Source of the DNA: Opitutia bacterium
GTDB lineage: Bacteria > Verrucomicrobiota > Verrucomicrobiia > Opitutales > Opitutaceae
Direction of reading: 5' to 3'
Length of the DNA: 64,000 nt
Assembly (NCBI GenBank): GCA_016217545.1
Contig: JACRHT010000017.1
Span: forward strand, 310,001 to 374,000
The notes beneath the pieces are model-generated. The model saw nothing but the letters and a program-made list of their open reading frames with translations. It ran no database searches and was not told the DNA's origin. Position numbers and translations under genes: made by a program. Shown here piece by piece: positions 1 to 64,000 of the stretch (its first letter is position 1; every line of letters begins with the position of its first letter).

Positions 1-2
1 AG

Positions 3-308
3 TTCGCGTCCCCTGAAAAGATGGCCGAACAGGACATTCCGTTGGAGGACCGCCACGCAAATCTCGTGCGACACACAGCGATTTCAGCAGCGGCGACACG
101 CGCATCTCTCACCGACTGCGCTATGGAGGCGGGAACCAGCGAGGCGATAATTCGCCGGCATTACCTCGAGCGACTAACAAAAAAAGAGGGCGACCGATTC
201 TTCGCTTTCACCCCTGCGCACTATAAATTGGACGCACTGTGGTCGCGACGAACGGAACTGCGGATCCGCGGTAAGCCTTCGAGCCAAGACTCGAAGTCAT
301 CGGCATAA
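3..308 (+). CDS. Tyrosine recombinase (phage-type integrase), C-terminal part, cut by window start
   Basis: Only the end of the gene is in the window; the reading frame is open from base 3 to the stop at 306-308, so the true start lies upstream. The visible part carries the end of the catalytic domain: an Arg-His-Thr segment (NLVRHT, bases about 63-80) matching the box II Arg, an AGTS segment where most integrases have LGHS, and HYLE with the likely nucleophilic Tyr (bases 162-164). The usual His residues of box II and of LGH appear replaced (Asn, Thr), which is common in integrases of Verrucomicrobiota. It catalyses site-specific strand exchange for mobile elements. It could be an intact gene or the remnant of one; the short tail after the Tyr is normal for the family. 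It fits the tRNA-Ser fragment at 59238 as the far end of the same element. Confidence 0.7.
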   Translation, partial: FASPEKMAEQDIPLEDRHANLVRHTAISAAATRASLTDCAMEAGTSEAIIRRHYLERLTKKEGDRFFAFTPAHYKLDALWSRRTELRIRGKPSSQDSKSSA

Positions 309-520
309 ATGCGGATCCGCCGCTCGACGCCCTCATTTTCAACCGCCGGCAGGATAAATGTGGGATAGGGATGCGCACGACGGCCGGATCGCAATATACC
401 GCCGCCCTCTTGAGTGGCACGCGTAAGGTTTGGGCGACATCGCGCAGCGTTACGACCGCCCGTGCCAAGTTTGGCGCCTCCGACACGGGTGCGCACTCGG
501 TTGCTGTAGAAGCTAGCCAT
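221..520 (-). pseudogene. Decayed excisionase-like helix-turn-helix gene (frameshifted)
   Basis: No single frame reads through, but two minus-strand frames join into a recognisable pattern near base 406. One frame (bases about 468-409) gives TLRDVAQTLRVPLK, like the first helices of a MerR/excisionase-type HTH_17 domain. The other frame (about 406-221) continues with ERRIRIYADDFESWL, like the usual 'RRIRIxxxDLExWL' end of that domain. A second frame change near base 485 would be needed to reach the Met codon at 520. Such small DNA-binding proteins often accompany integrases as excision factors. The call rests on hand-aligned motifs only. Confidence 0.35.
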
Positions 521-1060
521 CCGTGTCCGATCGGTAGGTTCAGCGAACCTGCCGAAGACTGCAGATGGATTTGCTTCGCGATTGCCATCTAGACGCTCTT
601 TCTGCGCAGCCATTCGTCCACCGCACGCGCTGGCGGCGTCCAGTCGATGCATGCTGTCGGCCATTCGATACGGCTTTCTACGGAGGGAGGAGGGCCGAGA
701 TTGTATGATGAAGCCGCTCGGCAGGCGCTGATCGGCATATGGGAGGCGTCGAATCGCCCCGTGCCCGCCGCCATCGATTTTTCTTAGCTTTAGATCAAGG
801 GAACGAGGTTCCAGACTCACTCTTTACTGCGCGGTGAAACGCTGCGCCCCTAACAAGTGCAGTTCGCATTTCCGCCCGCCGCCGCACCGAATCCCCAGCC
901 GCAAGTGGCGGCCCCGCCGAAACAGCAGTTCCCCCGCCCTAACCGCGATACTCCGCTGCGCAGGCAAGGGGCATTTCCCGTGTTCTACTGCATTCTCTCG
1001 TGTCGGCGCCGGTCGCTTGCTTAGCTACGAGGGTTCTGGCGACATTGCCTCGTCCTGACT
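521..1060. other. Non-coding or decayed spacer upstream of the GH106 gene
   Basis: No convincing gene is visible. Short open frames exist on both strands, but their translations are low-complexity and match nothing I recognise. The base composition is less uniformly GC-rich than the following gene. Together with the broken HTH gene to its left, it looks like eroded mobile-element DNA. The promoter of the GH106 gene presumably lies at its right end, but I cannot point to clear -35/-10 boxes. Confidence 0.4.
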
Positions 1061-4000
1061 ATGCAGCCCACCTGCCGTCGCTTTGCCTGCCTGTGGCTTA
1101 TCACAGGGCTGTTTGCCCTCTGCGCCGCCGCTAGAGAATTCGACGAGGCGCTGTTCGCCGAGCCGCCAGCGGAAGCCAAGCCACGCGTGTGGATGCATCT
1201 CATGAACGGCAACGTCTCCGCGGAGGGCCTCACGAAGGACTTCGAGGCGCTGGCCGCGGCCGGCGTGGGCGGTGTTATTCTCTTCAGCGTCGACTACGGC
1301 ATCCCCGCGGGCGACGTCGCCTTCAACTCCGACCGCTATCGCGCACTGTTGGCGCACGCCGCCCACGAAGCCCGGCGACTCGGCCTCACGCTCGGCCTGC
1401 ACAATTGTGACGGCTGGTCCTCCAGCGGCGGGCCGTGGATCCAAGCTGAAGATTCGATGAAACGCCTCGTGTGGAGCGAGACCGTGGTGCGCGGCGGCGT
1501 GGCGCAGCGACTCCGCCTCCCCCAGCCCACGACCCAACTCGGCTTCTACCGCGAAATCGCAGTGCTCGCCTGCCCGGCGGAGGAAAGTGAACTCGCCGCC
1601 CGCGCCGCGGTCCTCACGCTGCGCTCGTCGCCGTCCGTCCCCACGCTCGACCGCCTTAGCGCGAGCGACGGCGGTCAGGTCGTCGCGCTGGCCGCCACCG
1701 AGGGCAAAGCACCGTGGATCGAATTTGCCGCGAAGGCCCCGTTTACCGCGCGCTCGCTCACGCTGGAACATCGCTCGCGTCACGCGACCGCCCAGCTGCT
1801 GGTTTCCGACGACGGCGAGGATTTCCATCCGGTCGCCGCGCTGGATACCTATCGCACCGGCAAAAGCACGGGCGTTTTCACGGCTAGTTTCGCACCGGTC
1901 ACCGCCCGGGTGTTTCGCGTCGTTTTCTCGCGCGCGGTCGAGCTCACCCATGCCGAGCTTTCAACCTGTCCACGTTTGCCGGACTGGCCCGCACGCAACG
2001 GCATGGCGCGTCTCGCCGCCGATCAGCTCGCGCCACTCGTCTGGCCGGCGGCGTCACATCCGATGCCGCGCGTGCTGCCAGGTTTGCCGGACCATGCAGG
2101 CAATTTCACGGTCGAGCTGCCTGCTGGCGTCTGGCGCGTCCTGCGTTTTGGCTACACCACGACCGCCGCGACCAATTATCCCGCGACCGCTGCTGGCCGC
2201 GGCCTGGAGTGCGACAAGTTCGACCGCCGCGCGTTGGAAAAACACTTTGCCGCCTACCTCGATCGCGTCACCGCAGAGTGTGGAGACTTGGCCGGCACAA
2301 CACTCAAATACGTGGCACTCGATAGCTACGAGATGGGCGGGCAGAATTGGACCGCCGATCTCGCCGCGCAATTCAAGCTCGCACACGGCTATGACCTGCT
2401 GCCCTATCTGCCGCTGTTGGCGGGCTATTGTCAGGGCGACGCCACTGAGGCAGACGCGGTGCTGCGCGACTTCCAAGGGCTCCTCGCCGGACTGATGCAG
2501 CGGAACTACTACGCCGCCTTCACCGAGCTCTGTCATCGCCGCGGCCTGCAGTCGTATATCGAGCCCTACGGCTTCGGGCCTTTTGATCACGTAACCGCAG
2601 GGGGCGCCGCGGACATCCCAATGGCCGAATTCTGGCTCGATCTGCAGGAGGGCACGAACTTCGAGGCCGCGATCTCGGCTGCACATATCTACGGCAAGCC
2701 GGTCGTTTCGGCGGAGGCGTTCACGTCGTGGAGCGACGTCAACTGGAAGGTCCATCCCTCCCGGCTCAAATTCCCCGGCGACTATGCCTGGGCTCGCGGC
2801 GTGAACGAATTCTGTCTGCACCGCTTCGCGCATCAGGCCAACACCCACGTCGTCCCCGGCATGACGATGGGAGACATCGGCTCGCAACTCGATCGCACCC
2901 AAACGTGGTGGCCGACCGCGGGCCGCGAATGGCTCCGCTATGTGGCGCGCGGCTCCTATCTGCTGCGTCAAGGGCAGCCGGTCGCCGACGTGCTCGTCTA
3001 CCCCGGCGAAACTTCGCCGCAACCAACGCCCACGCGCGAACAGCTCGCGCTGCCTGCGGGCTACAACTTCGACCTGCTCGACACTCCCGCGCTGTTGCAC
3101 CGGCTCTCGACGCGCGGTGGTCGCCTTGTTTTCCCCGAAGGGACCTCGTATGGCCTGTTGTTGCTGCGCAACTCCGCCCAACTCAGCCTGCCGGTGCTGC
3201 GACGGCTGCGGGAATTCGCCGCGGCGGGCGTGCCCATCCTCGGCGATGCACCGACCACCTTGAGCGGCCGCGCGCCGTCATCCGCAGAGCGCGAGGAATT
3301 CGCCGCCCTTGTGGCCGCGCTCTGGGCGCCCGCGAACGTCGGCCCGCGCTTGCTGCCACTCGCCACCTCAGTCGCGGAACGCGCGGCGCAGTTTTCCCAC
3401 GGCGGGCTGAAACCCGATCTCGTCGTCGAAGGCGCGCCCGACGCGCCCTTCGCGCACCGGCGCACGGACGACACCGACTTGTTCTTCGTGCTGAATCCGA
3501 CGGCGGACGCGCGGGTGCTGCGCTGCTCCTTCCGCGTCGCCGGCCGCCGGCCCGAACGCTGGCACGCGGAGACCGGCACGATCCAACCGCTTGACGTCTT
3601 TGCCAGCCACGGCGACCGCACCGAACTTGAGCTCGCCCTGCCAGCGCATGGTTCGGCGTTCGTGGTGTTCCGTCGCGAAGCCGGTTCGCGCGAAACCGCC
3701 AGCGCGGTGCCATCGTCCGTCGCTTCCGCCGCGACGCGCCCGCCGCTCACGCTCGCAAGTCCGTGGCAAGTCACCTTCGAGCCCGTCGACGCCGCGCACT
3801 GGGAGACGCCATTTTATCGTCTGAGCGATTGGAGCGAAGACCCGCGCCCAGCCGTCCGCTATTTCTCCGGCACCGCCGAATACCGCGCCGAGTTCGACGT
3901 GCCGACCGACTGGCTGGAGCGCGGACGTGCGGTGTCGCTCGATCTCGGACGCGTGGAAATCTCCGCCGAGGTCACGCTCAACGACCGCCCGCTCGGCCTG

Positions 4001-4306
4001 CGCTGGTGCGCCCCCTATGCGTTCGACATTACGCACTGGTTGCGACCAGGCGTGAACACGCTGCGCGTGCGCGTGACCAACCTCTGGACAAACCGACTCA
4101 TCGGCGACAATCGGTTGCCGCGCACGGACGGCTACGCGCCGGACGCGCCGATGCCGCGCTGGTATGTCGAGAATCAGCCGGCGCCGCCCGGCACCCGCAC
4201 GACGTTCACCACCGTCGATTTCTACGAGACCGAAACCACGCTGCTCCCCTCCGGCTTGCTCGGTCCGGTGACGTTGGTGCAGGAACGCGCCGACCCGCGC
4301 CGTTGA
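1061..4306 (+). CDS. Exported GH106-type alpha-L-rhamnosidase
   Basis: The 1081-residue protein starts with a Sec signal peptide (about residues 1-24, ending CAAA). It continues with the family GH106 opening: PRVWMHLMNGNVSAEGL (about 41-57), a GVGGVILF strand, LGLHNCDGWSSSGGPW and KRLVWSE. A long central (alpha/beta)8-like region follows, and the C-terminus is a galactose-binding-type beta sandwich with LDLGRVEISAEVTLN and VTNLWTNRLIGDNRLP, typical of GH106 and GH2-like enzymes. GH106 enzymes release terminal alpha-L-rhamnose from pectic or other branched glycans, so this protein probably trims side chains in the periplasm or outside the cell. Its length fits the family. It is transcribed alone and faces the convergent isomerase gene 9 bp away. 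Confidence 0.85.
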   Translation: MQPTCRRFACLWLITGLFALCAAAREFDEALFAEPPAEAKPRVWMHLMNGNVSAEGLTKDFEALAAAGVGGVILFSVDYGIPAGDVAFNSDRYRALLAHAAHEARRLGLTLGLHNCDGWSSSGGPWIQAEDSMKRLVWSETVVRGGVAQRLRLPQPTTQLGFYREIAVLACPAEESELAARAAVLTLRSSPSVPTLDRLSASDGGQVVALAATEGKAPWIEFAAKAPFTARSLTLEHRSRHATAQLLVSDDGEDFHPVAALDTYRTGKSTGVFTASFAPVTARVFRVVFSRAVELTHAELSTCPRLPDWPARNGMARLAADQLAPLVWPAASHPMPRVLPGLPDHAGNFTVELPAGVWRVLRFGYTTTAATNYPATAAGRGLECDKFDRRALEKHFAAYLDRVTAECGDLAGTTLKYVALDSYEMGGQNWTADLAAQFKLAHGYDLLPYLPLLAGYCQGDATEADAVLRDFQGLLAGLMQRNYYAAFTELCHRRGLQSYIEPYGFGPFDHVTAGGAADIPMAEFWLDLQEGTNFEAAISAAHIYGKPVVSAEAFTSWSDVNWKVHPSRLKFPGDYAWARGVNEFCLHRFAHQANTHVVPGMTMGDIGSQLDRTQTWWPTAGREWLRYVARGSYLLRQGQPVADVLVYPGETSPQPTPTREQLALPAGYNFDLLDTPALLHRLSTRGGRLVFPEGTSYGLLLLRNSAQLSLPVLRRLREFAAAGVPILGDAPTTLSGRAPSSAEREEFAALVAALWAPANVGPRLLPLATSVAERAAQFSHGGLKPDLVVEGAPDAPFAHRRTDDTDLFFVLNPTADARVLRCSFRVAGRRPERWHAETGTIQPLDVFASHGDRTELELALPAHGSAFVVFRREAGSRETASAVPSSVASAATRPPLTLASPWQVTFEPVDAAHWETPFYRLSDWSEDPRPAVRYFSGTAEYRAEFDVPTDWLERGRAVSLDLGRVEISAEVTLNDRPLGLRWCAPYAFDITHWLRPGVNTLRVRVTNLWTNRLIGDNRLPRTDGYAPDAPMPRWYVENQPAPPGTRTTFTTVDFYETETTLLPSGLLGPVTLVQERADPRR

Positions 4307-4315
4307 ACCGCCGCC

Positions 4316-5173
4316 TCACCACCAGCCGTTGTTCGCCGCGGCGAGCACTTCCTCGAGCGGTGCAAGATCAGGAATCCAGCCGCGCTCCCATTCGAGACAG
4401 ACGACCCCGGCGAAACCGTCGCGCGCCAGCAGCGTCCGCAGCTCGGGCATGGGAAACTCGCCGAAACCCGGCAGCACGTAACGAAACTCGCGGCCCATGA
4501 TCGTCACGCTGTCCTTCACGTGCACATGAGCCGTGTGCCGGCTGATCGCCGCCCAAGTCGCCGCGGGCGACTCGCCGCCGCGTCTCCACGTGTGATGCGC
4601 ATCCCACAACAGTCGGCAGCGCGGCTCCGCCGCGAGCAACCGGCTCAGCGCGGCCGCCTTCAGCAACGAATCGTGCGTCTCCACGATCAGATCGACGCGT
4701 AGATTCCCGCGGTCGCGGCACTCGTGCCACCAGCGAAGCGTGCGCAGCGCGGCGTCCAGTTCCTCGTCGTCAGCGCGCGCACCGCCGTCGAAGACCCGCA
4801 GAAACGGCACCTCGCACGCTTCGGCGAAGACGGCGTGCGCCAGCAGCTTTTCGCGTTCTTCGGCGGTGTGGCTGATCAGGTGAAACGACGTGTCGAGGAC
4901 CGCGACCGACGCACCGAGCGCACGAATCCGCGCCGCGAGTTCAACCGGGCCGATGCCTTGCTGCGTCCACAGCGCCGGCAAATCGACGGCGCGGTGCAGC
5001 ATCCGGAGTTCGATCGCATCCACGCCAAAGCGTCGCGCGAGCGCCCATGCCTCCGCTAGACCGAGTGCCGGGCATCCCAGCGTGGAGAAACCGCGCCGAT
5101 AGGTGCGGGCGGGGCGCGCTGCGAGCGTGGGGCCGCTCGATGCCTGAGGGAATTGTTCCGGCGAATCCTTCAT
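4316..5173 (-). CDS. Sugar phosphate isomerase/epimerase-like TIM-barrel protein
   Basis: At 285 residues it matches the xylose-isomerase-like (AP endonuclease family 2) TIM barrel. The start STLGCPALGLAEAWALARRFG and IELRMLH, the central RVFDGGARADDE and LIVETHDSLL, and LLWDAHHTW followed by HVHVKDS give the series of acidic and His residues that bind a divalent metal in this family. There is no signal peptide, so it is cytosolic. It is the last gene of a minus-strand run and starts 3 bp after the SGNH esterase stop, so it is surely cotranscribed with the esterase and the GH27 galactosidase. The substrate is unknown; a keto/aldo sugar from this catabolic route is the natural guess. The ATG at 5173 gives a typical length. 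Confidence 0.75.
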   Translation of the reverse strand: MKDSPEQFPQASSGPTLAARPARTYRRGFSTLGCPALGLAEAWALARRFGVDAIELRMLHRAVDLPALWTQQGIGPVELAARIRALGASVAVLDTSFHLISHTAEEREKLLAHAVFAEACEVPFLRVFDGGARADDEELDAALRTLRWWHECRDRGNLRVDLIVETHDSLLKAAALSRLLAAEPRCRLLWDAHHTWRRGGESPAATWAAISRHTAHVHVKDSVTIMGREFRYVLPGFGEFPMPELRTLLARDGFAGVVCLEWERGWIPDLAPLEEVLAAANNGWW

Positions 5174-5176
5174 GAC

Positions 5177-5836
5177 TCAGAGTCCCGCGGCAGCGAGCCA
5201 GGCTTGCGCCATCAACTCGTGACCAAGCGGGGACGGATGGACGCCGTCCGGCGCCAGCTCGGCGACCGTGTATTCCGCCAGCGCGGCATCGAAGCACGCC
5301 TGATAAGCGACGAAAGCGGCGCCGAATTCCTGCGCGAGCCGGCGCACGACAGCACTGCGTTCACGCAATTCCGGCATCCAATCCGCTGCAAACTCGCCAC
5401 CGGGCAGGGCAAAGGGCTCCCCGAGCACCAGCCGGCACTGAGGGCGCGCCACACACAAATCGCGCAGGAGCAGACGATAGATTTCCTCGTAGCGCTCGAC
5501 GCTGACGCCGTTGCTATTGTTGTAGGCGTGCCACGTGTCGTTCACGCCGACGAGCACACTGACAAGGTCCGGTTGCAGATGCAGCGCGTCGCGCGGCCAG
5601 CGCGCGAGCAGATCCACGACACGATCTCCGCTCACACCGCGATTCACCAGCCGCCAGCCTGCGCGCGGATGGCGACCGAGCAGCGCGCTCGCAATCCGCG
5701 TCACGTAGCCCGCGCCCAGACCCGCCGCGTCGTTCGGCACGGGGCGGCTGCGATCGCGCCCAGCATCGGTGATCGAGTCTCCCTGGAACAGGAGAAGCGG
5801 AGCGACAGGGAACGACACTGCGGCGGGGAAAGTCAT
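5177..5836 (-). CDS. Cytosolic SGNH/GDSL esterase (acetylxylan-esterase Axe2-like)
   Basis: The 219-residue protein has block I FQGDSITDAGR (nucleophile Ser21), a Gly in NRGVSGDRVVDLLARW, the block III Asn in VGVNDTW, and a C-terminal DGVHPSPLGH with the Asp/His pair. The GDSITDAGR start and the SGDRVxDLxARW block are typical of the Axe2/CE-like group that removes acetyl groups from short xylo- and manno-oligosaccharides. No signal peptide is evident, so it should work on imported oligosaccharides in the cytoplasm. It lies between GH27 and the sugar isomerase with short spacers, which suggests deacetylation coupled to degalactosylation. Confidence 0.82.
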   Translation of the reverse strand: MTFPAAVSFPVAPLLLFQGDSITDAGRDRSRPVPNDAAGLGAGYVTRIASALLGRHPRAGWRLVNRGVSGDRVVDLLARWPRDALHLQPDLVSVLVGVNDTWHAYNNSNGVSVERYEEIYRLLLRDLCVARPQCRLVLGEPFALPGGEFAADWMPELRERSAVVRRLAQEFGAAFVAYQACFDAALAEYTVAELAPDGVHPSPLGHELMAQAWLAAAGL

Positions 5837-5859
5837 GGCGCGATCGCCAGCAGGGCGAT

Positions 5860-7065
5860 TCAGGGCTTGAGCGGTTTCAGGCGCAGCAGCGCGACGTCGT
5901 GCGATTCGAGGTGGAAGACCGATGGCTGGCGCGTGTCGCCAGCCTCCTTACCAGTCCAGACGTCGGTGATGGCGTATTGACCGGTGACGGTCCAGAAGCG
6001 GCCCCACTCGACCGTGAGGTCGGCGGTCGCGGCGCCGGTGTTGAGCACGCAGGCGGCGAGCTCGCCGTTGGAGAGCTCCTTGATCCAGACCTCGATATTC
6101 TTCTCGGGCTCGGAGAGCGCGCGATAGCCTTGTTTGCCGAGCGGATCCTGGTCGATGGCGAGAGCGCCCTTGTGAGTGAGGAGTGCGGTGATCTCGGGCT
6201 TCTGAGCGCGAACATCGTTGCCGGCGATGAGCGGCGCGGCGACCATGCACCAGAGCGCGAAATGCGCGCGGGACTCGGCGTAGGTGAGGCCGGGATTGCC
6301 GACTTCAAGCATGTCAGGATCGTTCCAGCCGTCGGGGCCCGCGAATTTGTTGATGCCGTTGTCGCCGTTGGTGCGGATGTTGTTGTATTGGCTGTCCAGC
6401 GTGCGCTTCCACCCGGAGCTGCCGAGCGAAGTGCCGTTGTAGGAGTCGTAGATGTCCCACGTCGTGCGCCAAAGGTGGCCGATCTCAGCGCCCCATTCCC
6501 ACGGTTTGTTTTCGCCCCACTCGCAGATGGACAGCACGACCGGGCGGCCTGCGGCGTAGAGTCCATCCCGTATCCGCATGTAGGCGTCCTTCGGGTCGGC
6601 AGTGCCATGGTTGCACCAGTCGTATTTCAGATAGTCGACTCCCCACGAGGCGAAGAGGCGCGCGTCCTGAAACTCGTGGCCCCAGCTGCCGGGATAGCCG
6701 GCGCAGGTGACGGGGCCCGCGTCGGAATAGATGCCGAACTTGAAGCCACGCGCGTGCAGGTAATCACCGAGTGCTTTCATGCCACTTGGAAATTTCACGG
6801 GGTCGGGCACGAGGTTGCCGTTGGCATCGCGCTGTTTGAGCGACCACGTGTCGTCGATCACAATGTAGACGTAGCCGGCGTCGCGCATCCCGTTGGCGGC
6901 CATCGCATCGGCGGTCTGCCTGACCAGGCTTTCGTGAATCTTGTCCTCAAAATTATTCCAGGAGTTCCAGCCCATGGGCGGTGTGAGTGCGAGGCCTTTG
7001 AACTTTTGGGCGAACGCCGGAGTGAGCGTAGCCAGCGCGAGCAGGGACAGGAGGAGCTTCTTCAT
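5860..7065 (-). CDS. GH27 alpha-galactosidase, exported
   Basis: The 401-residue protein begins with a clear signal peptide (MKKLLLSLLALATLTPAFAQ, cleavage near 20), then the GH27 signature LTPPMGWNSWN. The nucleophile is Asp149 in YLKYDWCNH and the acid/base Asp204 in WRTTWDIYDS, both placed as in human alpha-galactosidase A. GGWNDPDMLEVGN-type text follows (here GPDGWNDPDMLEVGN), then a C-terminal antiparallel beta domain. The enzyme removes alpha-1,6- or other alpha-linked galactose, for example side chains of galactomannan and galactoglucomannan. It sits 13 bp downstream of the amidohydrolase gene. The leader just before ATG reads TTTACCCT, with no Shine-Dalgarno match. Confidence 0.93.
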   Translation of the reverse strand: MKKLLLSLLALATLTPAFAQKFKGLALTPPMGWNSWNNFEDKIHESLVRQTADAMAANGMRDAGYVYIVIDDTWSLKQRDANGNLVPDPVKFPSGMKALGDYLHARGFKFGIYSDAGPVTCAGYPGSWGHEFQDARLFASWGVDYLKYDWCNHGTADPKDAYMRIRDGLYAAGRPVVLSICEWGENKPWEWGAEIGHLWRTTWDIYDSYNGTSLGSSGWKRTLDSQYNNIRTNGDNGINKFAGPDGWNDPDMLEVGNPGLTYAESRAHFALWCMVAAPLIAGNDVRAQKPEITALLTHKGALAIDQDPLGKQGYRALSEPEKNIEVWIKELSNGELAACVLNTGAATADLTVEWGRFWTVTGQYAITDVWTGKEAGDTRQPSVFHLESHDVALLRLKPLKP

Positions 7066-7078
7066 AGGGTAAAGATCG

Positions 7079-8206
7079 TCAGAGTTTCGCGGACGGGGCC
7101 GGATAGTTGGCTGGCTGGAGCCGGTGCATGAGTTCGAGCGCGTTCGTGCGATAGAGCCTTTCGAGCGTCTCCCGCCGCAGACCGAAACCGGCGAGATTCC
7201 ATACGTAGCAAAACTGATCGACGCCGTAGAAATGCTCGTCGGTCGTTTCCATGATCCGGAACGTCATCCGATACATCTCGGACGTCAGCTCCATGTCGGT
7301 CCCGTAGAGGAGCCGGTCGCGGTGTTTCTCGATGAACGCCGCCGCCGTCCGTGGGATCGCCGCCGTCTCCGCGAGCCGTCCTGCGATGTCGGCGTAGAGA
7401 TTCGGAAAACGGGCGAGCAGGCCGTCGAGTCGTGTGAGATCGTAGTCGAGGTTCGCCAGGTGACAGGCGATGATCGTCGTGCGTGGGTGACGGCGCAGCG
7501 TCTCTTCAAGGTGGCCGATCATGCCGTCCAAGTCGACGCGCTCGGGCTCGGAGCCGATCTTCCAGATCGCGGCATTGGGCATGCCCTCGTTTTTTTCGTC
7601 GAGCGGCTGATACATCCAGATCGGATCAGCCACGTGCAGGTTCACCGGCAGGCCGAGCTCAGCGCATTTCTCCCAGAGCAGATCCAGCCGCGGGTCGGAG
7701 GGATGCACCGGCTTGGGCGGCGGACGGCCCGGGATATGGCGGATGAGCCCGAGGCCCTTGTCGCTTTCCTCGCCCACGCCGCGTGCCCCCATGCGCCGGC
7801 AACGCTCGAGCTCCGCCGCCGCCGCCGGGCCGTAGCCGGGCTCTTCAATTCCGGTGTAGTCGAAACCGCACCACAGCTCGAAGCGGTCCTTGAATGGCGC
7901 GAAGCGCGCGACCAGCGCGTCGAATGCCGGGCCGCTCTCCCCCGTGAGCACAACCGTGCGCTCGATATTGGCCTCATCCATCAGCTGCACCCAGCGGCGG
8001 ATTTCCGCCTCGTTTTGCACGAAGAACGAATGCGAGTGCATGTCGATCACCGGCACGGCAGCGCGGCGCACCAGCGTCTGCTGGATGCGGTAGAGCGAGA
8101 CGGGATGATAGTCCTTCAGCCGCAGACGGTCGAACTCCGGCTCAACGCCGAACGTCGCACCGGCAAGGAAAACGCCGGCGAGGACAGGGAGAAGGTGCTT
8201 ATTCAT
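7079..8206 (-). CDS. Exported amidohydrolase-2 family protein
   Basis: A 375-residue TIM-barrel protein of the amidohydrolase family 2 (ACMSD/LigW-like) with a short signal peptide (about residues 1-20). The metal-binding HxH is visible as DMHSHSF after VIDMHSH. A conserved His lies in LPVNLHVADP, another in IIACHLANL, and the catalytic-type Asp in LLYGTDME. Members hydrolyse or decarboxylate varied small substrates; in Verrucomicrobiota they are often found in sugar-catabolic loci, where their role is unknown. It is the first gene of the unit amidohydrolase-GH27-SGNH-isomerase, behind a 130-bp spacer carrying the GCAGTAAAC motif 111 bp upstream of its ATG. Confidence 0.75.
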   Translation of the reverse strand: MNKHLLPVLAGVFLAGATFGVEPEFDRLRLKDYHPVSLYRIQQTLVRRAAVPVIDMHSHSFFVQNEAEIRRWVQLMDEANIERTVVLTGESGPAFDALVARFAPFKDRFELWCGFDYTGIEEPGYGPAAAAELERCRRMGARGVGEESDKGLGLIRHIPGRPPPKPVHPSDPRLDLLWEKCAELGLPVNLHVADPIWMYQPLDEKNEGMPNAAIWKIGSEPERVDLDGMIGHLEETLRRHPRTTIIACHLANLDYDLTRLDGLLARFPNLYADIAGRLAETAAIPRTAAAFIEKHRDRLLYGTDMELTSEMYRMTFRIMETTDEHFYGVDQFCYVWNLAGFGLRRETLERLYRTNALELMHRLQPANYPAPSAKL

Positions 8207-8311
8207 CGCGAAAGGCCAGGTGGCGGATGGACGCAGCGAGACCGGCTCGCCGCGCGAATGGAGAATGGTTTCCGATGGCCGTGGGTGGCAAAAGTGTTCA
8301 GGGCGCTTTTT

Positions 8312-8325
8312 GTTTGGCAGTAAAC
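8312..8325. promoter_or_regulatory. Candidate operator: GCAGTAAAC motif with GTTT/AAAC dyad
   Basis: The bases read GTTTGGCAGTAAAC; the core GCAGTAAAC starts at 8317, exactly 111 bp upstream of the amidohydrolase start (8206). An almost identical 14-mer lies at 13837-13850. GTTT and AAAC form a short dyad with a 6-bp spacer. The spacer 8207-8336 has no other feature that I can see. Confidence 0.5.
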
Positions 8326-8336
8326 CGATCGAGGTC

Positions 8337-9248
8337 TCACTCCGCGGCCCACAGCGGCGAGGGATAACGTCCAGCCCGGATCAGTTCACCGATCGCACTC
8401 TGCGCCGCCGCCAGATCCTGCCGATACGTGAGCCCGAACCACGCCTCGGAACTGCGCAGCAACTCGATGCGCGCGGCTCCGCGCTCGTTCAAGGCGCTGA
8501 GCGTCGTGGGGAGATAGAACTCGGATTTCGGGTCGGCGCCGCGCGTCCGCAGGAATTCCGCCAGCGTCGTTTCGATCTGCTCGAAAACCGCAGGCGTGAA
8601 GCCCCAGAAGTTCATCGAGACGATCTCGTCGCCGGTCAGACGCTGCACCGCGCCCGCCGCATCCACATAGCGCGCGCCTCCGGCATCGGCTTCGATGTTC
8701 GTGACCTCGGTGATTTGCTGCAGCCGGTCGTCACCACCAACTCGACAAACGCCGCGACTGACGGCGCCGTGCTCGGACAGCGTCTGGCGCAGTTGATAAC
8801 CGACCAGCGCATAACTCGAGCCCGGCCGCGCAAAGTGTCCCGCCAACACCCGATAGCCCGTCGCGCCATAGAAATCGTCGGCGTTGATCACCGCGAAGGG
8901 ACGAGCGACCGCCTTCCGCGTCACCCACACCGCGTGCGCCGTGCCCCAGGGTTTCGTGCGCGCGGCGAACGCGGCGGACGACACCGGAACGTCGGCGAGA
9001 TCCTGAAACACGTAATCCACCGCGATGCGTCGTTCGAGACGGCGGCCGATAGTGGCGCGAAACTCGTCCTCGATTTCCTTCCGGATAACGAGCACCACGC
9101 GATCGAAGCCCGCGCGCAACGCGTCGAACACCGAGTATTCGATGATCAGTTCCCCCGCCGGGCCGACGGGCTGCACCTGCTTGAGTCCGCCGAAGCGGCT
9201 GCCCATCCCCGCAGCGAGGATGACGAGATCGAAGGATTTGTGGTCCAT
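8337..9248 (-). CDS. Sugar-1-phosphate nucleotidyltransferase-like protein
   Basis: The 303-residue protein starts with the nucleotidyltransferase signature LVILAAGMGSRFGGLKQ. It has a sugar-binding region with AVINADDFYG (the metal-binding DD-type motif) and MNFWGFTP. It should transfer an NMP group from NTP to a sugar 1-phosphate. The ATG at 9248 is chosen because the signature begins about 10 residues later and an AAGGG sequence sits 8-12 bases upstream; the open frame extends further, but that part is non-homologous-looking. It lies in one unit with the NahK-like kinase (10499-11620), so kinase plus nucleotidyltransferase would turn a free hexose or hexosamine into a nucleotide sugar. Confidence 0.82.
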   Translation of the reverse strand: MDHKSFDLVILAAGMGSRFGGLKQVQPVGPAGELIIEYSVFDALRAGFDRVVLVIRKEIEDEFRATIGRRLERRIAVDYVFQDLADVPVSSAAFAARTKPWGTAHAVWVTRKAVARPFAVINADDFYGATGYRVLAGHFARPGSSYALVGYQLRQTLSEHGAVSRGVCRVGGDDRLQQITEVTNIEADAGGARYVDAAGAVQRLTGDEIVSMNFWGFTPAVFEQIETTLAEFLRTRGADPKSEFYLPTTLSALNERGAARIELLRSSEAWFGLTYRQDLAAAQSAIGELIRAGRYPSPLWAAE

Positions 9249-9273
9249 AAGGATTCCCTTTCGCGCCCGCGGC

Positions 9274-10485
9274 TCACTTGAACCAATCGAGCGGCACCGC
9301 CCGCGCCATCGCGCCGTAGCCGACGTCGTTGGCGTGGAGATGGTCGCCGGAATCGTAGTCCGTGCGCAGGCGCTGCGGATGCGTTGGATCGCGCATAACC
9401 TGATCGAAGTCCACGACCCCATCGAAACAGGTGCTGGCACGGATCCAGGCATTCAGCGCCAGACGCTGCGCCTCCTTCTCCGCGGAAAAATAGCCCGCAC
9501 CCGAAAACGGCAGCAACGTGCCGCAATAAACCTTGAGGCCGCGCTCGTGACCACGCGCCGCGACTTGCTGCAAGGCGGCGATCAAGGCGCCGACCCGCGA
9601 CGGATCGACCGCATGCGTGCCAATGTCGTTGGTGCCCTCCAGCACCAGCAGCGCTGACACCCCGGGCGTGGCGAAGACATCGCGCTCCAGACGCGCCAGC
9701 GCGCTTTCCCCATCGGACAGCCAGCGCGTGGGATCGGTCAGCAGGCAATTGCCACTGATGCCCGCGTTCACCACCCCGCGCGCCCGACGCGCCGCGTTCA
9801 ACCGATCCGTGAGTTGGTCGGGCCAGCGACGATTCGCGTCGAAGGTCGAGCAGGCGCCGTCGGTCAGCGAATCGCCGAGCACGACGAGGGAATCAGCGCG
9901 CGCCGAAGCGCGCACGCTGATTCCAGAGAGAAAAACCCAGCCGGAAACCTTGCGCGCGTCGTCCGGATACAGCTCGGCGGCGGTCTGGTTGCCGCGCACG
10001 GCGTAAACGGCCTGCAGGGTATCGTAGTGGACGCCGGCCCCGAACGAGCGACCAGCAACGTGGAGGCTGACCAGCAACTCCGCACCGGACGGCGCCGTGA
10101 GCTGGATCGGATCACTGAGCACGCGTGCGTTCGGCGCGAGAGTGATTTCGGTCTGTCCGCCGAACGTCACTGCGCGGTCCGATCCGGTCACCAGCCGGCT
10201 CCCGCGGTCGCGGCGCGCGAGATGCACCGCGTCGATCGTCACCGGTTCCGGATTGTAGGCGTTGGAGAGGCACAGGCGGAATTCGTCGCCGCCGAGCGAA
10301 ATGCGCACCGCCTGCCGCAGCGTTTCATCCTGGAACAGGAAACCCTCCTTCTGCATTTCCTCCGCGCTCCCGAGCCGCAGCCCGGGGCTCGTTCCCCAGG
10401 TGCCAACCCAGTGGGTCGCCGCGCTCACCGAGCCGCGCAGCGCGAGGACCAGCCAGGCCAAAACCAAGAAACGCAGGATATTCAT
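9274..10485 (-). CDS. Exported SGNH/GDSL hydrolase, two-domain esterase
   Basis: The start at 10485 gives 403 residues with a signal peptide (MNILRFLVLAWLVLALRGSVSA). An N-terminal beta-rich region opening HWVGTWGTSP leads to the catalytic domain: VVLGDSLTDG (block I Ser), NAGISGN (block II Gly), LEGTNDIG (block III Asn) and a terminal GDHLHANDVGYGAM (Asp/His). This architecture belongs to the exported SGNH hydrolases often annotated as GDSL lipases or acetyl esterases in polysaccharide loci. It probably deacetylates long glycans in the periplasm, complementing the cytosolic SGNH protein at 5177. An alternative upstream start would only add a non-homologous extension. Confidence 0.82.
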   Translation of the reverse strand: MNILRFLVLAWLVLALRGSVSAATHWVGTWGTSPGLRLGSAEEMQKEGFLFQDETLRQAVRISLGGDEFRLCLSNAYNPEPVTIDAVHLARRDRGSRLVTGSDRAVTFGGQTEITLAPNARVLSDPIQLTAPSGAELLVSLHVAGRSFGAGVHYDTLQAVYAVRGNQTAAELYPDDARKVSGWVFLSGISVRASARADSLVVLGDSLTDGACSTFDANRRWPDQLTDRLNAARRARGVVNAGISGNCLLTDPTRWLSDGESALARLERDVFATPGVSALLVLEGTNDIGTHAVDPSRVGALIAALQQVAARGHERGLKVYCGTLLPFSGAGYFSAEKEAQRLALNAWIRASTCFDGVVDFDQVMRDPTHPQRLRTDYDSGDHLHANDVGYGAMARAVPLDWFK

Positions 10486-10498
10486 AGGGAGAACACGC

Positions 10499-11620
10499 TC
10501 AGCGCGCGGAACACATTTTGGCCACCAGTGCCTGCATGGCCGACTCCTGCTTCTCGATGCTGCGCACGAGAGCGAACTGGTTGCGACAACGATCAAGGTT
10601 GTGGCACGGATGTCTCGTCTTGAAGTAAACGTCGCCCTCGAGGAAGTCCGTCAGGAAACGCACACCGATCTCGAACGTGATGAGCCGCCCCGAGAAGGCG
10701 AGGTGCGCGCACTCGGTCGGGTTGAGAAACGCGCCGGCCGAGGAGAGGTAGCCCGAAACCAAGCCCTCGAAAATATCCATGCGCATCTGCACATTGCGCG
10801 GCTCGGGATCGTCCTCCGCCGTGGAATTGGTCGCCGAGCGCACCATGTCGCCGAAATCGTAGAGCGCGAGGCCGGGCATTACGGTGTCGAGATCGATCAC
10901 GCACAGCGCGCGTCCGGTCGCGTCGTCGAGCATGACGTTGTTGAATTTGGTGTCGTTGTGCGTGATGCGTTCCGGCATCTGCCCCGCCGCGTGCAGTTCC
11001 AGCAGCCGGCCCACGATCGGCTCGCGAGAGAGCGCGAAGTCGATTTCAGCTGCGGCGGCCGCCACGCGGCCATGTGGATTCCGTTCGACGGCAGCGCGTA
11101 ACGTGGCGAAGCGGCGGGGCGTATCGTGAAAATGCGGGATGGTCTCGCGCAGCCGTTCGCCGGGGAGATCGACGAGCAGACTCTGAAACTCGCCCACAGC
11201 TGCGGCGGCTTCGCTCGCTTGATGCGCATCGCGCACAAGATCGTATGTCGCCGCCTTTTCGATGAAGAGGTAGCAGCGCCAATAGGTGCCCGCAGCGTCG
11301 CGGTGATAGGCCTCGCCCGAACGAGTCGGCACGAGCGTGAGCGCGCCGCGCGCACCGTGGATGCCCTCGATCGCGCGGCGCGCGGTGTGCGCGGTGACGC
11401 GTTGGATGTTTTCCATCAGCGCAGGCACGTCCTTGAAAATCCGGTGATTCACGCGCTGCAGGATGTAACGCACGGTGATGCCCGCCTGGTCGAAGGTGAC
11501 GGCGAACGTGTCGTTGATGTGGCCGCTGCCGTAGAGTGCGCCGGTGACGAACCTTCCAAGCAACGGGAAAGCGGCGGAAATGGCGGCGAGTTCGGCGGGC
11601 GAAGCGTTTCGGTCGGACAT
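10499..11620 (-). CDS. NahK-like N-acetylhexosamine/hexose 1-kinase (APH fold)
   Basis: The 373-residue protein has the aminoglycoside-phosphotransferase fold. The Brenner-type motif is ITHNDTKFNNVM (His221-Asp223) and the metal-binding segment VIDLDTVMPG (about 241-250). These exact motifs mark the N-acetylhexosamine 1-kinase (NahK) group, also mis-annotated as 'mucin desulfatase'. NahK phosphorylates GlcNAc or GalNAc at C1 with ATP, and some homologues accept mannose or glucose-type sugars. The ATG at 11620 is preceded by TTACCCC and lacks a Shine-Dalgarno sequence. It is cotranscribed with a nucleotidyltransferase and an EamA transporter (17-bp gap), which suggests sugar salvage. Confidence 0.82.
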   Translation of the reverse strand: MSDRNASPAELAAISAAFPLLGRFVTGALYGSGHINDTFAVTFDQAGITVRYILQRVNHRIFKDVPALMENIQRVTAHTARRAIEGIHGARGALTLVPTRSGEAYHRDAAGTYWRCYLFIEKAATYDLVRDAHQASEAAAAVGEFQSLLVDLPGERLRETIPHFHDTPRRFATLRAAVERNPHGRVAAAAAEIDFALSREPIVGRLLELHAAGQMPERITHNDTKFNNVMLDDATGRALCVIDLDTVMPGLALYDFGDMVRSATNSTAEDDPEPRNVQMRMDIFEGLVSGYLSSAGAFLNPTECAHLAFSGRLITFEIGVRFLTDFLEGDVYFKTRHPCHNLDRCRNQFALVRSIEKQESAMQALVAKMCSAR

Positions 11621-11637
11621 GGGGTAAGACAGGCAGA

Positions 11638-12555
11638 TTACGGCTGCTTCGTTTCGGCTGTGGACGGCAGGGGCTCTGGCGTCAGCGCCATGATGAGCGT
11701 CGCAACCAACGCGGCCGCGATGCCGACGAGGTTTATCCCATTCGGCACGGTGCGATAGAGCAGCAGGGATAGAAAAACCGTCAGGACCGGCGCGCCCGCA
11801 TTGATGAGCGGCGCCACCACCATCGCCTTGCCGTAGCGGAACGCGTAGACGAGCAGAAGCGCACCGATTGAGTTTAGACTCTGAATCGCGATCGCGGCCC
11901 AAAATCCACTCCAACCCCAGTTTATCGGCTGGTGCTCACCGACCATCATCCACGCCACCGGCAGGAACGGAAGGCTGCCCACGACCATGTAGAAAAAGAT
12001 GCTCTCGGCGCTCATGCGGCGGTTGGCATGCGAGATCACGTAGCCCTGCACGCCCCACGTCAGGAAGACGAACAGCGCGAGCAGCAGCCAGCCGGTGCCT
12101 TTCGCTCCTCCCGCGGGCGGCGTATAGGAAAGCAACACCCCGGCCACGAGGGACAGCGCGATGCCGACCCAGTCCTTGCGCGCCACGCGCTCGCGCAAAA
12201 GCACAAACGCCAAAGCTACTGTCACGACCGGTGAAAGCGAGACGATCGGGAAAACCAAATACGCCGGCGCCAGCCGCAGCACTTTGAATAACGCGAGCTG
12301 CCCACTTGCGCCAAGCACGCCGGCCAGCAGCCCCAACGTGACGGAAACTGCGTCGCGCTCCACTTTCCAACCCGCGCGCCAAAGCGCGAAGAGCGCCGGC
12401 GGAAACAACGTGAACGTCCACACGATGTAGCCCAGCGCCTCCGGAAATCCGGCGCGCGCAGTCGAATCAATAAGCGCCCCCCAGACCCCCCACGTCGCCA
12501 TTGTCAGCACCGCATAGTAAAACCACCAACGCGAAGGATTCACGGCAGCATTCAT
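11638..12555 (-). CDS. EamA/DMT-family inner-membrane transporter
   Basis: A 305-residue, highly hydrophobic protein with about ten membrane helices in two repeated halves. It begins MNAAVNPSRWWFYYAVLTMATWGVWG, the DMT/EamA pattern (10-helix drug/metabolite transporters), and has FPIVSLSPVVTVALAF at the end of the first repeat. The ATG at 12555 overlaps the TGA of the GNAT gene as ATGA, so translation is probably coupled. A GTG 12 bases upstream is an alternative. Substrate unknown; the next gene encodes a sugar kinase, so export or import of a sugar or metabolite is plausible. Confidence 0.8.
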   Translation of the reverse strand: MNAAVNPSRWWFYYAVLTMATWGVWGALIDSTARAGFPEALGYIVWTFTLFPPALFALWRAGWKVERDAVSVTLGLLAGVLGASGQLALFKVLRLAPAYLVFPIVSLSPVVTVALAFVLLRERVARKDWVGIALSLVAGVLLSYTPPAGGAKGTGWLLLALFVFLTWGVQGYVISHANRRMSAESIFFYMVVGSLPFLPVAWMMVGEHQPINWGWSGFWAAIAIQSLNSIGALLLVYAFRYGKAMVVAPLINAGAPVLTVFLSLLLYRTVPNGINLVGIAAALVATLIMALTPEPLPSTAETKQP

Positions 12556-13757
12556 GAGACGCGGCACTTATCGGCTTTTTTCGCGCGCGTGACGTCGCTT
12601 AGCGCACCGGCGAGCGCTCGCGCCTTTCGCCGGTCCGTTGCGGGCACGGCCACGAGCGCGGTGTCAGGCGCTTCGGTTTTGATTCGCTGCCGGACCGCCC
12701 GCACCAACTCACGCACGACACCCCGGCGCCGGCGAAGTAATCCAGGCACGCAGTAGAAATCGACCTCGTAGACGCTGCGCGCCGGAGAACGTCGCGCGGC
12801 GCAGACCGCGACGATTCCAAGTCGCGAGTCGCGCAAGACGACGCTGACATCCTCCGGGGGTGTGCCGGCTGCCAGCACCGGACGAATTCGCACCACAAAC
12901 TCGCGCTCAAATTCCGGACCATCGCGCACCCCCCACGAGGCGACACGGCCCGTGAAATCCCGCGGCGGATGCAGGTTCAGCAGTAAAAAAAGACCGCCCA
13001 AATCGCCGGCGCGCACCGGTTCGAGCCGCAATTTTCCCGTCGGCAGCGAGTATAGCGCCCGCAACCTCGTCACCAACCGAGCCTGCTCCCGGCCCATGCG
13101 CGCACGTCCATTCTCGCTCGGAGCAGGGGCAGAATTCAGTCTCTGCCCGAGGGCGAAAATCCGTGCATTAATTACCATGATCCAAGCGGCAGAATCAGCA
13201 TCGCGTCGTTCGCGCAGCACGGTGTAGCCGAGGCGCTCATACATTCCGTAGGCGGCACGCTCGCCCTGCTTGGCCCGAAAAAGCCGGTCGTCGGTCTCGA
13301 GCACCACGAATGGAACGCCCTCCGCCAACGCAGCTCCGGTCACCGCCTCGGTCACGAGCGTGCCCAATCCGTAACCACCCCACCCTTGCGCCGCACGCAC
13401 GTGCGCCAGTAAACCAGCGCCCGCCGCGCAAGCGGAGCTGAAGACTGCGGCATGCGCGACCAAGCGACCGCTTTCCTTTTCCGTCACCAGCGCGAACACG
13501 CCGCGCGACTCAAGGTAAAGTCCGAGGTATTCGTTCAGGATCGTGCCGGTCCAATCGACCCCCTTCTGCACCAGCAAGCCCTTCACGATTTCCTCAAGAA
13601 TCGAGAGCGTGGAGCGGCCGGTGGCCAGGGCCGCCGACTCGACCACGGCGATGCCGTTTCCCACGTGCAGCGCGCCCTCGAAAATTTGACCGGTCTGGCG
13701 GTGGCGGCGACGCACGCTGCGGGAACGCGGTCGCATCGAAAGGGGCTGGGAGGACAT
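12552..13757 (-). CDS. Tandem GNAT-type acetyltransferase
   Basis: From the ATG at 13757 the product has 401 residues. The first half shows a GNAT pattern: a strand with AHVRAAQGWGGYGLGTLV, the acetyl-CoA loop region (Q/R-x-x-G-x-G/A-like), VVLETDD and MYERLGYTVLRER near residue 200. The second half looks like a weaker, diverged GNAT domain (YEVDFYCVPG and RRRRGVVRELV). Such double GNATs acetylate amines on small molecules, aminosugars or proteins. It heads the minus-strand run that goes on to EamA, the NahK-like kinase, SGNH and the nucleotidyltransferase. The motif GTTTTGCAGTAAAC lies 80-93 bp upstream. The ATG was preferred over a GTG 30 bases upstream. Confidence 0.65.
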   Translation of the reverse strand: MSSQPLSMRPRSRSVRRRHRQTGQIFEGALHVGNGIAVVESAALATGRSTLSILEEIVKGLLVQKGVDWTGTILNEYLGLYLESRGVFALVTEKESGRLVAHAAVFSSACAAGAGLLAHVRAAQGWGGYGLGTLVTEAVTGAALAEGVPFVVLETDDRLFRAKQGERAAYGMYERLGYTVLRERRDADSAAWIMVINARIFALGQRLNSAPAPSENGRARMGREQARLVTRLRALYSLPTGKLRLEPVRAGDLGGLFLLLNLHPPRDFTGRVASWGVRDGPEFEREFVVRIRPVLAAGTPPEDVSVVLRDSRLGIVAVCAARRSPARSVYEVDFYCVPGLLRRRRGVVRELVRAVRQRIKTEAPDTALVAVPATDRRKARALAGALSDVTRAKKADKCRVS

Positions 13758-13836
13758 GGCTGGATGACCCACGAGATCTTTCGCCACCTGATGAAACCAA
13801 AGCCGGAAGCTGTCGAGCTGGCGGCCGACCGAGGTT

Positions 13837-13850
13837 GTTTTGCAGTAAAC
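13837..13850. promoter_or_regulatory. Candidate operator: GCAGTAAAC motif with GTTT/AAAC dyad
   Basis: The sequence GTTTTGCAGTAAAC differs at one base from the 14-mer at 8312-8325. It lies 80-93 bp upstream of the GNAT start (13757). A second copy of the core follows at 13937-13945 in the same spacer. Probably the binding site of a sugar-responsive regulator such as the LacI protein at 26624. Confidence 0.5.
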
Positions 13851-13928
13851 TCACCACACGCCCCACGCCGCTCGATGGTCGGAAAAGACGCCACGCCGGG
13901 GCGTGCGATCAGCGTCCCGCGGGTAGAT

Positions 13929-13946
13929 TTTACCTATGCAGTAAAG
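13929..13946. promoter_or_regulatory. Candidate operator: TATGCAGTAAA with TTTAC on the other side
   Basis: TTTACCTATGCAGTAAAG contains the shared core TGCAGTAAA and an inverted TTTAC arm, giving TTTAC-7 bp-GTAAA. It lies in the divergent spacer between the GNAT operon (minus) and the deacetylase operon (plus), 210 bp upstream of the latter's ATG. The rest of the spacer (13758-14155) shows no convincing gene. Confidence 0.45.
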
Positions 13947-14155
13947 TGCACTCCGGAATGCGCTTCTTCGCTCTTTCTCCTCTGAAAATCAGACCCTCGC
14001 CCAACGCGGGCGCGCGCCTGCGGCTCGTTTACCAGAACACGATCCGCTTCCCCCTTGCGCGCGGCACGAGGCACTGCAAAGAGCGTCCGGCATTCGCGTT
14101 CACTCAGACCGCAAGCGGTCTGGCCCGCCTCTTTCAGTTTCTTAAGCCACCCGTG

Positions 14156-14839
14156 ATGAAGATCGTTCAATGTTGGGATGATGGTGTCGTCGACGACATC
14201 CGCTTGTGCTCGCTACTGCGGGCGCGCGGAGCGCGCGCTACTTTCAATCTCAACTACGGACTGCACGGCGCCGGTCGCGGTCACGCTTGGGTCTACCAGC
14301 AAACCAAGGTCGTGCAGAGACTGGCTCTCGCCGAACTCCACGAGACGTATCTGGGCTTCACGATCGCAAATCACACGCTAACCCATCCGTTTCCCTCCCG
14401 TCTCTCTCTAAGCGAGTGGCGTCGAGAAGTCACCGACGGACGCGCGCAGCTGCAGGATCATTTCCAACAGGAAGTGAGCGGCTTTGCCTATCCCTACGGC
14501 GAATACGACGATGCCTTGGCGGAAGTCGTCAGGGATGCGGGCCACGTTTATGCTCGGACTTGTCGCAACGCCACGCCCTGCCTACCCGCAGACGACAATC
14601 TGATGCTGGCGACCGATTGCCATCATGCCGACCCGGCCTTTTGGGAGCGCTATGGTGCCGCAAAAGCAGCGCGCGCGCCGGTGTTCTATTTCTGGGGTCA
14701 CAGCTACGAGTTTATGACCGAGTCCGACTGGGCCGACTTCGATGCGAAAATGCAACGCATCAGCGCCGATCCCGACGTCCAATGGGCCGACTTGCCCGAA
14801 CTGTTCAACTCCTCGGCGAGGAACCGACCGACCTTCTGA
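14156..14839 (+). CDS. Polysaccharide deacetylase-like protein (CE4 / NodB fold)
   Basis: The 227-residue protein begins MKIVQCWDDGVVDD, with the metal-binding Asp pair of NodB-type enzymes, and has the His-x3-His metal motif in NHTLTHPF. It continues with VSGFAYPYGEYDD (the 'yPyGxxd' motif) and ends with YFWGHSYEF, which supplies the late catalytic His. There is no signal peptide, so it is cytosolic and may remove an N- or O-acetyl group from a small oligosaccharide. The ATG at 14156 was chosen because homology starts there and the upstream open frame is unlike any protein. Its stop overlaps the start of the next gene (TGATG). Confidence 0.82.
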   Translation: MKIVQCWDDGVVDDIRLCSLLRARGARATFNLNYGLHGAGRGHAWVYQQTKVVQRLALAELHETYLGFTIANHTLTHPFPSRLSLSEWRREVTDGRAQLQDHFQQEVSGFAYPYGEYDDALAEVVRDAGHVYARTCRNATPCLPADDNLMLATDCHHADPAFWERYGAAKAARAPVFYFWGHSYEFMTESDWADFDAKMQRISADPDVQWADLPELFNSSARNRPTF

Positions 14840-15861
14840 TGCGCACCACCCACAAGATCAAAGCCGCGTTTTTCTCCGGGCCCGCCGATTGGCTTCCGAT
14901 TTCCCCCATCGACTACACCTACGGCAACGGCCGGCGCGCGCAGCTCGCGGCGCTTTGCGACCTGTATCCGCGCACCGTCACGGCGGAGAATCTCGCTGGA
15001 ATGGTTCCGGAGCTGAGTGAGCTCGAGGTGATTTTTTCGACGTGGGGCATGCCCTGCCTCACGGAAACCCAACTGGAGTTTTTTCCCAAGCTCCGCGTGC
15101 TGTTCTACGCCGCCGGTTCGGTGAGTCATTTCGCGGCGCCGTTCCTGAAGCGAGGCATTCAGATCGTAAGCGCTAAGGAGGCAAACGCGGACTCGGTCGC
15201 GGAATTCTGCCTGGGGCAAATCCTACTCGGCACCAAGGGCTACTTTCGCAACTCCCGCGAATACCGCGCTCCGGAAGCGTGGCCATCTTGCCATCGCGGA
15301 CCAGGCAACTACGCGGAGACCGTTGCGCTGATCGGCGTGGGCGCGGTCGCCCGCAAGACCGCGGCGTTGCTGCGGCACTTCAAACTCAAACTCTTGCTGG
15401 TGGAGGACTATCTCTCGGAAGCCGAGGCTCACGCGCTCGGCGGCACGAAGGTCTCGCTTGAGGAGGCCTTCACCTCGGCCTTCGTGGTGTCGAACCACCT
15501 CGCGGATTTTCCGCATACGCGCGGTGCGATCCGCACCCACCATTTTCTATCCATGCGACCCGGCGCGGTTTTCCTCAACACCGGCCGCGGTCCGCAGGTC
15601 GACGAAGCCGGTCTGGTGGAGGCTCTCGCCCGGCGGCCCGATTTGACCGCGCTCCTTGATGTGACTGAGGCCGAGCCGCTGCCGTCCGGGTCGCCGCTGT
15701 ATGCGCTCCCCAACGTGCATCTGTCCACTCATCTGGCGGGTGCCATGAACAATGAGGCGGCGCGACTCGCCGATCTCGTGATCGACGAGTTCATCGCCTA
15801 CCGCGATGGACAACCTCTCCGTCACAGCGTCGCGCCGGGGAGTCTGACTCAGCGCGCCTGA
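14839..15861 (+). CDS. D-isomer-specific 2-hydroxyacid dehydrogenase family protein
   Basis: From the ATG at 14839, which overlaps the TGA of the deacetylase gene, the product has 340 residues. The NAD-binding segment reads VALIGVGAVARKTAALLR (third Gly replaced by Ala). The catalytic residues of the family are visible: Arg in LNTGRGPQVDE, Glu in DVTEAEPLP and His in LSTHLAG. The enzyme should reduce a 2-oxoacid or oxidise a D-2-hydroxyacid with NAD(P). Members in sugar loci often act on glyoxylate/hydroxypyruvate or sugar acids; the real substrate cannot be read from the sequence. It is translationally coupled to the deacetylase and 18 bp upstream of the DUF5107 gene. Confidence 0.85.
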   Translation: MRTTHKIKAAFFSGPADWLPISPIDYTYGNGRRAQLAALCDLYPRTVTAENLAGMVPELSELEVIFSTWGMPCLTETQLEFFPKLRVLFYAAGSVSHFAAPFLKRGIQIVSAKEANADSVAEFCLGQILLGTKGYFRNSREYRAPEAWPSCHRGPGNYAETVALIGVGAVARKTAALLRHFKLKLLLVEDYLSEAEAHALGGTKVSLEEAFTSAFVVSNHLADFPHTRGAIRTHHFLSMRPGAVFLNTGRGPQVDEAGLVEALARRPDLTALLDVTEAEPLPSGSPLYALPNVHLSTHLAGAMNNEAARLADLVIDEFIAYRDGQPLRHSVAPGSLTQRA

Positions 15862-15879
15862 TCTATCCGCTCCCAAGCT

Positions 15880-17898
15880 ATGACCTCGCTCACTTCCGCA
15901 CCTTACATTCTACCGGCCGGCCGACTCGGCGGCGAGAATCCACTCCCGGTCTTTCGTTCCCTCAGCGAAAATTTCCCGATCAACGTCGATCCGCAGCTGC
16001 CGGACGAGGAGCGCCGGTATGCGGGCTGGAAGGCGCAGTTCCGCATGCTGCCGCACCGGCTGCAGGACGACTACGATCGCGAGCGACAGCCACGTGCGTT
16101 CCGCTCTCTCGTGCTGCAAAACAAGCATCTGCGCGCCACCTTTCTGCCTGAACTAGGCGGCCGACTCGTCTCGCTCGTGCATTTGGCGGAACAGCGGGAG
16201 TTGCTCGATCGCAATCCCGTGTTTCAGCCGGCTAATCTCGCGATTCGCAACGCGTGGTTCAGTGGCGGCATCGAGTGGAATATGGGCTGTTTCGGTCATC
16301 ATCACCTGACCTGCTCGCCCGTGTTCGCCGCTCGCGTGCCAGCGCCGCAGGGCTACGACATTCTCCGGTTCTACGAATTCGACCGCACGAAGGCGTTCCC
16401 GTGGCAGATCGATTTTCACCTTCCGCCCGACTCGCGCTGTCTGCTCGCGCGCGTGCGGCTGCTGAATCCACACACGCACGAGATCCCAATGTATTGGTGG
16501 TCGAACATCGCTGTGCCAGAGACTCCCGGCACACGCGTGCTGGTGCCCGCCGACACTTGCCTCCACAACGTCGGCGAGCAACCGCTGGCCATCGACAAGA
16601 TGCCGGAGCTCTTCGGACGCGACGCGAGCTACAGTTCCTCGTTGCCGATCACGCACGAATTCTTCTACCGCTTGGAGAACACGCGCCGACCATGGATTGC
16701 CGCGGTGGCGGAGGACGGGAAAGGACTTGGCCAGATGTCCACCGCCCGACTGCAAGGCCGCAAGATGTTCTGCTGGGGCATGGGCAGCGGCGGGCGAAAC
16801 TGGCAGACTTATCTTTCCGAGCCGGGTCGCGCCTACATCGAGATCCAGGCCGGACTCGCCAGACTCCAGGCCGCGTGCTTGCCAATGCCCGCGCGTGCCG
16901 AGTGGTCATGGACTGAAGCTTACGGCATGCTGGCCGGCGATCCCGACACGTTGCACTCGCCCGACTGGTCCGTGGCACGAATTGCCGCGGAGCAAGGCAT
17001 GGAGCGTCTGCTGCCGGTCCACGAACTCGAGACCTGGCATCAGGCGGCCGCGGCAACGGCGACACTCCCACCACGCGAGATTCTTCACGTCGGCTCCGGC
17101 TGGGGCGCTCTAGAACGGCTGCGGGCCGCACGACAGGGCACACATTGCTACCTCCCGGTCGAGATGGAGTTTCCTCTTTCGAGCCTGACCGCCGAGCAGC
17201 AGCCTTGGTTGGAATTGCTCGAGGCGGGCGCGCTGCCCGCATGCTCGGCCACCACACCGGATCCGGGCGCCTATCTGATCCAGGATGAATGGCGCTGGCT
17301 GCTCGAGCGCGCACTCGCCGCCGGGCGTGGAGATCATTGGCTCAGCTGGTATCACCTCGGCGTCGCCCACTTGGAAAACTACGAAGTCGCTGGCGCGCGC
17401 AGCGCGTGGGAGCGCTCGCTCGCGCTGCAACCGACTGCGTGGGCCCATCGCAACCTGTCGCAGCTCGCACGCCAGCAAGGTCAGTCCACCGTTGCCCTCG
17501 AGCATTATGCCCAGGCGTGGGCCTGCGGCCCGCACCCGAGCGCGCTCGCGATCGAATACGCACAATACCTCGCCGACTTGCAGCTCTACGATCGGCTCGA
17601 TGCCTTTGTCGGCGCACTGGAACCGGCGCTGGCATCCCATGAGCGAATGACGATCTTCCGCGCGCTCGGGGCGCTGAAGGCGGGACGGCTCGACGAGGTC
17701 GCACCGGTCTTTGCCTATCCGTTCGCCACGATCCGCGAAGGCGAGCTCACGCTGACGAACCTCTGGTTCGAGTGGCACGCGCGCCAACTGGCCGCGCGCG
17801 AAAAGGTGCCATTCGATTCCGCGCTCCTCGCGCGGGCGCAGCGAGAATTTCCGCCGCCGTGCAACATCGACTTTCGGTTGCTGGCGGGCGGCGCCTGA
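15880..17898 (+). CDS. DUF5107 domain protein with C-terminal TPR repeats
   Basis: The 672-residue protein opens with a DUF5107-type galactose-mutarotase-like beta-sandwich region: LPELGGRLVSLVH, FSGGIEWNMGCFGHHHLTCSPVFA, MYWWSNIAVPET and FCWGMGSGGRNWQ. These are hallmarks of DUF5107 proteins, which share the fold that binds sugars in GH65/aldose-epimerase-like enzymes. The C-terminal third (from about residue 480) holds TPR units such as WLSWYHLGVAHLENYEVAGA and AHRNLSQLARQQGQ. No signal peptide is visible. Function unknown; consistent presence of this family in glycan loci suggests handling of an oligosaccharide, perhaps with a partner protein bound by the TPRs. It is the last gene of the plus-strand trio and converges on the MFS gene. 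Confidence 0.75.
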   Translation: MTSLTSAPYILPAGRLGGENPLPVFRSLSENFPINVDPQLPDEERRYAGWKAQFRMLPHRLQDDYDRERQPRAFRSLVLQNKHLRATFLPELGGRLVSLVHLAEQRELLDRNPVFQPANLAIRNAWFSGGIEWNMGCFGHHHLTCSPVFAARVPAPQGYDILRFYEFDRTKAFPWQIDFHLPPDSRCLLARVRLLNPHTHEIPMYWWSNIAVPETPGTRVLVPADTCLHNVGEQPLAIDKMPELFGRDASYSSSLPITHEFFYRLENTRRPWIAAVAEDGKGLGQMSTARLQGRKMFCWGMGSGGRNWQTYLSEPGRAYIEIQAGLARLQAACLPMPARAEWSWTEAYGMLAGDPDTLHSPDWSVARIAAEQGMERLLPVHELETWHQAAAATATLPPREILHVGSGWGALERLRAARQGTHCYLPVEMEFPLSSLTAEQQPWLELLEAGALPACSATTPDPGAYLIQDEWRWLLERALAAGRGDHWLSWYHLGVAHLENYEVAGARSAWERSLALQPTAWAHRNLSQLARQQGQSTVALEHYAQAWACGPHPSALAIEYAQYLADLQLYDRLDAFVGALEPALASHERMTIFRALGALKAGRLDEVAPVFAYPFATIREGELTLTNLWFEWHARQLAAREKVPFDSALLARAQREFPPPCNIDFRLLAGGA

Positions 17899-17916
17899 AT
17901 TGGGCGCGCGCCGCGC

Positions 17917-19320
17917 TCAGGGATTGCCGGCCGGTGTTTCGCCCGGCGGCTGATAATTGGTATAGCCGCCGAGACGCCGGATTTTGCGCGCAACGACAAC
18001 ACCAGTGGCCAACACCGCGAGGTTGACGGCGAAGCCCAGCGTGTAGGTGTGGCGATAGGCATGGCCGAACGCGTCGAGAAGCCAGCCGACCACGGGCGCA
18101 AAGATGATTTGCAGGAGCGCGAGCAGCATGAGCGCTGCAGAGGAGAACTGGGCGAATCGCGACCGAGGAAATAGCCGCTGTCCCAGCGAGGAGATCGCCG
18201 TGATGACCATGCCGACCAGGAACGTGTGGAGAACGAAGATGACCGAAAACGCGGCGCCGCTTGTCGTGACAACTCCAGCCACCAGACAGAAAACGGTATA
18301 CAGCGCCACGCAGACCCAGCTGACGCGGAACGGATGATAGCGATCCGCAAGCGCCCCGATCGGATACGACATCAGCAGCGAAAGCAGGTAGGAGAACGCG
18401 AGCAACTTGCCGTAGAACGCCATGTCAACCTCGAGGCTGCGCGCGAGGTAGATGTTGTAGAGGTTGATGGGAAAGAACGCGACGTTCACCAGCGCGAAAT
18501 AGGCAAACACCCAGCGGTAGAACGGCTCGGTGAAACACTCCGCGAAGTAACGTCGCGCCGCTCCCCAGCCGCCGCCAGGCGGCGCCGCGGTCGGCGGCGG
18601 ATAGTCGCCTTCTTTCACCCGCAGGCACGTCAGGGAGAAGCCGACGCCGTAGAGCCCAGCCATGCCAGCGAAAATCAACGTGTGATGCGTTTCCGCCGCG
18701 CCGAGCAACCAGAGGTTGAAACCCATGCCGGCCAGCAGGGCGAGGATACGGAAGAGTCCGAAGAAACGACCGAGCAGATTCGTCGGAACGACGTCGTTAA
18801 TCAGGCCGAGAAAGATCACGTTGGCGGTCACGGCGGAAAACTCGAAGACCGTCCAGAAAAGCCCGAGCAGGCAAAGCATCACCGCGCCCTCGCTCCAGCC
18901 ACCGCTGATGGGAAGGAGGCGAACCAGCCATGGCGCCGCCGCGAGCCCGGCCATCGCCAACACCGCGATCGGCGTGGTGATCATCAGGAACGGTATGCGT
19001 CGGCCGCGCTTGCCGCGGTGGCGATCGGAGTAGTAGCTCACGATCGGCGCCGCAAAGACGCTCATCAAACTTGGCACCGTGCCGAGGAGCAGCCCCGTCA
19101 GGAGATCGGAGGCACCATGCTTCTTCAACAGCAGCTGGACAATGACGGGGATTGAACGGTCCTTAATCAGCGTGAACGTGAAATCGCCCCAAAGCAGCCA
19201 AAAGAACAGCAGCACGAGAGCGCCCTTCCCATAGCTCAGCGTGCCGACGCGCCACCGCGGAACGAGGGTAGCGCCATCATTCGCGGGCGGCGCGGAAGAC
19301 GAAACGGGAGGTGGCAACAT
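17917..19320 (-). CDS. MFS sugar-type transporter
   Basis: A 467-residue integral membrane protein with about twelve helices. The loop after helix 2 reads SYYSDRHRGKRGRRIPF, the MFS 'DRxGRR' motif A variant of GPH/SLC45-like symporters, and the second half repeats it in GALADRYHPFRVS. It probably imports an oligosaccharide or monosaccharide by cation symport. It lies 140 bp downstream of the TonB receptor in the same direction, with a terminator hairpin between them, so it may have its own promoter or be read through. The ATG at 19320 is the first plausible start; the N-terminus (about 25 residues) is cytosolic and Pro/Ser-rich. Confidence 0.85.
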   Translation of the reverse strand: MLPPPVSSSAPPANDGATLVPRWRVGTLSYGKGALVLLFFWLLWGDFTFTLIKDRSIPVIVQLLLKKHGASDLLTGLLLGTVPSLMSVFAAPIVSYYSDRHRGKRGRRIPFLMITTPIAVLAMAGLAAAPWLVRLLPISGGWSEGAVMLCLLGLFWTVFEFSAVTANVIFLGLINDVVPTNLLGRFFGLFRILALLAGMGFNLWLLGAAETHHTLIFAGMAGLYGVGFSLTCLRVKEGDYPPPTAAPPGGGWGAARRYFAECFTEPFYRWVFAYFALVNVAFFPINLYNIYLARSLEVDMAFYGKLLAFSYLLSLLMSYPIGALADRYHPFRVSWVCVALYTVFCLVAGVVTTSGAAFSVIFVLHTFLVGMVITAISSLGQRLFPRSRFAQFSSAALMLLALLQIIFAPVVGWLLDAFGHAYRHTYTLGFAVNLAVLATGVVVARKIRRLGGYTNYQPPGETPAGNP

Positions 19321-19394
19321 GCGGTCGACGAGCGGGACGCGGCGGAAGACGAAGCGATTGGTTCAATAGTGGCGCTCCGACGGAGCCGCCCAAG

Positions 19395-19438
19395 AGCAAA
19401 AGCAAACGGCGGCTTGCAGCCCCCTGCCGCAAGCCGCC
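19395..19438 (-). terminator. Rho-independent terminator of the TonB receptor gene
   Basis: A perfect 10-bp inverted repeat (GGCGGCTTGC at 19408-19417 and GCAAGCCGCC at 19429-19438) follows the receptor stop codon at 19461. On the minus strand it is followed by GTTTGCTTTTGCTC, a broken U-tract. Confidence 0.75.
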
Positions 19439-19460
19439 GCGAGTCTTACATACCAAAATC

Positions 19461-21722
19461 TCAGAGGTGCGTGGTGACTGTGAGGACGACCATGCGAGGA
19501 TCCCCCCGCGTGTTGACCGACGGCGTGTATGCCTTGTTGGCGATGTTCTTTACCGACAGGGCGAACTCGGTGTTGCGACCGGTGATTTTAGTCGAGTAGC
19601 CGAGCGTCAGATCGAAGAGTGCGTAGGGGCGGAAATACAGCGCGTTGTTCTGATCGGAGGCTTTCTGGAAACCCTGCCAGGTCATGCCGCCCGCGACATA
19701 GGCGTGTTTCAGCGGGCCCGCGGTGAAGAAATACTTTGTCCACACGCTGCCCATGTCGCGCACCGAGCCGAGAAGCGGCACCCCTTCGAGCGCGGTGTTC
19801 TCGGGGTTGCGGTAATAAATGGCGTTCTGGTGGCTGTAGGCGAGGTAGGTCTGCCAGTTCGGGATGGGGCTGATCACGACGTCGAACTCGACGCCGCGAC
19901 TCTGGGTCATGCCGGTCTGCACGCTGCGGAAGGCGAGTTCGCCTGCGGAATTGAAAGCGGCGATGGACTGGATGAGGTTGTTGTTGCGGATCTGGTAGGC
20001 GCTAATCGTGCCGGAGAGCTTGCCGTCGAGGTAGGCGGCCTTCACGCCGATGTCGAAGCCCTCGCCGATCGGGTCCTTGGCGGGACCGATGTAGTTTTCA
20101 TCCGCGTCGTAGAGATCGGCGGAATTCGGAACGAAGGATTTGCTGTAGGCTGCGTAGGCGGAGATCTCGGGGGTGATCTTGTAGAGCACGCCGGCTTGCG
20201 GCGTGTTGGCCGATGATACGTAGGCGGGGATCACGTCGCCGGTCAGCCGACTGGTAGAGACCGTCTCGGTCTCCGTGTGGCGGATGCCGGTGAGCGCGAG
20301 CAGGCGATCCTCGAAGAAGCCGAGAGTCAGCCCGGCCCAGTAGGATTTGATGGTGACGTCGTCGTGCCAGAAGGAGATCACCGGCATGTTCGGCACGGGT
20401 TCGTTGTAGTTCCACGTGGCCGGATTGGAGAGGTCCCAAGCGCGCGGGTAATCGGCTGTCGCGGCGCGACGCTTCTCGTTGTCCGAATTCTGGTCTTCGT
20501 TTTGTGCGCCGAAGAGGATCTTGGCGGAAACACTGCCGAGCTGATATTTGCCAATCGCCTCCACGTTGTAGGTGTGCGTGTCGCCCCAGTAATGACCGGT
20601 GTTGGGGCGACGCATGAGGGCGTTCTCGGGACTGATCGCCGGCAGCGAGGCCGTGGCGGGAACAGGCGTCGTGGTGAACACGCCGTAGCCGACAATGAAG
20701 CGGGCGTTGTTGTAGTAGGCGATGTCGCGGGAGGAACTGGCGAAGACGGCGCGGACGTTCCAGTGCTCGCCCAGACCCTGGCTGTATTCGGCGACGAGGT
20801 TGCTGCTCTTCGTGCGGCGGTAGTTGGCGTTCGAGGAGACGTTGAACGTTCGCGGGAGGCCGGGATAGAAGAGACCATTCTTACTGCCGTCCGGCAGGCG
20901 GCTGTCGTAAACCGTCGGCAGGGGGTTGAGCAGCGGGCTCTCGTCCTTGTCGAACTTCTCGTAGCTCACCATGAGCTGGCCGGTCTTGTTGATCTGCCAA
21001 GCGAGAGAGCCGGAGGCCGCCCACCGATTGGCATCGTAGGCGTCGTAGTAGTGCGAGTCCTGCCCAGTGGTCAGGCCAAGTCGGTAGTCGAGTCCTTTGG
21101 CGATCGGGCCGGTGCTGTCGAGGTTCGCCACGAAATAGTCGTAACTGCCGCCGCTCAGCATGAGCGTGTTCTGATTATAGTTCAACGGGCGCTTCGTGAT
21201 CACGTTCACAATGCCGCCGGGCGAAAGCTGGCCGTAGAGGAACGACGACGGTCCCTTCATGACCTCGACGCGTTCCACCATCGTGGGGTCCACGACTTGC
21301 GGTCCGGTGAATCCGTTGCGGAGCGGCTGGCTGCCAGCATCGAAGCCGCGGATGGTGAAGTGGCTATTGCCGTCGTCGAATCCACCTCCGACGAACGTCA
21401 CGCCGGGACTGTATTTCACGATGTCGTAAAGGCCGGAAGCGTGCTGGTCCTGGATGAACTCGTTGGTGAAAGCATTCAGCGCAAAGGGCAGATCCTTGAT
21501 CGGAGTGTCGAAACGGGAGCCGGAGATCGAGTTCGAGGCACGGTAGCCCTGGTCTTTCGAGGAGCTGACGATAAAGGGCGAAAGGACGAGAGTATCGTCG
21601 GTCTTCGCCGTGGTATTGGACGCAGCCTCTTTGTCCGTCGTGGCCGGCGGCACCGTCTGAGCTGGCAACTGGGTCAGCAACAGCACAGCCAACGGCAGGC
21701 ATCGGTTAGCGAGGTGTTTCAT
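19461..21722 (-). CDS. TonB-dependent outer-membrane receptor
   Basis: The 753-residue protein has a signal peptide (about residues 1-22) and a TonB-box-like segment LVLSPFIVSSS. The plug domain shows IKDLPFALNAFTNEFI, RGFDAGSQPLRNG and VERVEVMKGPSSFLYGQLSPGGIVNVITKRP, followed by a 22-strand-type beta barrel ending in VTTHL (last residue hydrophobic/aromatic-like as in porins). The plug pattern is that of 'siderophore-type' receptors, which Opitutaceae use in large numbers in carbohydrate loci instead of SusC/SusD pairs. Given the neighbours, uptake of an oligosaccharide is as likely as iron. No SusD-like gene is near. A GCAGTAA motif lies 111 bp upstream of the ATG. Confidence 0.9.
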   Translation of the reverse strand: MKHLANRCLPLAVLLLTQLPAQTVPPATTDKEAASNTTAKTDDTLVLSPFIVSSSKDQGYRASNSISGSRFDTPIKDLPFALNAFTNEFIQDQHASGLYDIVKYSPGVTFVGGGFDDGNSHFTIRGFDAGSQPLRNGFTGPQVVDPTMVERVEVMKGPSSFLYGQLSPGGIVNVITKRPLNYNQNTLMLSGGSYDYFVANLDSTGPIAKGLDYRLGLTTGQDSHYYDAYDANRWAASGSLAWQINKTGQLMVSYEKFDKDESPLLNPLPTVYDSRLPDGSKNGLFYPGLPRTFNVSSNANYRRTKSSNLVAEYSQGLGEHWNVRAVFASSSRDIAYYNNARFIVGYGVFTTTPVPATASLPAISPENALMRRPNTGHYWGDTHTYNVEAIGKYQLGSVSAKILFGAQNEDQNSDNEKRRAATADYPRAWDLSNPATWNYNEPVPNMPVISFWHDDVTIKSYWAGLTLGFFEDRLLALTGIRHTETETVSTSRLTGDVIPAYVSSANTPQAGVLYKITPEISAYAAYSKSFVPNSADLYDADENYIGPAKDPIGEGFDIGVKAAYLDGKLSGTISAYQIRNNNLIQSIAAFNSAGELAFRSVQTGMTQSRGVEFDVVISPIPNWQTYLAYSHQNAIYYRNPENTALEGVPLLGSVRDMGSVWTKYFFTAGPLKHAYVAGGMTWQGFQKASDQNNALYFRPYALFDLTLGYSTKITGRNTEFALSVKNIANKAYTPSVNTRGDPRMVVLTVTTHL

Positions 21723-21821
21723 GAATAGTTGGGGTTAACTTGGTCCAAGGAGGTGACCTTGGGAAACGAGGGGCACTGACGCACCAGCCGTTTGCCCCAC
21801 GAGGAGACCGACTTCAAAACC

Positions 21822-21839
21822 TTTACCGGTATGCAGTAA
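21822..21839. promoter_or_regulatory. Candidate operator: TTTACCGGTATGCAGTAA
   Basis: This copy has the core GCAGTAA starting at 21833, exactly 111 bp upstream of the receptor ATG (21722), the same distance as at the amidohydrolase gene. TTTAC and GTAA form arms of an interrupted dyad. The remaining spacer (21723-22010) holds no recognisable gene. Confidence 0.45.
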
Positions 21840-22010
21840 TCCCGCGCGGTTGCCAGCGGCGTTTGTCGCGGCGTAGCCGCATAGATTCCGTGTCTTGCAG
21901 GCACGTGATCGCCGGCCCGCGGAAATTTTTCCAGCACTTTGGCGTGAGCGCCACCGCAGCCGCTCGCCGACTCGCAGTCGCTCCGCACCGTGTCGCGAGT
22001 GCCGACCCGG

Positions 22011-22952
22011 CTACCCTCGAAGCGTGGCGAGCGTCTTGCGCAGTCCTGCCGCCAACGTTCCCGTCGGTGCCCAGCCGGCTTCACGCAAACGCGAGATGCT
22101 CGCGCGCGAATGCCGAACGTCACCGTCGCGGACAGGCGCGAATTGGATCGGGGAGTGCGAACCAGTCAGCTGCAGAATTTCCTGCGCCAACTCCAAAATC
22201 GTGATCTGCGCGCCGTAGCCCGCATTGAAGACCCCTGTGGCGTCTTCCCGACTCGCCACAAAAATCAGCGCGTCGACAATATCCTCCACGTAGATGAAGT
22301 CCCGGGTCTGTCCGCCATCGCCGAAGATCGTGAGAGGACGCTGCGCCAGCGCTTCGCGGAAGAACAGGGGGATCGCAGCGCCATAAGGGCCCGCAGGGTC
22401 CTGTCGCGGGCCAAAGACATTGAAAAAGCGCAGTGCCGCCGTGGACAAACGCCCGGCCTCGGCGAACTGCCGACAATAGTATTCGCCGTCGAGCTTGGTC
22501 ACCGCGTAGGGACTGCGTGGCTCCGGCAGCATCGTCTCGACCTTCGGCACCACGGGATTGTCGCCGTAAACAGCCGCCGAACTCGCCAGGCACAGTTTCT
22601 TCACTCCAGCCGCAGCAGCGGCCTCCAGCACATTGAGCAATCCGGTGACGTTGAGTTCGACGCACGCATGGGGTTGGCGCACGGATTCTGGCACACTGAT
22701 CATGGCCGCAAGGTGGAAGACCCACGTCGCACCTGCGACCGCATTGGCGACCGCCTGCCGATCGAGGATCGACGCCTCGATCAATTCGACTGCCAAGCCC
22801 TCGAGGTTGGCGCGTGATCCAGTCCGGAAATTATCCAGCACACGCACGCGCATGCCGCGCCGCAGCAGCTGCTGGGCGAGGTGACTGCCAATGAATCCCG
22901 CGCCGCCCGTGATCAGCGCAACTTTTCCCGCGGTGGGGTTCCCTGTGATCAT
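22011..22952 (-). CDS. NAD-dependent epimerase/dehydratase (extended SDR, UDP-glucose 4-epimerase-like)
   Basis: The 313-residue protein has the Rossmann motif ALITGGAGFIGSHLA (Gly16-Gly22), the catalytic Ser region ASSAAVYG and the YxxxK pair Tyr149/Lys153 in SPYAVTKLDGEYY. FFNVFGPRQDP and FGDGGQTRDFIYVEDI further match nucleotide-sugar epimerases and dehydratases such as GalE. It acts in the cytosol on a nucleotide sugar; galactose released by the GH27 enzyme would be one possible source. It is the last gene of the Gfo/Idh - Asp-box - epimerase unit, 29 bp after the preceding stop. Confidence 0.88.
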   Translation of the reverse strand: MITGNPTAGKVALITGGAGFIGSHLAQQLLRRGMRVRVLDNFRTGSRANLEGLAVELIEASILDRQAVANAVAGATWVFHLAAMISVPESVRQPHACVELNVTGLLNVLEAAAAAGVKKLCLASSAAVYGDNPVVPKVETMLPEPRSPYAVTKLDGEYYCRQFAEAGRLSTAALRFFNVFGPRQDPAGPYGAAIPLFFREALAQRPLTIFGDGGQTRDFIYVEDIVDALIFVASREDATGVFNAGYGAQITILELAQEILQLTGSHSPIQFAPVRDGDVRHSRASISRLREAGWAPTGTLAAGLRKTLATLRG

Positions 22953-22981
22953 GATGCTGTGCCGGGAGGCGTGCGCTCAGA

Positions 22982-25399
22982 TCAACGCGAAGAATTCGTG
23001 CGCCGGACGCTGCCGTCAACCGGTCCGTGCCACACTCCTCCGCCATAGGTGAGGATGAACACTTTTCCGGGAGTTTTCGGGTCCGGCTCGACGCGTTGTC
23101 CCCACTTGAAGTCGTAGCCCGCGATCGTCTGCCAGTGGCGACCTTCGTCCGTCGAGCGATATGCTTTCCCGTTGAATCCGCAGGCGTAGTGATCACCCGT
23201 TCGCGTATCCGTCGTCAAAGTCGCGATGTGCGCGTCCGCGACGAGCACCGGCGCCCACGTCCGCCCGTCGTCCGTCGAACGATAGATGCCGCCTTGCGAA
23301 TCCCCCTTCGCCGACTGGATTCCTCGTCGGCCCCACGCCGCCAGCAGCAGCGTGCCGGCAGGCAGACTCTCTATGGCCAGGCTGGTCGGAGCGGTGACGC
23401 CTTCCGGCAAGGCAAGCCGTTGCCACGACTCCGCACCATCGACGGAGCGATAGATTGCACCGATCTGGTCGGCGGAAGGCTGGGCGGCGTCCTTGCGCCG
23501 GAACACCACGAGAAACAGTGCGCGGTCACTGGCCCGCCGGTAAATACGCCAAGCCAACGGCTCGTGGCTATCCAGCCCTTGATTCTTGCTTTGCCAGCTC
23601 GCGCCTCCATCCACGGACTTCAACACGCCGCGACCAAATGCGCAGGCATACAACGTCCGCCGGGTGTCGGAGCTTTCCGGATCGAGCAACAAATCCGTCA
23701 CCGCCGCCTCCCCCACCTCGAGCTTCGCGGTCTGCCAATGCTCCCCCGCATCGTCGGAAAACAGGATGCCGCCGTCGAACGCCCTCGGCTCCCGCTTCCG
23801 CCACATTTTCTCCCGCGGTAGATCGTGCGTGCCGCTCATCGCAGCCCATACTCTACCCCGGACGGCGGGGTCGAATACCAAGGCGTAAGTCGTATTTTCC
23901 CATTTCGCCGGCAGGCCCGGCGCGGGAGTAGCCGCGCTCCAGCTTTCGCCGCCGTCCCGGCTGCGTAGTAGGCCGATGTCCGTGCACGCCATCAGGACGT
24001 GCCGGGCGTCAAACGGATCGAACTTCAACGCATAAACATTGGTAACATCAAGACCACGCGACATCCATCCGCCTGTTCCGCTGGCCCGCGTATACACCTG
24101 CTGCCAGGTCCGACCACCATCGGTCGTCTGCATCGTGCGGCCGAAGTCAGTCGCCAACACCCGGCGAGCGTCGCGCGGATCAACACTCATCGCCAACGGA
24201 TTCTCGCCCCAGTCCGGTCCGAAATGCTCGTCGATCCAACCCGCGATGGCCCCCTTCTCCTTGTCTGCAGCCAGCGCGTCAGGGACAACCCGATCCAGCC
24301 ACGGGAAAATCCAAGTGTGTCCTCCGTCATCGCTCCGCGCCACGCCCAGCCGTTCGCTGCCATCCGCTCCGATCAGACCTTTAAAGGAGAGATACACCAC
24401 GGTCGCGTCGTCGCGCGGCACCGCCACGGCACGGAAATCGACCCGCCGCGTGCCCGGAAAATTTGTTACCAGATGCGCTGAAAGGTCCGTCCATTGCGCG
24501 CCGTTGTCGCGCGAGACAAGTAGGCGCGAATCATCCCCGCCCGTGACGGCGTAGATCGTTGTCACGTTCGCGATGGAATCGTGCGCCGCCGCCACGCCGG
24601 CAATCGTCAGGCCGGCCGGCGCGGCATAATCCGTATGCTCCTCCCCTCGAAAAACGACGAGCCCGCTCGCCTGCACCGCAATCAGTGTGCGCGACACCAG
24701 CGGCGAACTCGGATCGACGATCAGCGCTATGGGACGTCGCGCTAGCGTCGCACGCCGCGTCCAAGTGCGTCCGCCGTCATTCGACGACACCAAGGTCTGC
24801 TCTTCGCCCAACTGCACCGCCGCGTGAATCGCGTTCGGTATCGCCGGATCGCTGGCCAACGCGGTGACCCGATACGCACGACCGTCGCGCGTGAACTGAT
24901 TGATATCCGCGTGATCGCCCACCGCGACCGGCTCGTCTGCTTCGCTCTCAGCCGGCAACAATTTCGTCCAAGCCCGACCGCGATCACGACTCACCCAAAG
25001 ACAGTTACCGCGCGCATAGACCGTGTCGGCATCGCGCGCGTCGAAGGCGAACTCGCGCACGACTTCCTGCAGGTTGAACATCCGCCACGAGACACCCGCA
25101 TCGCGCGACACGTAGGCTCCGGTCATGTCGCACGCCACGAAGAACAGGTTCGGATCGTGCGGGCTGATCACCGGACAAAAAGTCGCGCCGCCGCCGCCGG
25201 GACCGATTATCCGCCAGCCATCGCCCCGCCCGGGAACCGTCACTGGTTCCGCCGCCACGAGTGAGATCGCAGCGCAGGCCAAGGCCAGATACACTAAACC
25301 TGTTCGCTGCCAGCCGACGCGGGCTAAACCCACAAAGCCACGGCGGCAGGTCGTCGCCGCTGTGTCGCCTCCGCTCCACCAGCTTGTCGGATTTTGCAT
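22982..25399 (-). CDS. Exported Asp-box (BNR/sortilin-like) beta-propeller protein
   Basis: The 805-residue protein has an N-terminal hydrophobic export segment (about residues 33-50, TGLVYLALACAAISLVAAEP). It carries about twelve Asp boxes of the pattern S-x-D-x-G-x-x-W: for example VSRDAGVSWR, SSNDGGRTWT, RSDDGGHTWI, QTTDGGRTWQ, RSRDGGESWS, KSVDGGASWQ and RSTDDGRTWA. This fits a double seven-bladed propeller as in GH74 xyloglucanases and Vps10/sortilin proteins. Whether it is a hydrolase is unsure; the GH74 catalytic Asp residues cannot be assigned by eye. An AGGA Shine-Dalgarno-like sequence precedes the ATG. It starts 4 bp after the oxidoreductase stop and is thus cotranscribed. Confidence 0.8.
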   Translation of the reverse strand: MQNPTSWWSGGDTAATTCRRGFVGLARVGWQRTGLVYLALACAAISLVAAEPVTVPGRGDGWRIIGPGGGGATFCPVISPHDPNLFFVACDMTGAYVSRDAGVSWRMFNLQEVVREFAFDARDADTVYARGNCLWVSRDRGRAWTKLLPAESEADEPVAVGDHADINQFTRDGRAYRVTALASDPAIPNAIHAAVQLGEEQTLVSSNDGGRTWTRRATLARRPIALIVDPSSPLVSRTLIAVQASGLVVFRGEEHTDYAAPAGLTIAGVAAAHDSIANVTTIYAVTGGDDSRLLVSRDNGAQWTDLSAHLVTNFPGTRRVDFRAVAVPRDDATVVYLSFKGLIGADGSERLGVARSDDGGHTWIFPWLDRVVPDALAADKEKGAIAGWIDEHFGPDWGENPLAMSVDPRDARRVLATDFGRTMQTTDGGRTWQQVYTRASGTGGWMSRGLDVTNVYALKFDPFDARHVLMACTDIGLLRSRDGGESWSAATPAPGLPAKWENTTYALVFDPAVRGRVWAAMSGTHDLPREKMWRKREPRAFDGGILFSDDAGEHWQTAKLEVGEAAVTDLLLDPESSDTRRTLYACAFGRGVLKSVDGGASWQSKNQGLDSHEPLAWRIYRRASDRALFLVVFRRKDAAQPSADQIGAIYRSVDGAESWQRLALPEGVTAPTSLAIESLPAGTLLLAAWGRRGIQSAKGDSQGGIYRSTDDGRTWAPVLVADAHIATLTTDTRTGDHYACGFNGKAYRSTDEGRHWQTIAGYDFKWGQRVEPDPKTPGKVFILTYGGGVWHGPVDGSVRRTNSSR

Positions 25400-25403
25400 A
25401 ATC

Positions 25404-26420
25404 CTATTCGACGGATACCAATCTTCGCGCGTCGCTGTCCCACACCAGTCGATCGGTGCGACGCGACCGGATCGCCTCCATCAAAGCCACTTGCTGTCCG
25501 CACTCCGAAAGCGTCGGCGCCGGCCGCCCCGTCGCGCTCGCCACGACGGCGCAAAAGGCCGCGATCTCGTTGTAGACGCCGCTGCGCGAATGGACGGGCG
25601 ACGCCGCATCGGAATACACCGCGTGCCGCACACCGCGCCGCCAGTAATCGACTTCGCCCTGCAAATCGGCTTCTGGGGTCGCGGCCAGGCGGATTTCCAG
25701 CGTCTGCCCCGCCGCGTCCACCGAGATCATTTCCACGCTGCGACCGGCGTCCGGCAGAATGTCCAAATGCGAGCGGATACCCGACTGCGCCACCGCATCC
25801 AGCGTGATCCGCACCGGTTGCCCACGCTCCACTGGTCCGAAACGAAACTGCGCCTCGGTGAAGGGGCTGCCGCCGAGAAACAGGAGCGTGTCGAGGGCAT
25901 GAATGGCCGTAGTGGAGAAATCCTCGTTCAGCCGGCCGCACCGCAACATCGTGTAGCTGATGCGGCTAATATGCGCCTGCGTGAATTTCTCCTCCAAAAC
26001 AGCGCGAGCGCGTCCGAGCGCTGGCATGTGTCGACGGTTGAAGGCTACTTGGTTTGGCACGCGGTCACGCACGGCCACCGCCTCCAAGCTCGCCCACTGC
26101 TCGAGCGTGAGCCCCGGCGGCTTCTCCAACAGCAATGGCACCCCTTCCTGCAATACCCGCAACGCCGCCTCGAACATCACGCCGCTGGGCACGGCCATGA
26201 GCACGACGTCCGGCTTTTCCTCCCGGCACATGGCGAGCAAATCCGTGTAAGTTCGCCGCGCGGCGAATGCCTCGGCGAAGGCACGCGCCTTCTGCTCGAC
26301 CACGTCACAGCAAGCGGAAAATTCCCACTCCGCGTGCTGCGCGATCAGCTGGCGGATCGCAGGACCATACTGATGGTTTGCGAACCAGCCGCAGCCGACC
26401 ATGCAAAGCTTGTAAGGCAT
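25404..26420 (-). CDS. Gfo/Idh/MocA-family oxidoreductase
   Basis: The ATG at 26420 gives 338 residues and places the Rossmann segment CMVGCGWFANH at the N-terminus, as in the family. The catalytic Lys motif is LLLEKPPGL (EKP), and a C-terminal alpha/beta substrate domain follows. These enzymes oxidise or reduce sugars and sugar derivatives with NAD(P). No signal peptide is present. It heads a three-gene unit with the Asp-box protein and the epimerase and is divergent from the LacI gene, with a 203-bp spacer containing the GCAGTAAAC motif. The open frame upstream of 26420 encodes non-homologous sequence and was not used. Confidence 0.85.
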   Translation of the reverse strand: MPYKLCMVGCGWFANHQYGPAIRQLIAQHAEWEFSACCDVVEQKARAFAEAFAARRTYTDLLAMCREEKPDVVLMAVPSGVMFEAALRVLQEGVPLLLEKPPGLTLEQWASLEAVAVRDRVPNQVAFNRRHMPALGRARAVLEEKFTQAHISRISYTMLRCGRLNEDFSTTAIHALDTLLFLGGSPFTEAQFRFGPVERGQPVRITLDAVAQSGIRSHLDILPDAGRSVEMISVDAAGQTLEIRLAATPEADLQGEVDYWRRGVRHAVYSDAASPVHSRSGVYNEIAAFCAVVASATGRPAPTLSECGQQVALMEAIRSRRTDRLVWDSDARRLVSVE

Positions 26421-26608
26421 GAGGACTATCGAGCCCGGCCGATCGCGAGGCGCACATCGCGTCCCGCTCTGACTCGCTGTCGGCCGGCCCGAGCGCGGGT
26501 GACGGCGGGCGAAACTGCTGACTGGTTCACAGGGCTTGCCATTGCCCGGACACAACGCGCCGCATCTGCGATTGGCAACGTCGGTCTTGCTTCGCCCGGC
26601 TCCTCGTA

Positions 26609-26622
26609 ACTATGCAGTAAAC
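26609..26622. promoter_or_regulatory. Candidate operator overlapping the LacI gene leader: ACTATGCAGTAAAC
   Basis: The core GCAGTAAAC ends one base before the ATG of the LacI gene, so a bound protein would block its ribosome-binding region or promoter, a sign of autoregulation. It also lies about 190 bp upstream of the divergent Gfo/Idh operon. Confidence 0.45.
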
Positions 26623-26623
26623 G

Positions 26624-27766
26624 ATGAATTTGTCGCCCGCCCCCACCACGCGTTCGCTGGCCAAGGAAGCCGGCGTGACATCGATGACTGTTTCGCTCGC
26701 GCTACGCAACAATCCCAAGATTTCCGTCGCGACGCGCAAACGTATCCAGCGGCTTGCGCTCAAGCGCGGCTACCGACCGGACCCCACGGTGTCGCGACTC
26801 ATGCATCATCTGCGCATCCGCCGCTCACATCGCTTGCAGGCGATGATCTGCGGGCTCACGGATCACACATCGTCCCGTCGTCACGATTGGGTCGGGCGCA
26901 TCGCCGAGGGCGCGCGCGCGCGCGCCACCGAACTCGGCTTCGGCTTCGATCTGCTCAATCTCGCCGACTATGCCGGCAGTCCAGAGCGGCTCGAGCGCGT
27001 GCTCCTCAGCCGCGGAGTCGAAGGTCTGCTGCTGTTGCCGTTGCGCACTCCGGTGGTTTGCGACGACGTGCTGGCGTGGAATCAGTTTTCGGTCGTCTCC
27101 ACGAGCCACTCCGTGATCAGTCCCGAGTTTTGCCGCGTCGTGTCGGACCAATTCAACAACATGATGCTGCTCTGCCGCGAACTCACGATTCGCGGCTACC
27201 GGCGCATCGGCCTCGATATCTCCTATGAAATGGAGCAGCGCGTGCGGCACAACTTCACGGCGGCACTCGCTTGGCACAACGCCTACGGCGGCACGGAAAT
27301 CGTGCGCCCGCTGGTCACCCCGCCCGGCAACATTGATTACCGCAGTCTGCTGATCCATTGGCTCGAGCAGGAAAAGCCTGATGTGATCATCACGCCGGAA
27401 ATCGACCGCCTGAAGGAAACCGCGGCCCGGATCTATCGCAGCGAGCCGCCGCCGTTCGCCTACGCCTTGGTCGACGTCGGCCCCAACCGTCCCGACGGCG
27501 GCATCGACGAACGCGGCGAGTGGATCGGTCGCACCGCGACGGATCTGTTGTCCGGAATGATTCTGCGTGGAGAAAAGGGAGTGCCCGAGGTCACGAAGAA
27601 CATGCTGATCCAAGGAGCATTCGTGCCGGGCGCTCTCGCGCGTGTCCGCGAAATCGCCGGGCGCTCCACTCGGAAACGCGAGCCGGGAAAAGCCAAACAG
27701 AACAATCGGAAATCCAAAGCCGCCACACTCAAGCACGGCCGAGCCGCAAGGATCGAGCGGCGCTAG
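26624..27766 (+). CDS. LacI-family transcriptional regulator
   Basis: The 380-residue protein starts with a LacI helix-turn-helix (TTRSLAKEAGVTSMTVSLAL, about residues 7-26) and hinge region. A periplasmic-binding-protein-like sensor domain follows (RIAEGARARATELGFGFDLLN, GVEGLLLLPLR, RGYRRIGLDIS). The C-terminus has an unusual basic tail of about 40 residues rich in Lys/Arg (RKREPGKAKQNNRKSK). It should bind an operator and be released by a sugar or sugar phosphate. A copy of the recurrent GCAGTAAAC motif lies directly before its ATG. The gene is divergent from the Gfo/Idh operon and is a natural candidate for the regulator of the GCAGTAA(A) sites. Confidence 0.9.
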   Translation: MNLSPAPTTRSLAKEAGVTSMTVSLALRNNPKISVATRKRIQRLALKRGYRPDPTVSRLMHHLRIRRSHRLQAMICGLTDHTSSRRHDWVGRIAEGARARATELGFGFDLLNLADYAGSPERLERVLLSRGVEGLLLLPLRTPVVCDDVLAWNQFSVVSTSHSVISPEFCRVVSDQFNNMMLLCRELTIRGYRRIGLDISYEMEQRVRHNFTAALAWHNAYGGTEIVRPLVTPPGNIDYRSLLIHWLEQEKPDVIITPEIDRLKETAARIYRSEPPPFAYALVDVGPNRPDGGIDERGEWIGRTATDLLSGMILRGEKGVPEVTKNMLIQGAFVPGALARVREIAGRSTRKREPGKAKQNNRKSKAATLKHGRAARIERR

Positions 27767-27772
27767 CAATAA

Positions 27773-27796
27773 CGCGCTGCCTTTCAGAGCAGCGCG
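27773..27796 (+). terminator. Hairpin downstream of the LacI gene
   Basis: A perfect 8-bp inverted repeat (CGCGCTGC / GCAGCGCG) with an 8-base loop begins 7 bp after the LacI stop codon. There is no U-tract, so it may be a transcript-end stabiliser or a weak terminator. Confidence 0.45.
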
Positions 27797-28445
27797 CCGT
27801 GCCGTTGTAGAGTCGCGCCATGGCCCGCGCGGATCGGTTGACTGCTGGCTTGCAGCGTGACGCTTCAACACAGCCTTCGTGTCAGTGCCGATCGCACCGG
27901 CCAAGTAGTAGACGTCCGTGGTCGTAAGCCGAGCGCCGCGCTAGTTTTCAACCACGGGCGCCATAGCGAACCCCCATTTGATCATCCTCGCGACGGGATC
28001 GGGCGCTTGCGCGGGAAAGAGCCAGCGCCTCGGTGTCGCTCACCGCAATCCGGCACTCGCACCCAACCGACTCGAGGGCCTGGCGAATCAAATCCCCTAC
28101 CGGCGCACGATCCTCAGCTTGTTAGGCTCACCGTCGCGAGGCCGGAAGGACGGGCGCGAAGGAGTGCAGGTGAAAGGCGAGAAGCCCATCGAGACGGAAC
28201 CGCCAACCTGCGCGACAAACCAACCTGTCTAAAACTGACAGCGCCCCCTCGCCCCTGGCCCGAAGCGGAGCAAAAATGCCGGGCCACGGACCGGAGAATC
28301 GAGTTCATTCTCTCCTGAACGCGTCTCTTTCGACGGGTTCCCGGCGGCATCTCCCATGCAACCGCCTATCGAGACGCATGGTTCGAAACGCCGAGGACCC
28401 ACAAAATCGAAAACGAAGCCGACCAAGATGGCCGTCGCGCGCCAG
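27797..28445. other. Spacer of about 650 bp without a recognisable gene
   Basis: Several short open frames exist on both strands, but none has a family signature or a credible start. It separates the convergent LacI and FGE genes. I see no repeats or RNA fold here beyond the hairpin at its left edge. It may hold decayed sequence. Confidence 0.4.
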
Positions 28446-29540
28446 TCACGGAGAGTCAACCGCCGCCGCGTCGCGCACGCAGCGGAAGCCCAGGTGCACG
28501 CTGCCCGTGTCGGGAGCACCTTTCCCGCGCGAACCGAGCGTGTAGCGGATGCAATACTGGTCCGAACAAAGGAAGGAGCCGCCGCGCTGCACGCGTTTCG
28601 CCAAACCGGGCTCGCCAGGATCGAATGACGCTTCGCGGGTGGGACCATGCGGATTTCGTGTCACACCATTGTGCGCTTCCGCCGTGTCGCGGGCATAGGC
28701 GTCGGGCCGATACCAGTCGCTGCACCACTCCCAGACGTTGCCGGCCATATCGAACAGCCCATAGGGATTGGGCGGAAACGAGGCCACCGGCGCGAGGTCC
28801 GCGAAGCCATCAGAGGCCGCGTTGTGCGAGGGGAATTCGCCCTGCCAGATGTTCGCCATCCAGCGACCGTCCGGCACGAGTTCGCTGCCCCAGGTGAAAC
28901 GCTCCCCTGGCCGTCCACCACGCGCAGCGAATTCCCATTCCGCTTCCGTCGGCAGGCGTTTGCCCGCCCACCGCGCGTAAACCTCGGCGTCTTCGTAGCA
29001 CACGTGCACCACCGGAAATTTCTCCCGACCATCGAGCGAGCTGCCCGGGCCCTGCGGATGACGCCAATCCGCGCCCGGCACGTAACGCCACCACACGAGC
29101 GCATTGGTCAGCGGCACCGGCCGCGCCGGCGGCAGGAACACCACCGAACCGGGCACGAGCAACTCCGCGGGCGCGCCGGGATAATCCTCCGCGCGCGGCT
29201 TTCGCTCGGCGACGGTCACGTAACCCGTCGCGGCGACGAAGCGGGCGAACTCCGCGTTCGTCACCTCCGTCGCATCCATCCAGAATCCGTTTACGGCCAC
29301 GCGATGAATCGGCTGCGCGTCGGAACCCGTCGTGCCGCCCGGCCCGCAGAGTTCGGGTCCGACTTCCGCGAGGCCCATCGAGAATTCGCCACCCGGAATC
29401 CACACCATCCCCGACGGCGGCTCGGCCGCCGGCACGAACGTGTTGGCCACCGTCGGCTGAAATGACGCTGCCGCGGCACGCAACGCGAGCGGCAGGACGA
29501 TTGACATGCACGCGACGGCGCGGAATACGACTCGGAACAT
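28446..29540 (-). CDS. Formylglycine-generating enzyme (FGE/SUMF1 type) with predicted signal peptide
   Basis: The ATG at 29540 gives 364 residues. The N-terminus (MFRVVFRAVACMSIVLPLALRAAAA region, residues 1-25) looks like a Sec signal peptide. The FGE-sulfatase fold follows: MVWIPGGEFSMG, TEVTNAEFARFV, RLPTEAEWEFAARGG, GNVWEWCSDWY, and the active site GGSFLCSDQYC with Cys325 and Cys330. This is the pair that binds copper and activates O2 in true FGEs (GGSYMCxxxYC in human). It converts the sulfatase Cys to formylglycine. It ends the minus-strand run TonB receptor - two sulfatases - Asp-box protein - FGE. Many exported FGE-like proteins lack the Cys pair, so this one is likely active. A GTG 90 bases upstream is an alternative start. 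Confidence 0.85.
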   Translation of the reverse strand: MFRVVFRAVACMSIVLPLALRAAAASFQPTVANTFVPAAEPPSGMVWIPGGEFSMGLAEVGPELCGPGGTTGSDAQPIHRVAVNGFWMDATEVTNAEFARFVAATGYVTVAERKPRAEDYPGAPAELLVPGSVVFLPPARPVPLTNALVWWRYVPGADWRHPQGPGSSLDGREKFPVVHVCYEDAEVYARWAGKRLPTEAEWEFAARGGRPGERFTWGSELVPDGRWMANIWQGEFPSHNAASDGFADLAPVASFPPNPYGLFDMAGNVWEWCSDWYRPDAYARDTAEAHNGVTRNPHGPTREASFDPGEPGLAKRVQRGGSFLCSDQYCIRYTLGSRGKGAPDTGSVHLGFRCVRDAAAVDSP

Positions 29541-29652
29541 GCGCACGACGAAACGCCCTCCGCGCCCCGCCGCAAGCCAGCGCGCGGCGACGGCGGGAAG
29601 TTTCTGACGAGGCGAAGCGGGCGCACCCACGGTGGTTTGCAGGGCGGAGCGC

Positions 29653-32600
29653 TCAGTTTGGCTCGAGGAACACGAGGTAGTTCACCGCCGCCAGCGTGTT
29701 GCCGCCGTTCTTGAGGCCGCCGAGCGTCACGGTGCCGCTAGTCACTGTCGCTTTCCAGACATCGAGCGTCGTCGCCGTCGTCGAGCCGCGTTCGGTGATC
29801 GAGATCGTTGTCGTCTGCTTCGAGAAACCCTGCGCCGAGAGCCAGCCCGGCGTGGCGCCGGTCGGCACGGCCACGTAGACTTGGCAGCTCACTGCGGGTT
29901 GGAGCTTGAGGAGCGAAGAACTCGTGTCGGAACGGTCATCCATCGAGGTCGTGCACAGCCAGACCGCGCCGGCGCTCGGCAACGCGTCGAGCTGATAGGC
30001 GGCGTCGATGTAGGCCTGCGTGCCGACGCGCGCGAGCGTCGGGATGTGGCGCCAGTCGTTCACCCAAGTGCCGCCCGACTTCCGTTTGAACGCCACGTCC
30101 AGCGGCATCTTGTAGCGGACGCCGAAGCCCTCCGTGCGCATGCCGACGTAGTGGCGCTTGACGCCGTCGACGGTCGCGGTCCGCACGAACTCCGTCGATG
30201 CGTTCGGGATGCCGTCGTTGAACCAGGCCCAGCTCGTGCCGGCATTCGTGGTGCGCAAGACGCCATAGGAGCTGGCGACGACCACCTCGTCGCCCGTTCC
30301 GGTCTCGATGTGCGAGAACGTCAGGTCGGCCGGCAGTCCGTCGGGAAACAGCGTGGTGTTCATGGCGGGATTCAGCTGCTGCGTCCACGTGCTGCCGCCG
30401 TCGGTGCTCTTCCACAGGCCCGCGCTGGTGCCGCCGTTCACCCCGGCGTAGAGGTGCGTGACGCCACTGCGACTCACGGCCGCGATCGCCCCGATCTTCG
30501 CGAACGAGATCGCGCCGGTCGGGAACAGTTTCGTCCACGCCGCAGAGCCGACCTTGCGGTAGAGGCCGCCGTTGGTGCGCTCGTCGCTGCAGTAGAGAGT
30601 CGTGGCCGTGTTCGGATCGACCCGGACGTGCGAGAGATGCGAACCGCCGGGCAGGCCGTTCGACAGGTCGCTCCACGTCGCGCCGCCGTCGATGCTCCGA
30701 TAGATTCCGCGATGCACGTAGCGATTTTCGACACTGGCAATCTTCGGCAGCGAACCCGAGCCGTTGGCGGCCTTCAGGCCGTCGTTCACGAAGACGAGCG
30801 AAGCCGCCTTGTTGGTGCCGCCACCGTAGATCACCGCGCGCTTCGTCGTCGTGCTGTCGTCGAGGATCACGTCGAACCGCACCAGCACCATGTCGCCTGA
30901 GAGCGCACTGCCCAGCGTCACGCCGGCGGTGACACTCTGCGCGGAGGTCGCGGTCGCCATTTCCAGGACCTTCGGGCTCGTGTGCGGGATCTCGGCGACC
31001 ACCGCGCTGCCAGCGCCGCTGATCGCCCAACCCGCGGGCGCGCCGCCGGTCGTGTCGCTTTCGAAGGTGCTGAGGCTCGCGGGCGCGGTCTGGTCGTAAT
31101 ACGAGGCGTAGAGGCCGACGTTGTCGGCGAAGAACTTCGTCGCCGCCGTGCCGCTGGGAATCTGGAACTCCAGCTTCGAGATCGCGCCGGCGGCGCTGTT
31201 TTCGAAGGCGAACGGGGTCGAAGTGAGGAGCTTGCCGTCGACGTAGACGTCGTAGGTCTTGGCTGTGGTGTTCAGCACCGCCTCGACGCGATACTGCGCC
31301 TTGCTGCCGGCGGAGAGGTAGATGATGCGCTGGCCGTCGACGGAGCCGGACGCGAGCACGGTGGGATCGAGCGCGATGTCCCAAATGTTGTTTTCGGTCA
31401 CGCCGTTCAACACTCCGGGCGCCGTGTTCGAGAACGTCGCGCCGCCGTCGGTGCTCTTGAAAAAGTGGGGCACGTCGCGCGGGGGCACGCCGAAGTCGAT
31501 CGTGCGATAGGCCGAGGCCGCGTAGACGATGCTGGCGTTGTCCGGATCGGGCAGGATGAAGCGGCCCTTGCCTTGCGTGGCGTTGTCGGGATTGAAGCGC
31601 AGCGTCCAGCTCGTGCCGCCGTTGGCGCTGGTCCAGAAACCGCGGTCGGTGTCGGCGCAGAACATTTTCGTCGGATCGCCCGCTGCGAGGCTGAGGTATT
31701 TGCCGCGCCCGCCTTCGAGGCCCCAACCGCGGTAGGCGCCTCCGCTCACGCTGGAGGTGAACGACCGGAACGAGACCGCCGAATCCGCGCTCTTGTAGTT
31801 GCTCGCCACGTCGCCGGTGACGAACACGTGGTCGTTGCTCGACGACTCGGCCCACACGCCCAGGATCGCCGGACGGAACACGCCCTGATAGTCGAGCGTG
31901 ACGTTCGGGTCGGACTCGCTGACGAGCGTCCACGACGTGCCCGAATTCGTGCTGCGCAAGACGCCGCGCGCCGCCGCGGTTTTCGCGGCGTAGGTTGCAT
32001 ACACCCGCGTCGACGAACCTGCGCTCACCTGCACGTTGTAGAAGAAGCCGGTGTCGGAGAAACTCCCCGCTGGCGGCGTGAAGCCGACGCTCAGCTGTGA
32101 CCACGTGGCGCCGCCGTCGGTCGACTTGTAGATGCCGCCGCGATTGCCGGTCTCGCCCGGCGGAATCGCATCGGTCAGCAGGAACGTCTCCATGTCATCG
32201 TAGGGCATCATCGTGACGTAGATGATCTGCCCGGTCGTCGAGGCGGGATCGAAGCACACGCCAAAGACCGCGCGATGCGGCAGCTGGTTGGTGCCCGGCG
32301 CGCCGAGCCGCGTCCAAGACCCGGCGGCGAACTTGTAGAGTCCCTGGTCGGTCGCGGCGAGGACGATGGACGAGTCCGTCGGATGCACGGCGATGTTGCA
32401 GACGGTGCCATAAACGCCGCTCGGGATCGGGAGTGCCGCCATCTCCGTCCACGACTGGCCGGCGTCCGTGCTTTTCCACATCGCGGGCAGCGACTCGGAG
32501 ATGCCGATCTTGCCCTTGTAGTAGACCCGGCGGTTGCCGCCGCCGGCATACATCACCTGCGCGTCGGACGGTGCCGTTTGAAAAACACTGATCGCCTGGG

Positions 32601-33063
32601 AAAAACCGCCGCTCGGCGGCGTGACGGGCGCGAGCAGAAGCTCACCGGTGGTCGGGGAGACATAGGAGCGGAACACCTCCTTGCTGTCGGTGCCGACCAG
32701 CACCGTGCGACCGGTCGGGTCGGCCGCGACAAACTTCACGACGTTGCCGTTCGCTTTGCCTTCACCCGCCGTGCCGGCGAAGGTCGGGCCGCCCAGCGGC
32801 ACGAAGCTCTGCGCCTCGTCGAAGCTCACCCACACGCCGCCGGAATCCACGCCGGTCGCGACGAAATAGCGCCCGCGCGTGCCGCCCGGCGCGGTCAGGA
32901 CGTCGAGATCGTCGATGTAGCCGTTGCCACCCATGCCGATCGGCACCCACGGCGCCTGATCGGACGAGGAAAACGCGAGGACGGATACGAGGCCGGTCCA
33001 GCCGGCGAGCGCGACGGCACCGAGGCCGCGCGCGAAACGAGACATGAAGGAGACAGATTGCAT
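29653..33063 (-). CDS. Giant exported Asp-box beta-propeller protein with inserted jelly-roll-like domain
   Basis: From the ATG at 33063 the protein has 1136 residues, with a signal-like hydrophobic stretch after RFARG (GLGAVALAGWTGLVSVLAFS). Asp boxes recur: KSTDAGQSWTEM, KSTDGGATWSQL, RSTNSGTSWTLV, SANGGTSWTLR, KSTDGGATFS, RSIDGGATWSDL, KSTDGGSTWTQQ and RTTNAGTSWAWF. The fold should be a sortilin/GH74-like double propeller. Between two halves of one blade an insert of about 200 residues (bases 30712-31308) resembles a concanavalin/jelly-roll domain whose second half (TAKTYDVYVDGK, FFADNVGLY) comes before its first half (STFESDTTGG, VLVRFDVILDD). The role is unknown; glycan binding or cleavage at the cell surface is possible. 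It lies between sulfatases and the FGE. Confidence 0.75.
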   Translation of the reverse strand: MQSVSFMSRFARGLGAVALAGWTGLVSVLAFSSSDQAPWVPIGMGGNGYIDDLDVLTAPGGTRGRYFVATGVDSGGVWVSFDEAQSFVPLGGPTFAGTAGEGKANGNVVKFVAADPTGRTVLVGTDSKEVFRSYVSPTTGELLLAPVTPPSGGFSQAISVFQTAPSDAQVMYAGGGNRRVYYKGKIGISESLPAMWKSTDAGQSWTEMAALPIPSGVYGTVCNIAVHPTDSSIVLAATDQGLYKFAAGSWTRLGAPGTNQLPHRAVFGVCFDPASTTGQIIYVTMMPYDDMETFLLTDAIPPGETGNRGGIYKSTDGGATWSQLSVGFTPPAGSFSDTGFFYNVQVSAGSSTRVYATYAAKTAAARGVLRSTNSGTSWTLVSESDPNVTLDYQGVFRPAILGVWAESSSNDHVFVTGDVASNYKSADSAVSFRSFTSSVSGGAYRGWGLEGGRGKYLSLAAGDPTKMFCADTDRGFWTSANGGTSWTLRFNPDNATQGKGRFILPDPDNASIVYAASAYRTIDFGVPPRDVPHFFKSTDGGATFSNTAPGVLNGVTENNIWDIALDPTVLASGSVDGQRIIYLSAGSKAQYRVEAVLNTTAKTYDVYVDGKLLTSTPFAFENSAAGAISKLEFQIPSGTAATKFFADNVGLYASYYDQTAPASLSTFESDTTGGAPAGWAISGAGSAVVAEIPHTSPKVLEMATATSAQSVTAGVTLGSALSGDMVLVRFDVILDDSTTTKRAVIYGGGTNKAASLVFVNDGLKAANGSGSLPKIASVENRYVHRGIYRSIDGGATWSDLSNGLPGGSHLSHVRVDPNTATTLYCSDERTNGGLYRKVGSAAWTKLFPTGAISFAKIGAIAAVSRSGVTHLYAGVNGGTSAGLWKSTDGGSTWTQQLNPAMNTTLFPDGLPADLTFSHIETGTGDEVVVASSYGVLRTTNAGTSWAWFNDGIPNASTEFVRTATVDGVKRHYVGMRTEGFGVRYKMPLDVAFKRKSGGTWVNDWRHIPTLARVGTQAYIDAAYQLDALPSAGAVWLCTTSMDDRSDTSSSLLKLQPAVSCQVYVAVPTGATPGWLSAQGFSKQTTTISITERGSTTATTLDVWKATVTSGTVTLGGLKNGGNTLAAVNYLVFLEPN

Positions 33064-33229
33064 GGGGAGACTTTCCGGCGCGCCCAACACGGGCACGCGC
33101 TGCGAGGGGTGACCCGCACGCTAACACGACCGAGCGACACGCTCACTGGGAACGCGCCGCTCCCTTCTGAGAATTCGCTGCGCGGCTCCGCGGTCCGGCG
33201 CGGCGCGAGCGCGCACCGGCACGCTCGCC

Positions 33230-34768
33230 TCAGGGATTCAGCCGCGCGGGACCGGAGCGAAGCCGGGCCTCGAGTTGCGCGCGCACTGCTGCGTGCGCAG
33301 GGTCGTCCGCGAGATTCCGGGTCTCGAGCGGATCGGCGGCGTAGTCGTAGAGTTCCACCGCGACCCGCTCCCCGGCGAGGCTCCAGCCCCGCCGCCATTC
33401 GATGAGCCGGTAGTCCGCCGTGCGCACGGCATGGCCGATCACGAGTTCCTTGCGCGACTCGTCCTCGAACGTCCATTTGCGATCGAAGACATGGAAAACG
33501 GCGTCCTTCCACGCCCGACCGGGCTCGCGCAGCACCGGAGCGAAGCTCGTGCCGTCGGTCACGGGGAGTCGCGTGATGCCGCACAGTTCCACGAGCGTCG
33601 GCAACACATCGACCGTCTCGACTAGCGCGGCGGAACGGGTGCCCGCTGTCGTGAGACCGGGAGCGCGCACGATGAGCGGCGAATGCGCCGCCTCCTCGAA
33701 ATTCGTCTGCTTTCCCCAGAGGTTCAGATCGCCCAAGTGAAAACCATGGTCGCCCCACAGCACCACGATGGTGTTCTCCGCGAGGCCTTCGCGTTCGAGC
33801 GCGTCGAGCACGCGGCCGATCTGCGCGTCGACGAAGCTCACGCACGCGAAATAGCCGTGGCGGATCCAACGCGCCGTCGCTTCCGGCATCTGCTGCGCCT
33901 CCCAGCCGCCCTTCGGCAGCGGCGTGTGTCCGTCGTAGTCGTAATTGTGGAAATTGGGATTGTTGCTCCAGGCGATCGCCGGCACATCGCGCGGCGCGCG
34001 GGGATTCGCAGCGAGCGGCAGCTTTTCGGGGTCGTAGAGATCCCAGTAGCGCTTCGGCGCGACGAAGGGGATGTGCGGCTTGTGGAAACCCACCGCGAGC
34101 ATGAACGGCCGGCCGTCGGACTTGAGACACGCGAGTTGCGCGATGGCGTCGTCGGCCAGTGCGCCGTCCATATAGGCGCTGTCCGGCTGGTCGACGCCCT
34201 CCGCGATCGGGGCGCCGCCGGGCAGGTCGTTGTCGTCGCCGCGATTGCCACCGCGGGCGCGCTTCGCTTCCTGCCAGGCTTTCAACTTCGCGTCGTTCGC
34301 CGGATCGCCGTAGCCGCGGCCTCGATCAGTTTTCTGCAGGACGTCGAACGTGTCGCTGAGCACGCCGCCTTCGACGTGCCAGATTTTTCCGAGCGACACG
34401 GTGGCATAGCCCGCGGCTTGGAAGGTGCGCCCCCACGGCTGCGCGCCCGGCACCTTTTCCCACACCGGCGGGCCGTAGGTTTGGTGCGTGCGCTCCGGAC
34501 TCAGGCCGGTGAGCAGGGCGACGCGGGACGGGATGCAGACCGCGAACTGCGTGTAGTGCCGCTCGAAGACCTCGGCCGTGCGCGCGAAACGGTCGATGTT
34601 CGGCGTCTTGATGAACGCGCTGCCGTAGCAGCCGAGCTCGGGCCGCAGGTCGTCGACGGCGATGAAGAGCACGTTGGGCCGGGTCGGCGTAGCGGCTCCG
34701 GCGATGCCCCACGCCCCGGCCAACAGCGCGGTCGCCCAAGCCCGTCGTGAATTGGAACGAGCGCGCAT
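33230..34768 (-). CDS. Exported Cys-type sulfatase (iduronate-2-sulfatase-like, S1 family)
   Basis: The 512-residue protein has a signal peptide (about residues 1-26, ...AWGIAGA) followed by NVLFIAVDDLRPELGCYG, the S1 metal-binding Asp pair in the iduronate-sulfatase style. The formylglycine site is CIPSR (Cys78), a canonical CxPxR. Other markers are YATVSLGKIWHVEG, GFHKPHIPF, LWGDHGFHLGD (metal and His) and NLWGKQTNFEE. It hydrolyses a sulfate ester on a glycan in the periplasm after Cys-to-FGly conversion. It follows the other exported sulfatase by 7 bp and precedes the Asp-box and FGE genes. Confidence 0.92.
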   Translation of the reverse strand: MRARSNSRRAWATALLAGAWGIAGAATPTRPNVLFIAVDDLRPELGCYGSAFIKTPNIDRFARTAEVFERHYTQFAVCIPSRVALLTGLSPERTHQTYGPPVWEKVPGAQPWGRTFQAAGYATVSLGKIWHVEGGVLSDTFDVLQKTDRGRGYGDPANDAKLKAWQEAKRARGGNRGDDNDLPGGAPIAEGVDQPDSAYMDGALADDAIAQLACLKSDGRPFMLAVGFHKPHIPFVAPKRYWDLYDPEKLPLAANPRAPRDVPAIAWSNNPNFHNYDYDGHTPLPKGGWEAQQMPEATARWIRHGYFACVSFVDAQIGRVLDALEREGLAENTIVVLWGDHGFHLGDLNLWGKQTNFEEAAHSPLIVRAPGLTTAGTRSAALVETVDVLPTLVELCGITRLPVTDGTSFAPVLREPGRAWKDAVFHVFDRKWTFEDESRKELVIGHAVRTADYRLIEWRRGWSLAGERVAVELYDYAADPLETRNLADDPAHAAVRAQLEARLRSGPARLNP

Positions 34769-34775
34769 CGTCGGC

Positions 34776-36275
34776 TCAGTCGGGTTCGTTTTCTGAATCG
34801 CGCAGCTTGGGGCTGGGCGGCGCCGGCGGATTGTTCGAGCGGTTGGTGATCCCGGCCGGCAGAGCGGCCTTCCAGCCCGCGTGCAACTGCCGCGCCAGCT
34901 CGGCGAGCAGGACGGAGCGCCCCGGCTGATCGGCGAGATTGATGGTTTCGTTCGCGTCGTCCTGACGGTCGTAGAGTTCGCAGGCGGTGACGGCGCCGCT
35001 CTTCTTGTCGCGCCATTCGACGTAGCGATAGCGGTCCGTGCGGATGGCGTAGCCCTCGACCGTGTTGCGGCGGGGAAATTGGCTGAAGGCGGCCGTCTTC
35101 CACGGCGTGTCCGGCTTCGCGAGCAGCGGCTTGAAGCTCGTGCCCTCGAGGTAGTCCGGCACCGCGAGGCCGCAGAGGTCGAGCAGCGAGGGGTAGATAT
35201 CGACGTATTCCACCAGCGCGTTCGAGCGCTGCGCGGCGGCGAATCCCGGCGCGCGCACGATGAGCGGCGACCAGGTCGAGCGTTCGTAGTTGGTCGTCTT
35301 GCCCCACATGCCGTGATCCTGGAGATGCCAGCCGTGATCGCCGATGAAGACGACGATGGTGTTGGCCGCCGCGCCGGATTTTTCCAGCGCCTCGAGCACC
35401 CGCCCGACCTGCGCGTCGACGAAGCTCACGCAGGCGAAGTAGTCGCGCCGCAACTCGCGTTGCTGCGCCTCCGTGACCTCATCGCTCGGATAACCCGCGA
35501 ACTTCGTGATGGCGTGGTGCGAGGTCGCGTATTCCGGCACGCCGGCGTTCGCCTGCGGGTTGGGTGAGATCGGCACGGTGTCGCGGTCGTAGAGATCGGC
35601 GTATTTTTTCGGCGCGACCCACGGCAGGTGTGGTTTCTGAAAACCCACGGCGAGGAAGAACGGCTCGTCGAGCTTCGCCACGCGGCCGATGGTCTCGACC
35701 GCGGCGTCGGCGATCTGACCGTCCTGATAGGCGTCGTCGGGCAGGTCGCCGAATTCGGACACCGGCGACTGTCCCTTCGCGGCGTCGCCTTTCTTTCCAC
35801 CGGTGCGAGCGATCGTCTCCGGCAGCACGTAGTAACCGGCCTTCGGTTTGAAATGCGGCTCGGAGAGCGGCTCGATGAGCCCGTGATGCACTTTGCCGAA
35901 GGTGCGCACGTGGTAGCCCTGCTCCATGAAGTGCCGCATGAGCGAGGGCTTCTCCTTCAGGAAGGTATCGACGAAATATTTCGTGTAGGGGTAGTCGACG
36001 CCCGTGGTGTCCGGGCGGCAGCCGGTGAGAAAGCTGGCGCGCGTCGCCGCGCAGACGGCCTGCTGCACGTAGGGACGCTCGAACAGCGTGCCGGTCTTCG
36101 CGAGGCGGTCGATGTTCGGCGTGTGCATGTAGTCGGCGCCGTAGCAGCCGAGTTCGGGCCGCAGGTCGTCGGAGACGATGAACAGCACGTTCGGGCGCTT
36201 CGGCCCGGCGGCGAGCGCCGCCGTCGCGGTCAGAAGCGCGAGGGCCGGGGCAAGGATGCGAGGTGACTTTTTCAT
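34776..36275 (-). CDS. Exported Cys-type sulfatase (iduronate-2-sulfatase-like, S1 family)
   Basis: The 499-residue protein has a signal peptide (residues 1-23) and then RPNVLFIVSDDLRPELGCYG. The FGly site reads CAATR (Cys75), the less common C-x-A-x-R variant. Further family markers are YHVRTFGKVHHG, VGFQKPHLPWVAPKKY, FIGDHGWHLQDHGMWGKTTNYE and a C-terminal ELYDRQDDANETINLAD. It is a paralogue of the 33230-34768 protein. Both lie downstream of the TonB receptor and are expected to act on the same exported substrate class at different sulfate positions. Confidence 0.92.
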   Translation of the reverse strand: MKKSPRILAPALALLTATAALAAGPKRPNVLFIVSDDLRPELGCYGADYMHTPNIDRLAKTGTLFERPYVQQAVCAATRASFLTGCRPDTTGVDYPYTKYFVDTFLKEKPSLMRHFMEQGYHVRTFGKVHHGLIEPLSEPHFKPKAGYYVLPETIARTGGKKGDAAKGQSPVSEFGDLPDDAYQDGQIADAAVETIGRVAKLDEPFFLAVGFQKPHLPWVAPKKYADLYDRDTVPISPNPQANAGVPEYATSHHAITKFAGYPSDEVTEAQQRELRRDYFACVSFVDAQVGRVLEALEKSGAAANTIVVFIGDHGWHLQDHGMWGKTTNYERSTWSPLIVRAPGFAAAQRSNALVEYVDIYPSLLDLCGLAVPDYLEGTSFKPLLAKPDTPWKTAAFSQFPRRNTVEGYAIRTDRYRYVEWRDKKSGAVTACELYDRQDDANETINLADQPGRSVLLAELARQLHAGWKAALPAGITNRSNNPPAPPSPKLRDSENEPD

Positions 36276-36287
36276 GAAAGCAAGAGT

Positions 36288-36317
36288 CCTCCCAGCGACG
36301 CGGGGCGCGCCGGGAGG
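36288..36317 (-). terminator. Hairpin between TonB receptor and sulfatase genes
   Basis: CCTCCC (36288-36293) and GGGAGG (36312-36317) form a stem that can be extended by GCG/CGC across one mismatch. It lies in the 48-bp spacer between the receptor stop and the sulfatase start, without a U-tract. It may protect the upstream message or attenuate expression of the sulfatases. Confidence 0.35.
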
Positions 36318-36323
36318 GTTACG

Positions 36324-38714
36324 TCAGAACGAGAGCGTGTTCGTCCACTGCACACTGCGCGGCTCGGTGTAGCGCACGGAGCCGCCGTTCGTGTAGCGGT
36401 CCTGCACATCGAGCACGTTGCCGATGCTCAGCTGCGAGCGCCAGGTCACACGCTTGCCGACTTTGACGCGGTAACCGACGAACACGTCCGCGACCGTGCT
36501 CTCGTCGAGGTAGACATTGACGCCGTTGACGTTCGCGAAGAACGGCTGGCTGCGATACTTCAGCGCACCGCCGACGTTGAATCCCTTGAGCGGGCCGTCC
36601 GCGAAGGCGTAGCGCGTGAGCAGGTTGAACGCGTATTTTTTCCCGCCCTGGAAGCGCCGGCCGACGCTCGACGGATCGGTGGCCGAGGCGGTGATCTTTG
36701 CGTCGGTGTAGGCGAAGCCGCCCGATACCGTCCACTGCGGCGTCGGGTCGACGTCGACTTGCGCCTCGTAGCCCTTCGAGCGGCCGGTTTGTCCGGGCAC
36801 GCTGACGACGCGCGAGACCGGCAGGCCGGTGACGGGATCGTTCGTGGTGATCGTCTTGTTCTCCGCGATGTTGGTCTTCTCGATGTCGAAGGCGGACAGC
36901 TGGGCGTTCACCCGCGCGTCCCACAGATCGAGCTTCACGCCGCCCTCGGTGCCCTTGCCCGTCTGTGGCGGCAGCACCTGGTTGTTCTCGTCGAAGCGGA
37001 AGCCGTTCGTGTTCTTGAGCGACTCGGAATATGTCGTGAAGAGCGAGAAGTGCTTCGTGACGTGCGCGAGCGCGCCGAGCGTCGGACTCACGCGGCTGTC
37101 GCTGGTAGTGCGCGCGGAGCCGAAGGTGCGCGTGTTGCCGGCAAAGATCGGGTCGCGCTGCTCGTTGTCGAATTTGTCGTAACGGGCGCCGAGCAGCGTG
37201 CGCAAGCGGCCGTTCAGGTAGGATCCGGACGCGGCGACCAGGCCGGCGTAGGCGTCGACGCGATTGAGATTGTTGCCGTTGTTCGTGAGCGGACGGTAGC
37301 CAGTCCCAGCGAGGCCGCTCGGATAGGCGACCACGGCGAGCCGGTCGTTATCGAGCGCCCCGGGAGTGAGCGTGAAGACTTCGGTCACGGCCGCGTTCGT
37401 CGCGAGGGTGTAGAGTTCGTCGTTGATGGAGTCGACATCGTGGCGGTTGTAGTCCGCCGCGGTGATGAGGCGCTGGTGCGTCCAGCCGAGATCGAGTTCG
37501 TAGGAGGAGAACAAGCGCACACCGCGCGCGCCCTCATCGATCGTGCGGCGACCCCAGCTACGGTTGACCGTGAACACGCCGGTGCTCGCCGCGTAGCGCA
37601 CGGTGCCGGTATTGCGCGCGACGTCGTTGAGGAAGTTCATCTGCTGGTAGTTGGCGGTGAGCAGCAGTTGCCAGTTTTGTGTCGGCACGAATTGGATTTC
37701 GCCGAACACGTTGCGATAGCGGCGGCGACCAATGTCGTCCGGCCCCTCGAACTTCGTGCCGATCGGCACGATCGATTCTGGCACGGGGTAACCGAGCAGG
37801 CTTTTCAGCGTGCCGTTCGCCGGCACGCGGGCGTAGAGGCTGTCGGTGAGATACGCGAGCAGGCTGGCGGGGATCGCCTTGGCCTGGTCGGCCGTGGTGA
37901 AGTTGAACGTCGGCACCGTGCTCGGGCCGCGCACGCGCTGTTCGCCGTATTCGATGTCGCCGCGCACCGTCACGCGACTGTCGAACAGGCGCAGGCCGCC
38001 GGTGAGAAAAACGTTGCGGCGCAGATCTCCGGTCCAGTGCTCCCAGCTGCCTTTGCTGTGGTAGAGGCCGAGCGCGCGGAGGGCGAAGCGCTTGTTGCCG
38101 GCGTTCACGTCGATGGTCGCGCGGTTGAGATCGTCGGAGCCGGCGCGATACGAGAGCGCGGCGCTGCGGTTGTCGAAGCGGGCGCGGACGGTCACGACGT
38201 TGAGCAGACCGCCGGGGTCCGCCTCGCCGTAGATGAGCGAATTTGCGCCACGGATCACCTCGATGCGGTCCGCGTTATAGGTGTCGCTCGGCAGGTAGCG
38301 GATGAAGAAATTCGTGAGCTGCGTGTCGCTCTGAAAGCCGCGAAGGTTGACCGCGCGGTCGCTGTTCGTCTGTTCGGTGCTCTCCGCGCCGACGAGCAGC
38401 GGGCCGAGGTTGCGGAAATCCGTGACGTTGAAATCCGCGAGTTGCTGCGGGTTGATGACCTGGATCGAGAGCGGCAGATCGCGCACTTCCTCCACCGTGC
38501 GGCTGCCGCTGAGCGTCTGCGCCGTATGGTAGCTGGGCGACGTGGTGGCCGAGACCTCGAAGACGGAGAGTTGCACGACTTCTTCGCCGGGTTTGGCCGG
38601 CGGAGTCGTCTGTGCGCACACGGCGGACGCCGCGCAAAGCGCGAGAAACGGGATCGCGCGGCGCGCGGTGCGGGGACGCGACGCCAGTCGGGGGTGAGGG
38701 GCTTGGGGTGACAT
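36324..38714 (-). CDS. TonB-dependent outer-membrane receptor
   Basis: The ATG at 38714 gives 796 residues with an export signal (ARRAIPFLALCAASAVCA, cleavage near 35). A TonB-box-like VVQLSVFEVSA leads to a plug domain with VEEVRDLPLSIQVIN, VNLRGFQSDTQ and DRIEVIRGANSLIYGEADPGGLLNVVT. The barrel ends in a Phe (TLSF), the outer-membrane insertion signal. It is probably the import gate for a sulfated or mannan-derived oligosaccharide: it heads the sulfatase run and is divergent from the XylR-type regulator. No SusD gene is present, as is usual in this phylum. GTG at 38717 is an alternative start. Confidence 0.9.
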   Translation of the reverse strand: MSPQAPHPRLASRPRTARRAIPFLALCAASAVCAQTTPPAKPGEEVVQLSVFEVSATTSPSYHTAQTLSGSRTVEEVRDLPLSIQVINPQQLADFNVTDFRNLGPLLVGAESTEQTNSDRAVNLRGFQSDTQLTNFFIRYLPSDTYNADRIEVIRGANSLIYGEADPGGLLNVVTVRARFDNRSAALSYRAGSDDLNRATIDVNAGNKRFALRALGLYHSKGSWEHWTGDLRRNVFLTGGLRLFDSRVTVRGDIEYGEQRVRGPSTVPTFNFTTADQAKAIPASLLAYLTDSLYARVPANGTLKSLLGYPVPESIVPIGTKFEGPDDIGRRRYRNVFGEIQFVPTQNWQLLLTANYQQMNFLNDVARNTGTVRYAASTGVFTVNRSWGRRTIDEGARGVRLFSSYELDLGWTHQRLITAADYNRHDVDSINDELYTLATNAAVTEVFTLTPGALDNDRLAVVAYPSGLAGTGYRPLTNNGNNLNRVDAYAGLVAASGSYLNGRLRTLLGARYDKFDNEQRDPIFAGNTRTFGSARTTSDSRVSPTLGALAHVTKHFSLFTTYSESLKNTNGFRFDENNQVLPPQTGKGTEGGVKLDLWDARVNAQLSAFDIEKTNIAENKTITTNDPVTGLPVSRVVSVPGQTGRSKGYEAQVDVDPTPQWTVSGGFAYTDAKITASATDPSSVGRRFQGGKKYAFNLLTRYAFADGPLKGFNVGGALKYRSQPFFANVNGVNVYLDESTVADVFVGYRVKVGKRVTWRSQLSIGNVLDVQDRYTNGGSVRYTEPRSVQWTNTLSF

Positions 38715-38766
38715 CACCGGAGCTTAGCGGTTCGAGGCGGTCGGATTGAATGAGTTCTTTCGGCGA

Positions 38767-38779
38767 AATTCTGTGAATT
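38767..38779. promoter_or_regulatory. Small dyad AATTC-TGT-GAATT in the divergent receptor/XylR spacer
   Basis: A perfect 5-bp inverted repeat with 3-bp spacer, AT-rich in a GC-rich background, lies between the two divergent genes (about 50 bp from the receptor ATG and 90 bp from the regulator ATG). It is a possible operator for the XylR-type protein or part of a promoter; only one copy is seen. Confidence 0.3.
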
Positions 38780-38869
38780 CCACTCGGTTCGCCGGGGAGT
38801 TCTTCGGAGGAAACCGGCGACGCTGCGCGGCGTCTTGCTTGCTGTCACCTGATATTCTTTGCTGCCGCC

Positions 38870-40054
38870 ATGAGCCCCGCCAAACGTGTCGCCGTCGTCA
38901 TCCGCACGCGCTTCGAGGAGAACCAGGCGATCCTCCGCGGGATTGCGCAGTTCGAGCAACGGCACGGGCCGTGGCTCGCCTTCGTCGACGATCAGGCCGT
39001 GAGCGTGCAGGAGCCGGACTGGTTGTTCCGCCAGGAATGGGACGGCGTGATCTGCGGACCAACGAGCGCGGCCATCGCCCAGCAGTGCCGGCGCCGGCGG
39101 ATTCCGCTGGTCGACCTGCGCGATAATCCCGAGGCGTTCCCCGGCGTGCCGAAGGTGCGGCCCGACAACGTCGCGATCGGACACGTCGGCGCAGAGCACC
39201 TGCTCGAGAAAGGTTACGCGCACTTCGGTTTCTGCGGTTTCGCCAACACCTCGTGGTCGCAGGAGCGGCGCCACGGCTTCGTCGAGGCGGTGACGCTCGG
39301 CGGCCAGCAATGCGACGTGCTCGAGACCGATTATCCGGGCAAGCAGGCGCCCGACTGGAACAGCGCGCAGGAAGCCGTGATCGTGGACTGGCTGCGGCGC
39401 CTCCCTCGCCCTGTCGCCGTCATGGCGTGCAACGATCTGCGCGCCATCCAGGTCATCAACGCCTGCCAGCAGGCCGGCATCGTCGTGCCCGAAGAGGTGG
39501 CCGTGCTGGGCGCGAACAACGAATCGTCGCGCTGCGAGCTCTGCCACCCGTCCTTGTCGAGCGTGGCCGTGAACGCTAACCGCATCGGCTACCGCGCCGC
39601 GGAGTTACTGCATGCGGCGATGAAGGGCGAGGCGGCGAAAGAGTCCGGCGAACTCGTCGAGCCGCTGAAGGTCGTTGCCCGCCGCTCAACCGACGTCCTG
39701 GCCATCGGCGACCCGAAAGTCGCGCGCGCGCTCCACTATATCCGCGAGCACGCCTGCCGCGGTCTCACCGTCGACGAAGTGGTGCGCGAAGTGCACGTCT
39801 CCCGCAGCGTGCTCGAACGGAAATTCCGCAACTACCTCCGGCGTTCGCCGCAAGCGGAGATCCGCTACGCGCAGGTGCAGCGCGCGAAGGAATTGCTCGC
39901 CGAGACCGACGCCTCGATCGCCGAGATCGCCGAGGCGACCAGCATCGAATACCCGGAATATCTGTGCGTGCTTTTCAAGCGCATCACCGGCGAGACCCCG
40001 CGTCGCTATCGCGAGAAGGCGCGCAGCTGGAAAGGCGACGCCGCTCAGAGCTAG
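38870..40054 (+). CDS. XylR-type activator: LacI-like sensor fused to AraC DNA-binding domain
   Basis: The 394-residue protein starts directly with a periplasmic-binding-protein-like sensor (RVAVVIRTRFEENQAILRGIAQF, GVICGPTSAA, NVAIGHVGAEHLLEKGYAHFGF, VMACNDLRAIQVINACQQAGI). It ends with an AraC double helix-turn-helix (HYIREHACRGLTVDEVVREV, SRSVLERKFRNYL, ASIAEIAEATSIEYPEYLCVLFKRITGETPRRYR). This is the arrangement of E. coli XylR and of many Verrucomicrobiota sugar regulators. It likely senses a monosaccharide or disaccharide and activates the divergent receptor-sulfatase operon and the GH130-sulfatase-GH26-GH130 genes that follow it. Confidence 0.9.
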   Translation: MSPAKRVAVVIRTRFEENQAILRGIAQFEQRHGPWLAFVDDQAVSVQEPDWLFRQEWDGVICGPTSAAIAQQCRRRRIPLVDLRDNPEAFPGVPKVRPDNVAIGHVGAEHLLEKGYAHFGFCGFANTSWSQERRHGFVEAVTLGGQQCDVLETDYPGKQAPDWNSAQEAVIVDWLRRLPRPVAVMACNDLRAIQVINACQQAGIVVPEEVAVLGANNESSRCELCHPSLSSVAVNANRIGYRAAELLHAAMKGEAAKESGELVEPLKVVARRSTDVLAIGDPKVARALHYIREHACRGLTVDEVVREVHVSRSVLERKFRNYLRRSPQAEIRYAQVQRAKELLAETDASIAEIAEATSIEYPEYLCVLFKRITGETPRRYREKARSWKGDAAQS

Positions 40055-40123
40055 CGAAAGAGTTTCAGATTCCTGCCGCTCAAGCTCATGGCCGCCGCCA
40101 CCGCCGGAGCCTAGACTCGGTCC

Positions 40124-41128
40124 ATGCCCCATTCCTCATCGAAGCCGAGCAAGCGCGTGCTCGAGCGACATCCGGCCAATCCCATCCTGCATCCCCGCGG
40201 TATGCCGTTCCCCTGCGCCGGCGTCTACAACTCCGGCGTCGTGAAGACCACGGACGGCAACTACATCATGGCCAGCCGCGTCGAGGAACCGAGCAAGCGC
40301 CACCACGCCTGGATCTCGCGCAGCCGCGACGGCGTGCAGTTCACGCCCGACGCCGAGCCGCTGCGTGTCCTCTGCGACACCGAGCGGCAGGCTGAATTCG
40401 CCGACGCCACCAAGATCGCCCCGCCGGGTCTCGGCACCTGGTGGGATCCGCGCATCAACCCGCTCGAAGGCGAGCACTACCTGACCTACGCCGCCGTTTC
40501 GAAGAGCGGCTGCCGCATCGGGCTCGCGCGGCTCGCCCCGGATTTCCGCTCGGCGCAACACGTCAGTTTTCCGCACCACATCCAGAACCGCAACGCCGTG
40601 CTCTTTCCCGAGAAGATCGGCGGCCTCTACTGGATGCTCCACCGGCCGCAGCATCCGAACGGTAGCGGATCGATCTGGATCTCCGCGTCGCCCGACCTGC
40701 ATTTCTGGGGACACACCCGCCCGGTCGCCCATCCGCACCGTTTCTGGGAACACAAGAAAATCGGTCCCGCCGCACCGCCGATCCGCACCGCGGAGGGCTG
40801 GCTGATCGTTTACCACGGCGTTTTCCCTCACTGCAACGGCGTCAACTACGCGGCGGGCGCGATGCTGCTCGACCTCGAGCAGCCGTGGCGCGTCATCGCC
40901 CGCGGCGCCCACCCGATCCTTTGGGTCGAGGAGCCCTACGAGATGATCGGCCAAGTGCCGAACGTGGTCTTCCCCGGCGCGGTGATTCCCGAAGCCGACG
41001 GCAGCGTGAAGGTTTACTACGGCGGCGCCGACTACGTGCAGTGCCTCGCCACCGGCAGCCTCGCGGATCTGATCGCGTCGGCGCGCGCCACCGACGGCGC
41101 CGACGCGCCGGGCAACGGTGCGGCATGA
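40124..41128 (+). CDS. GH130 phosphorylase or mannosidase
   Basis: The 334-residue protein is a five-bladed GH130 propeller: HPANPILHP, VYNSGVVKT, the general-acid region WWDPRINPLEGEHYLTY (Asp108), RNAVLFPEKIGGLYWMLHRPQ, KIGPAAPPIRTAEGWLIVYHG and the terminal VYYGGADYV. GH130 enzymes phosphorolyse, or in some subgroups hydrolyse, beta-mannosides. This copy resembles the mannooligosaccharide phosphorylase side of the family rather than the mannosylglucose phosphorylase at 43759. The Glu that usually precedes DPR is a Trp here. Cytosolic. Its stop codon overlaps the sulfatase start (ATGA), so the two are translated together. Confidence 0.85.
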   Translation: MPHSSSKPSKRVLERHPANPILHPRGMPFPCAGVYNSGVVKTTDGNYIMASRVEEPSKRHHAWISRSRDGVQFTPDAEPLRVLCDTERQAEFADATKIAPPGLGTWWDPRINPLEGEHYLTYAAVSKSGCRIGLARLAPDFRSAQHVSFPHHIQNRNAVLFPEKIGGLYWMLHRPQHPNGSGSIWISASPDLHFWGHTRPVAHPHRFWEHKKIGPAAPPIRTAEGWLIVYHGVFPHCNGVNYAAGAMLLDLEQPWRVIARGAHPILWVEEPYEMIGQVPNVVFPGAVIPEADGSVKVYYGGADYVQCLATGSLADLIASARATDGADAPGNGAA

Positions 41129-42633
41129 CCTCCCGTCCGCACATCATTCTCATCCTCACGGACCAGCAGCGCGCCGACACGATCGCCGCCCAAGGCCATC
41201 CTTGGATGCGCACGCCGCACCTCGACGCGCTCGTGCGGGGCGGCGTTTCCTTCACGAACTGCCATGCCGCCGGCGCCACCTGCACACCCTCGCGGGCCGC
41301 GCTCTTCACCGGCATGTATGCGCACAACACCGGCTGCTATTCCTTCAACAACTGGGCGCACCAGCGGCTCTGGGTGCAGGATCTCGCCGACGCCGGCTAC
41401 TACTGCGTCAACCTCGGCAAGATGCACCTCCAGCCGCGCGACGCCTCCGCTGGTTTTCACGAGCGCCTGATCGTGGAGAATCCCACCTCGACCTCACGGG
41501 ACGGCGGTAACGGCGACGATGCGTGGGGGCGTCACCTCGCCTTGCACGGTCACGCCCGGCCCAACTTCCGGCACCGCACCGACCCGGAGTGGACCAGAAA
41601 ATTTCAAGCCGTGCCGTGGCACCTCGACGAACGCCTCCACAGCGACGTCTTCACCGGCGACTCCGCCGTCGCCTGGATCGAACGCGAAGCCGATCCCACG
41701 CGCCCCACATTCCTGCAAATCGGTTTTCCCGGCCCGCACGAACCGTGGGATCCGTTGCCGCGCCACCTCGCCGCCTACGACGGACGCGAAGCGGAATTCC
41801 CCGCGCCCGTGGATCGGCCGCACGATTTCGAGCGCGCTCCGCCGCAACACGCCGCCGTCCGCGATTTCCACGCGCAGGTCGACCACGAGTCGCGCATCGA
41901 TCTCGCCGGCGCGACCGACGCGGACATCCGCCGCATGCGGAAGCACTACTACGCGAAGGTGACGCTCGTCGACGAGCAGATCGGCCGCGTCGTCGCCGCA
42001 CTCGAACGAAAAGGCCTGTTGGCGAACAGCGTCGTCATCGTGACCTCCGACCACGGCGAGATGCTAGGCGACCACGATCTCGCCTACAAATGGCTGATGT
42101 TCGACCAGGTCACGCACGTGCCGCTCGTCGTGCGCGATTTTCGCCCCGGGGCACCGGGCGGCTGCGTCGTCCCGCAATTGGTCTCGCTCATCGACCTCGG
42201 TCCGACCGTCTGTGAACTCGCGGGCGTCACTGTGCCCGCGCGACTGGAAGGGCAATCGCTCGCCGGCTATCTGCGCACCGAACCAGTGCCGGCCCGGCGC
42301 CACGTGTTTTGCGAGGACAACTACCTCCTGATGATCCGCTCTGCGACGGCGAAGCTCGTCCTCTACCACGGCCAGCCCGAAGGCGAACTCTACGATCTCC
42401 GGAGCGATCCGCACGAATCCCGCAACCTCTGGGACGATCCCACCCATGCCGCGCTGAAGCAAGAACTCCGCAACGAACTCCTCGCCTGGCTCGGCGCGAG
42501 CTGCCTCCACACGTGGGGCTACAAGGCGCGCGCCGAATCCGCCGGCGGCGCCTACGGTGTGCGCTGGCCGCGCCCCGACGACAAGCGTCTGCACGGGCCC
42601 AACTACCAGCCGCGCGTCTTGCCCCACCTTTGA
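41125..42633 (+). CDS. Cytosolic Cys-type sulfatase in the mannan operon (S1 family)
   Basis: The start ATG at 41125 overlaps the GH130 stop; the product has 502 residues and begins directly with PHIILILTDQQRADTIAAQG, without a signal peptide. The FGly site is CTPSR (Cys53). Further S1 markers are LGKMHLQPRD, GFPGPHEPWDP, VTSDHGEMLGDHDL and a C-terminal ELYDLRSDPHESRNLWDD. It should hydrolyse a sulfate ester on an imported sugar or oligosaccharide. Its tight linkage to GH130 upstream and GH26 downstream (overlaps at both ends) argues that desulfation is a step of beta-mannan catabolism. The missing signal peptide suggests maturation by the cytosolic anSME (56264). Confidence 0.92.
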   Translation: MTSRPHIILILTDQQRADTIAAQGHPWMRTPHLDALVRGGVSFTNCHAAGATCTPSRAALFTGMYAHNTGCYSFNNWAHQRLWVQDLADAGYYCVNLGKMHLQPRDASAGFHERLIVENPTSTSRDGGNGDDAWGRHLALHGHARPNFRHRTDPEWTRKFQAVPWHLDERLHSDVFTGDSAVAWIEREADPTRPTFLQIGFPGPHEPWDPLPRHLAAYDGREAEFPAPVDRPHDFERAPPQHAAVRDFHAQVDHESRIDLAGATDADIRRMRKHYYAKVTLVDEQIGRVVAALERKGLLANSVVIVTSDHGEMLGDHDLAYKWLMFDQVTHVPLVVRDFRPGAPGGCVVPQLVSLIDLGPTVCELAGVTVPARLEGQSLAGYLRTEPVPARRHVFCEDNYLLMIRSATAKLVLYHGQPEGELYDLRSDPHESRNLWDDPTHAALKQELRNELLAWLGASCLHTWGYKARAESAGGAYGVRWPRPDDKRLHGPNYQPRVLPHL

Positions 42634-43754
42634 AAAATTCCGTCCTCCCCTTCCTCGTCGGCACCTGCCTTGCGCTCAGCCTCCGGGCTCAGCCGATCGA
42701 CGAGCATGCGACCGCCGAAACACGCGCGCTCTTCGCGAATCTCGGCACCGTCGCGCGCGACCACATCCTCGTCGGCCATCACCACACGACAGCGCGCGGC
42801 GCCGGTTGGCGCTGGCAAGCCGAGCGCTCCGACGTGCGCGTGCTCGTGGGCGATTTTCCGGCGGTGCACAGCTGGGACTTCAGCCTGCTCGTCGCGGAGC
42901 CCGATCGTCGCGCCGATGCCCGGCGCGACATTGTGGCGGCCTTCGAGCGCGGCGCCGTCATCACGCTGAGCTGGCACGCCGCCAACCCCGTCTCCGGCGG
43001 CGGCTACAACGACCACACGCCCGCGGTCGCGGCGATCCTGCCGGGCGGCAGCCACCACGAAAAATTCCTCGCGATGCTCGACGACCTCGCCGGTTTTCTC
43101 GCCACGCTCCGCGATAAAAACGGCCGCGCGGTGCCGGTGATTTTCCGTCCGTGGCACGAACACACCGGTGCGACGATGTGGTGGGGTCAGCCGTATTGCA
43201 CGAAAGACGAATTCATCGCGCTGTGGCGCCTCACCGTCCATCACCTGCGCAACACCCGCGGCCTGCACCAGCTGCTCTGGGCCTATTCGCCCAACCGCCG
43301 CGCCTCGCCCGAAACCTACTTCGAGCGGTATCCCGGCGACGAGTGGGTCGACCTGCTCGGCTACGATTTCTACTCGAAGAGCGACCTCGCGCGCGCCGTG
43401 CCGTGCCTGCGCCTCGCCGTCGCCGAGGCGGCGAAGCGCGGCAAGCTCGCCGCACTCACCGAGACGGGTCCGCAGGCCGGCTGGCGCCAGAACGGCAAGC
43501 CCGACTACTTCACCGGCGAACTGCTCCCGCTGTTGCGCGACGATCCCGCGCTGCGCGGTCTCGCCTACGTGCTCTTCTGGCAGAACGCATCGGAGGAACA
43601 GCACTGGATCCCGCTCCCCGGCGAGCCCGGCGCGGAGGATTTCAAAAAATTCCACGCCGATCCGTTCACGCTTTTCGAGCGCGATCTGCCCCGGCTCTAC
43701 ACGCTGCCGCCGGACTCCGCGGCACCCGCAGCCGCGCCGAAGCCGCAGTCCTGA
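42630..43754 (+). CDS. GH26 beta-mannanase/mannosidase, exported, TTG start
   Basis: The most likely start is TTG at 42630, overlapping the sulfatase stop as TTGA. It gives 374 residues with a signal peptide ([20 protein letters not shown]). No ATG exists before the mature domain in this frame. GH26 motifs are complete: [35 protein letters not shown] with acid/base Glu177, LLGYDFY, and ALTETGPQ with nucleophile Glu278. The enzyme cleaves beta-1,4-mannan or glucomannan, probably in the periplasm. It is followed 4 bp later by mannosylglucose phosphorylase, the enzyme that uses Man-Glc from glucomannan. Confidence 0.9.
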
Positions 43755-43758
43755 TTTT

Positions 43759-44757
43759 ATGCCCATCACCGTTTCCGCTCCCGCCCTGCCCAACATCCCG
43801 TGGGAAGAGCGTCCGGCGAACTCCTCGGAGGTTCTCTGGCGCTTTTCCGGCAATCCGGTCATCCGCCGCGACCACCTGCCGACGTCGAACAGCATCTTCA
43901 ACAGCGCGGTCGCGCCGTTCCGCGGCGGCTTCGCCGGCGTGTTCCGGGTCGACAACCGCGCCGTGCAGATGCGCATCCATGCCGGCTTCAGCTCCGATGC
44001 GCTGAGCTGGGACATCGCGCCGCAGCCGCTCACGCTCGAAGGCGCCGATCCCGAACTCGGCGGCATGGTCTACGGCTACGACCCGCGCGTAACGCCGATC
44101 GACGGCCGCTACTACGTCACCTGGTGCAACGGCTATCACGGCCCGACGATCGGCGTCGCGTGGACGGAAGATTTCAAAAAATTCCACCAACTCGAGAACG
44201 CCCTGCTGCCCTACAACCGCAACGGCGTGCTCTTCCCGCGGCGCATCGGCGGCCGCTACGCGCTGCTCAGCCGGCCGAGCGACAACGGGCACACCGCATT
44301 CGGCGATATTTTCTACAGCGAGAGCCCCGACCTCGAATTCTGGGGCCGCCACCGCCACGTGATGAGCCCCGTGCGCATCGAGAAGGGCTGGCAATCGCTC
44401 AAGATCGGCGCCGGCCCCGTGCCGATCGAAACGTCCGAAGGCTGGCTGCTGCTGTATCACGGCGTGCAGCGCTCCTGCAACGGCTACGTCTACTCCTTCG
44501 GCGCCGCGCTGCTCGATTTGGAAAAACCCTGGAAGGTGATCGCGCGCGCCGCGCCGTATCTGATCGCGCCGTGGATGCCCTACGAAACCACCGGCGACGT
44601 GCCGAATGTCTGCTTTCCCTGCGCCGCGCTCGTCGATGGCACGACCGGCCGCCTCGCGATCTACTATGGCGGCGCCGATACCGTCACGTGCGTCGCGTTC
44701 GGACGCGTGAACGAGCTCATCGCCTTCATCCGCGCGAACAACGAGCGGGCGACCTGA
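43759..44757 (+). CDS. 4-O-beta-D-mannosyl-D-glucose phosphorylase (GH130_1)
   Basis: The 332-residue protein matches the well-characterised mannosylglucose phosphorylase group nearly motif for motif: [46 protein letters not shown] with general acid Asp108, [82 protein letters not shown] and [13 protein letters not shown]. It splits mannosyl-beta-1,4-glucose with phosphate into mannose 1-phosphate and glucose in the cytosol. It completes glucomannan use and saves one ATP. It is the last gene of the plus-strand operon and is followed by a strong hairpin. Confidence 0.93.
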
Positions 44758-44776
44758 GCCCGGCCGCTCGCCCGAA

Positions 44777-44806
44777 CGGCGGATGAGCTGCGCGCTTCAT
44801 CCGCCG
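44777..44806. terminator. Bidirectional hairpin between convergent genes
   Basis: A perfect 10-bp inverted repeat (CGGCGGATGA at 44777-44786, TCATCCGCCG at 44797-44806) with a 10-base loop lies in the 71-bp gap between the convergent phosphorylase and GH5-like genes. There is no U-tract on either side. Confidence 0.55.
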
Positions 44807-44828
44807 CATCCAGGCACCCGGCAACCGA

Positions 44829-46568
44829 TCACGGCGGCAGCGGCGCGTCGATCGTGCGCAACGAATAGTCCGGCAGCGTGCCCGGCGGCGTCCAAGTCGA
44901 CGATGGCGTCAGGATGATGTCGTCCACCGCGACGCCGGAGCGATTCATCCAGAGGTTGAACGTGTGCAATCCCGCGGTCGTCACGGTCACGGACGCATAC
45001 GGCGCGACGTTGCCCTGGCCGCGCACCCAGCGCCACGAGGTGGGCACGTCGGAACTGAGTTTCTGCGACGAAGCCGTGCCATCGAGGCCGAACCAGACTC
45101 CCGTCGACGTCGTGCCATTTTTCAGGCGAACCCAAACGTAATACGTTCCCGTCTGCGCGAAGTTCACGCGAAAATCCATCCGCGGCGCATTGGCGGCGCT
45201 CTTCGAGACATCGTCCGCGGGCAGCGCGCGCACGGCGCCACGGCCGAGCGCATTCGCCACCGACAAATAGCTCCAGTCGTGTGCCGGTCCCGCAACGGCA
45301 GCGCCGTAACTGACGGCCTCGATGCGCACGAGTCCGGTGGTGTCGGGCTGCCACACCATGAGCTGGCCGCTCACGGCCTGCGCGCCGACGGTGGTGTAGA
45401 GCGCGGTGACGTCGGTGTTGCCGACGATCTTTCGGCCGGGCTGCCCGGCCGTGTAGCCCCAGCGCGTCCACGGCAGATCAGCGCGTTCGGCGACCTCGAT
45501 CAAGTCGCGCTCGTAGCCGAGTTGATCGTCGGCCCGGATATCGGCGCCGAACTGGTCGAGATAGAGCGGCACGGCATTGCGCGCCGAGAAATCCACCGCC
45601 CACTGCAGATACCAAGCGAGGAAATTCTGGCACAGCATCAGGGGAAACTTGGTCGGCTCCTTCCGGCGCAGGTTGAAGACCTTCTCGGTGTCGCGTGGCA
45701 GCACGAGGTCGTTGCCCGCGTCGTCCTTGTCGCCAAGCTGGAGCGTGATCAGGGGCGTGAAATCCGTCTGCGTGGCCTGCGGGTAGGTCGCATTACCCGG
45801 CGGCACGCCGTCTGGAGCGCTGCCATCCTGAATCCACGGCTTGGGCATCAGCACGTTCACCTCGTAGATCAAGCGACCGTGGTAGGAGGCGAGGGCCGTG
45901 TAGTAGCCATCGTAACGGAATTGCATCGTGTCGTAGTTGAAATCGGTTCCGACGAAAAACGGCGTCCAGGTATCGCCCGCGCCGCCACTCGCGACCGGCG
46001 CGCTGATTTGGTCCATCAGCGCCTTTTGGAAGGTGGTCAACACGCTCCACGGCTCCGAATCGAACGCGCTCGCGCTCGGCTCGGCGAGCAGTCCGTAGCC
46101 CGCGACGTAGTCCGTGTCCTTGTAGAGTGCGGCCAGATAGACCCAGGTTTTCTGGAAGGCCAGGTAGGTCGTGCCCGTCGGGCTGTAGAGGTCGCGCAGC
46201 TTGGACGTCGGATCGTCCACCCGCATCTCGAGGACGAACCAGATGCCCGCGCCGGAGAGCGCCTGCACCCAGTCGTCGATCTGGTCGAGGTAAGTCTGCT
46301 TCAAGCCGGAAGCGTGGCCCGAATCGCGCGTGTCGTCGTTCCATTCGATCGGCAGTCGCGCGAAGTTCATCTTGAGGTTGTTTTTCAAGTCCGCGGCCTC
46401 CGTGACGGTCGCGCCCTTCAAATTACCGCCGCGCAACTGGATCACGCGACCGGCGTCGTCGAGGATGATGCGGTCGACGATGGACAATCGTTTCGGCGTG
46501 GCGCTCGCGGTGGTGACAAGAGCAGCCAGCAACATTCCCCGCACGAGACGGACAAAAGCAGTTTTCAT
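44829..46568 (-). CDS. Exported GH5-like protein with altered active site and C-terminal CBM-like domain
   Basis: From ATG 46568 the product has 579 residues: signal peptide (1-23), then a GH5-type TIM barrel with IQLRGGNLKG, FARLPIEW (the conserved Arg71), YVAGYGLLAEPSA (Glu163 where GH5 has the acid/base of 'NEP', but the Asn is Ala), LIYEVNVLMPKPW (Asn238 where GH5 has His) and LYLDQFGAD (Gln339 where GH5 has the nucleophile Glu of 'GEFG'). The C-terminal about 110 residues (YYVWVRLKNGTTSTGVWFGLD, HTFNLWMNRSGVAVDDIIL) resemble the beta-sandwich carbohydrate-binding domain seen at the end of GH115 proteins. It may bind rather than cut glycans. Paralogue of the 47322-49307 protein. Confidence 0.75.
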   Translation of the reverse strand: MKTAFVRLVRGMLLAALVTTASATPKRLSIVDRIILDDAGRVIQLRGGNLKGATVTEAADLKNNLKMNFARLPIEWNDDTRDSGHASGLKQTYLDQIDDWVQALSGAGIWFVLEMRVDDPTSKLRDLYSPTGTTYLAFQKTWVYLAALYKDTDYVAGYGLLAEPSASAFDSEPWSVLTTFQKALMDQISAPVASGGAGDTWTPFFVGTDFNYDTMQFRYDGYYTALASYHGRLIYEVNVLMPKPWIQDGSAPDGVPPGNATYPQATQTDFTPLITLQLGDKDDAGNDLVLPRDTEKVFNLRRKEPTKFPLMLCQNFLAWYLQWAVDFSARNAVPLYLDQFGADIRADDQLGYERDLIEVAERADLPWTRWGYTAGQPGRKIVGNTDVTALYTTVGAQAVSGQLMVWQPDTTGLVRIEAVSYGAAVAGPAHDWSYLSVANALGRGAVRALPADDVSKSAANAPRMDFRVNFAQTGTYYVWVRLKNGTTSTGVWFGLDGTASSQKLSSDVPTSWRWVRGQGNVAPYASVTVTTAGLHTFNLWMNRSGVAVDDIILTPSSTWTPPGTLPDYSLRTIDAPLPP

Positions 46569-46585
46569 GGGAAGGAGAAACAGGC

Positions 46586-46631
46586 GGCACCCCGGAAAAT
46601 CCCGGTCGCGGGGGTGCCAGCCGCGACCGGG
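46586..46631 (-). promoter_or_regulatory. Two interlocking hairpins (possible pseudoknot) before the GH5-like gene
   Basis: In the 76-bp gap between DUF1573 and the GH5-like gene, arm pairs GGCACCCC/GGGGTGCC (46586-46593, 46611-46618) and CCCGGTCGCG/CGCGACCGGG (46601-46610, 46622-46631) are perfect and interlocked: the 3' arm of one lies in the loop of the other. In RNA they would be either alternative stems or an H-type pseudoknot, about 20 bases upstream of the start codon. Confidence 0.5.
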
Positions 46632-46644
46632 AAGGGACAACCCA

Positions 46645-47325
46645 TCAACGCACGAAGAGCGCCGTGCGGAAACGGTGCGCGCGTCCGCTCGGGACGTTCG
46701 TGTGGACGGTGAGCATCGCCTGCGCCGGACGCATGGCCGCCGGCGGGGTGATCGTAATCAGGTAGCGTTGCGGATCGCCGGTGAGCGGCCGCAATTCCGC
46801 GGTGAACAACCCGGCCGGTTCGCAGCTCACGCCCGTCGGCCGCAGGGTTTCACCGGGCGCGACGGTCACTTCGACCGCTTGCGCGGTTGGTTCCGTGCCG
46901 CGCCGCCAGGTGAGCAGGCGCGGCTCCACCACCATCCGCTCGGGAATAGTGACGTCGAGCGTCAGCAACGTCGACGCGGCGCCGACGGCGTCGGTGTCGA
47001 CGTGGACGGTCTTGCGTTGGTGCCCGGTGAGATCGGCGTAGTGCAGCTCGACCATCACGACGCCGGACTCGCCCGGCGCGTAGGTGCGCCGCGTGAGCTC
47101 GACCGCCGTGCACGCGCAAGCGGCGCGCACGGCTTTGATCGTGACCGGCGACGTGCCGTCGTTGCGGAACGGAAACTCCAGCGCGAGCGAAGTAGCGTCC
47201 GGATCGGCGGTCACGTGCCGCTCGGTGGCGGTGAAGGCCAGCTGGCCGCGCGCGCTCGCCGCCGCGAGTAAACCGGCGAGCAGCGCACCGCGAGCGAAGC
47301 GATGAAGAAGGAGGCGCGTTTTCAC
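46645..47325 (-). CDS. Exported DUF1573-domain protein, GTG start
   Basis: The 226-residue protein starts with GTG at 47325, overlapping the stop of the upstream GH5-like gene (GTGA). A signal peptide (about residues 1-28, LLAAASARGQ) is followed by an Ig-like DUF1573 domain: LEFPFRNDGTSPVTIKAVRAACACTAV with its conserved Cys-x-Cys, and YAPGESGVVMVELHY. A second beta domain makes up the C-terminal half. DUF1573 proteins are periplasmic or surface beta-sandwich proteins of unknown function. Here the gene is sealed between two GH5-like paralogues, one of them translationally coupled, so it probably forms a complex with them or presents them. Confidence 0.78.
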   Translation of the reverse strand: MKTRLLLHRFARGALLAGLLAAASARGQLAFTATERHVTADPDATSLALEFPFRNDGTSPVTIKAVRAACACTAVELTRRTYAPGESGVVMVELHYADLTGHQRKTVHVDTDAVGAASTLLTLDVTIPERMVVEPRLLTWRRGTEPTAQAVEVTVAPGETLRPTGVSCEPAGLFTAELRPLTGDPQRYLITITPPAAMRPAQAMLTVHTNVPSGRAHRFRTALFVR

Positions 47326-49307
47326 GGCACCGCCGGCAATTCGATCTGGCGCGCGGAGTAGCCCGGCAACGCAGTGGTGTTCGGATTGTAGCTCGAATCC
47401 GTCGTCAACAGCACCTCATCCACGGAGACGTTGGATTTGCGCATCCAGATATTCAGGGTGTGGAAGCCGCTCGACGGCACACTGACCGAGGCGACGGTCG
47501 TATTCTTCGTGTTCACCCACGACCACGCACTCGGGTTCGCCGAAGCGAGTTCGCCAGCGGTGCCGTTGTCGAGGGCATACCAGATGCCGTTCGATGAAGT
47601 GCCGTCCTTCATCCGCACCCACACGCGGAAAGTCTTCGGGTAAGTGAGCGTGGCCGGGAACTTCACGCGGAAATCCAGCCGCGGCGAAGTGGCGTCGGCC
47701 GGCGTCGTGCCGCCGGCGCCGACCGGCTTGGCGTGCAAGGCGGCCGAATCGATCGCGTTGGTTTCATCGTAGAGTTGCCAGCGGAAGTTATCCGGGATGG
47801 CCGCGATCTGTCGGCTCAGGTGCTCCGCACGGATGCGAGCGACGCCGGTGCCGCTCGAGTCGACGGCGGCATGCGCGAGCACCTCGCCGCCGTCGATCGC
47901 CGTGCCGATGTCCTCGTAGTAGTCTTCGACGTCGGGGTTGCCGTAGATTTTGCGCGAGCTCGATCCGGCGTTGTAGCCCCAGCGCGTCCAGCCGAGGCCG
48001 AATTTCTCCGCGGTCTCGAGCAGATCCTTTTCATAGCTCAACTGCCCGTTCGCCTCCGTCGCCGCGCCGAACTGATCGAGCACGAAGGGGACCTTGTTCG
48101 CCGCCATGAATTGCGTCGCGTAGTGTTGGAGATACCACTCGAAGAACGCGCGATTGAGCAGGCCGGGGATCATCTCCCCGTTGGCATCGACGCGATGCGC
48201 ATTGAACAGCTTTTCCAGTTCCCAGTCTGCGGGGCCGCCGGCGATGGGCGCGATGAGATCGTCATAGTTGGCGAGGGGCGTTTGCGGATAGGTATACTGG
48301 GTGCCGGTGGGACTGCCGGGAATCGTCTTGGCGCCGTAACAGTCGTCCCACACGGGTTCAGGATCGATCGGTATCGCGGTCGTAGTATCGCTCCAACCGT
48401 GCTGAATCCAGGGCTTGGGCATGAGCACGTTCACCTCGTAGATGCAGCGTTCCGGGTAGGCGGCGATCAAAGCGTCGTAATCCGCGTAGCGGAACTGGAG
48501 CGTGTCGTAGTTGAAATCCGTGCCGACGAAAAATGGCGTCCAAGTGTCGCCGGAGCCGTTCGTCGGGTCGCTGATGTGGTTCATCACCGCGAGCTGGAAA
48601 GTCGTGAGTGTGGTCACCGGTTCCGCCGGCGGCGTGTCAGAGGTGCCGAGGCGGCTCGCACTCGGCTCCGCGAGGATACCGTAGCCGGCGATGTAGTCGG
48701 TGTTCTTGAAGGCGTCCGCGATCGCTTTCCAGAAGGCGAGGAACTTCTCGTGCCGTAGCGAAGTGGTGTCGTAGAAATGCCCGTCGCTCTCGTTCGGCTT
48801 GGCCTGTTCGGCATTGGCGTCGCAATCGTTCGCACGCGCCTCGAGATAGACCCAGAGGCCCTGCGCGGTGAGCGCGTTGACCCAGATCTGGGTGAGTTCG
48901 ACGATGTCAGGCACGCTGTTCGGCGTCGCGGTGCGGATAAGTAGTCCCGAGCCGTCGAGCGAGTAGGTGTAAAGATCGACGAGGTCGCCGTTGCGATCGA
49001 GCGTGCGGTCGTCATGGCTCGGGTGGTCCTTGGGAAAGTATTTGAACTCCACCGGCAGCCGCACGCAGTTCATGTGATACCGGTTCTTGATTTCATCCGC
49101 GGCGAAACTGGGCGACAGCGAGCCGTCGTTCGAGTTCACGTTGGCGCCGCGCAGGACGATCGGGCGCTGGAGTTCGTCGTAGATCTGCGTGCCGCGGATC
49201 GTGAGGCGCTTCGGCGTGGCGAAGGCCGCGGCGGTCAGGAGTGAACTCACCAACACAAGGGCGGCGGCGCGTGCCAGGCCGCGAGAGACTATCGCTCGGA
49301 GTTTCAT
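47322..49307 (-). CDS. Exported GH5-like protein with altered active site and C-terminal CBM-like domain
   Basis: From ATG 49307 the product has 661 residues: signal peptide (1-30), GH5-type barrel with IVLRGANVNS, CVRLPVEF (Arg83), YIAGYGILAEPSA (Glu214, preceding Asn replaced by Ala), CIYEVNVLMPKPW (Asn293 at the usual His) and FVLDQFGAA (Gln412 at the usual nucleophile Glu), and a C-terminal CBM-like domain (FRVWVRMKDGTSSNGIWYALD, HTLNIWMRKSNVSVDEVLL). The same three active-site changes occur in the paralogue at 44829, so they are not random decay. The gene follows a sulfatase gene by 135 bp and overlaps the DUF1573 start. Confidence 0.75.
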   Translation of the reverse strand: MKLRAIVSRGLARAAALVLVSSLLTAAAFATPKRLTIRGTQIYDELQRPIVLRGANVNSNDGSLSPSFAADEIKNRYHMNCVRLPVEFKYFPKDHPSHDDRTLDRNGDLVDLYTYSLDGSGLLIRTATPNSVPDIVELTQIWVNALTAQGLWVYLEARANDCDANAEQAKPNESDGHFYDTTSLRHEKFLAFWKAIADAFKNTDYIAGYGILAEPSASRLGTSDTPPAEPVTTLTTFQLAVMNHISDPTNGSGDTWTPFFVGTDFNYDTLQFRYADYDALIAAYPERCIYEVNVLMPKPWIQHGWSDTTTAIPIDPEPVWDDCYGAKTIPGSPTGTQYTYPQTPLANYDDLIAPIAGGPADWELEKLFNAHRVDANGEMIPGLLNRAFFEWYLQHYATQFMAANKVPFVLDQFGAATEANGQLSYEKDLLETAEKFGLGWTRWGYNAGSSSRKIYGNPDVEDYYEDIGTAIDGGEVLAHAAVDSSGTGVARIRAEHLSRQIAAIPDNFRWQLYDETNAIDSAALHAKPVGAGGTTPADATSPRLDFRVKFPATLTYPKTFRVWVRMKDGTSSNGIWYALDNGTAGELASANPSAWSWVNTKNTTVASVSVPSSGFHTLNIWMRKSNVSVDEVLLTTDSSYNPNTTALPGYSARQIELPAVP

Positions 49308-49335
49308 TGGGGAACGAGGGTGGAGGGTATCAGCC

Positions 49336-49361
49336 CTTCGCCGCGGAGACTCCGGGCGAAG
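49336..49361 (-). terminator. Hairpin between sulfatase and GH5-like genes
   Basis: CTTCGCC (49336-49342) pairs with GGCGAAG (49355-49361), and an inner GGAG/CTCC can extend the stem. It lies in the leader of the GH5-like gene, after the sulfatase stop. No clear U-tract. Confidence 0.4.
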
Positions 49362-49442
49362 TGCGCGCAACCTATCCCATCCGCGTCGCGCGCGCATTGT
49401 GAACGCGCGCCTTTCCCCTGCGAACCTGCGGCAGTCCGTCGT

Positions 49443-50828
49443 TCACAACGCCACGCGGAGACGATGGCGGAAACTGTCGCCGCGCTCCGTCAGCCACGCC
49501 GCGAGACGCCGCCGCAAGGCGCTCGCGCCCGCGTCGGACGGATTCACCACGGGAGTCAGCTGGAACGGATCACGCTCGAGATCGTAGAGCAGCTCGCGGT
49601 AGCCGCCGCGCCGCTCGTCGGCGTCGGCCACGAACAATTGTCGCGGCGTCCGGAGCGCGCGCCAGCCGAGGTCGTCGCGCGTGCCGCTCTGCTCCAGCAC
49701 GCGCCGGCGCGGCGCGAAGAAACACAGCCCGGCCTCCTCCGGTCCGGCGAACGCCGGATCGCGCAGGCAGCGCGAGAGCGCGCGACCATCCAGGCCCGCC
49801 GGTGCGCGCACGCGGAGCAGGTCGAGCAGCGTGGGCATCAAGTCGGGGCTGTTGATGAGCGCGTCGGTGCGTGCTCCGGCCGGCAGTTGTCCGGGCCAGC
49901 GCACGAGCAGCGGCACGGCGATCGATTCCTCGTGCCACACGAACTTCTGCATCAGGCCATGCGAACCGAGCATCTCGCCGTGGTCCGAGGTGTAGACGAC
50001 GATCGTGTTGTCAGCCAGGCCCGCGTCCTCGAGGTAATCGAGCAATCGTCCGAACTCCGCGTCGACCGCCGTGCACCCGCCGAAATAGCCCGGCACCGCG
50101 GCCGCGGCGTAGTCGTCGGGCACATTCGCGCGGCGCGGAAGTTTGCGATCGCGATAGGGCGCCTCGAAGCGAGCGGGCGCGTGATATTGGATGTCGCGTC
50201 CCGAGTAGCCGGCTTCCTCCATCATGCGCGCGTAGGCATCGTCGACCGGGAAGTCGGCATAGGGTGTGAAGCCCGCGCCGTGGGTGTTGTGCGGCGCCAC
50301 CCAGGAGAGGAAGAGCGCGAATGGCTGGTCCTTCGGCCGCTCGCGCAGATGGCGCAACGCCACATCGGTCTCATGCGTCGCCTGCCAGCCCGGCCCACGC
50401 ACCACTGGCTCCGGCGATTCTTCCCAATAGCTCAACTCGAAGAGGTTGTGGTTGACGTTGTTCGCGTGCCAAAAATCGAAACCCCGACGGTGGCTGCGCG
50501 GGACGAACTGCGAGCCGTGGTGCAGATGCCATTTGCCGATGTAGGCGGTGTGGTAGCCGGCATCGCGAAGCGCGTCGCCGATCGTCGGCACCGCCGGGGA
50601 GAGCACATCGTCATTCGCCAGCACGCCGCAACCGTGCGGGAAGCGTCCGGTGAGCATGCAGGCGCGGTTCGGCGTGCACACTGGACAGGTGGCCACCGCC
50701 TGCGTCGCCAGCACCCCTTGCCGTGCGAACGCATCGAGATTCGGCGTCAGCACCGGATCTTCACCCATGCAGCCGACCGCGTGACGCCGCTGCTGGTCGG
50801 AGAAGACGAAGACGAGATTGGGCTGCAT
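49443..50828 (-). CDS. Cytosolic Cys-type sulfatase (S1 family)
   Basis: The ATG at 50828 gives 461 residues starting QPNLVFVFSDQQRRHAVGC, directly at the S1 core and without a signal peptide. The FGly site is CTPNR (Cys51), preceded by CPV. Other markers are YIGKWHLHHG, SWVAPHNTHG, YTSDHGEMLGSHGL and a C-terminal LLYDLERDPFQLTPVVN. Like the sulfatase at 41125 it belongs to the 'SDQQR' group and is probably cytosolic, acting on imported sugars. It is divergent from the exported sulfatase at 50983, with a 154-bp shared promoter spacer. Confidence 0.9.
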   Translation of the reverse strand: MQPNLVFVFSDQQRRHAVGCMGEDPVLTPNLDAFARQGVLATQAVATCPVCTPNRACMLTGRFPHGCGVLANDDVLSPAVPTIGDALRDAGYHTAYIGKWHLHHGSQFVPRSHRRGFDFWHANNVNHNLFELSYWEESPEPVVRGPGWQATHETDVALRHLRERPKDQPFALFLSWVAPHNTHGAGFTPYADFPVDDAYARMMEEAGYSGRDIQYHAPARFEAPYRDRKLPRRANVPDDYAAAAVPGYFGGCTAVDAEFGRLLDYLEDAGLADNTIVVYTSDHGEMLGSHGLMQKFVWHEESIAVPLLVRWPGQLPAGARTDALINSPDLMPTLLDLLRVRAPAGLDGRALSRCLRDPAFAGPEEAGLCFFAPRRRVLEQSGTRDDLGWRALRTPRQLFVADADERRGGYRELLYDLERDPFQLTPVVNPSDAGASALRRRLAAWLTERGDSFRHRLRVAL

Positions 50829-50982
50829 CGGCGCAATCCTAGCAGACACCCGCACTTCGGACATTGAGAACGCGACGGCTTCGTCTGAAATCCTTTGCCC
50901 TCGGACGCTTTCGACAAAGCATCTCAGAACGAAGCCGGGCTCACTCCTTGGCCGTCACCTCCACTGCCCCTATGCTGCCCCG

Positions 50983-52878
50983 ATGAGGAAAGCTACCCTG
51001 CCCCTGCTGCGCGCATCCGTGGGTGCCGCCTTGTTCGCCGCCGCCCCGCACGTGTCCTTCGCCGCCGACGCGGTGGCGGCGCGTCCCAACATCATCGTCA
51101 TCCAGACTGACGATCAGGGCTTCGACGACATGGGGTTTCGCCACCCGTGGGGCCAGGGCCCCCGGACGCCGACCTTCGACGCCCTCGCCGCGCGCAGCGT
51201 CCGCTTCGAGAATTTCTACGTGGCGCCGCTCTGCTCGCCGACACGCTCGATGCTCCTGACCGGCCGGCATCACCTGCGCACCGGCGTCTGGGGCGTGCAC
51301 GCCGGACAGGATTTTCTTTCGCTCGATGAAACCACCGTGGCCCAGCCGCTGCGCGCCGCCGGCTATCGCACGGGATTCATGGGCAAATGGCACGTGGGCA
51401 AGACCACTGGCTATTTTCCGTGGGAACGCGGATTCGAGGAGGCGACGATGGCACGCCTCTACGTCTACAAGGACAATCCAATGATGCGGAACGGCCATCC
51501 ATTGCCCACCGAGGGTTGGACCGAGGAACGACTCGCCGACATGGCCGTCGACTTCATCGACCGCGCTGGCGACCGGCCGTTCTTCCTCTACTACTGCCCG
51601 ATCACGTGTCACGGCGGCGTGGGCGGTCCGCGCGAAATCAGCGACGGCGCAGCGAACGCCGGCTTCCACGCGCCGCCGGAATTCATCGAGGCGTATCAGC
51701 AAGCCGGAGTGAGCACGGAACTCGCCCGGCTCTACGGCAGCCTCACGTTCCTCGACACCCAGCTCGCACGCCTTTTCGCCGAACTTGAAAAGCGTGGCCT
51801 CGCGAAAAACACGCTCGTGTTCGTCCTCGGCGACAACGGCCCGACGCACCAGACGCTCAACGAGGAGGAATGGCAGCGGCGCAACCCGAGCGGCCTGCGC
51901 GGCGCCAAGACCCGCGTCGACGAGAACGGCGTGCGCAGTTTCCTCTTCGTGACGCAACCGGGGCACCTCGCGTCGCGCGTCGTGCAAGACGTCGCCACGG
52001 TCGCCGATCTTTATCCGACCATCCTCGCCGCCGCCGGCGTCGCACTCCCGCGCGGCCAAAAAACGCTCGATGGCTTCGACCTGCGCCCGCTCCTCGAGCG
52101 GGGCCAATGGGAGCACGCCGATCGCGCTTGGTGCCAGATCGAGGTGCTGAACAGCGCCGGCCTCGAAGTCGGCAAACTGCCGCGCGTCGACACCGCCGGA
52201 CTGACCGTGCGCCCGCAACCGCTGCTCACGCTCGGCGACGCCGCGAACTCCATCGCCACCGTGTTCTCCGTGCGCCGGGGCAATCTCAAACTCACCAAGG
52301 GCTCGCTCTACGACGTCAGCACGCCGGACGGACGGCGCGAACGCACCGCGTTGGAAAATCCCGCGGTCAAGGCCGAGTTCGACACGATCTTCGCCGGCTG
52401 GTGGAGCGGCATCGTCGCGCAGCCGCCATCGTTCCAGAAACCCGTGCTCGTGCTGCCGGCAAGCGTGCCGGCCGACGATCCCGGCGTCGCCGCGATCGCG
52501 ACCGGCTTCTACGCCTACCTCGCCGTCGCCGCGCAGGGCCAGTCGGTGCGCGTGGAGAACCACGCCGTGCTCGGTCTCGGCAATCCCGGCGATCGCCTGA
52601 CCTTCCGCGTCGCTCCGGGCGCGAGCACGCGCTACCGCGCGTCACTGCGTTTCCGCGGCAAAATGCCCGCGGAGTCTGCGACTCTGCGACTGCACCTCGA
52701 AGGCGGCGCCACGGTCGAAGCGGCCACCCGCGACAACGATCTCGAGTTTCCGCCGCTCGACCTCCCCACAGCCTCCCCCGCGCAGCCCCGGCTCCTGTTT
52801 CTTGAAGTCGCCGGCGCCGGCGCCGTGAAACTCCCGGCGCTGACCGAGCTCCGCCTCACGCCCGTCGGCGGCTCATGA
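50983..52878 (+). CDS. Exported Cys-type sulfatase with extra C-terminal beta domain
   Basis: The ATG at 50983 gives 631 residues with a signal peptide (1-28, ending SFAA). The core starts NIIVIQTDDQGFDDMGFRHPWG, of the arylsulfatase-A style. The FGly site is CSPTR (Cys84), followed by MLLTGRHHLRTGVW, FMGKWHVGK, and FVLGDNGPTHQT in the metal-binding position. After about residue 450 an additional beta-rich region of about 180 residues follows that is not part of the usual catalytic domain. It acts in the periplasm or outside on a sulfated glycan. Its stop overlaps the symporter start (ATGA). Confidence 0.9.
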   Translation: MRKATLPLLRASVGAALFAAAPHVSFAADAVAARPNIIVIQTDDQGFDDMGFRHPWGQGPRTPTFDALAARSVRFENFYVAPLCSPTRSMLLTGRHHLRTGVWGVHAGQDFLSLDETTVAQPLRAAGYRTGFMGKWHVGKTTGYFPWERGFEEATMARLYVYKDNPMMRNGHPLPTEGWTEERLADMAVDFIDRAGDRPFFLYYCPITCHGGVGGPREISDGAANAGFHAPPEFIEAYQQAGVSTELARLYGSLTFLDTQLARLFAELEKRGLAKNTLVFVLGDNGPTHQTLNEEEWQRRNPSGLRGAKTRVDENGVRSFLFVTQPGHLASRVVQDVATVADLYPTILAAAGVALPRGQKTLDGFDLRPLLERGQWEHADRAWCQIEVLNSAGLEVGKLPRVDTAGLTVRPQPLLTLGDAANSIATVFSVRRGNLKLTKGSLYDVSTPDGRRERTALENPAVKAEFDTIFAGWWSGIVAQPPSFQKPVLVLPASVPADDPGVAAIATGFYAYLAVAAQGQSVRVENHAVLGLGNPGDRLTFRVAPGASTRYRASLRFRGKMPAESATLRLHLEGGATVEAATRDNDLEFPPLDLPTASPAQPRLLFLEVAGAGAVKLPALTELRLTPVGGS

Positions 52879-54311
52879 GCGCACCGACCGCCTCCGTCGA
52901 CGCCACGCCACGTCCGACCGCATTGCCGGAGGAGCGCGTGCCGTGGCGCGAGAAACTCGCGTTCGGCATCGGTGGCATTCTCGACAATTTCGGAAACGCC
53001 GGCCTCAAGAACGTCGCGAATCCCATCTTCAACATCGTGCTCGGCGTCAGCCCCGCGCTGGTCGGGCTGATGATCTCGATCTCGCGCGTCTGGGACGCGT
53101 TCATCGATCCGCTCGTCGGCAGCGCCTCCGACAACGCCCGCACGCGCTGGGGGCGCCGCAAGCCCTTCGTCGCGGTCGGCATCGTCGGCTGCGCCGTCGC
53201 GCTGCCGCTGATGATGTTCTGCCCCGCCGGCGGCAGCGAGGCGTCGCGGTTCGCGTGGCTAATGGTCACCGGCCTGTTGTTCTACGCGGCCTACGCCGTG
53301 TTCGTGATTCCGTTCAACGCCCTCGCATTCGAGATGACGTCGGACACGCACGAACGCACCCGCGTGCAGGCGGTGAAAACCGTCGTCGCGGCGATCTCGG
53401 GCGTGGGCATCCAATGGATTTTTCCGCTCACGCAAAACGGCTGGCTCGGCGACCCGGTGCAAAGCGTGCGGATCGTCGGCCTCGGCCTCGGCGTGCTCTA
53501 CCTGCTGATCGGCGTAGTCCCTCTCGTGACGCTGAAGGAGCGCCTCTTCCGCCAGGCGGCGAAGCAGGCCGCCGTGCCGCTCCGCATCAGCCTGCCCACC
53601 GCGCTGCGCAGCCGGCCGTTTCGACTGCTGCTATTAGTGATCGTGCTCACCCACCTCGGCCTGAACACCGTCAACGCCCTCGGCATCTACGTGAACGTCT
53701 ACTACGTCCACGGCGGCGACGCCAAGGCCGCCTCGATCGTCAGCGGCTGGTGGGGCACGGTCTACCTGCTTTCCACCATCGCGCTCACGCCCGCGATCGC
53801 GGCGCTCTCCGGTCGCATCGGCAAGCGCCGCGCCCTGCTCGTCTGCCTCGCCTGCGTGCTCACGGGCTCCACGCTAAAATGGTTCCTCTTCACGCCCGCG
53901 CACCCGCACTGGCAACTCGTCATCGGCGTGCTGCTCGGTCCGGGTTTGTCCGGTCTGTGGATGCTCGTGCCCTCGATGACGATGGACATCGTCGACCACG
54001 AGGAGCTGCAGAACGGGACGCGTTCCGACGCGCTGTATTACGCGATCTCCGCATGGGTCGGGAAATGCGGCCTCGCCCTCAGCCTTTTCCTGTCGGGCCT
54101 CCTGCTGGTCGGCCTCGGTTTCGACGCGAAACTCGGCGCGCAACAGAGCGCCACGACGCTGTTCTGGATGCGCGTCTGCTTCGCCTGGTTGCCGGCGCTC
54201 ACGGTCATCGTGTCGCTGATCACGGTCGCCCGCTTTCCCCTCACCACGGAAAAAATGCTCCAAGTGCGCGCCGAGCTCCTGCGCCGCCGCCAAGTCGCGG
54301 CGAACGCATGA
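52875..54311 (+). CDS. GPH-type sugar:cation symporter (MFS)
   Basis: A 478-residue membrane protein with about twelve helices. The loop after helix 2 reads DAFIDPLVGSASDNARTRWGRRKPF, the diagnostic sequence of the glycoside-pentoside-hexuronide (GPH) family (MelB, LacS, XynB-type). FNALAFEMTSDTHERTRVQ in the first half and DIVDHEELQNGTRSDALYYA in the second are also typical. It imports di- or oligosaccharides with Na+ or H+. Translational coupling to the exported sulfatase suggests that the desulfated product is its cargo. Confidence 0.92.
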   Translation: MSAPTASVDATPRPTALPEERVPWREKLAFGIGGILDNFGNAGLKNVANPIFNIVLGVSPALVGLMISISRVWDAFIDPLVGSASDNARTRWGRRKPFVAVGIVGCAVALPLMMFCPAGGSEASRFAWLMVTGLLFYAAYAVFVIPFNALAFEMTSDTHERTRVQAVKTVVAAISGVGIQWIFPLTQNGWLGDPVQSVRIVGLGLGVLYLLIGVVPLVTLKERLFRQAAKQAAVPLRISLPTALRSRPFRLLLLVIVLTHLGLNTVNALGIYVNVYYVHGGDAKAASIVSGWWGTVYLLSTIALTPAIAALSGRIGKRRALLVCLACVLTGSTLKWFLFTPAHPHWQLVIGVLLGPGLSGLWMLVPSMTMDIVDHEELQNGTRSDALYYAISAWVGKCGLALSLFLSGLLLVGLGFDAKLGAQQSATTLFWMRVCFAWLPALTVIVSLITVARFPLTTEKMLQVRAELLRRRQVAANA

Positions 54312-54406
54312 GACCGGTCTTCTGACCGCCCGCCTTCGCCGCGCCGCGCGCCTCCTGCCGTCACGCCCAAGGAGGCGCGAGGAGGCGCATTGCCCGGCCC
54401 TCACCG

Positions 54407-56248
54407 ATGACTTTCGACCGACTCTACGACGCCAGTCTGCAGCACCTGCTCAAGCTGCTGCGCTGGCGCGTGTGGTTGCAGGAAAAACTGCAGCCCACCG
54501 AGTGGCAGGTGACGCTGCTGTGGGCGGCAGTGGCGGGCGTGCTCGGCGCCCTCGCCGCCCTCGCGTTCACGAGCCTGACCGAAGGGACGCACCGCCTGCT
54601 CACCGGCTCGCGCGCGGGCATCGTGGAGTCGATGCGCCTGCTCCCGTGGTGGGCCGTGCTCGGCGTGCCCACGCTCGGCGGCCTGCTCACCGGAGCAATC
54701 CTTCGGGTCGGACAGAAGCTGCTGCCGGGGCAGAGTTCGACCGACTACATGGAGGCGATCTCGCTCGGATCAGGACGCCTGCCGGTGCGTGCGAGTCTGA
54801 CGAAGATTGGCGCCGCGCTCTTCGCGATCGGCTCTGGTGCCTCGATCGGTCGCGAGGGTCCGCTCGTGCAACTCGCGGCGTTGCTCGCCTCGCTCATCGG
54901 GCGCTGGCGCCGCCTGCCCCCGCCGCGCGCCCGCCTGCTGATCGCCTGCGGCGGTGCGGCCGGCATCGCTTCCGCCTACAACGCGCCCATCGGCGGCTCG
55001 TTCTTCATCGCGGAAATCATCCTCGGCACGATCGCGATGGAAAACCTCGGGCCGCTCGTCGTGTCCGCCGTCGCCGCCGCGCTGACCTTGCGGACGCTGA
55101 CGAACGCCGCCCAGCTCTACGCGGTGCCGGCATTCCATCTCGGCTCGCTCTGGGAAATCGGACCTTACGTGCTACTCGGGCTGCTGACGGGCTCGCTCGC
55201 CCCGCTGTTCCTCCGTTCGTTGCGCCGGGCGGAAGCATTCTTCGTCGGCCTGCGCCTGCCGTTGGTGCTGCGCCTCGGCTTGGGCGGGTTGCTGGTGGGA
55301 CTCGTCGCCATGCGGATTCCCGAGGTCTGCGGCAACGGCTACATCGTCGTCGTCGACATCCTGAACGGCGAGATCGGCTGGGGGATGCTGATCCTGGTCC
55401 TCGCCTGCAAGTGGCTCGCCACCGCCGCCTCGTTCGGTTCGGGCGCACCGGGCGGCGTTTTCACGCCTTCGCTTTTCATGGGAGCCAGCGGCGGATTTCT
55501 CTTCGGCACGGCGGTGCACGCGCTCTGGCCAGCCGCCGCCGGCGATCCACGCGCGTTCGGACTCGTCGGCATGGGGGCGTTTCTCGGCGCGGTCTGCCAC
55601 GCTCCGCTCATGGCGATCATCATGCTCTTCGAGATGACTCTAACCTACGACATCGTGCTGCCGCTCATGCTTTGCACCGTGATCGCCTACTACACCGCCA
55701 AGGGGCTCGGGAGCCACTCGCTCTACAGCGAATCACTCCGGCGCAAAGCCGCCGAGCAGCCCGCCGGAAAAACTTGGGAAGGTCAGGCCGTCGCAGCTTT
55801 CATGCGGAGCGATCCGCCCTGCATCCTCCACGACGCGCGCCTGGCAGATATCGCGCGGCTTTTCCTCTCCGAGCGGGTCAACAATCTCTACGTCGTGACG
55901 CGCGAGCGGAAATTTCTCGGCGTCGTCGCGTTGCACGACATCAAGCCATTCCTCAGCGAACCGGCGATGGCGCACGTCGTCATCGCCAGCGACATTCTCC
56001 ACGACGATTTTCCGTGCGTGCGTATCGGCGAATCGCTCGGCGAAGCGTTGGGACGCTTCCTCGGCGTGCGGGCGGAGCGGTTGCCCGTGCTGGCGAGCGA
56101 CGGCCGACTGGTCGGCAGCCTGGCGAAGAGCGACCTGCTGCTTGCTCTCGTCGAACTGCAAAAGCGCCCCCCCGCGCCAGCGCCGACGATCGCGGGCGCC
56201 ACTGCGTCCGGGCCGCTCGCGGAGGAGCCTGCGACGATGCGCACCTAA
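54407..56248 (+). CDS. ClC-family chloride channel/antiporter with CBS pair
   Basis: The 613-residue protein has the ClC core with about 18 helices: the selectivity and gating segment GSGASIGREGPLVQLAA (gating Glu150 of GREGP), FGSGAPGGVFTPSLFMGA, and GMGAFLGAVCHAPL. A C-terminal tandem CBS domain (about residues 465-590: FMRSDPPCILHDARLADIARLF and LPVLASDGRLVGSLAKSDLL) follows, as in many bacterial ClCs. It conducts or exchanges chloride or a related anion at the inner membrane. It lies 95 bp downstream of the symporter gene in the same direction, so it may belong to the sulfatase-symporter unit; a role in anion balance during sulfate release is speculative. Confidence 0.92.
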   Translation: MTFDRLYDASLQHLLKLLRWRVWLQEKLQPTEWQVTLLWAAVAGVLGALAALAFTSLTEGTHRLLTGSRAGIVESMRLLPWWAVLGVPTLGGLLTGAILRVGQKLLPGQSSTDYMEAISLGSGRLPVRASLTKIGAALFAIGSGASIGREGPLVQLAALLASLIGRWRRLPPPRARLLIACGGAAGIASAYNAPIGGSFFIAEIILGTIAMENLGPLVVSAVAAALTLRTLTNAAQLYAVPAFHLGSLWEIGPYVLLGLLTGSLAPLFLRSLRRAEAFFVGLRLPLVLRLGLGGLLVGLVAMRIPEVCGNGYIVVVDILNGEIGWGMLILVLACKWLATAASFGSGAPGGVFTPSLFMGASGGFLFGTAVHALWPAAAGDPRAFGLVGMGAFLGAVCHAPLMAIIMLFEMTLTYDIVLPLMLCTVIAYYTAKGLGSHSLYSESLRRKAAEQPAGKTWEGQAVAAFMRSDPPCILHDARLADIARLFLSERVNNLYVVTRERKFLGVVALHDIKPFLSEPAMAHVVIASDILHDDFPCVRIGESLGEALGRFLGVRAERLPVLASDGRLVGSLAKSDLLLALVELQKRPPAPAPTIAGATASGPLAEEPATMRT

Positions 56249-56263
56249 ATCGGCCGCGTGACC

Positions 56264-57565
56264 TCAGCGCGTGGCGCTGCCGCTCTTCGCCCGCCGTGCG
56301 CTCGACCAACGCGCACGCGGCAGACGCATGATCTCCGCCGGCGCGCGTCGATCGCGCAGCAGCTCCAGCATCGTGCTCATCGCGGGATCGATGTGCCGGT
56401 AGAATTTCCGGTAGCCGGCGCACAGGTAGTTCAGTCCCGGTTCACCGTCCGGCGTCTGGAGGAAGCGGTGTTTCGGGCACTCGCCGTGGCAGGCGAAACG
56501 CACCGTGCAGTCGCGGCAATATTTCGGCAGCGTGGCCGACTTCGCCTCGCCGAACTGGCGCTGCGCGGGCGCATCGACCATGGACGCGAGCGACTCGTTG
56601 AGCAGGTTGCCGAGCCGGTAGCGCGGATAGACGTAGTGGTCGCAGCTGTAGATATCGCCGTTGTGCTCGATCGCGAGCGCGCCGCCGCATTTCTCCGAGT
56701 AGATGCAGACGCCGGCCGGTTCGCCCGCCCAGTTGGCCAGCGCGGCGTCGAACTGCTGCACGAACACCCGACCGACGTCATGCTCGACCCACTCGTCGAA
56801 GATGCGGCACAGGAAGTCACCGTAGTCGCCCGGGCGCACGCTCCACGGCATGACGTGCTCGTCGTAGTTCTCCATCCCAGGATGATCGGGCGGTGGCGCG
56901 AGCCAAAGCCCGTCCGGCGCCCCGGCCTTCGGTGCCGTCCGCTCGATGATTGGGATGAACTGGATATATCCCGAGCCGATTTCACGGAGGAACCGGTAGA
57001 CGAGCACCGGAAACGGCGAATTCCGCCGATGCACCGTGGTGAGCGTGTTGAACTCGACACGGTGCTTCTTGAGCACGCCGAGACCGGCCATCACCGCGTC
57101 GAAGGTCGGTCGCTGCCCTTTGTCGACGCGATAGGCATCGTGCAGTTCGCGCGGCCCATCGATGCTGATGCCGACCAAAAATTGATTCTCGGCGAGGAAC
57201 TCGCCCCAAGTGTCGTCGAGCAGCGTGCCGTTGGTTTGCAGCGCATTTTCGATTTTCCGGCCGTCGGCGTAGCGCCGCTGAAGCGCCACGACCTCGCGGA
57301 AGAAATCCACGCCGAGCAATGTCGGTTCGCCGCCCTGCCAGGCGAAGTTCACCACCGGCACCGGCTGCGCGGCGATGTAGTCGCGAACGTAAGCTTCGAG
57401 CACGGCGGGCGACATGCGGAAATTCTTCGCGCCCGGGTAGAGATGCGTCTTCTCGAGGTAGAAGCAGTATTCGCAACCGAGGTTGCAGAGCGCGCCGCCG
57501 GGCTTGGCCAACAGGTGGAACGGGCGCTCGGCAGGCGGCGCGGTGAGACGGCTCGGCGTTGGCAT
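56264..57565 (-). CDS. Anaerobic sulfatase-maturating enzyme (anSME), radical SAM/SPASM
   Basis: The 433-residue protein has the radical-SAM motif CNLGCEYC (Cys27, Cys31, Cys34), then NFAWQGGEPTLLG, LQTNGTLLDD and GISIDGPRELHD, and a SPASM domain with Cys in CIYSEKCGGALAIEHNGDIYSCDH, YCRDCTVRFACHGECPKHRF and YLCAGYRKFY. This is the pattern of anSME, which oxidises the sulfatase active-site Cys or Ser to formylglycine without O2, in the cytosol. All five sulfatases in the window are of the Cys type. It is followed by the convergent ClC gene and preceded by the second GH26. Confidence 0.93.
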   Translation of the reverse strand: MPTPSRLTAPPAERPFHLLAKPGGALCNLGCEYCFYLEKTHLYPGAKNFRMSPAVLEAYVRDYIAAQPVPVVNFAWQGGEPTLLGVDFFREVVALQRRYADGRKIENALQTNGTLLDDTWGEFLAENQFLVGISIDGPRELHDAYRVDKGQRPTFDAVMAGLGVLKKHRVEFNTLTTVHRRNSPFPVLVYRFLREIGSGYIQFIPIIERTAPKAGAPDGLWLAPPPDHPGMENYDEHVMPWSVRPGDYGDFLCRIFDEWVEHDVGRVFVQQFDAALANWAGEPAGVCIYSEKCGGALAIEHNGDIYSCDHYVYPRYRLGNLLNESLASMVDAPAQRQFGEAKSATLPKYCRDCTVRFACHGECPKHRFLQTPDGEPGLNYLCAGYRKFYRHIDPAMSTMLELLRDRRAPAEIMRLPRARWSSARRAKSGSATR

Positions 57566-57644
57566 TGGCTAATTTCTCACCGCGAGTGACGGCGTGGTGC
57601 AATCGGATACTCTTTTGCCCGCGACACGCATGCCGTGCATCCGC

Positions 57645-58796
57645 TCATTGATACGGCGTGAAGTCGCCCTGCAACAGCACATGCGCGTCGTTCGCGAAGG
57701 CTTGAAAATCCGCCGCCTGCTCGTGCCCGGAATAATACGGCACCCAATAGGAACTCGCAGCCTGATTGGTCCAGGTCATGAGATAGGCGCACTTCGTCCA
57801 GAGCGGGCGAACGGGATCGTTGAAGGCGGCGAGCACCCGCGTCGTCCACCAAGCCGGGTTCGTCGTGCCGGCAAGGCCGGCGGTGCGGCCGATCTCGGTG
57901 AACGCCGTCGGCTTGCCCCGTGCGCTCGCGGCTTGATACGCATACCCGAGCGCGTCGTTCCACTTCGAGATGGCGTCGGTATCCTTCAGGTATTGGTCGA
58001 CGCCGCAGACGTCCACTTTGGCGTTGCCCGGCCAGTAGATGAGATACTCCGCCTTCGAGTTGAATTGGTTGCCCGACGGGGCGTAACAATACAGGAGCTG
58101 GTGCACAGCCTTCGTGTCGCGCAAGTAGGTCAGCGTGTAGTTCCACAACGTCGTGAACTCGCTCGGGACGGCTGCGCCCCACCAGAACCAATCGCCATTC
58201 ATTTCGTGATACGGGCGGAAGATTACCGGCACCGATTCACCGTTGACGGTGAGTTGGCCGAGCAGGGTCGCGAGCGCGTCGAGATCGCTGTTGAGCTTCG
58301 TGTTGGCCGCCTCGCCGGAGGTGACGGCGCGCGCGAGCACGCTGGGAGTATCGTTCACGCCGGTGCGGTCCTTCGCGCTGCCGCCGGTGAGCGGGTTGCG
58401 CATTTCCCAGTGGATCGTGAGAATCATGCCGCGCGCGAAGTCGTCCAGCATGCGCTGCCGCATCGTCGTGCGCTGGCTGGCAGTCGCATAAAGATAGGTG
58501 TCGAAATTCCAGCCGGAAACCCCGGGATGGTGCCCCGTCACGGTCTTGATATCCGAGCGATTGGCATTCCCCTGCCAGGTGCTGCCGTCGGCGTTGAGCC
58601 CTTTCCACGTGGCGAACTGCTGACCGAAGACCGCACCGTCGAACGACGTGTATGCGAACAGGTTTTCGTAGAGAATCGTTGTGAGACTCGTCGCCGCGTC
58701 GTCACTCTGCGGCGTGGCGCGAAGCGGGGAAGAAAACCCGGCGGCGAGGACGGCAAGCGCCAGTGCGGCGCGGAGACGGAGGAAGTTTGGGGGCAT
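57645..58796 (-). CDS. GH26 beta-mannanase-like enzyme, exported
   Basis: From ATG 58796 the protein has 383 residues: signal peptide (1-27), then VFGQQFATWKG, TGHHPGVSGWNFDTY, LTIHWEMRNP, VIFRPYHEMNGDWFWWG with acid/base Glu198, VCGVDQY, and TAFTEIG with nucleophile Glu301. All GH26 catalytic positions are intact. It cleaves beta-1,4-mannan or a related beta-glycan outside the cytosol and is quite diverged from the GH26 at 42630, so a different cleavage mode is likely. It is the last recognisable gene before the AT-rich spacer and tRNA fragment. Confidence 0.9.
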   Translation of the reverse strand: MPPNFLRLRAALALAVLAAGFSSPLRATPQSDDAATSLTTILYENLFAYTSFDGAVFGQQFATWKGLNADGSTWQGNANRSDIKTVTGHHPGVSGWNFDTYLYATASQRTTMRQRMLDDFARGMILTIHWEMRNPLTGGSAKDRTGVNDTPSVLARAVTSGEAANTKLNSDLDALATLLGQLTVNGESVPVIFRPYHEMNGDWFWWGAAVPSEFTTLWNYTLTYLRDTKAVHQLLYCYAPSGNQFNSKAEYLIYWPGNAKVDVCGVDQYLKDTDAISKWNDALGYAYQAASARGKPTAFTEIGRTAGLAGTTNPAWWTTRVLAAFNDPVRPLWTKCAYLMTWTNQAASSYWVPYYSGHEQAADFQAFANDAHVLLQGDFTPYQ

Positions 58797-59237
58797 GAGC
58801 GGAGGCGATGGTGGAAAAGCGCGGAATGGGCCGCCGGAGTGTTCGGCGGAAACCACCGCGAGGCGTGGGATTATGCCCGCTCACATGGGCCGAACCATGA
58901 GAACCCCGGGAAAATATCCGCGAACCTTTGCCGGCGAGCAAAAGTGCAACTGACCCGGCCCCGAGTGTGGCGTTGCCAATTTTCACACCACGCACGCGGG
59001 CTAAGGACGAAAGACACGCCCGACTGACAGATCGTCGCAGGACCTGGCCTTCACGAGATTCGAAGGAGCACGTAAACCGTGCACCAAGCGCGCTTCGATC
59101 GGGGAGTGAAAATGTGGCCAAAAGTGGCCATTCCAGATGCCATTTCGACCTGTTTTGCCCACATATCCAAATGCATCATTTATTTGCTTATAAATTATGA
59201 TCCAACTACTTGCGGTTTAAAATTATGCCTTATTGCG
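58797..59237. other. Spacer turning AT-rich; likely end of an integrated element
   Basis: No gene is seen. Up to about 59100 the composition is like the rest; from about 59130 to 59237 it becomes clearly AT-rich, ending directly at the tRNA-Ser fragment. At 59111-59132 AATGTGGCCAAAAGTGGCCATT repeats the palindrome TGGCCA twice, similar in style to repeats near the ends of IS21-type elements, but no transposase is present. Confidence 0.45.
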
Positions 59238-59298
59238 GCGGTCTTGAAAACCGCTGAGGCGCAAGCCTCCGGGGGTTCGAATCCCTCCCCTTCCGCCA
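59238..59298 (+). other. 3' fragment of a tRNA-Ser(UGA) gene, probable attachment-site scar
   Basis: The fragment begins at the anticodon arm: stem GCGGT/ACCGC with loop CTTGAAA (anticodon TGA, 59245-59247). It has a class-II variable arm (GAGGC GCAA GCCTC), a T arm with TTCGAAT loop and GGGGG/CCCTC stem, the 3' acceptor strand CCCTTCC, discriminator G and encoded CCA (59296-59298). The D arm and the 5' acceptor strand, expected as GGAAGGG about 27 bases upstream, are absent; the upstream bases are AT-rich and unrelated. It is therefore not a functional tRNA but the piece normally duplicated when an element integrates into the 3' half of a tRNA gene. Confidence 0.85.
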
Positions 59299-59316
59299 GC
59301 GCGCTGTTCGCGGCCC

Positions 59317-59348
59317 AAAAAAAAACGCGGCGCTCGATGCGCCGCGTT
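59317..59348 (-). terminator. Rho-independent terminator of the FecR-domain gene
   Basis: A 10-bp perfect stem (AACGCGGCGC / GCGCCGCGTT) with a 5-base loop is followed on the minus strand by nine U. It lies 23 bp after the stop codon of the FecR-domain gene. Confidence 0.9.
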
Positions 59349-59370
59349 GGTTGGAGAGATTTGGAAATGC

Positions 59371-60288
59371 TCAGTTCCGCGACGGACTGACGACCACTTG
59401 GGTCTGATCGAGCGCCGGGAGAATCGTCGCATTGCCACCGTTGTTGTCGCCACCCTTGCCCGCGTCGGCGGCCGGAGCGCCGGCCGCGGAGGTCGCGACG
59501 GCGACGAGGCCGGCGTTGCCGCTGCCCACCGCACCGGTCACCGCGCGCACGATTTCGCCGGTGGAGTTCGGGTTCGCTTCAGCGGCGACCTTGACGACGG
59601 CCGCGAGCACGCCCTCGACGAGATTCGGCGTGCCGGCCGTGTTGGTGATGGCGCCCTGGCCAATCGCATTGGCGACGGACACGGCCGCTTCGAGGAAAAC
59701 ACTGGCGAGCGAGGGATCAGCCGCCACCGCCTCCGCCACCGTCTGGGCGGCGCCACCGGAGGAGGCTTGGCCGAAGGCCACGCTGATCTCGCCGCGATCG
59801 GTGATGAAAGTCACCACACCGCTCATCGTGCCGACGGTCGCGTTGGCCTTGTCTTGGGTGACGCGCACCGCGAAGACCGTGCCCTTGGCCACAGCGATGC
59901 CGCGCGGCGTGCGCACGCTGAAATTGGTGATGCCCTTTTTCGCCGGATCGAGGCTGGCAACCACGGTGCCACGCTGGAGATTCAGGGTCGTCGTCTCCTT
60001 GGCGTTGTGGCCACCCTGGACCTCGGCATCGAGACGCTCGATCGTGAGCTCGCTATCCGCGAGGACGTTGGCGACGGTGCCATCGAAAAAGCGGAGCGAG
60101 ACTTCGGCGCCGGAGCCGGTCTGAATCACGGCGCCAACCGGCAGAGCGGCGCCCGGTTGCAGAGATTGATGCGAACCGGTCGAAACGGTGCCTTTGACCG
60201 TCAGCACGGTGGCACTGGGGGCGCCAAACACGGCGAGCGTGCAACCGAGGAAAAGAACCAATGAAGCGAGGATTTTGCGGGAGTTCAT
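59371..60288 (-). CDS. Exported FecR-domain protein
   Basis: The 305-residue protein has a signal peptide (1-22, LGCTLAVFGA) and a FecR domain: AVIQTGSGAEVSLRFFDGTVANVLADSELTIERL, LNLQRGTVVASLDP, FSVRTPRGIAVAKGTVFAV. An Ala/Gly-rich, low-complexity C-terminal half with AEAVAADPSLASVFLEAAVSVANAIGQ follows. Free FecR domains without a sigma/anti-sigma partner are common in exported proteins of this phylum and may bind cell-surface polymers. It lies next to the exopolysaccharide genes, but a perfect terminator and a 57-bp gap make its transcription unit unclear. Confidence 0.82.
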   Translation of the reverse strand: MNSRKILASLVLFLGCTLAVFGAPSATVLTVKGTVSTGSHQSLQPGAALPVGAVIQTGSGAEVSLRFFDGTVANVLADSELTIERLDAEVQGGHNAKETTTLNLQRGTVVASLDPAKKGITNFSVRTPRGIAVAKGTVFAVRVTQDKANATVGTMSGVVTFITDRGEISVAFGQASSGGAAQTVAEAVAADPSLASVFLEAAVSVANAIGQGAITNTAGTPNLVEGVLAAVVKVAAEANPNSTGEIVRAVTGAVGSGNAGLVAVATSAAGAPAADAGKGGDNNGGNATILPALDQTQVVVSPSRN

Positions 60289-60345
60289 GGCGAGGCGGGG
60301 AGGTAAGAGGACTGGATGGAGCGAGGCGAAACAAAAACTAAGGTA

Positions 60346-61746
60346 TTAGCACGCACCGGAAGGCGGCCGGAGAATCTGCCGAATCGTTCGCCAGATGATC
60401 ACGCAGTCGAGCCAGACGCTCCAGTTGTGAATGTAGAAAAGGTCGAGCTGCAGGCGCGCGCTGATGGCGTCCGGAGTCCGCATCTCGCCGCGCAACCCGT
60501 GCGATTGAGCGAGACCGGTGATGCCGGGCTTCACGAAGAACCGCATGCGGTAAACTTCCACGGCGTCGGCGAATTCCGAGTCGTGACGCACGTAATGCGG
60601 ACGCGGACCGACGACGCTCATGTCGCCGCGCAACGCATTCCAAAACTGCGGCATCTCGTCGAGGCTGGTGCGTCGGAGGAACCTCCCGAAGCGAAAGACC
60701 CGAATGTCTCCCGGCGAGGTTTGCCCCTGCCCCTCCGCCGTCGCATACATCGTCCGGAATTTCAGCACCATGAACTCGCGTCCGGCACGACCCGACCGCG
60801 GCTGCCGATAAAACAGCGGTCCCGGCGCCTGCCGCCGCTGCATCAGCCACACCATGAGTCCGAGGGGTGGCAAAATGAAGAGGACGACAGGGAGCGAGAT
60901 GGCGATGTCCATGCCGCGTTTCACTCCGCGCAAAACCGGATTCTCCAGAGGCTCATCCTGAAACGCCATGAAGCTGTAGCCATCCTGCACGAATTGCCGC
61001 AGCGGATGCGCCAGCCGGAACGCGAGATCGTTCTGCACCAGCAGGCGGCAACCCGTCGCCGCGCAGGCCCTCACGAGATGGTCGAAATCTTCCGCGTGTT
61101 TCGGAAGGTTCAGCATCAGCACCTGCTGCGCACCGGTGGCCAAAATCGTCGCCCGCAAATCCTCGAACTGCCCCACCTCGGGCAGCTCGGGCAGATTCGG
61201 CAACTCCCCCGCGTAGCGCACCCGTCCGATTGGCTGCAATCCCAGCGGCGCACCCGCTTCGAGCCAGCGACGCATGTCGGGAAACTGGCGCCCGTCACCC
61301 ATGACCAGCGTCGGCATACGCGAGCGGCCGCCAAACAGCGACTGCCTCAACAACACCGGCTGGAATCGGTTCACCAGCACGAGCAACAAGCCGAGGATCG
61401 GAAAGTATGAAGCCAAGAACAGGCGGCTGATGCCTGGGTCCTTGAATCCGACGACGACGGTGAAAACGGTGCCCGCAATGATGACGAGTTGCTTCGCCGC
61501 CAACTGCAACGACCTCCCCCACCCGAGGACGGCGAGTTCGCTCTTCACCGCCCACGCCGAGCCCATCGTCAGCAAAACCGCGCTCGCGATCGCCAGAGGA
61601 TAGGACGCGTGCGGCAGGAGCGTCGTAAACTGCTTCCCACGAACCAAAGGCGCCCCCTCCGCCATGACCAGCCAGAGGCCTGCCGCTTCGGCGGCGACGA
61701 GGAAACTGTGAATGCTGGCCAAGCCAGCGCTGCGGCGATCAAGCAT
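60346..61746 (-). CDS. Polyprenyl-phosphate sugar-1-phosphate transferase (exopolysaccharide initiation)
   Basis: The 466-residue protein has four to five N-terminal membrane helices, a CoA-binding-like/Rossmann middle part (TLVMGDGRQFPDMRRW), another helix (about 295-315) and a C-terminal bacterial sugar-transferase domain: KRGMDIAISLPVVLFILP, PLFYRQPRSGRAGREFMVLKFRTM, FLRRTSLDEMPQFWNALRGDMSVVGPRPHYV and KPGITGLAQSHGLRGEM. It loads the first sugar phosphate onto undecaprenyl phosphate at the inner membrane. It follows the WecG and GT2 genes in one minus-strand run. Confidence 0.93.
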   Translation of the reverse strand: MLDRRSAGLASIHSFLVAAEAAGLWLVMAEGAPLVRGKQFTTLLPHASYPLAIASAVLLTMGSAWAVKSELAVLGWGRSLQLAAKQLVIIAGTVFTVVVGFKDPGISRLFLASYFPILGLLLVLVNRFQPVLLRQSLFGGRSRMPTLVMGDGRQFPDMRRWLEAGAPLGLQPIGRVRYAGELPNLPELPEVGQFEDLRATILATGAQQVLMLNLPKHAEDFDHLVRACAATGCRLLVQNDLAFRLAHPLRQFVQDGYSFMAFQDEPLENPVLRGVKRGMDIAISLPVVLFILPPLGLMVWLMQRRQAPGPLFYRQPRSGRAGREFMVLKFRTMYATAEGQGQTSPGDIRVFRFGRFLRRTSLDEMPQFWNALRGDMSVVGPRPHYVRHDSEFADAVEVYRMRFFVKPGITGLAQSHGLRGEMRTPDAISARLQLDLFYIHNWSVWLDCVIIWRTIRQILRPPSGAC

Positions 61747-61795
61747 TTCGAAGCGTCCGCGTTGAATGGCCCTTCACGCCGCGAACGGGGAACGT

Positions 61796-62596
61796 CTAGG
61801 GTTTTTCTCCTACTCGCGTCGAGCCTCTTAATTGCGGGAACGCCTCTCCGTCTCTCATAACGAGCCAAACCAACTTCATCGCGCGAAGATATCGGCCGGC
61901 AAACCGCCGCGGATGAGACAAGACACGCCACAGCCAACCCAGCCGGGCGCGATCCACCCAGACCGGAATCGCCACTTGCGCTCCGGTCAGGAAAGCCAGC
62001 GCCGCTCCGAGGCAAAGGATGGTGGGACGGTAGCTCAGCTGTTCGCGCAGGTAACAGCCCAGCCGCTCCTGCACCCCGCCACCAATGCCGAGGTAGACCA
62101 GCGCCGGCCGCCGCGCTTCCAAATGTGCGCGCAGGCGCTCGTCGACGAGCTCACCCTCGCCATACCACGGCGCCACATAGAAGTCCTCCTCGGCCGTCGG
62201 CACCCCCATCGTTTCCAGCCACGCCCGAGCGCGCGCGGCATCGCCCACGCTCGGCATCACCCAACAGGCCGCGCCCGGCTTGCGCATTTCCGGTCGCTCG
62301 AACCATCGGCGCAGGAATTTCAGCCCCGAATGCCGCGGCAACCTTTGGCCGGTGCGCAGCTGCCACATCGTGACCAAAAGCCCCGAGTCGGTGAGCACGA
62401 GATCGCTCCTGGTCAGTGCCCGCCGATACGAGGGCGAGCGCACGAGATCCTCCGCCATGCCGATACCCGACGGCGCCGTGAGCAAACCGCCTTCCGCGAT
62501 GAACTCCACCGCCTCCTCAAGCGAGCCGGCAAAAAAATCCACGCCCAGCACGCGCACGCGCCGCAAGTCCGGGCCCGTTCGCTCTCTAGCGATCAT
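61796..62596 (-). CDS. WecG/TagA/CpsF-family glycosyltransferase
   Basis: The ATG at 62596 gives 266 residues; it overlaps the end of the GT2 gene by 11 bases. Family marks are VLGVDFFAGSLEEAV, TAPSGIGMAED (usual 'NxxN/T' sugar-binding start), LTDSGLLVTMWQ ('aDGxG' position, here TDSG), ALVYLGIGGGVQERLG ('vGlGxPkQE'-like, diverged) and CLGAALAFLTGAQ. The GT26 family adds the second sugar, often ManNAc or ManNAcA, to the lipid-linked primer. The Asp of the usual 'DGxG' is shifted, so the sequence is a divergent member. Confidence 0.8.
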   Translation of the reverse strand: MIARERTGPDLRRVRVLGVDFFAGSLEEAVEFIAEGGLLTAPSGIGMAEDLVRSPSYRRALTRSDLVLTDSGLLVTMWQLRTGQRLPRHSGLKFLRRWFERPEMRKPGAACWVMPSVGDAARARAWLETMGVPTAEEDFYVAPWYGEGELVDERLRAHLEARRPALVYLGIGGGVQERLGCYLREQLSYRPTILCLGAALAFLTGAQVAIPVWVDRARLGWLWRVLSHPRRFAGRYLRAMKLVWLVMRDGEAFPQLRGSTRVGEKP

Positions 62597-63461
62597 GCGC
62601 CGCCTCCTTCGCGTTTCCACGGCGCAGTTCCTCGGTCTTGGTCACCGCGAGAAATTCGTAGAACCCATGCAGCCGGGCGAAGTAGTAACCTTCGCGACCG
62701 TCGAGAAATCCCCGCTGCCAGAAATAAACATAGGCGAACCGCAGCCAGGGCCGCAGCGGCAAACGCCGCACCCAGTGCTTCACGCGCCTCCGCCAGCCAA
62801 CCTCGGCCAGCTGCAACTCCGCCGCGCCGCTGCCGCGCTCGCACGCCACGCGCGCTTCCCAGTTCGAGTAGCGATTGTGCTTCTCGACGAACGCCGCGAT
62901 CGACGGGAAGGCATAGTGATCCATCTCACAGCGCAGCCGCGCCGTGCGCCCGCGCACGACGACGTGTTCGTGCACCTCGTTGTCCCCGCTCTCGGTCGCC
63001 GCGCCGGTGATCTTCTCGTAACGACCGAGCGCGTGGCGGAACAGCCGGAGATTCCAGTTCGGATAGTAGGCGTGCCGCAGCCAGCGCCCCATGAAACGAA
63101 AGCGGCGGTTGATCCAATATCCCGCCACGTCCGAAACGGGCGCCGACACGATCGCGCGGAATTCCTCCTCCGCCCCGGGCGGCAGCACCTCGTCCGCATC
63201 GAGGATGAAAACCCACTCGTGCGCGAACGGCAGATTCTCGAGCGCCCAGTTCTTTTTCTTGGGCCACGTGCCGTTGAAGGCGAACTGCACCACGCGCGCC
63301 CCGTGCCGCGTCGCGACCTCGGCCGTCGCGTCCGTGCTGTGCGAATCCACGACCCAAATCTCCGCCGCCCACGCGACGCTCGCGAGGCAGCGCGGCAGAT
63401 TTTCCGCCTCGTTGCGCACCGGCACGAGCACCGACACCGGAACTTTCCCCTGTCCGCTCAT
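62586..63461 (-). CDS. GT2-family glycosyltransferase (LPS/exopolysaccharide type)
   Basis: The ATG at 63461 gives 291 residues: VSVLVPVRNEAENLPRCLASV, IWVVDSHSTDATAEV, WPKKKNWALENLPF, HEWVFILDADEVLPP (the DxD), then YWINRRFRFMGRWLRHAYYPNW and HEHVVVRG. This is the KdtX/WaaE-like GT2 subgroup that transfers a hexose in LPS core or capsule synthesis. A C-terminal segment with YVYFWQRGFLDGREGYYFARLHGFYEFL is typical. It starts the minus-strand GT2-WecG-transferase unit and is divergent from the O-antigen-ligase-type gene (179-bp spacer). Confidence 0.9.
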   Translation of the reverse strand: MSGQGKVPVSVLVPVRNEAENLPRCLASVAWAAEIWVVDSHSTDATAEVATRHGARVVQFAFNGTWPKKKNWALENLPFAHEWVFILDADEVLPPGAEEEFRAIVSAPVSDVAGYWINRRFRFMGRWLRHAYYPNWNLRLFRHALGRYEKITGAATESGDNEVHEHVVVRGRTARLRCEMDHYAFPSIAAFVEKHNRYSNWEARVACERGSGAAELQLAEVGWRRRVKHWVRRLPLRPWLRFAYVYFWQRGFLDGREGYYFARLHGFYEFLAVTKTEELRRGNAKEAAHDR

Positions 63462-63640
63462 TCGCGATCGCACGGATTCCTGCGCGCGCGACGGGCGGAC
63501 TTGGCGGGAGGCGACAGTGAGCGGCGGCGAATCATCGGCAATTCGCGGCACTTAACCCCGCACGCCCGCGCGATGGCAAGCCCCGCCACGGAGAATTTCG
63601 CTTGCCGGCATGGGAGGGTCGCCCGAGTCCTAGCGACGTC

Positions 63641-64000
63641 GTGTCCCCGCCCCGCTCCTCTCGCGCCGCGCCGTCCGAACCGCTCTCGCCGGCGGAAATG
63701 CTGCTCGTCGTGCAAACGCTGGGGTTGCTCGTGGCGGCTTCGTGGCTCGGCGGCGGCATGGCCCACAACGCCCTGCCGTGGATTCTCGCGCTCACGGCGC
63801 TGAGTCTTCCCCTCTGGTTCGCGCGTCGCGCGGAAGGAGTCGCGCTCGGATGCGGAGCGCTCGTCCCGGCCGTCCTCTGGCTCGCGCTCGTCGGCCTCGC
63901 CTGCCTCAACCCGAGCCACGAACTCCGTCCCGACGGCACCTGGCACGAGCGGGCCGGCTGGTGGCACTGGCTGCCCACCACGGTGGATCGAGCACATACG
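63641..64000 (+). CDS. O-antigen ligase/polymerase-type membrane protein, N-terminal part
   Basis: An open frame starting with GTG at 63641 runs off the window end (120 codons visible). After a short Pro/Ser-rich cytosolic start come hydrophobic helices (LLVVQTLGLLVAASWLGG, LPWILALTALSLPLW, LVPAVLWLALVGLACL), then NPSHELRPDGTWHERAGWWHWLPTTVD. This N-terminal pattern, ending in a 'LPTTVD' loop, is seen in O-antigen-ligase-family proteins of exopolysaccharide clusters. An ATG 57 bases downstream is an alternative start. The call rests on the context and on these few features. Confidence 0.6.
   Translation, partial: MSPPRSSRAAPSEPLSPAEMLLVVQTLGLLVAASWLGGGMAHNALPWILALTALSLPLWFARRAEGVALGCGALVPAVLWLALVGLACLNPSHELRPDGTWHERAGWWHWLPTTVDRAHT

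Follow-up and report, generated by a model that had tools for sequence, protein, structure and literature searches.

Five consecutive genes in a 64,000-nt stretch of an Opitutia bacterium genome (here called the window) encode a XylR-type regulator (REG), a GH130 protein (GH130a), a sulfatase (SULF), a GH26 protein, and a second GH130 protein (GH130b). With slightly better than even odds (roughly 0.55), these genes are central to a regulon that handles a sulfated β-mannan-type glycan, with the last sulfates being removed in the cytosol, alongside phosphorolysis. The order of the genes, their conservation in three species, the protein families, and a common promoter design are read from the sequence, and from these we infer the remainder, including the identity of the substrate as a sulfated β-mannan. 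The five genes are as follows.

38870–40054, + strand: REG, XylR-type regulator with a periplasmic-binding-like sensor (Peripla_BP_3; PF13377, 135 bits) and an AraC-type HTH (PF12833, 64 bits)
40124–41128, + strand: GH130a, divergent GH130, predicted phosphorylase (PF04041, 143 bits)
41125–42633, + strand: SULF, S1-type sulfatase with CTPSR at C53 (PF00884, 156 bits)
42630–43754, + strand: GH26, TTG start, signal peptide by eye (PF02156, 140 bits)
43759–44757, + strand: GH130b, predicted β-1,4-mannoside phosphorylase of GH130_2 (Uhgb_MP/RaMP2) type (530 bits to 4UDG)

Organization and conservation of the five-gene run

Pfam matches and reading of the sequence bear out the gene order given in the original prediction, and the ATGA overlap between GH130a and SULF, the TTGA overlap between SULF and GH26, and the 4-bp gap between GH26 and GH130b are all present. 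As had also been proposed, GH26 carries a signal peptide and SULF has none, which is consistent with cytosolic desulfation; signal peptides were called by eye from the N-termini of SULF, GH26, the further sulfatases S2, S3, and S5, and a GH5-like protein (a). The run recurs in two further species (genomes G040 and G096), i.e., in three of the 13 genomes of the genus, so that gene order is kept in three species, all within one genus, and the lack of any conservation that would have refuted the original prediction does not apply. Both other species retain the ATGA and TTGA junctions, with last gaps of 4 and 3 bp; when 24 window genes were queried, the G040 and G096 stretches each gave 18 collinear matches. 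Values of dN/dS were 0.04–0.19 for 13 genes tested in the surrounding island (0.10–0.11 for SULF), indicating purifying selection. Given the synteny of the block across three species and the dN/dS values of its genes, the arrangement is more than chance.

Part of the run may be older than the rest. In a survey of 30 loci, 26 of them outside the genus, REG homologues (49–55% identity) were found within 1.5 kb of a GH130b homologue in 11 of the 26 extra-genus loci, none of which has a sulfatase within 1.5 kb; GH130a-SULF thus seems to have been added to an older REG-GH130b module. Genome G012 (locus L129) does have a sulfatase near REG and two GH130b genes, but one that bears a signal peptide. 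With regard to GH130a, sulfatase model matches were found at four of the 80 loci listed from named genomes (570 confirmed), and among these only locus L204 has the sulfatase directly adjacent.

These comparisons also bear on whether SULF is a passenger, i.e., a general sulfate-ester scavenger that lies in a mannan operon by chance. More distant SULF relatives occur in 631 plasmid records. The four that were examined lie among transporter genes of various kinds, ABC and otherwise, and one alphaproteobacterial plasmid relative has genes of the nitrate/sulfonate ABC type a few kb off; these surroundings, together with the presence of the operon in so few genomes of the genus, are what a passenger might look like. 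By contrast, the gene overlaps are retained in three species, dN/dS is about 0.1, and the SULF operon has promoter sites in common with the TonB receptor, S4, and S5 (see below). A sulfatase directly adjoins a GH130a homologue in three of 28 loci outside the genus, against 0.23 expected under random gene order, which would also argue against a passenger, although this adjacency is unremarkable (P 0.11) once five-fold clustering is allowed for. On balance, we regard the passenger explanation as improbable. A search for SULF in viral contigs gave no match.

Predicted activities of the encoded enzymes

SULF carries the C-X-P-X-R motif of S1 sulfatases as CTPSR (C53–R57) and matches PF00884 with 156 bits. 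Its score with the choline sulfatase model falls well below the cut-off (TIGR03417, 196 bits versus 433). By both sequence and fold, its nearest solved relative is BT1918 (7OZ8, S1_46), a 3-O-sulfo-GlcNAc sulfatase with 30% identity; only the overall fold of the structure model was used (mean pLDDT 70.8, with 141 of 502 residues below 50). This substrate of the nearest solved relative was counted against the main reading, as was the observation that SULF relatives at 50–57% identity (five loci in four genomes of other genera) have no GH130 or GH26 genes nearby. GH26 scores over the PF02156 cut-off, has CjMan26C as its nearest solved relative (241–243 bits), and shows two Glu motifs that align with CjMan26C; these features are those of a β-mannanase.

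The original prediction described the last gene as a mannosylglucose phosphorylase of subfamily GH130_1. The sequence comparisons point elsewhere, as GH130b scores 530 bits with Uhgb_MP (4UDG, 314 residues aligned) and 451 bits with RaMP2 (5AYD), versus 96 and 79 bits with the mannosylglucose phosphorylases 5AY9 and 3WAS, respectively. GH130b has the catalytic Asp within YDPR, and its NRN, SRP, KIG, and YHG motifs carry basic residues, some of which would bind phosphate. GH130b is thus predicted to be a β-1,4-mannoside phosphorylase of the GH130_2 (Uhgb_MP/RaMP2) type. GH130a matches PF04041 (143 bits versus a cut-off of 26), with Uhgb_MP as its best solved relative (180 bits; 126 bits with Uhgb_MS) and no close relation to the GH130_1 enzymes 3WAS and 5AY9 (66 and 70 bits, respectively). 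It keeps the catalytic Asp (D108), which is invariant among the 12 sequences compared, as well as R156, R174, K212, and H231; retention of these four basic residues speaks against a GH130 hydrolase of the BT3780 type, and GH130a is a divergent GH130 and probably a phosphorylase. Where the GH130 phosphorylase literature, as available to us in part, refers to "three basic residues", it does so without further identity. As both GH130 proteins are distant from GH130_1, the glucomannan substrate and Man-Glc phosphorolysis step initially proposed are unsupported; what stands is that SULF is conserved within a mannan-type locus and is apparently regulated together with it.

The nearest solved relatives also raise another substrate, i.e., a sulfated Man-β-1,4-GlcNAc unit of N-glycans or similar, from which SULF would desulfate GlcNAc before GH130b splits Man-GlcNAc. 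GH130b is indeed closest to a Man-GlcNAc/N-glycan phosphorylase and SULF to a 3S-GlcNAc sulfatase, but the low identity between SULF and BT1918, the presence of two mannanase-type GH26 genes within or next to the island, and the absence of α-mannosidase, hexosaminidase, and N-glycan endo-glycosidase matches among the 37 window frames compared with Pfam make this substrate rather unlikely.

A surrounding island with a common promoter design

The five-gene run lies within a syntenic island of approximately 30 kb (about 28.4–57.6 kb of the window) that encodes GH26 and five sulfatases together with two sulfatase maturases (FGE and anSME), as well as a GPH symporter and a TonB receptor. Five of the 11 PF00884 matches in the genome fall in this island; SULF and S4 lack a signal peptide, and S2, S3, and S5 have one. 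The other genes in and beside the island are the following.

28446–29630, − strand: FGE-type sulfatase maturase, apparent signal peptide (PF03781, 263 bits)
29653–33096, − strand: BNR/Vps10 β-propeller protein (PF15902, 48 bits), syntenic
33230–34768, − strand: sulfatase S3, signal peptide by eye (PF00884), syntenic
34776–36275, − strand: sulfatase S2, signal peptide by eye (PF00884), syntenic
36324–38714, − strand: TonB-dependent receptor of the siderophore-receptor type, oriented divergently to REG (TIGR01783), syntenic
44829–46640, − strand: GH5-like protein a, secreted by eye (PF00150, 38 bits)
46645–47325, − strand: DUF1573 protein
47322–49397, − strand: GH5-like protein b (PF00150, 27.6 bits)
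49443–50828, − strand: sulfatase S4, without signal peptide given the ATG 50828 start (PF00884, 194 bits)
50983–52878, + strand: sulfatase S5, signal peptide by eye, start ATG 50983 (PF00884, 165 bits)
52875–54311, + strand: GPH (MFS_2) glycoside:cation symporter (PF13347, 229 bits)
54407–56248, + strand: ClC anion channel/antiporter bearing CBS domains, of uncertain role in the system (PF00654, 300 bits)
56264–57565, − strand: anSME, anaerobic sulfatase maturase (TIGR03942, 497 bits versus a cut-off of 349)
57645–58856, − strand: second GH26 (PF02156, 125 bits)

The FGE-type maturase scores 272 bits with FGE 6MUJ and keeps the Cys pair (FLCSDQYC aligned with YLCHDSYC). The TonB-dependent receptor (likely start ATG 38714; the listed open reading frame starts at GTG 38717) matches TIGR01783 with 156 bits, below the cut-off of 223.5; its siderophore-receptor type was counted against the main reading. 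No SusD model was matched by the 37 frames, and with a receptor that matches siderophore-receptor models the island does not have the form of a SusC/SusD-type PUL. The S4 start was chosen because MQPNLVF is common to three species. In GH5-like protein a, LDQFG replaces the usual nucleophile motif, and its gene is absent from G096; GH5-like protein b had no match among PDB sequences, and a fold model of a GH5-like protein was discarded (mean pLDDT 37). The second GH26 is present in G096 and was not found in the G040 stretch compared. The BNR/Vps10 protein matches NF045728 with 89 bits (cut-off 175), and a possible fifth promoter site upstream of its gene is kept in three species, deviates from the pattern described below, and is uncounted. 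A role of the ClC protein as a sulfatase-linked sulfate exporter was dropped, as such ClC relatives are widespread, occurring in 84 of 200 genomes of the family; no sulfatase model matched within the 1.5-kb flanks of 30 ClC loci, including the island's own, whose flank ends just short of S5, and a ClC beside a Falsirhodobacter sulfatase is 28% identical to the island ClC over 138 residues. The anSME is not exclusive to the island; it scores over the cut-off in six of the 13 genus genomes, only three of which have SULF.

Four island promoters have in common an operator-like site, CAGA-N(4-5)-GCCG-N(6-7)-CTCM, located 34–35 nt before the start codon.

38750–38773, − strand: site 35 nt before the TonB-dependent receptor ATG
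40066–40089, + strand: site 34 nt before the GH130a ATG
50925–50948, + strand: site 34 nt before the S5 ATG
50864–50887, − strand: variant site (CAGA-N4-GCCG-N7-CTCA) 35 nt before the S4 ATG

Though the motif was derived post hoc from the promoters that it describes, the strict pattern matches just three places in the genome (5.09 Mb), each of them upstream of an island operon (reversed control, none), and strict sites recur at the equivalent three places in both G040 and G096. Spacing to the GH130a, S5, TonB receptor, and S4 ATGs is 34, 34, 35, and 35 nt, respectively, in the window and G040 (34, 34, 35, and 36 nt in G096), and the site-bearing promoters have a TANNNT box 6–8 nt before the ATG. 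Three of the promoters align with 18 identical columns, a number reached by none of 3000 controls (mean 10.1, maximum 17); for all four, the 10 columns observed were equalled in 2 of 1500 gene-start draws and 5 of 1500 random-position draws. A relaxed pattern is unspecific (12 genome matches versus 11 for the control, with one match in the G040 stretch lying off all four promoters). A PWM scan of 14 REG + GH130b loci of other genera found no site above background; L129 has a weak match (9.9, versus 38.7–48.6 for true sites and 9.4 for an unrelated locus). Since the strict sites number three genome-wide and all lie in the island, SULF probably belongs to a single regulon along with the TonB receptor and other sulfatases, and the island genes are apparently switched on together.

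As the other island sulfatases are only 28–31% identical to SULF, several sulfated positions are likely, which would also suit a heteromannan with sulfate on a side sugar (galactose or fucose) that SULF desulfates after import. An α-L-fucosidase adjoins a GH130-sulfatase pair in locus L118, yet no galactosidase or fucosidase was found among the Pfam-scanned island genes, an absence that weighs little given the GH5-like and BNR proteins; sulfate on such a side sugar seems unlikely overall.

Proposed pathway and relation to known systems

Under the sulfated β-mannan reading, REG would sense a breakdown product and activate four operons via the CAGA...GCCG...CTCM sites. Exported GH26 enzymes would cleave the mannan chain and exported S2, S3, and S5 would strip accessible sulfates, all sulfatases being activated by the island FGE-type enzyme and anSME; the TonB receptor and GPH symporter would then import short oligosaccharides to the cytosol, where SULF, perhaps with S4, would take off remaining sulfates. 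After desulfation, GH130b would use phosphate to release mannose 1-phosphate, and GH130a may act likewise on another type of end or linkage. A more far-reaching version, in which the island is a complete regulon for a naturally sulfated β-1,4-mannan and GH130a a phosphorylase for a sulfate-carrying or just-desulfated end, is tentative and to us doubtful.

Uhgb_MP, the closest match to GH130b, originates from an uncultured bacterium of the human gut and has Man-GlcNAc as its substrate; to our knowledge, no sulfatase lies beside it. The N-acetyl requirement of BT1918 need not extend to SULF. β-Mannan PULs of marine Flavobacteriia resemble the island in combining, in the portions of the reports available to us, GH26 mannanases, a GH130 phosphorylase, and a TonB-type importer (PMC6298971, PMC9860051). 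These PULs are taken, in the part consulted, as aimed at non-sulfated β-mannan (PMC6298971), and the main text of the other report contains no word starting with sulfatase or sulfate and calls its GH130 a mannosylglucose phosphorylase (PMC9860051); unlike them, the island has other GH130 types, five sulfatases, and two maturases. A diatom sulfated α-1,3-mannan pathway resembles the proposed one in its sulfated mannan substrate and in its sulfatases, together with mannosidases, but, as far as the available part of the source describes it, concerns an α-linked backbone, employs GH195 and GH92, proceeds at the outer membrane and in the periplasm, and has no GH130 (PMC13063451). Sulfated β-mannans are described, in the part of the source consulted, from green seaweeds, and the 4-linked β-mannan of Codium, sulfated on C-2 and C-6, would be a fitting polymer (PMC7550628). 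Among the matches listed from openly licensed literature, none describes a bacterial route for sulfated β-mannans. New here is the operator-like site common to four island promoters.

The named genes, the regulator, and the four sites of the island make a bacterial route for sulfated β-mannans directly testable. If the proposed reading is true, sulfatases would be tied to phosphorolysis, with each mannose conserved as mannose 1-phosphate, and, if the reading of GH130a also holds, the island would represent a so far undescribed sulfated-mannoside phosphorylase route.

Layout and conservation of the operon and its island

The original prediction described a regulator, a GH130 protein, a sulfatase, a GH26 protein and a second GH130 protein encoded in succession, and this gene content was borne out by sequence and family searches (the window covers positions 310001-374000 of the contig, in a genome of 5.09 Mb):

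38870-40054, REG, XylR-type regulator with a sugar-binding sensor and an AraC-type DNA-binding domain
40124-41128, GH130a
41125-42633, SULF, sulfatase with a CTPSR motif and, as judged by eye, no signal peptide
42630-43754, GH26
43759-44757, GH130b

The claimed ATGA and TTGA overlaps are exact in the sequence, and when the same gene order was sought in other genomes, both were found to be retained in two further species belonging to this genus (genomes G040 and G096), where the last gap of the run is 4 and 3 bp, respectively; SULF is present in 3 of 13 genomes of the genus. The five-gene unit is real and conserved, and it belongs to a larger unit than first described, which is very likely co-regulated. 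One flank of the run encodes a TonB-dependent receptor (TBDT), two exported sulfatases, a BNR/Vps10 protein and an FGE-type maturase, and the other encodes two GH5-like proteins, a DUF1573 protein, two sulfatases, a GPH symporter, a ClC protein, an anSME and a second GH26 protein (GH26B). Of 24 window genes searched by tblastn, 18 had a match in each of the G040 and G096 stretches, in identical order; GH26B gave no match in the examined G040 stretch and GH5a none in that of G096, and the five queried genes beyond the island went unmatched in both of these 39.8-kb stretches. Pairwise comparison of 13 island genes, a set that left out the FGE, BNR, GH5-like, DUF1573 and GH26B genes, yielded dN/dS values of 0.04-0.19 and no stops.

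The GH5-like proteins (44829-46640 and 47322-49397, minus strand) are secreted, mutually 45% identical and retain the LAEP motif, and both carry LDQFG where GH5 enzymes usually have their Glu nucleophile; they may lack activity and serve in binding, or may represent a new type of enzyme. The FGE-type maturase (28446-29630, minus strand) has an apparent signal peptide and the anSME of the same island is of cytosolic type, possibly one sulfatase maturase per compartment. ClC-type channel genes lie near sulfatases in two unrelated genomes (window 54407-56248 and locus L224 10442-12247); the two ClC sequences are only distantly related. Elsewhere in the genome, a second region (G000:C17:1059145-1073565) has two sulfatase matches and, below the cut-off, a partial match to anSME.

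A shared promoter design

Intergenic alignment of the three species revealed a conserved block upstream of GH130a, and the same gapped word was present upstream of TBDT and of S5, another island sulfatase. Within the window, CAGA-N5-GCCG-N6-CTCMT was matched three times, and no more often when one mismatch was allowed (0.22 expected; three matches in 0 of 100 shuffles). Three matches were also obtained in the whole genome and none with a reversed control, a count that is no independent test because the pattern was derived from these sites; in G040 and G096 the pattern also occurs, at the three corresponding positions. A fourth site, upstream of the sulfatase gene S4, has N4 and N7 spacers and equal total length; the loosened pattern alone is unspecific (12 genome matches, 11 with the control). 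With start codons for TBDT and S4 chosen over longer listed frames, the distance from site end to ATG in the window and G040 is 34 nt (GH130a and S5) or 35 nt (TBDT and S4), and for S4 in G096 it is 36. A TANNNT box 6-8 nt upstream of the ATG in 12 of 12 promoters (four promoters, three species) suggests that transcripts would start at or near the ATG.

In a pattern-free control, the three promoters, aligned at the start codon, shared 18 identical columns, compared to a mean of 10.1 and a maximum of 17 among 3000 random triples drawn from 28 further gene starts in the window. The four promoters shared 10 identical columns (control mean 5.0); at least as many were shared in 2 of 1500 sets drawn from gene starts and in 5 of 1500 sets of random positions. 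We infer that REG binds these operator-like sites.

The GH130 proteins and the sulfatase

GH130b had been labeled a mannosylglucose phosphorylase, which is wrong: it scores 530 bits against Uhgb_MP and 451 against the mannooligosaccharide phosphorylase RaMP2, versus 96 and 79 against 5AY9 and 3WAS, which are mannosylglucose phosphorylases. By these scores GH130b is of the GH130_2 kind, enzymes with beta-1,4-mannosides as substrates (PMC8950772). GH130a is more distant (Uhgb_MP, 180 bits; Uhgb_MS, 126; mannosylglucose enzymes, 70 and 66). Since its catalytic Asp is retained, as are the basic residues that align with their Uhgb_MP counterparts, we take it to be a predicted phosphorylase rather than a BT3780-type hydrolase; hydrolases of that type are without three basic residues (PMC4599007). 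As the +1 sugar varies among GH130 members and PMC8950772 mentions a Man-GlcA phosphorylase, a charged partner has precedent.

The nearest solved relative of SULF, and also its first fold match, is 7OZ8 (209 bits versus 146 for the next), i.e., BT1918, an S1_46 3S-GlcNAc sulfatase (PMC10154620); at 30% identity, the specificity of BT1918 is not transferable to SULF. The score of SULF was far under the choline-sulfatase cut-off. GH130, GH26 and REG were not found in five loci (about 20 kb each, in four genomes of the family) with SULF relatives of 50-57%; three of the five had further sulfatase matches and one a GH39 gene. Other relatives (40-42%; L223, L225 and L226) are on plasmids of Rhizobiaceae and Aurantimonadaceae near carbohydrate ABC-transporter genes, with an FGE-family gene near two.

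Related loci and a possible substrate

GH130b loci number 30, including 26 outside the genus; in 11 of these 26, REG homologues (49-55%) lie at most 1.5 kb from GH130b, and no sulfatase was found within 1.5 kb in those 11. A sulfatase was seen in one of the 26 (L091); by eye it carries a signal peptide, and the 20-kb surroundings (L129, genome G012) also contain two GH130b genes along with REG and a GPH symporter. In locus L134, GPH, REG and GH130b are consecutive, with no sulfatase match. On this evidence, the REG-GH130b(-GPH) module seems to be older, with GH130a-SULF added to it.

Among 387 genomes of the phylum that lie outside the genus, 25 have GH130a relatives (39-51%; E 1e-60). A homologue of 69% on a Candidatus Sumerlaeota contig (L143 545-1480) is far above the other outside-genus loci, at most 51% among the matches listed, and horizontal transfer is possible; no sulfatase was found in the 5.97 kb of that contig. 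Outside the genus, GH130a is directly adjoined by a different sulfatase (26-30% identity to SULF) in 3 of 28 loci:

GH130a-like genes with an adjoining sulfatase without signal peptide (by eye)
L118 9372-11746, other lineage, sulfatase distinct from the other two
L125 4715-7146, other lineage, sulfatase distinct from the other two
L128 7744-10167, other lineage, sulfatase distinct from the other two

Random gene order predicts 0.23 such adjacencies (P 0.0016; P 0.11 with five-fold clustering), a calculation based on how many sulfatases each of the 25 relevant genomes has (26 searched; some of these counts may be lower bounds, near 60); an excess over chance in other lineages is suggestive only.

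The GH26 and GH130_2 families point to beta-1,4-mannan as the putative substrate backbone. Marine Flavobacteriia beta-mannan PULs are regarded as directed at non-sulfated mannan (PMC6298971), and the main text of PMC9860051 has no word starting with sulfatase or sulfate. Codium is described as having 4-linked mannans with sulfate on C-2 and C-6, and Caulerpaceae as having mannans sulfated on C-3 (PMC7550628). The order of steps and the transport in the proposed route are our inference; SULF would remove sulfates that otherwise bar short oligosaccharides from the GH130 active sites. The simplest account is that the regulon serves such a sulfated mannan as its presumed substrate.
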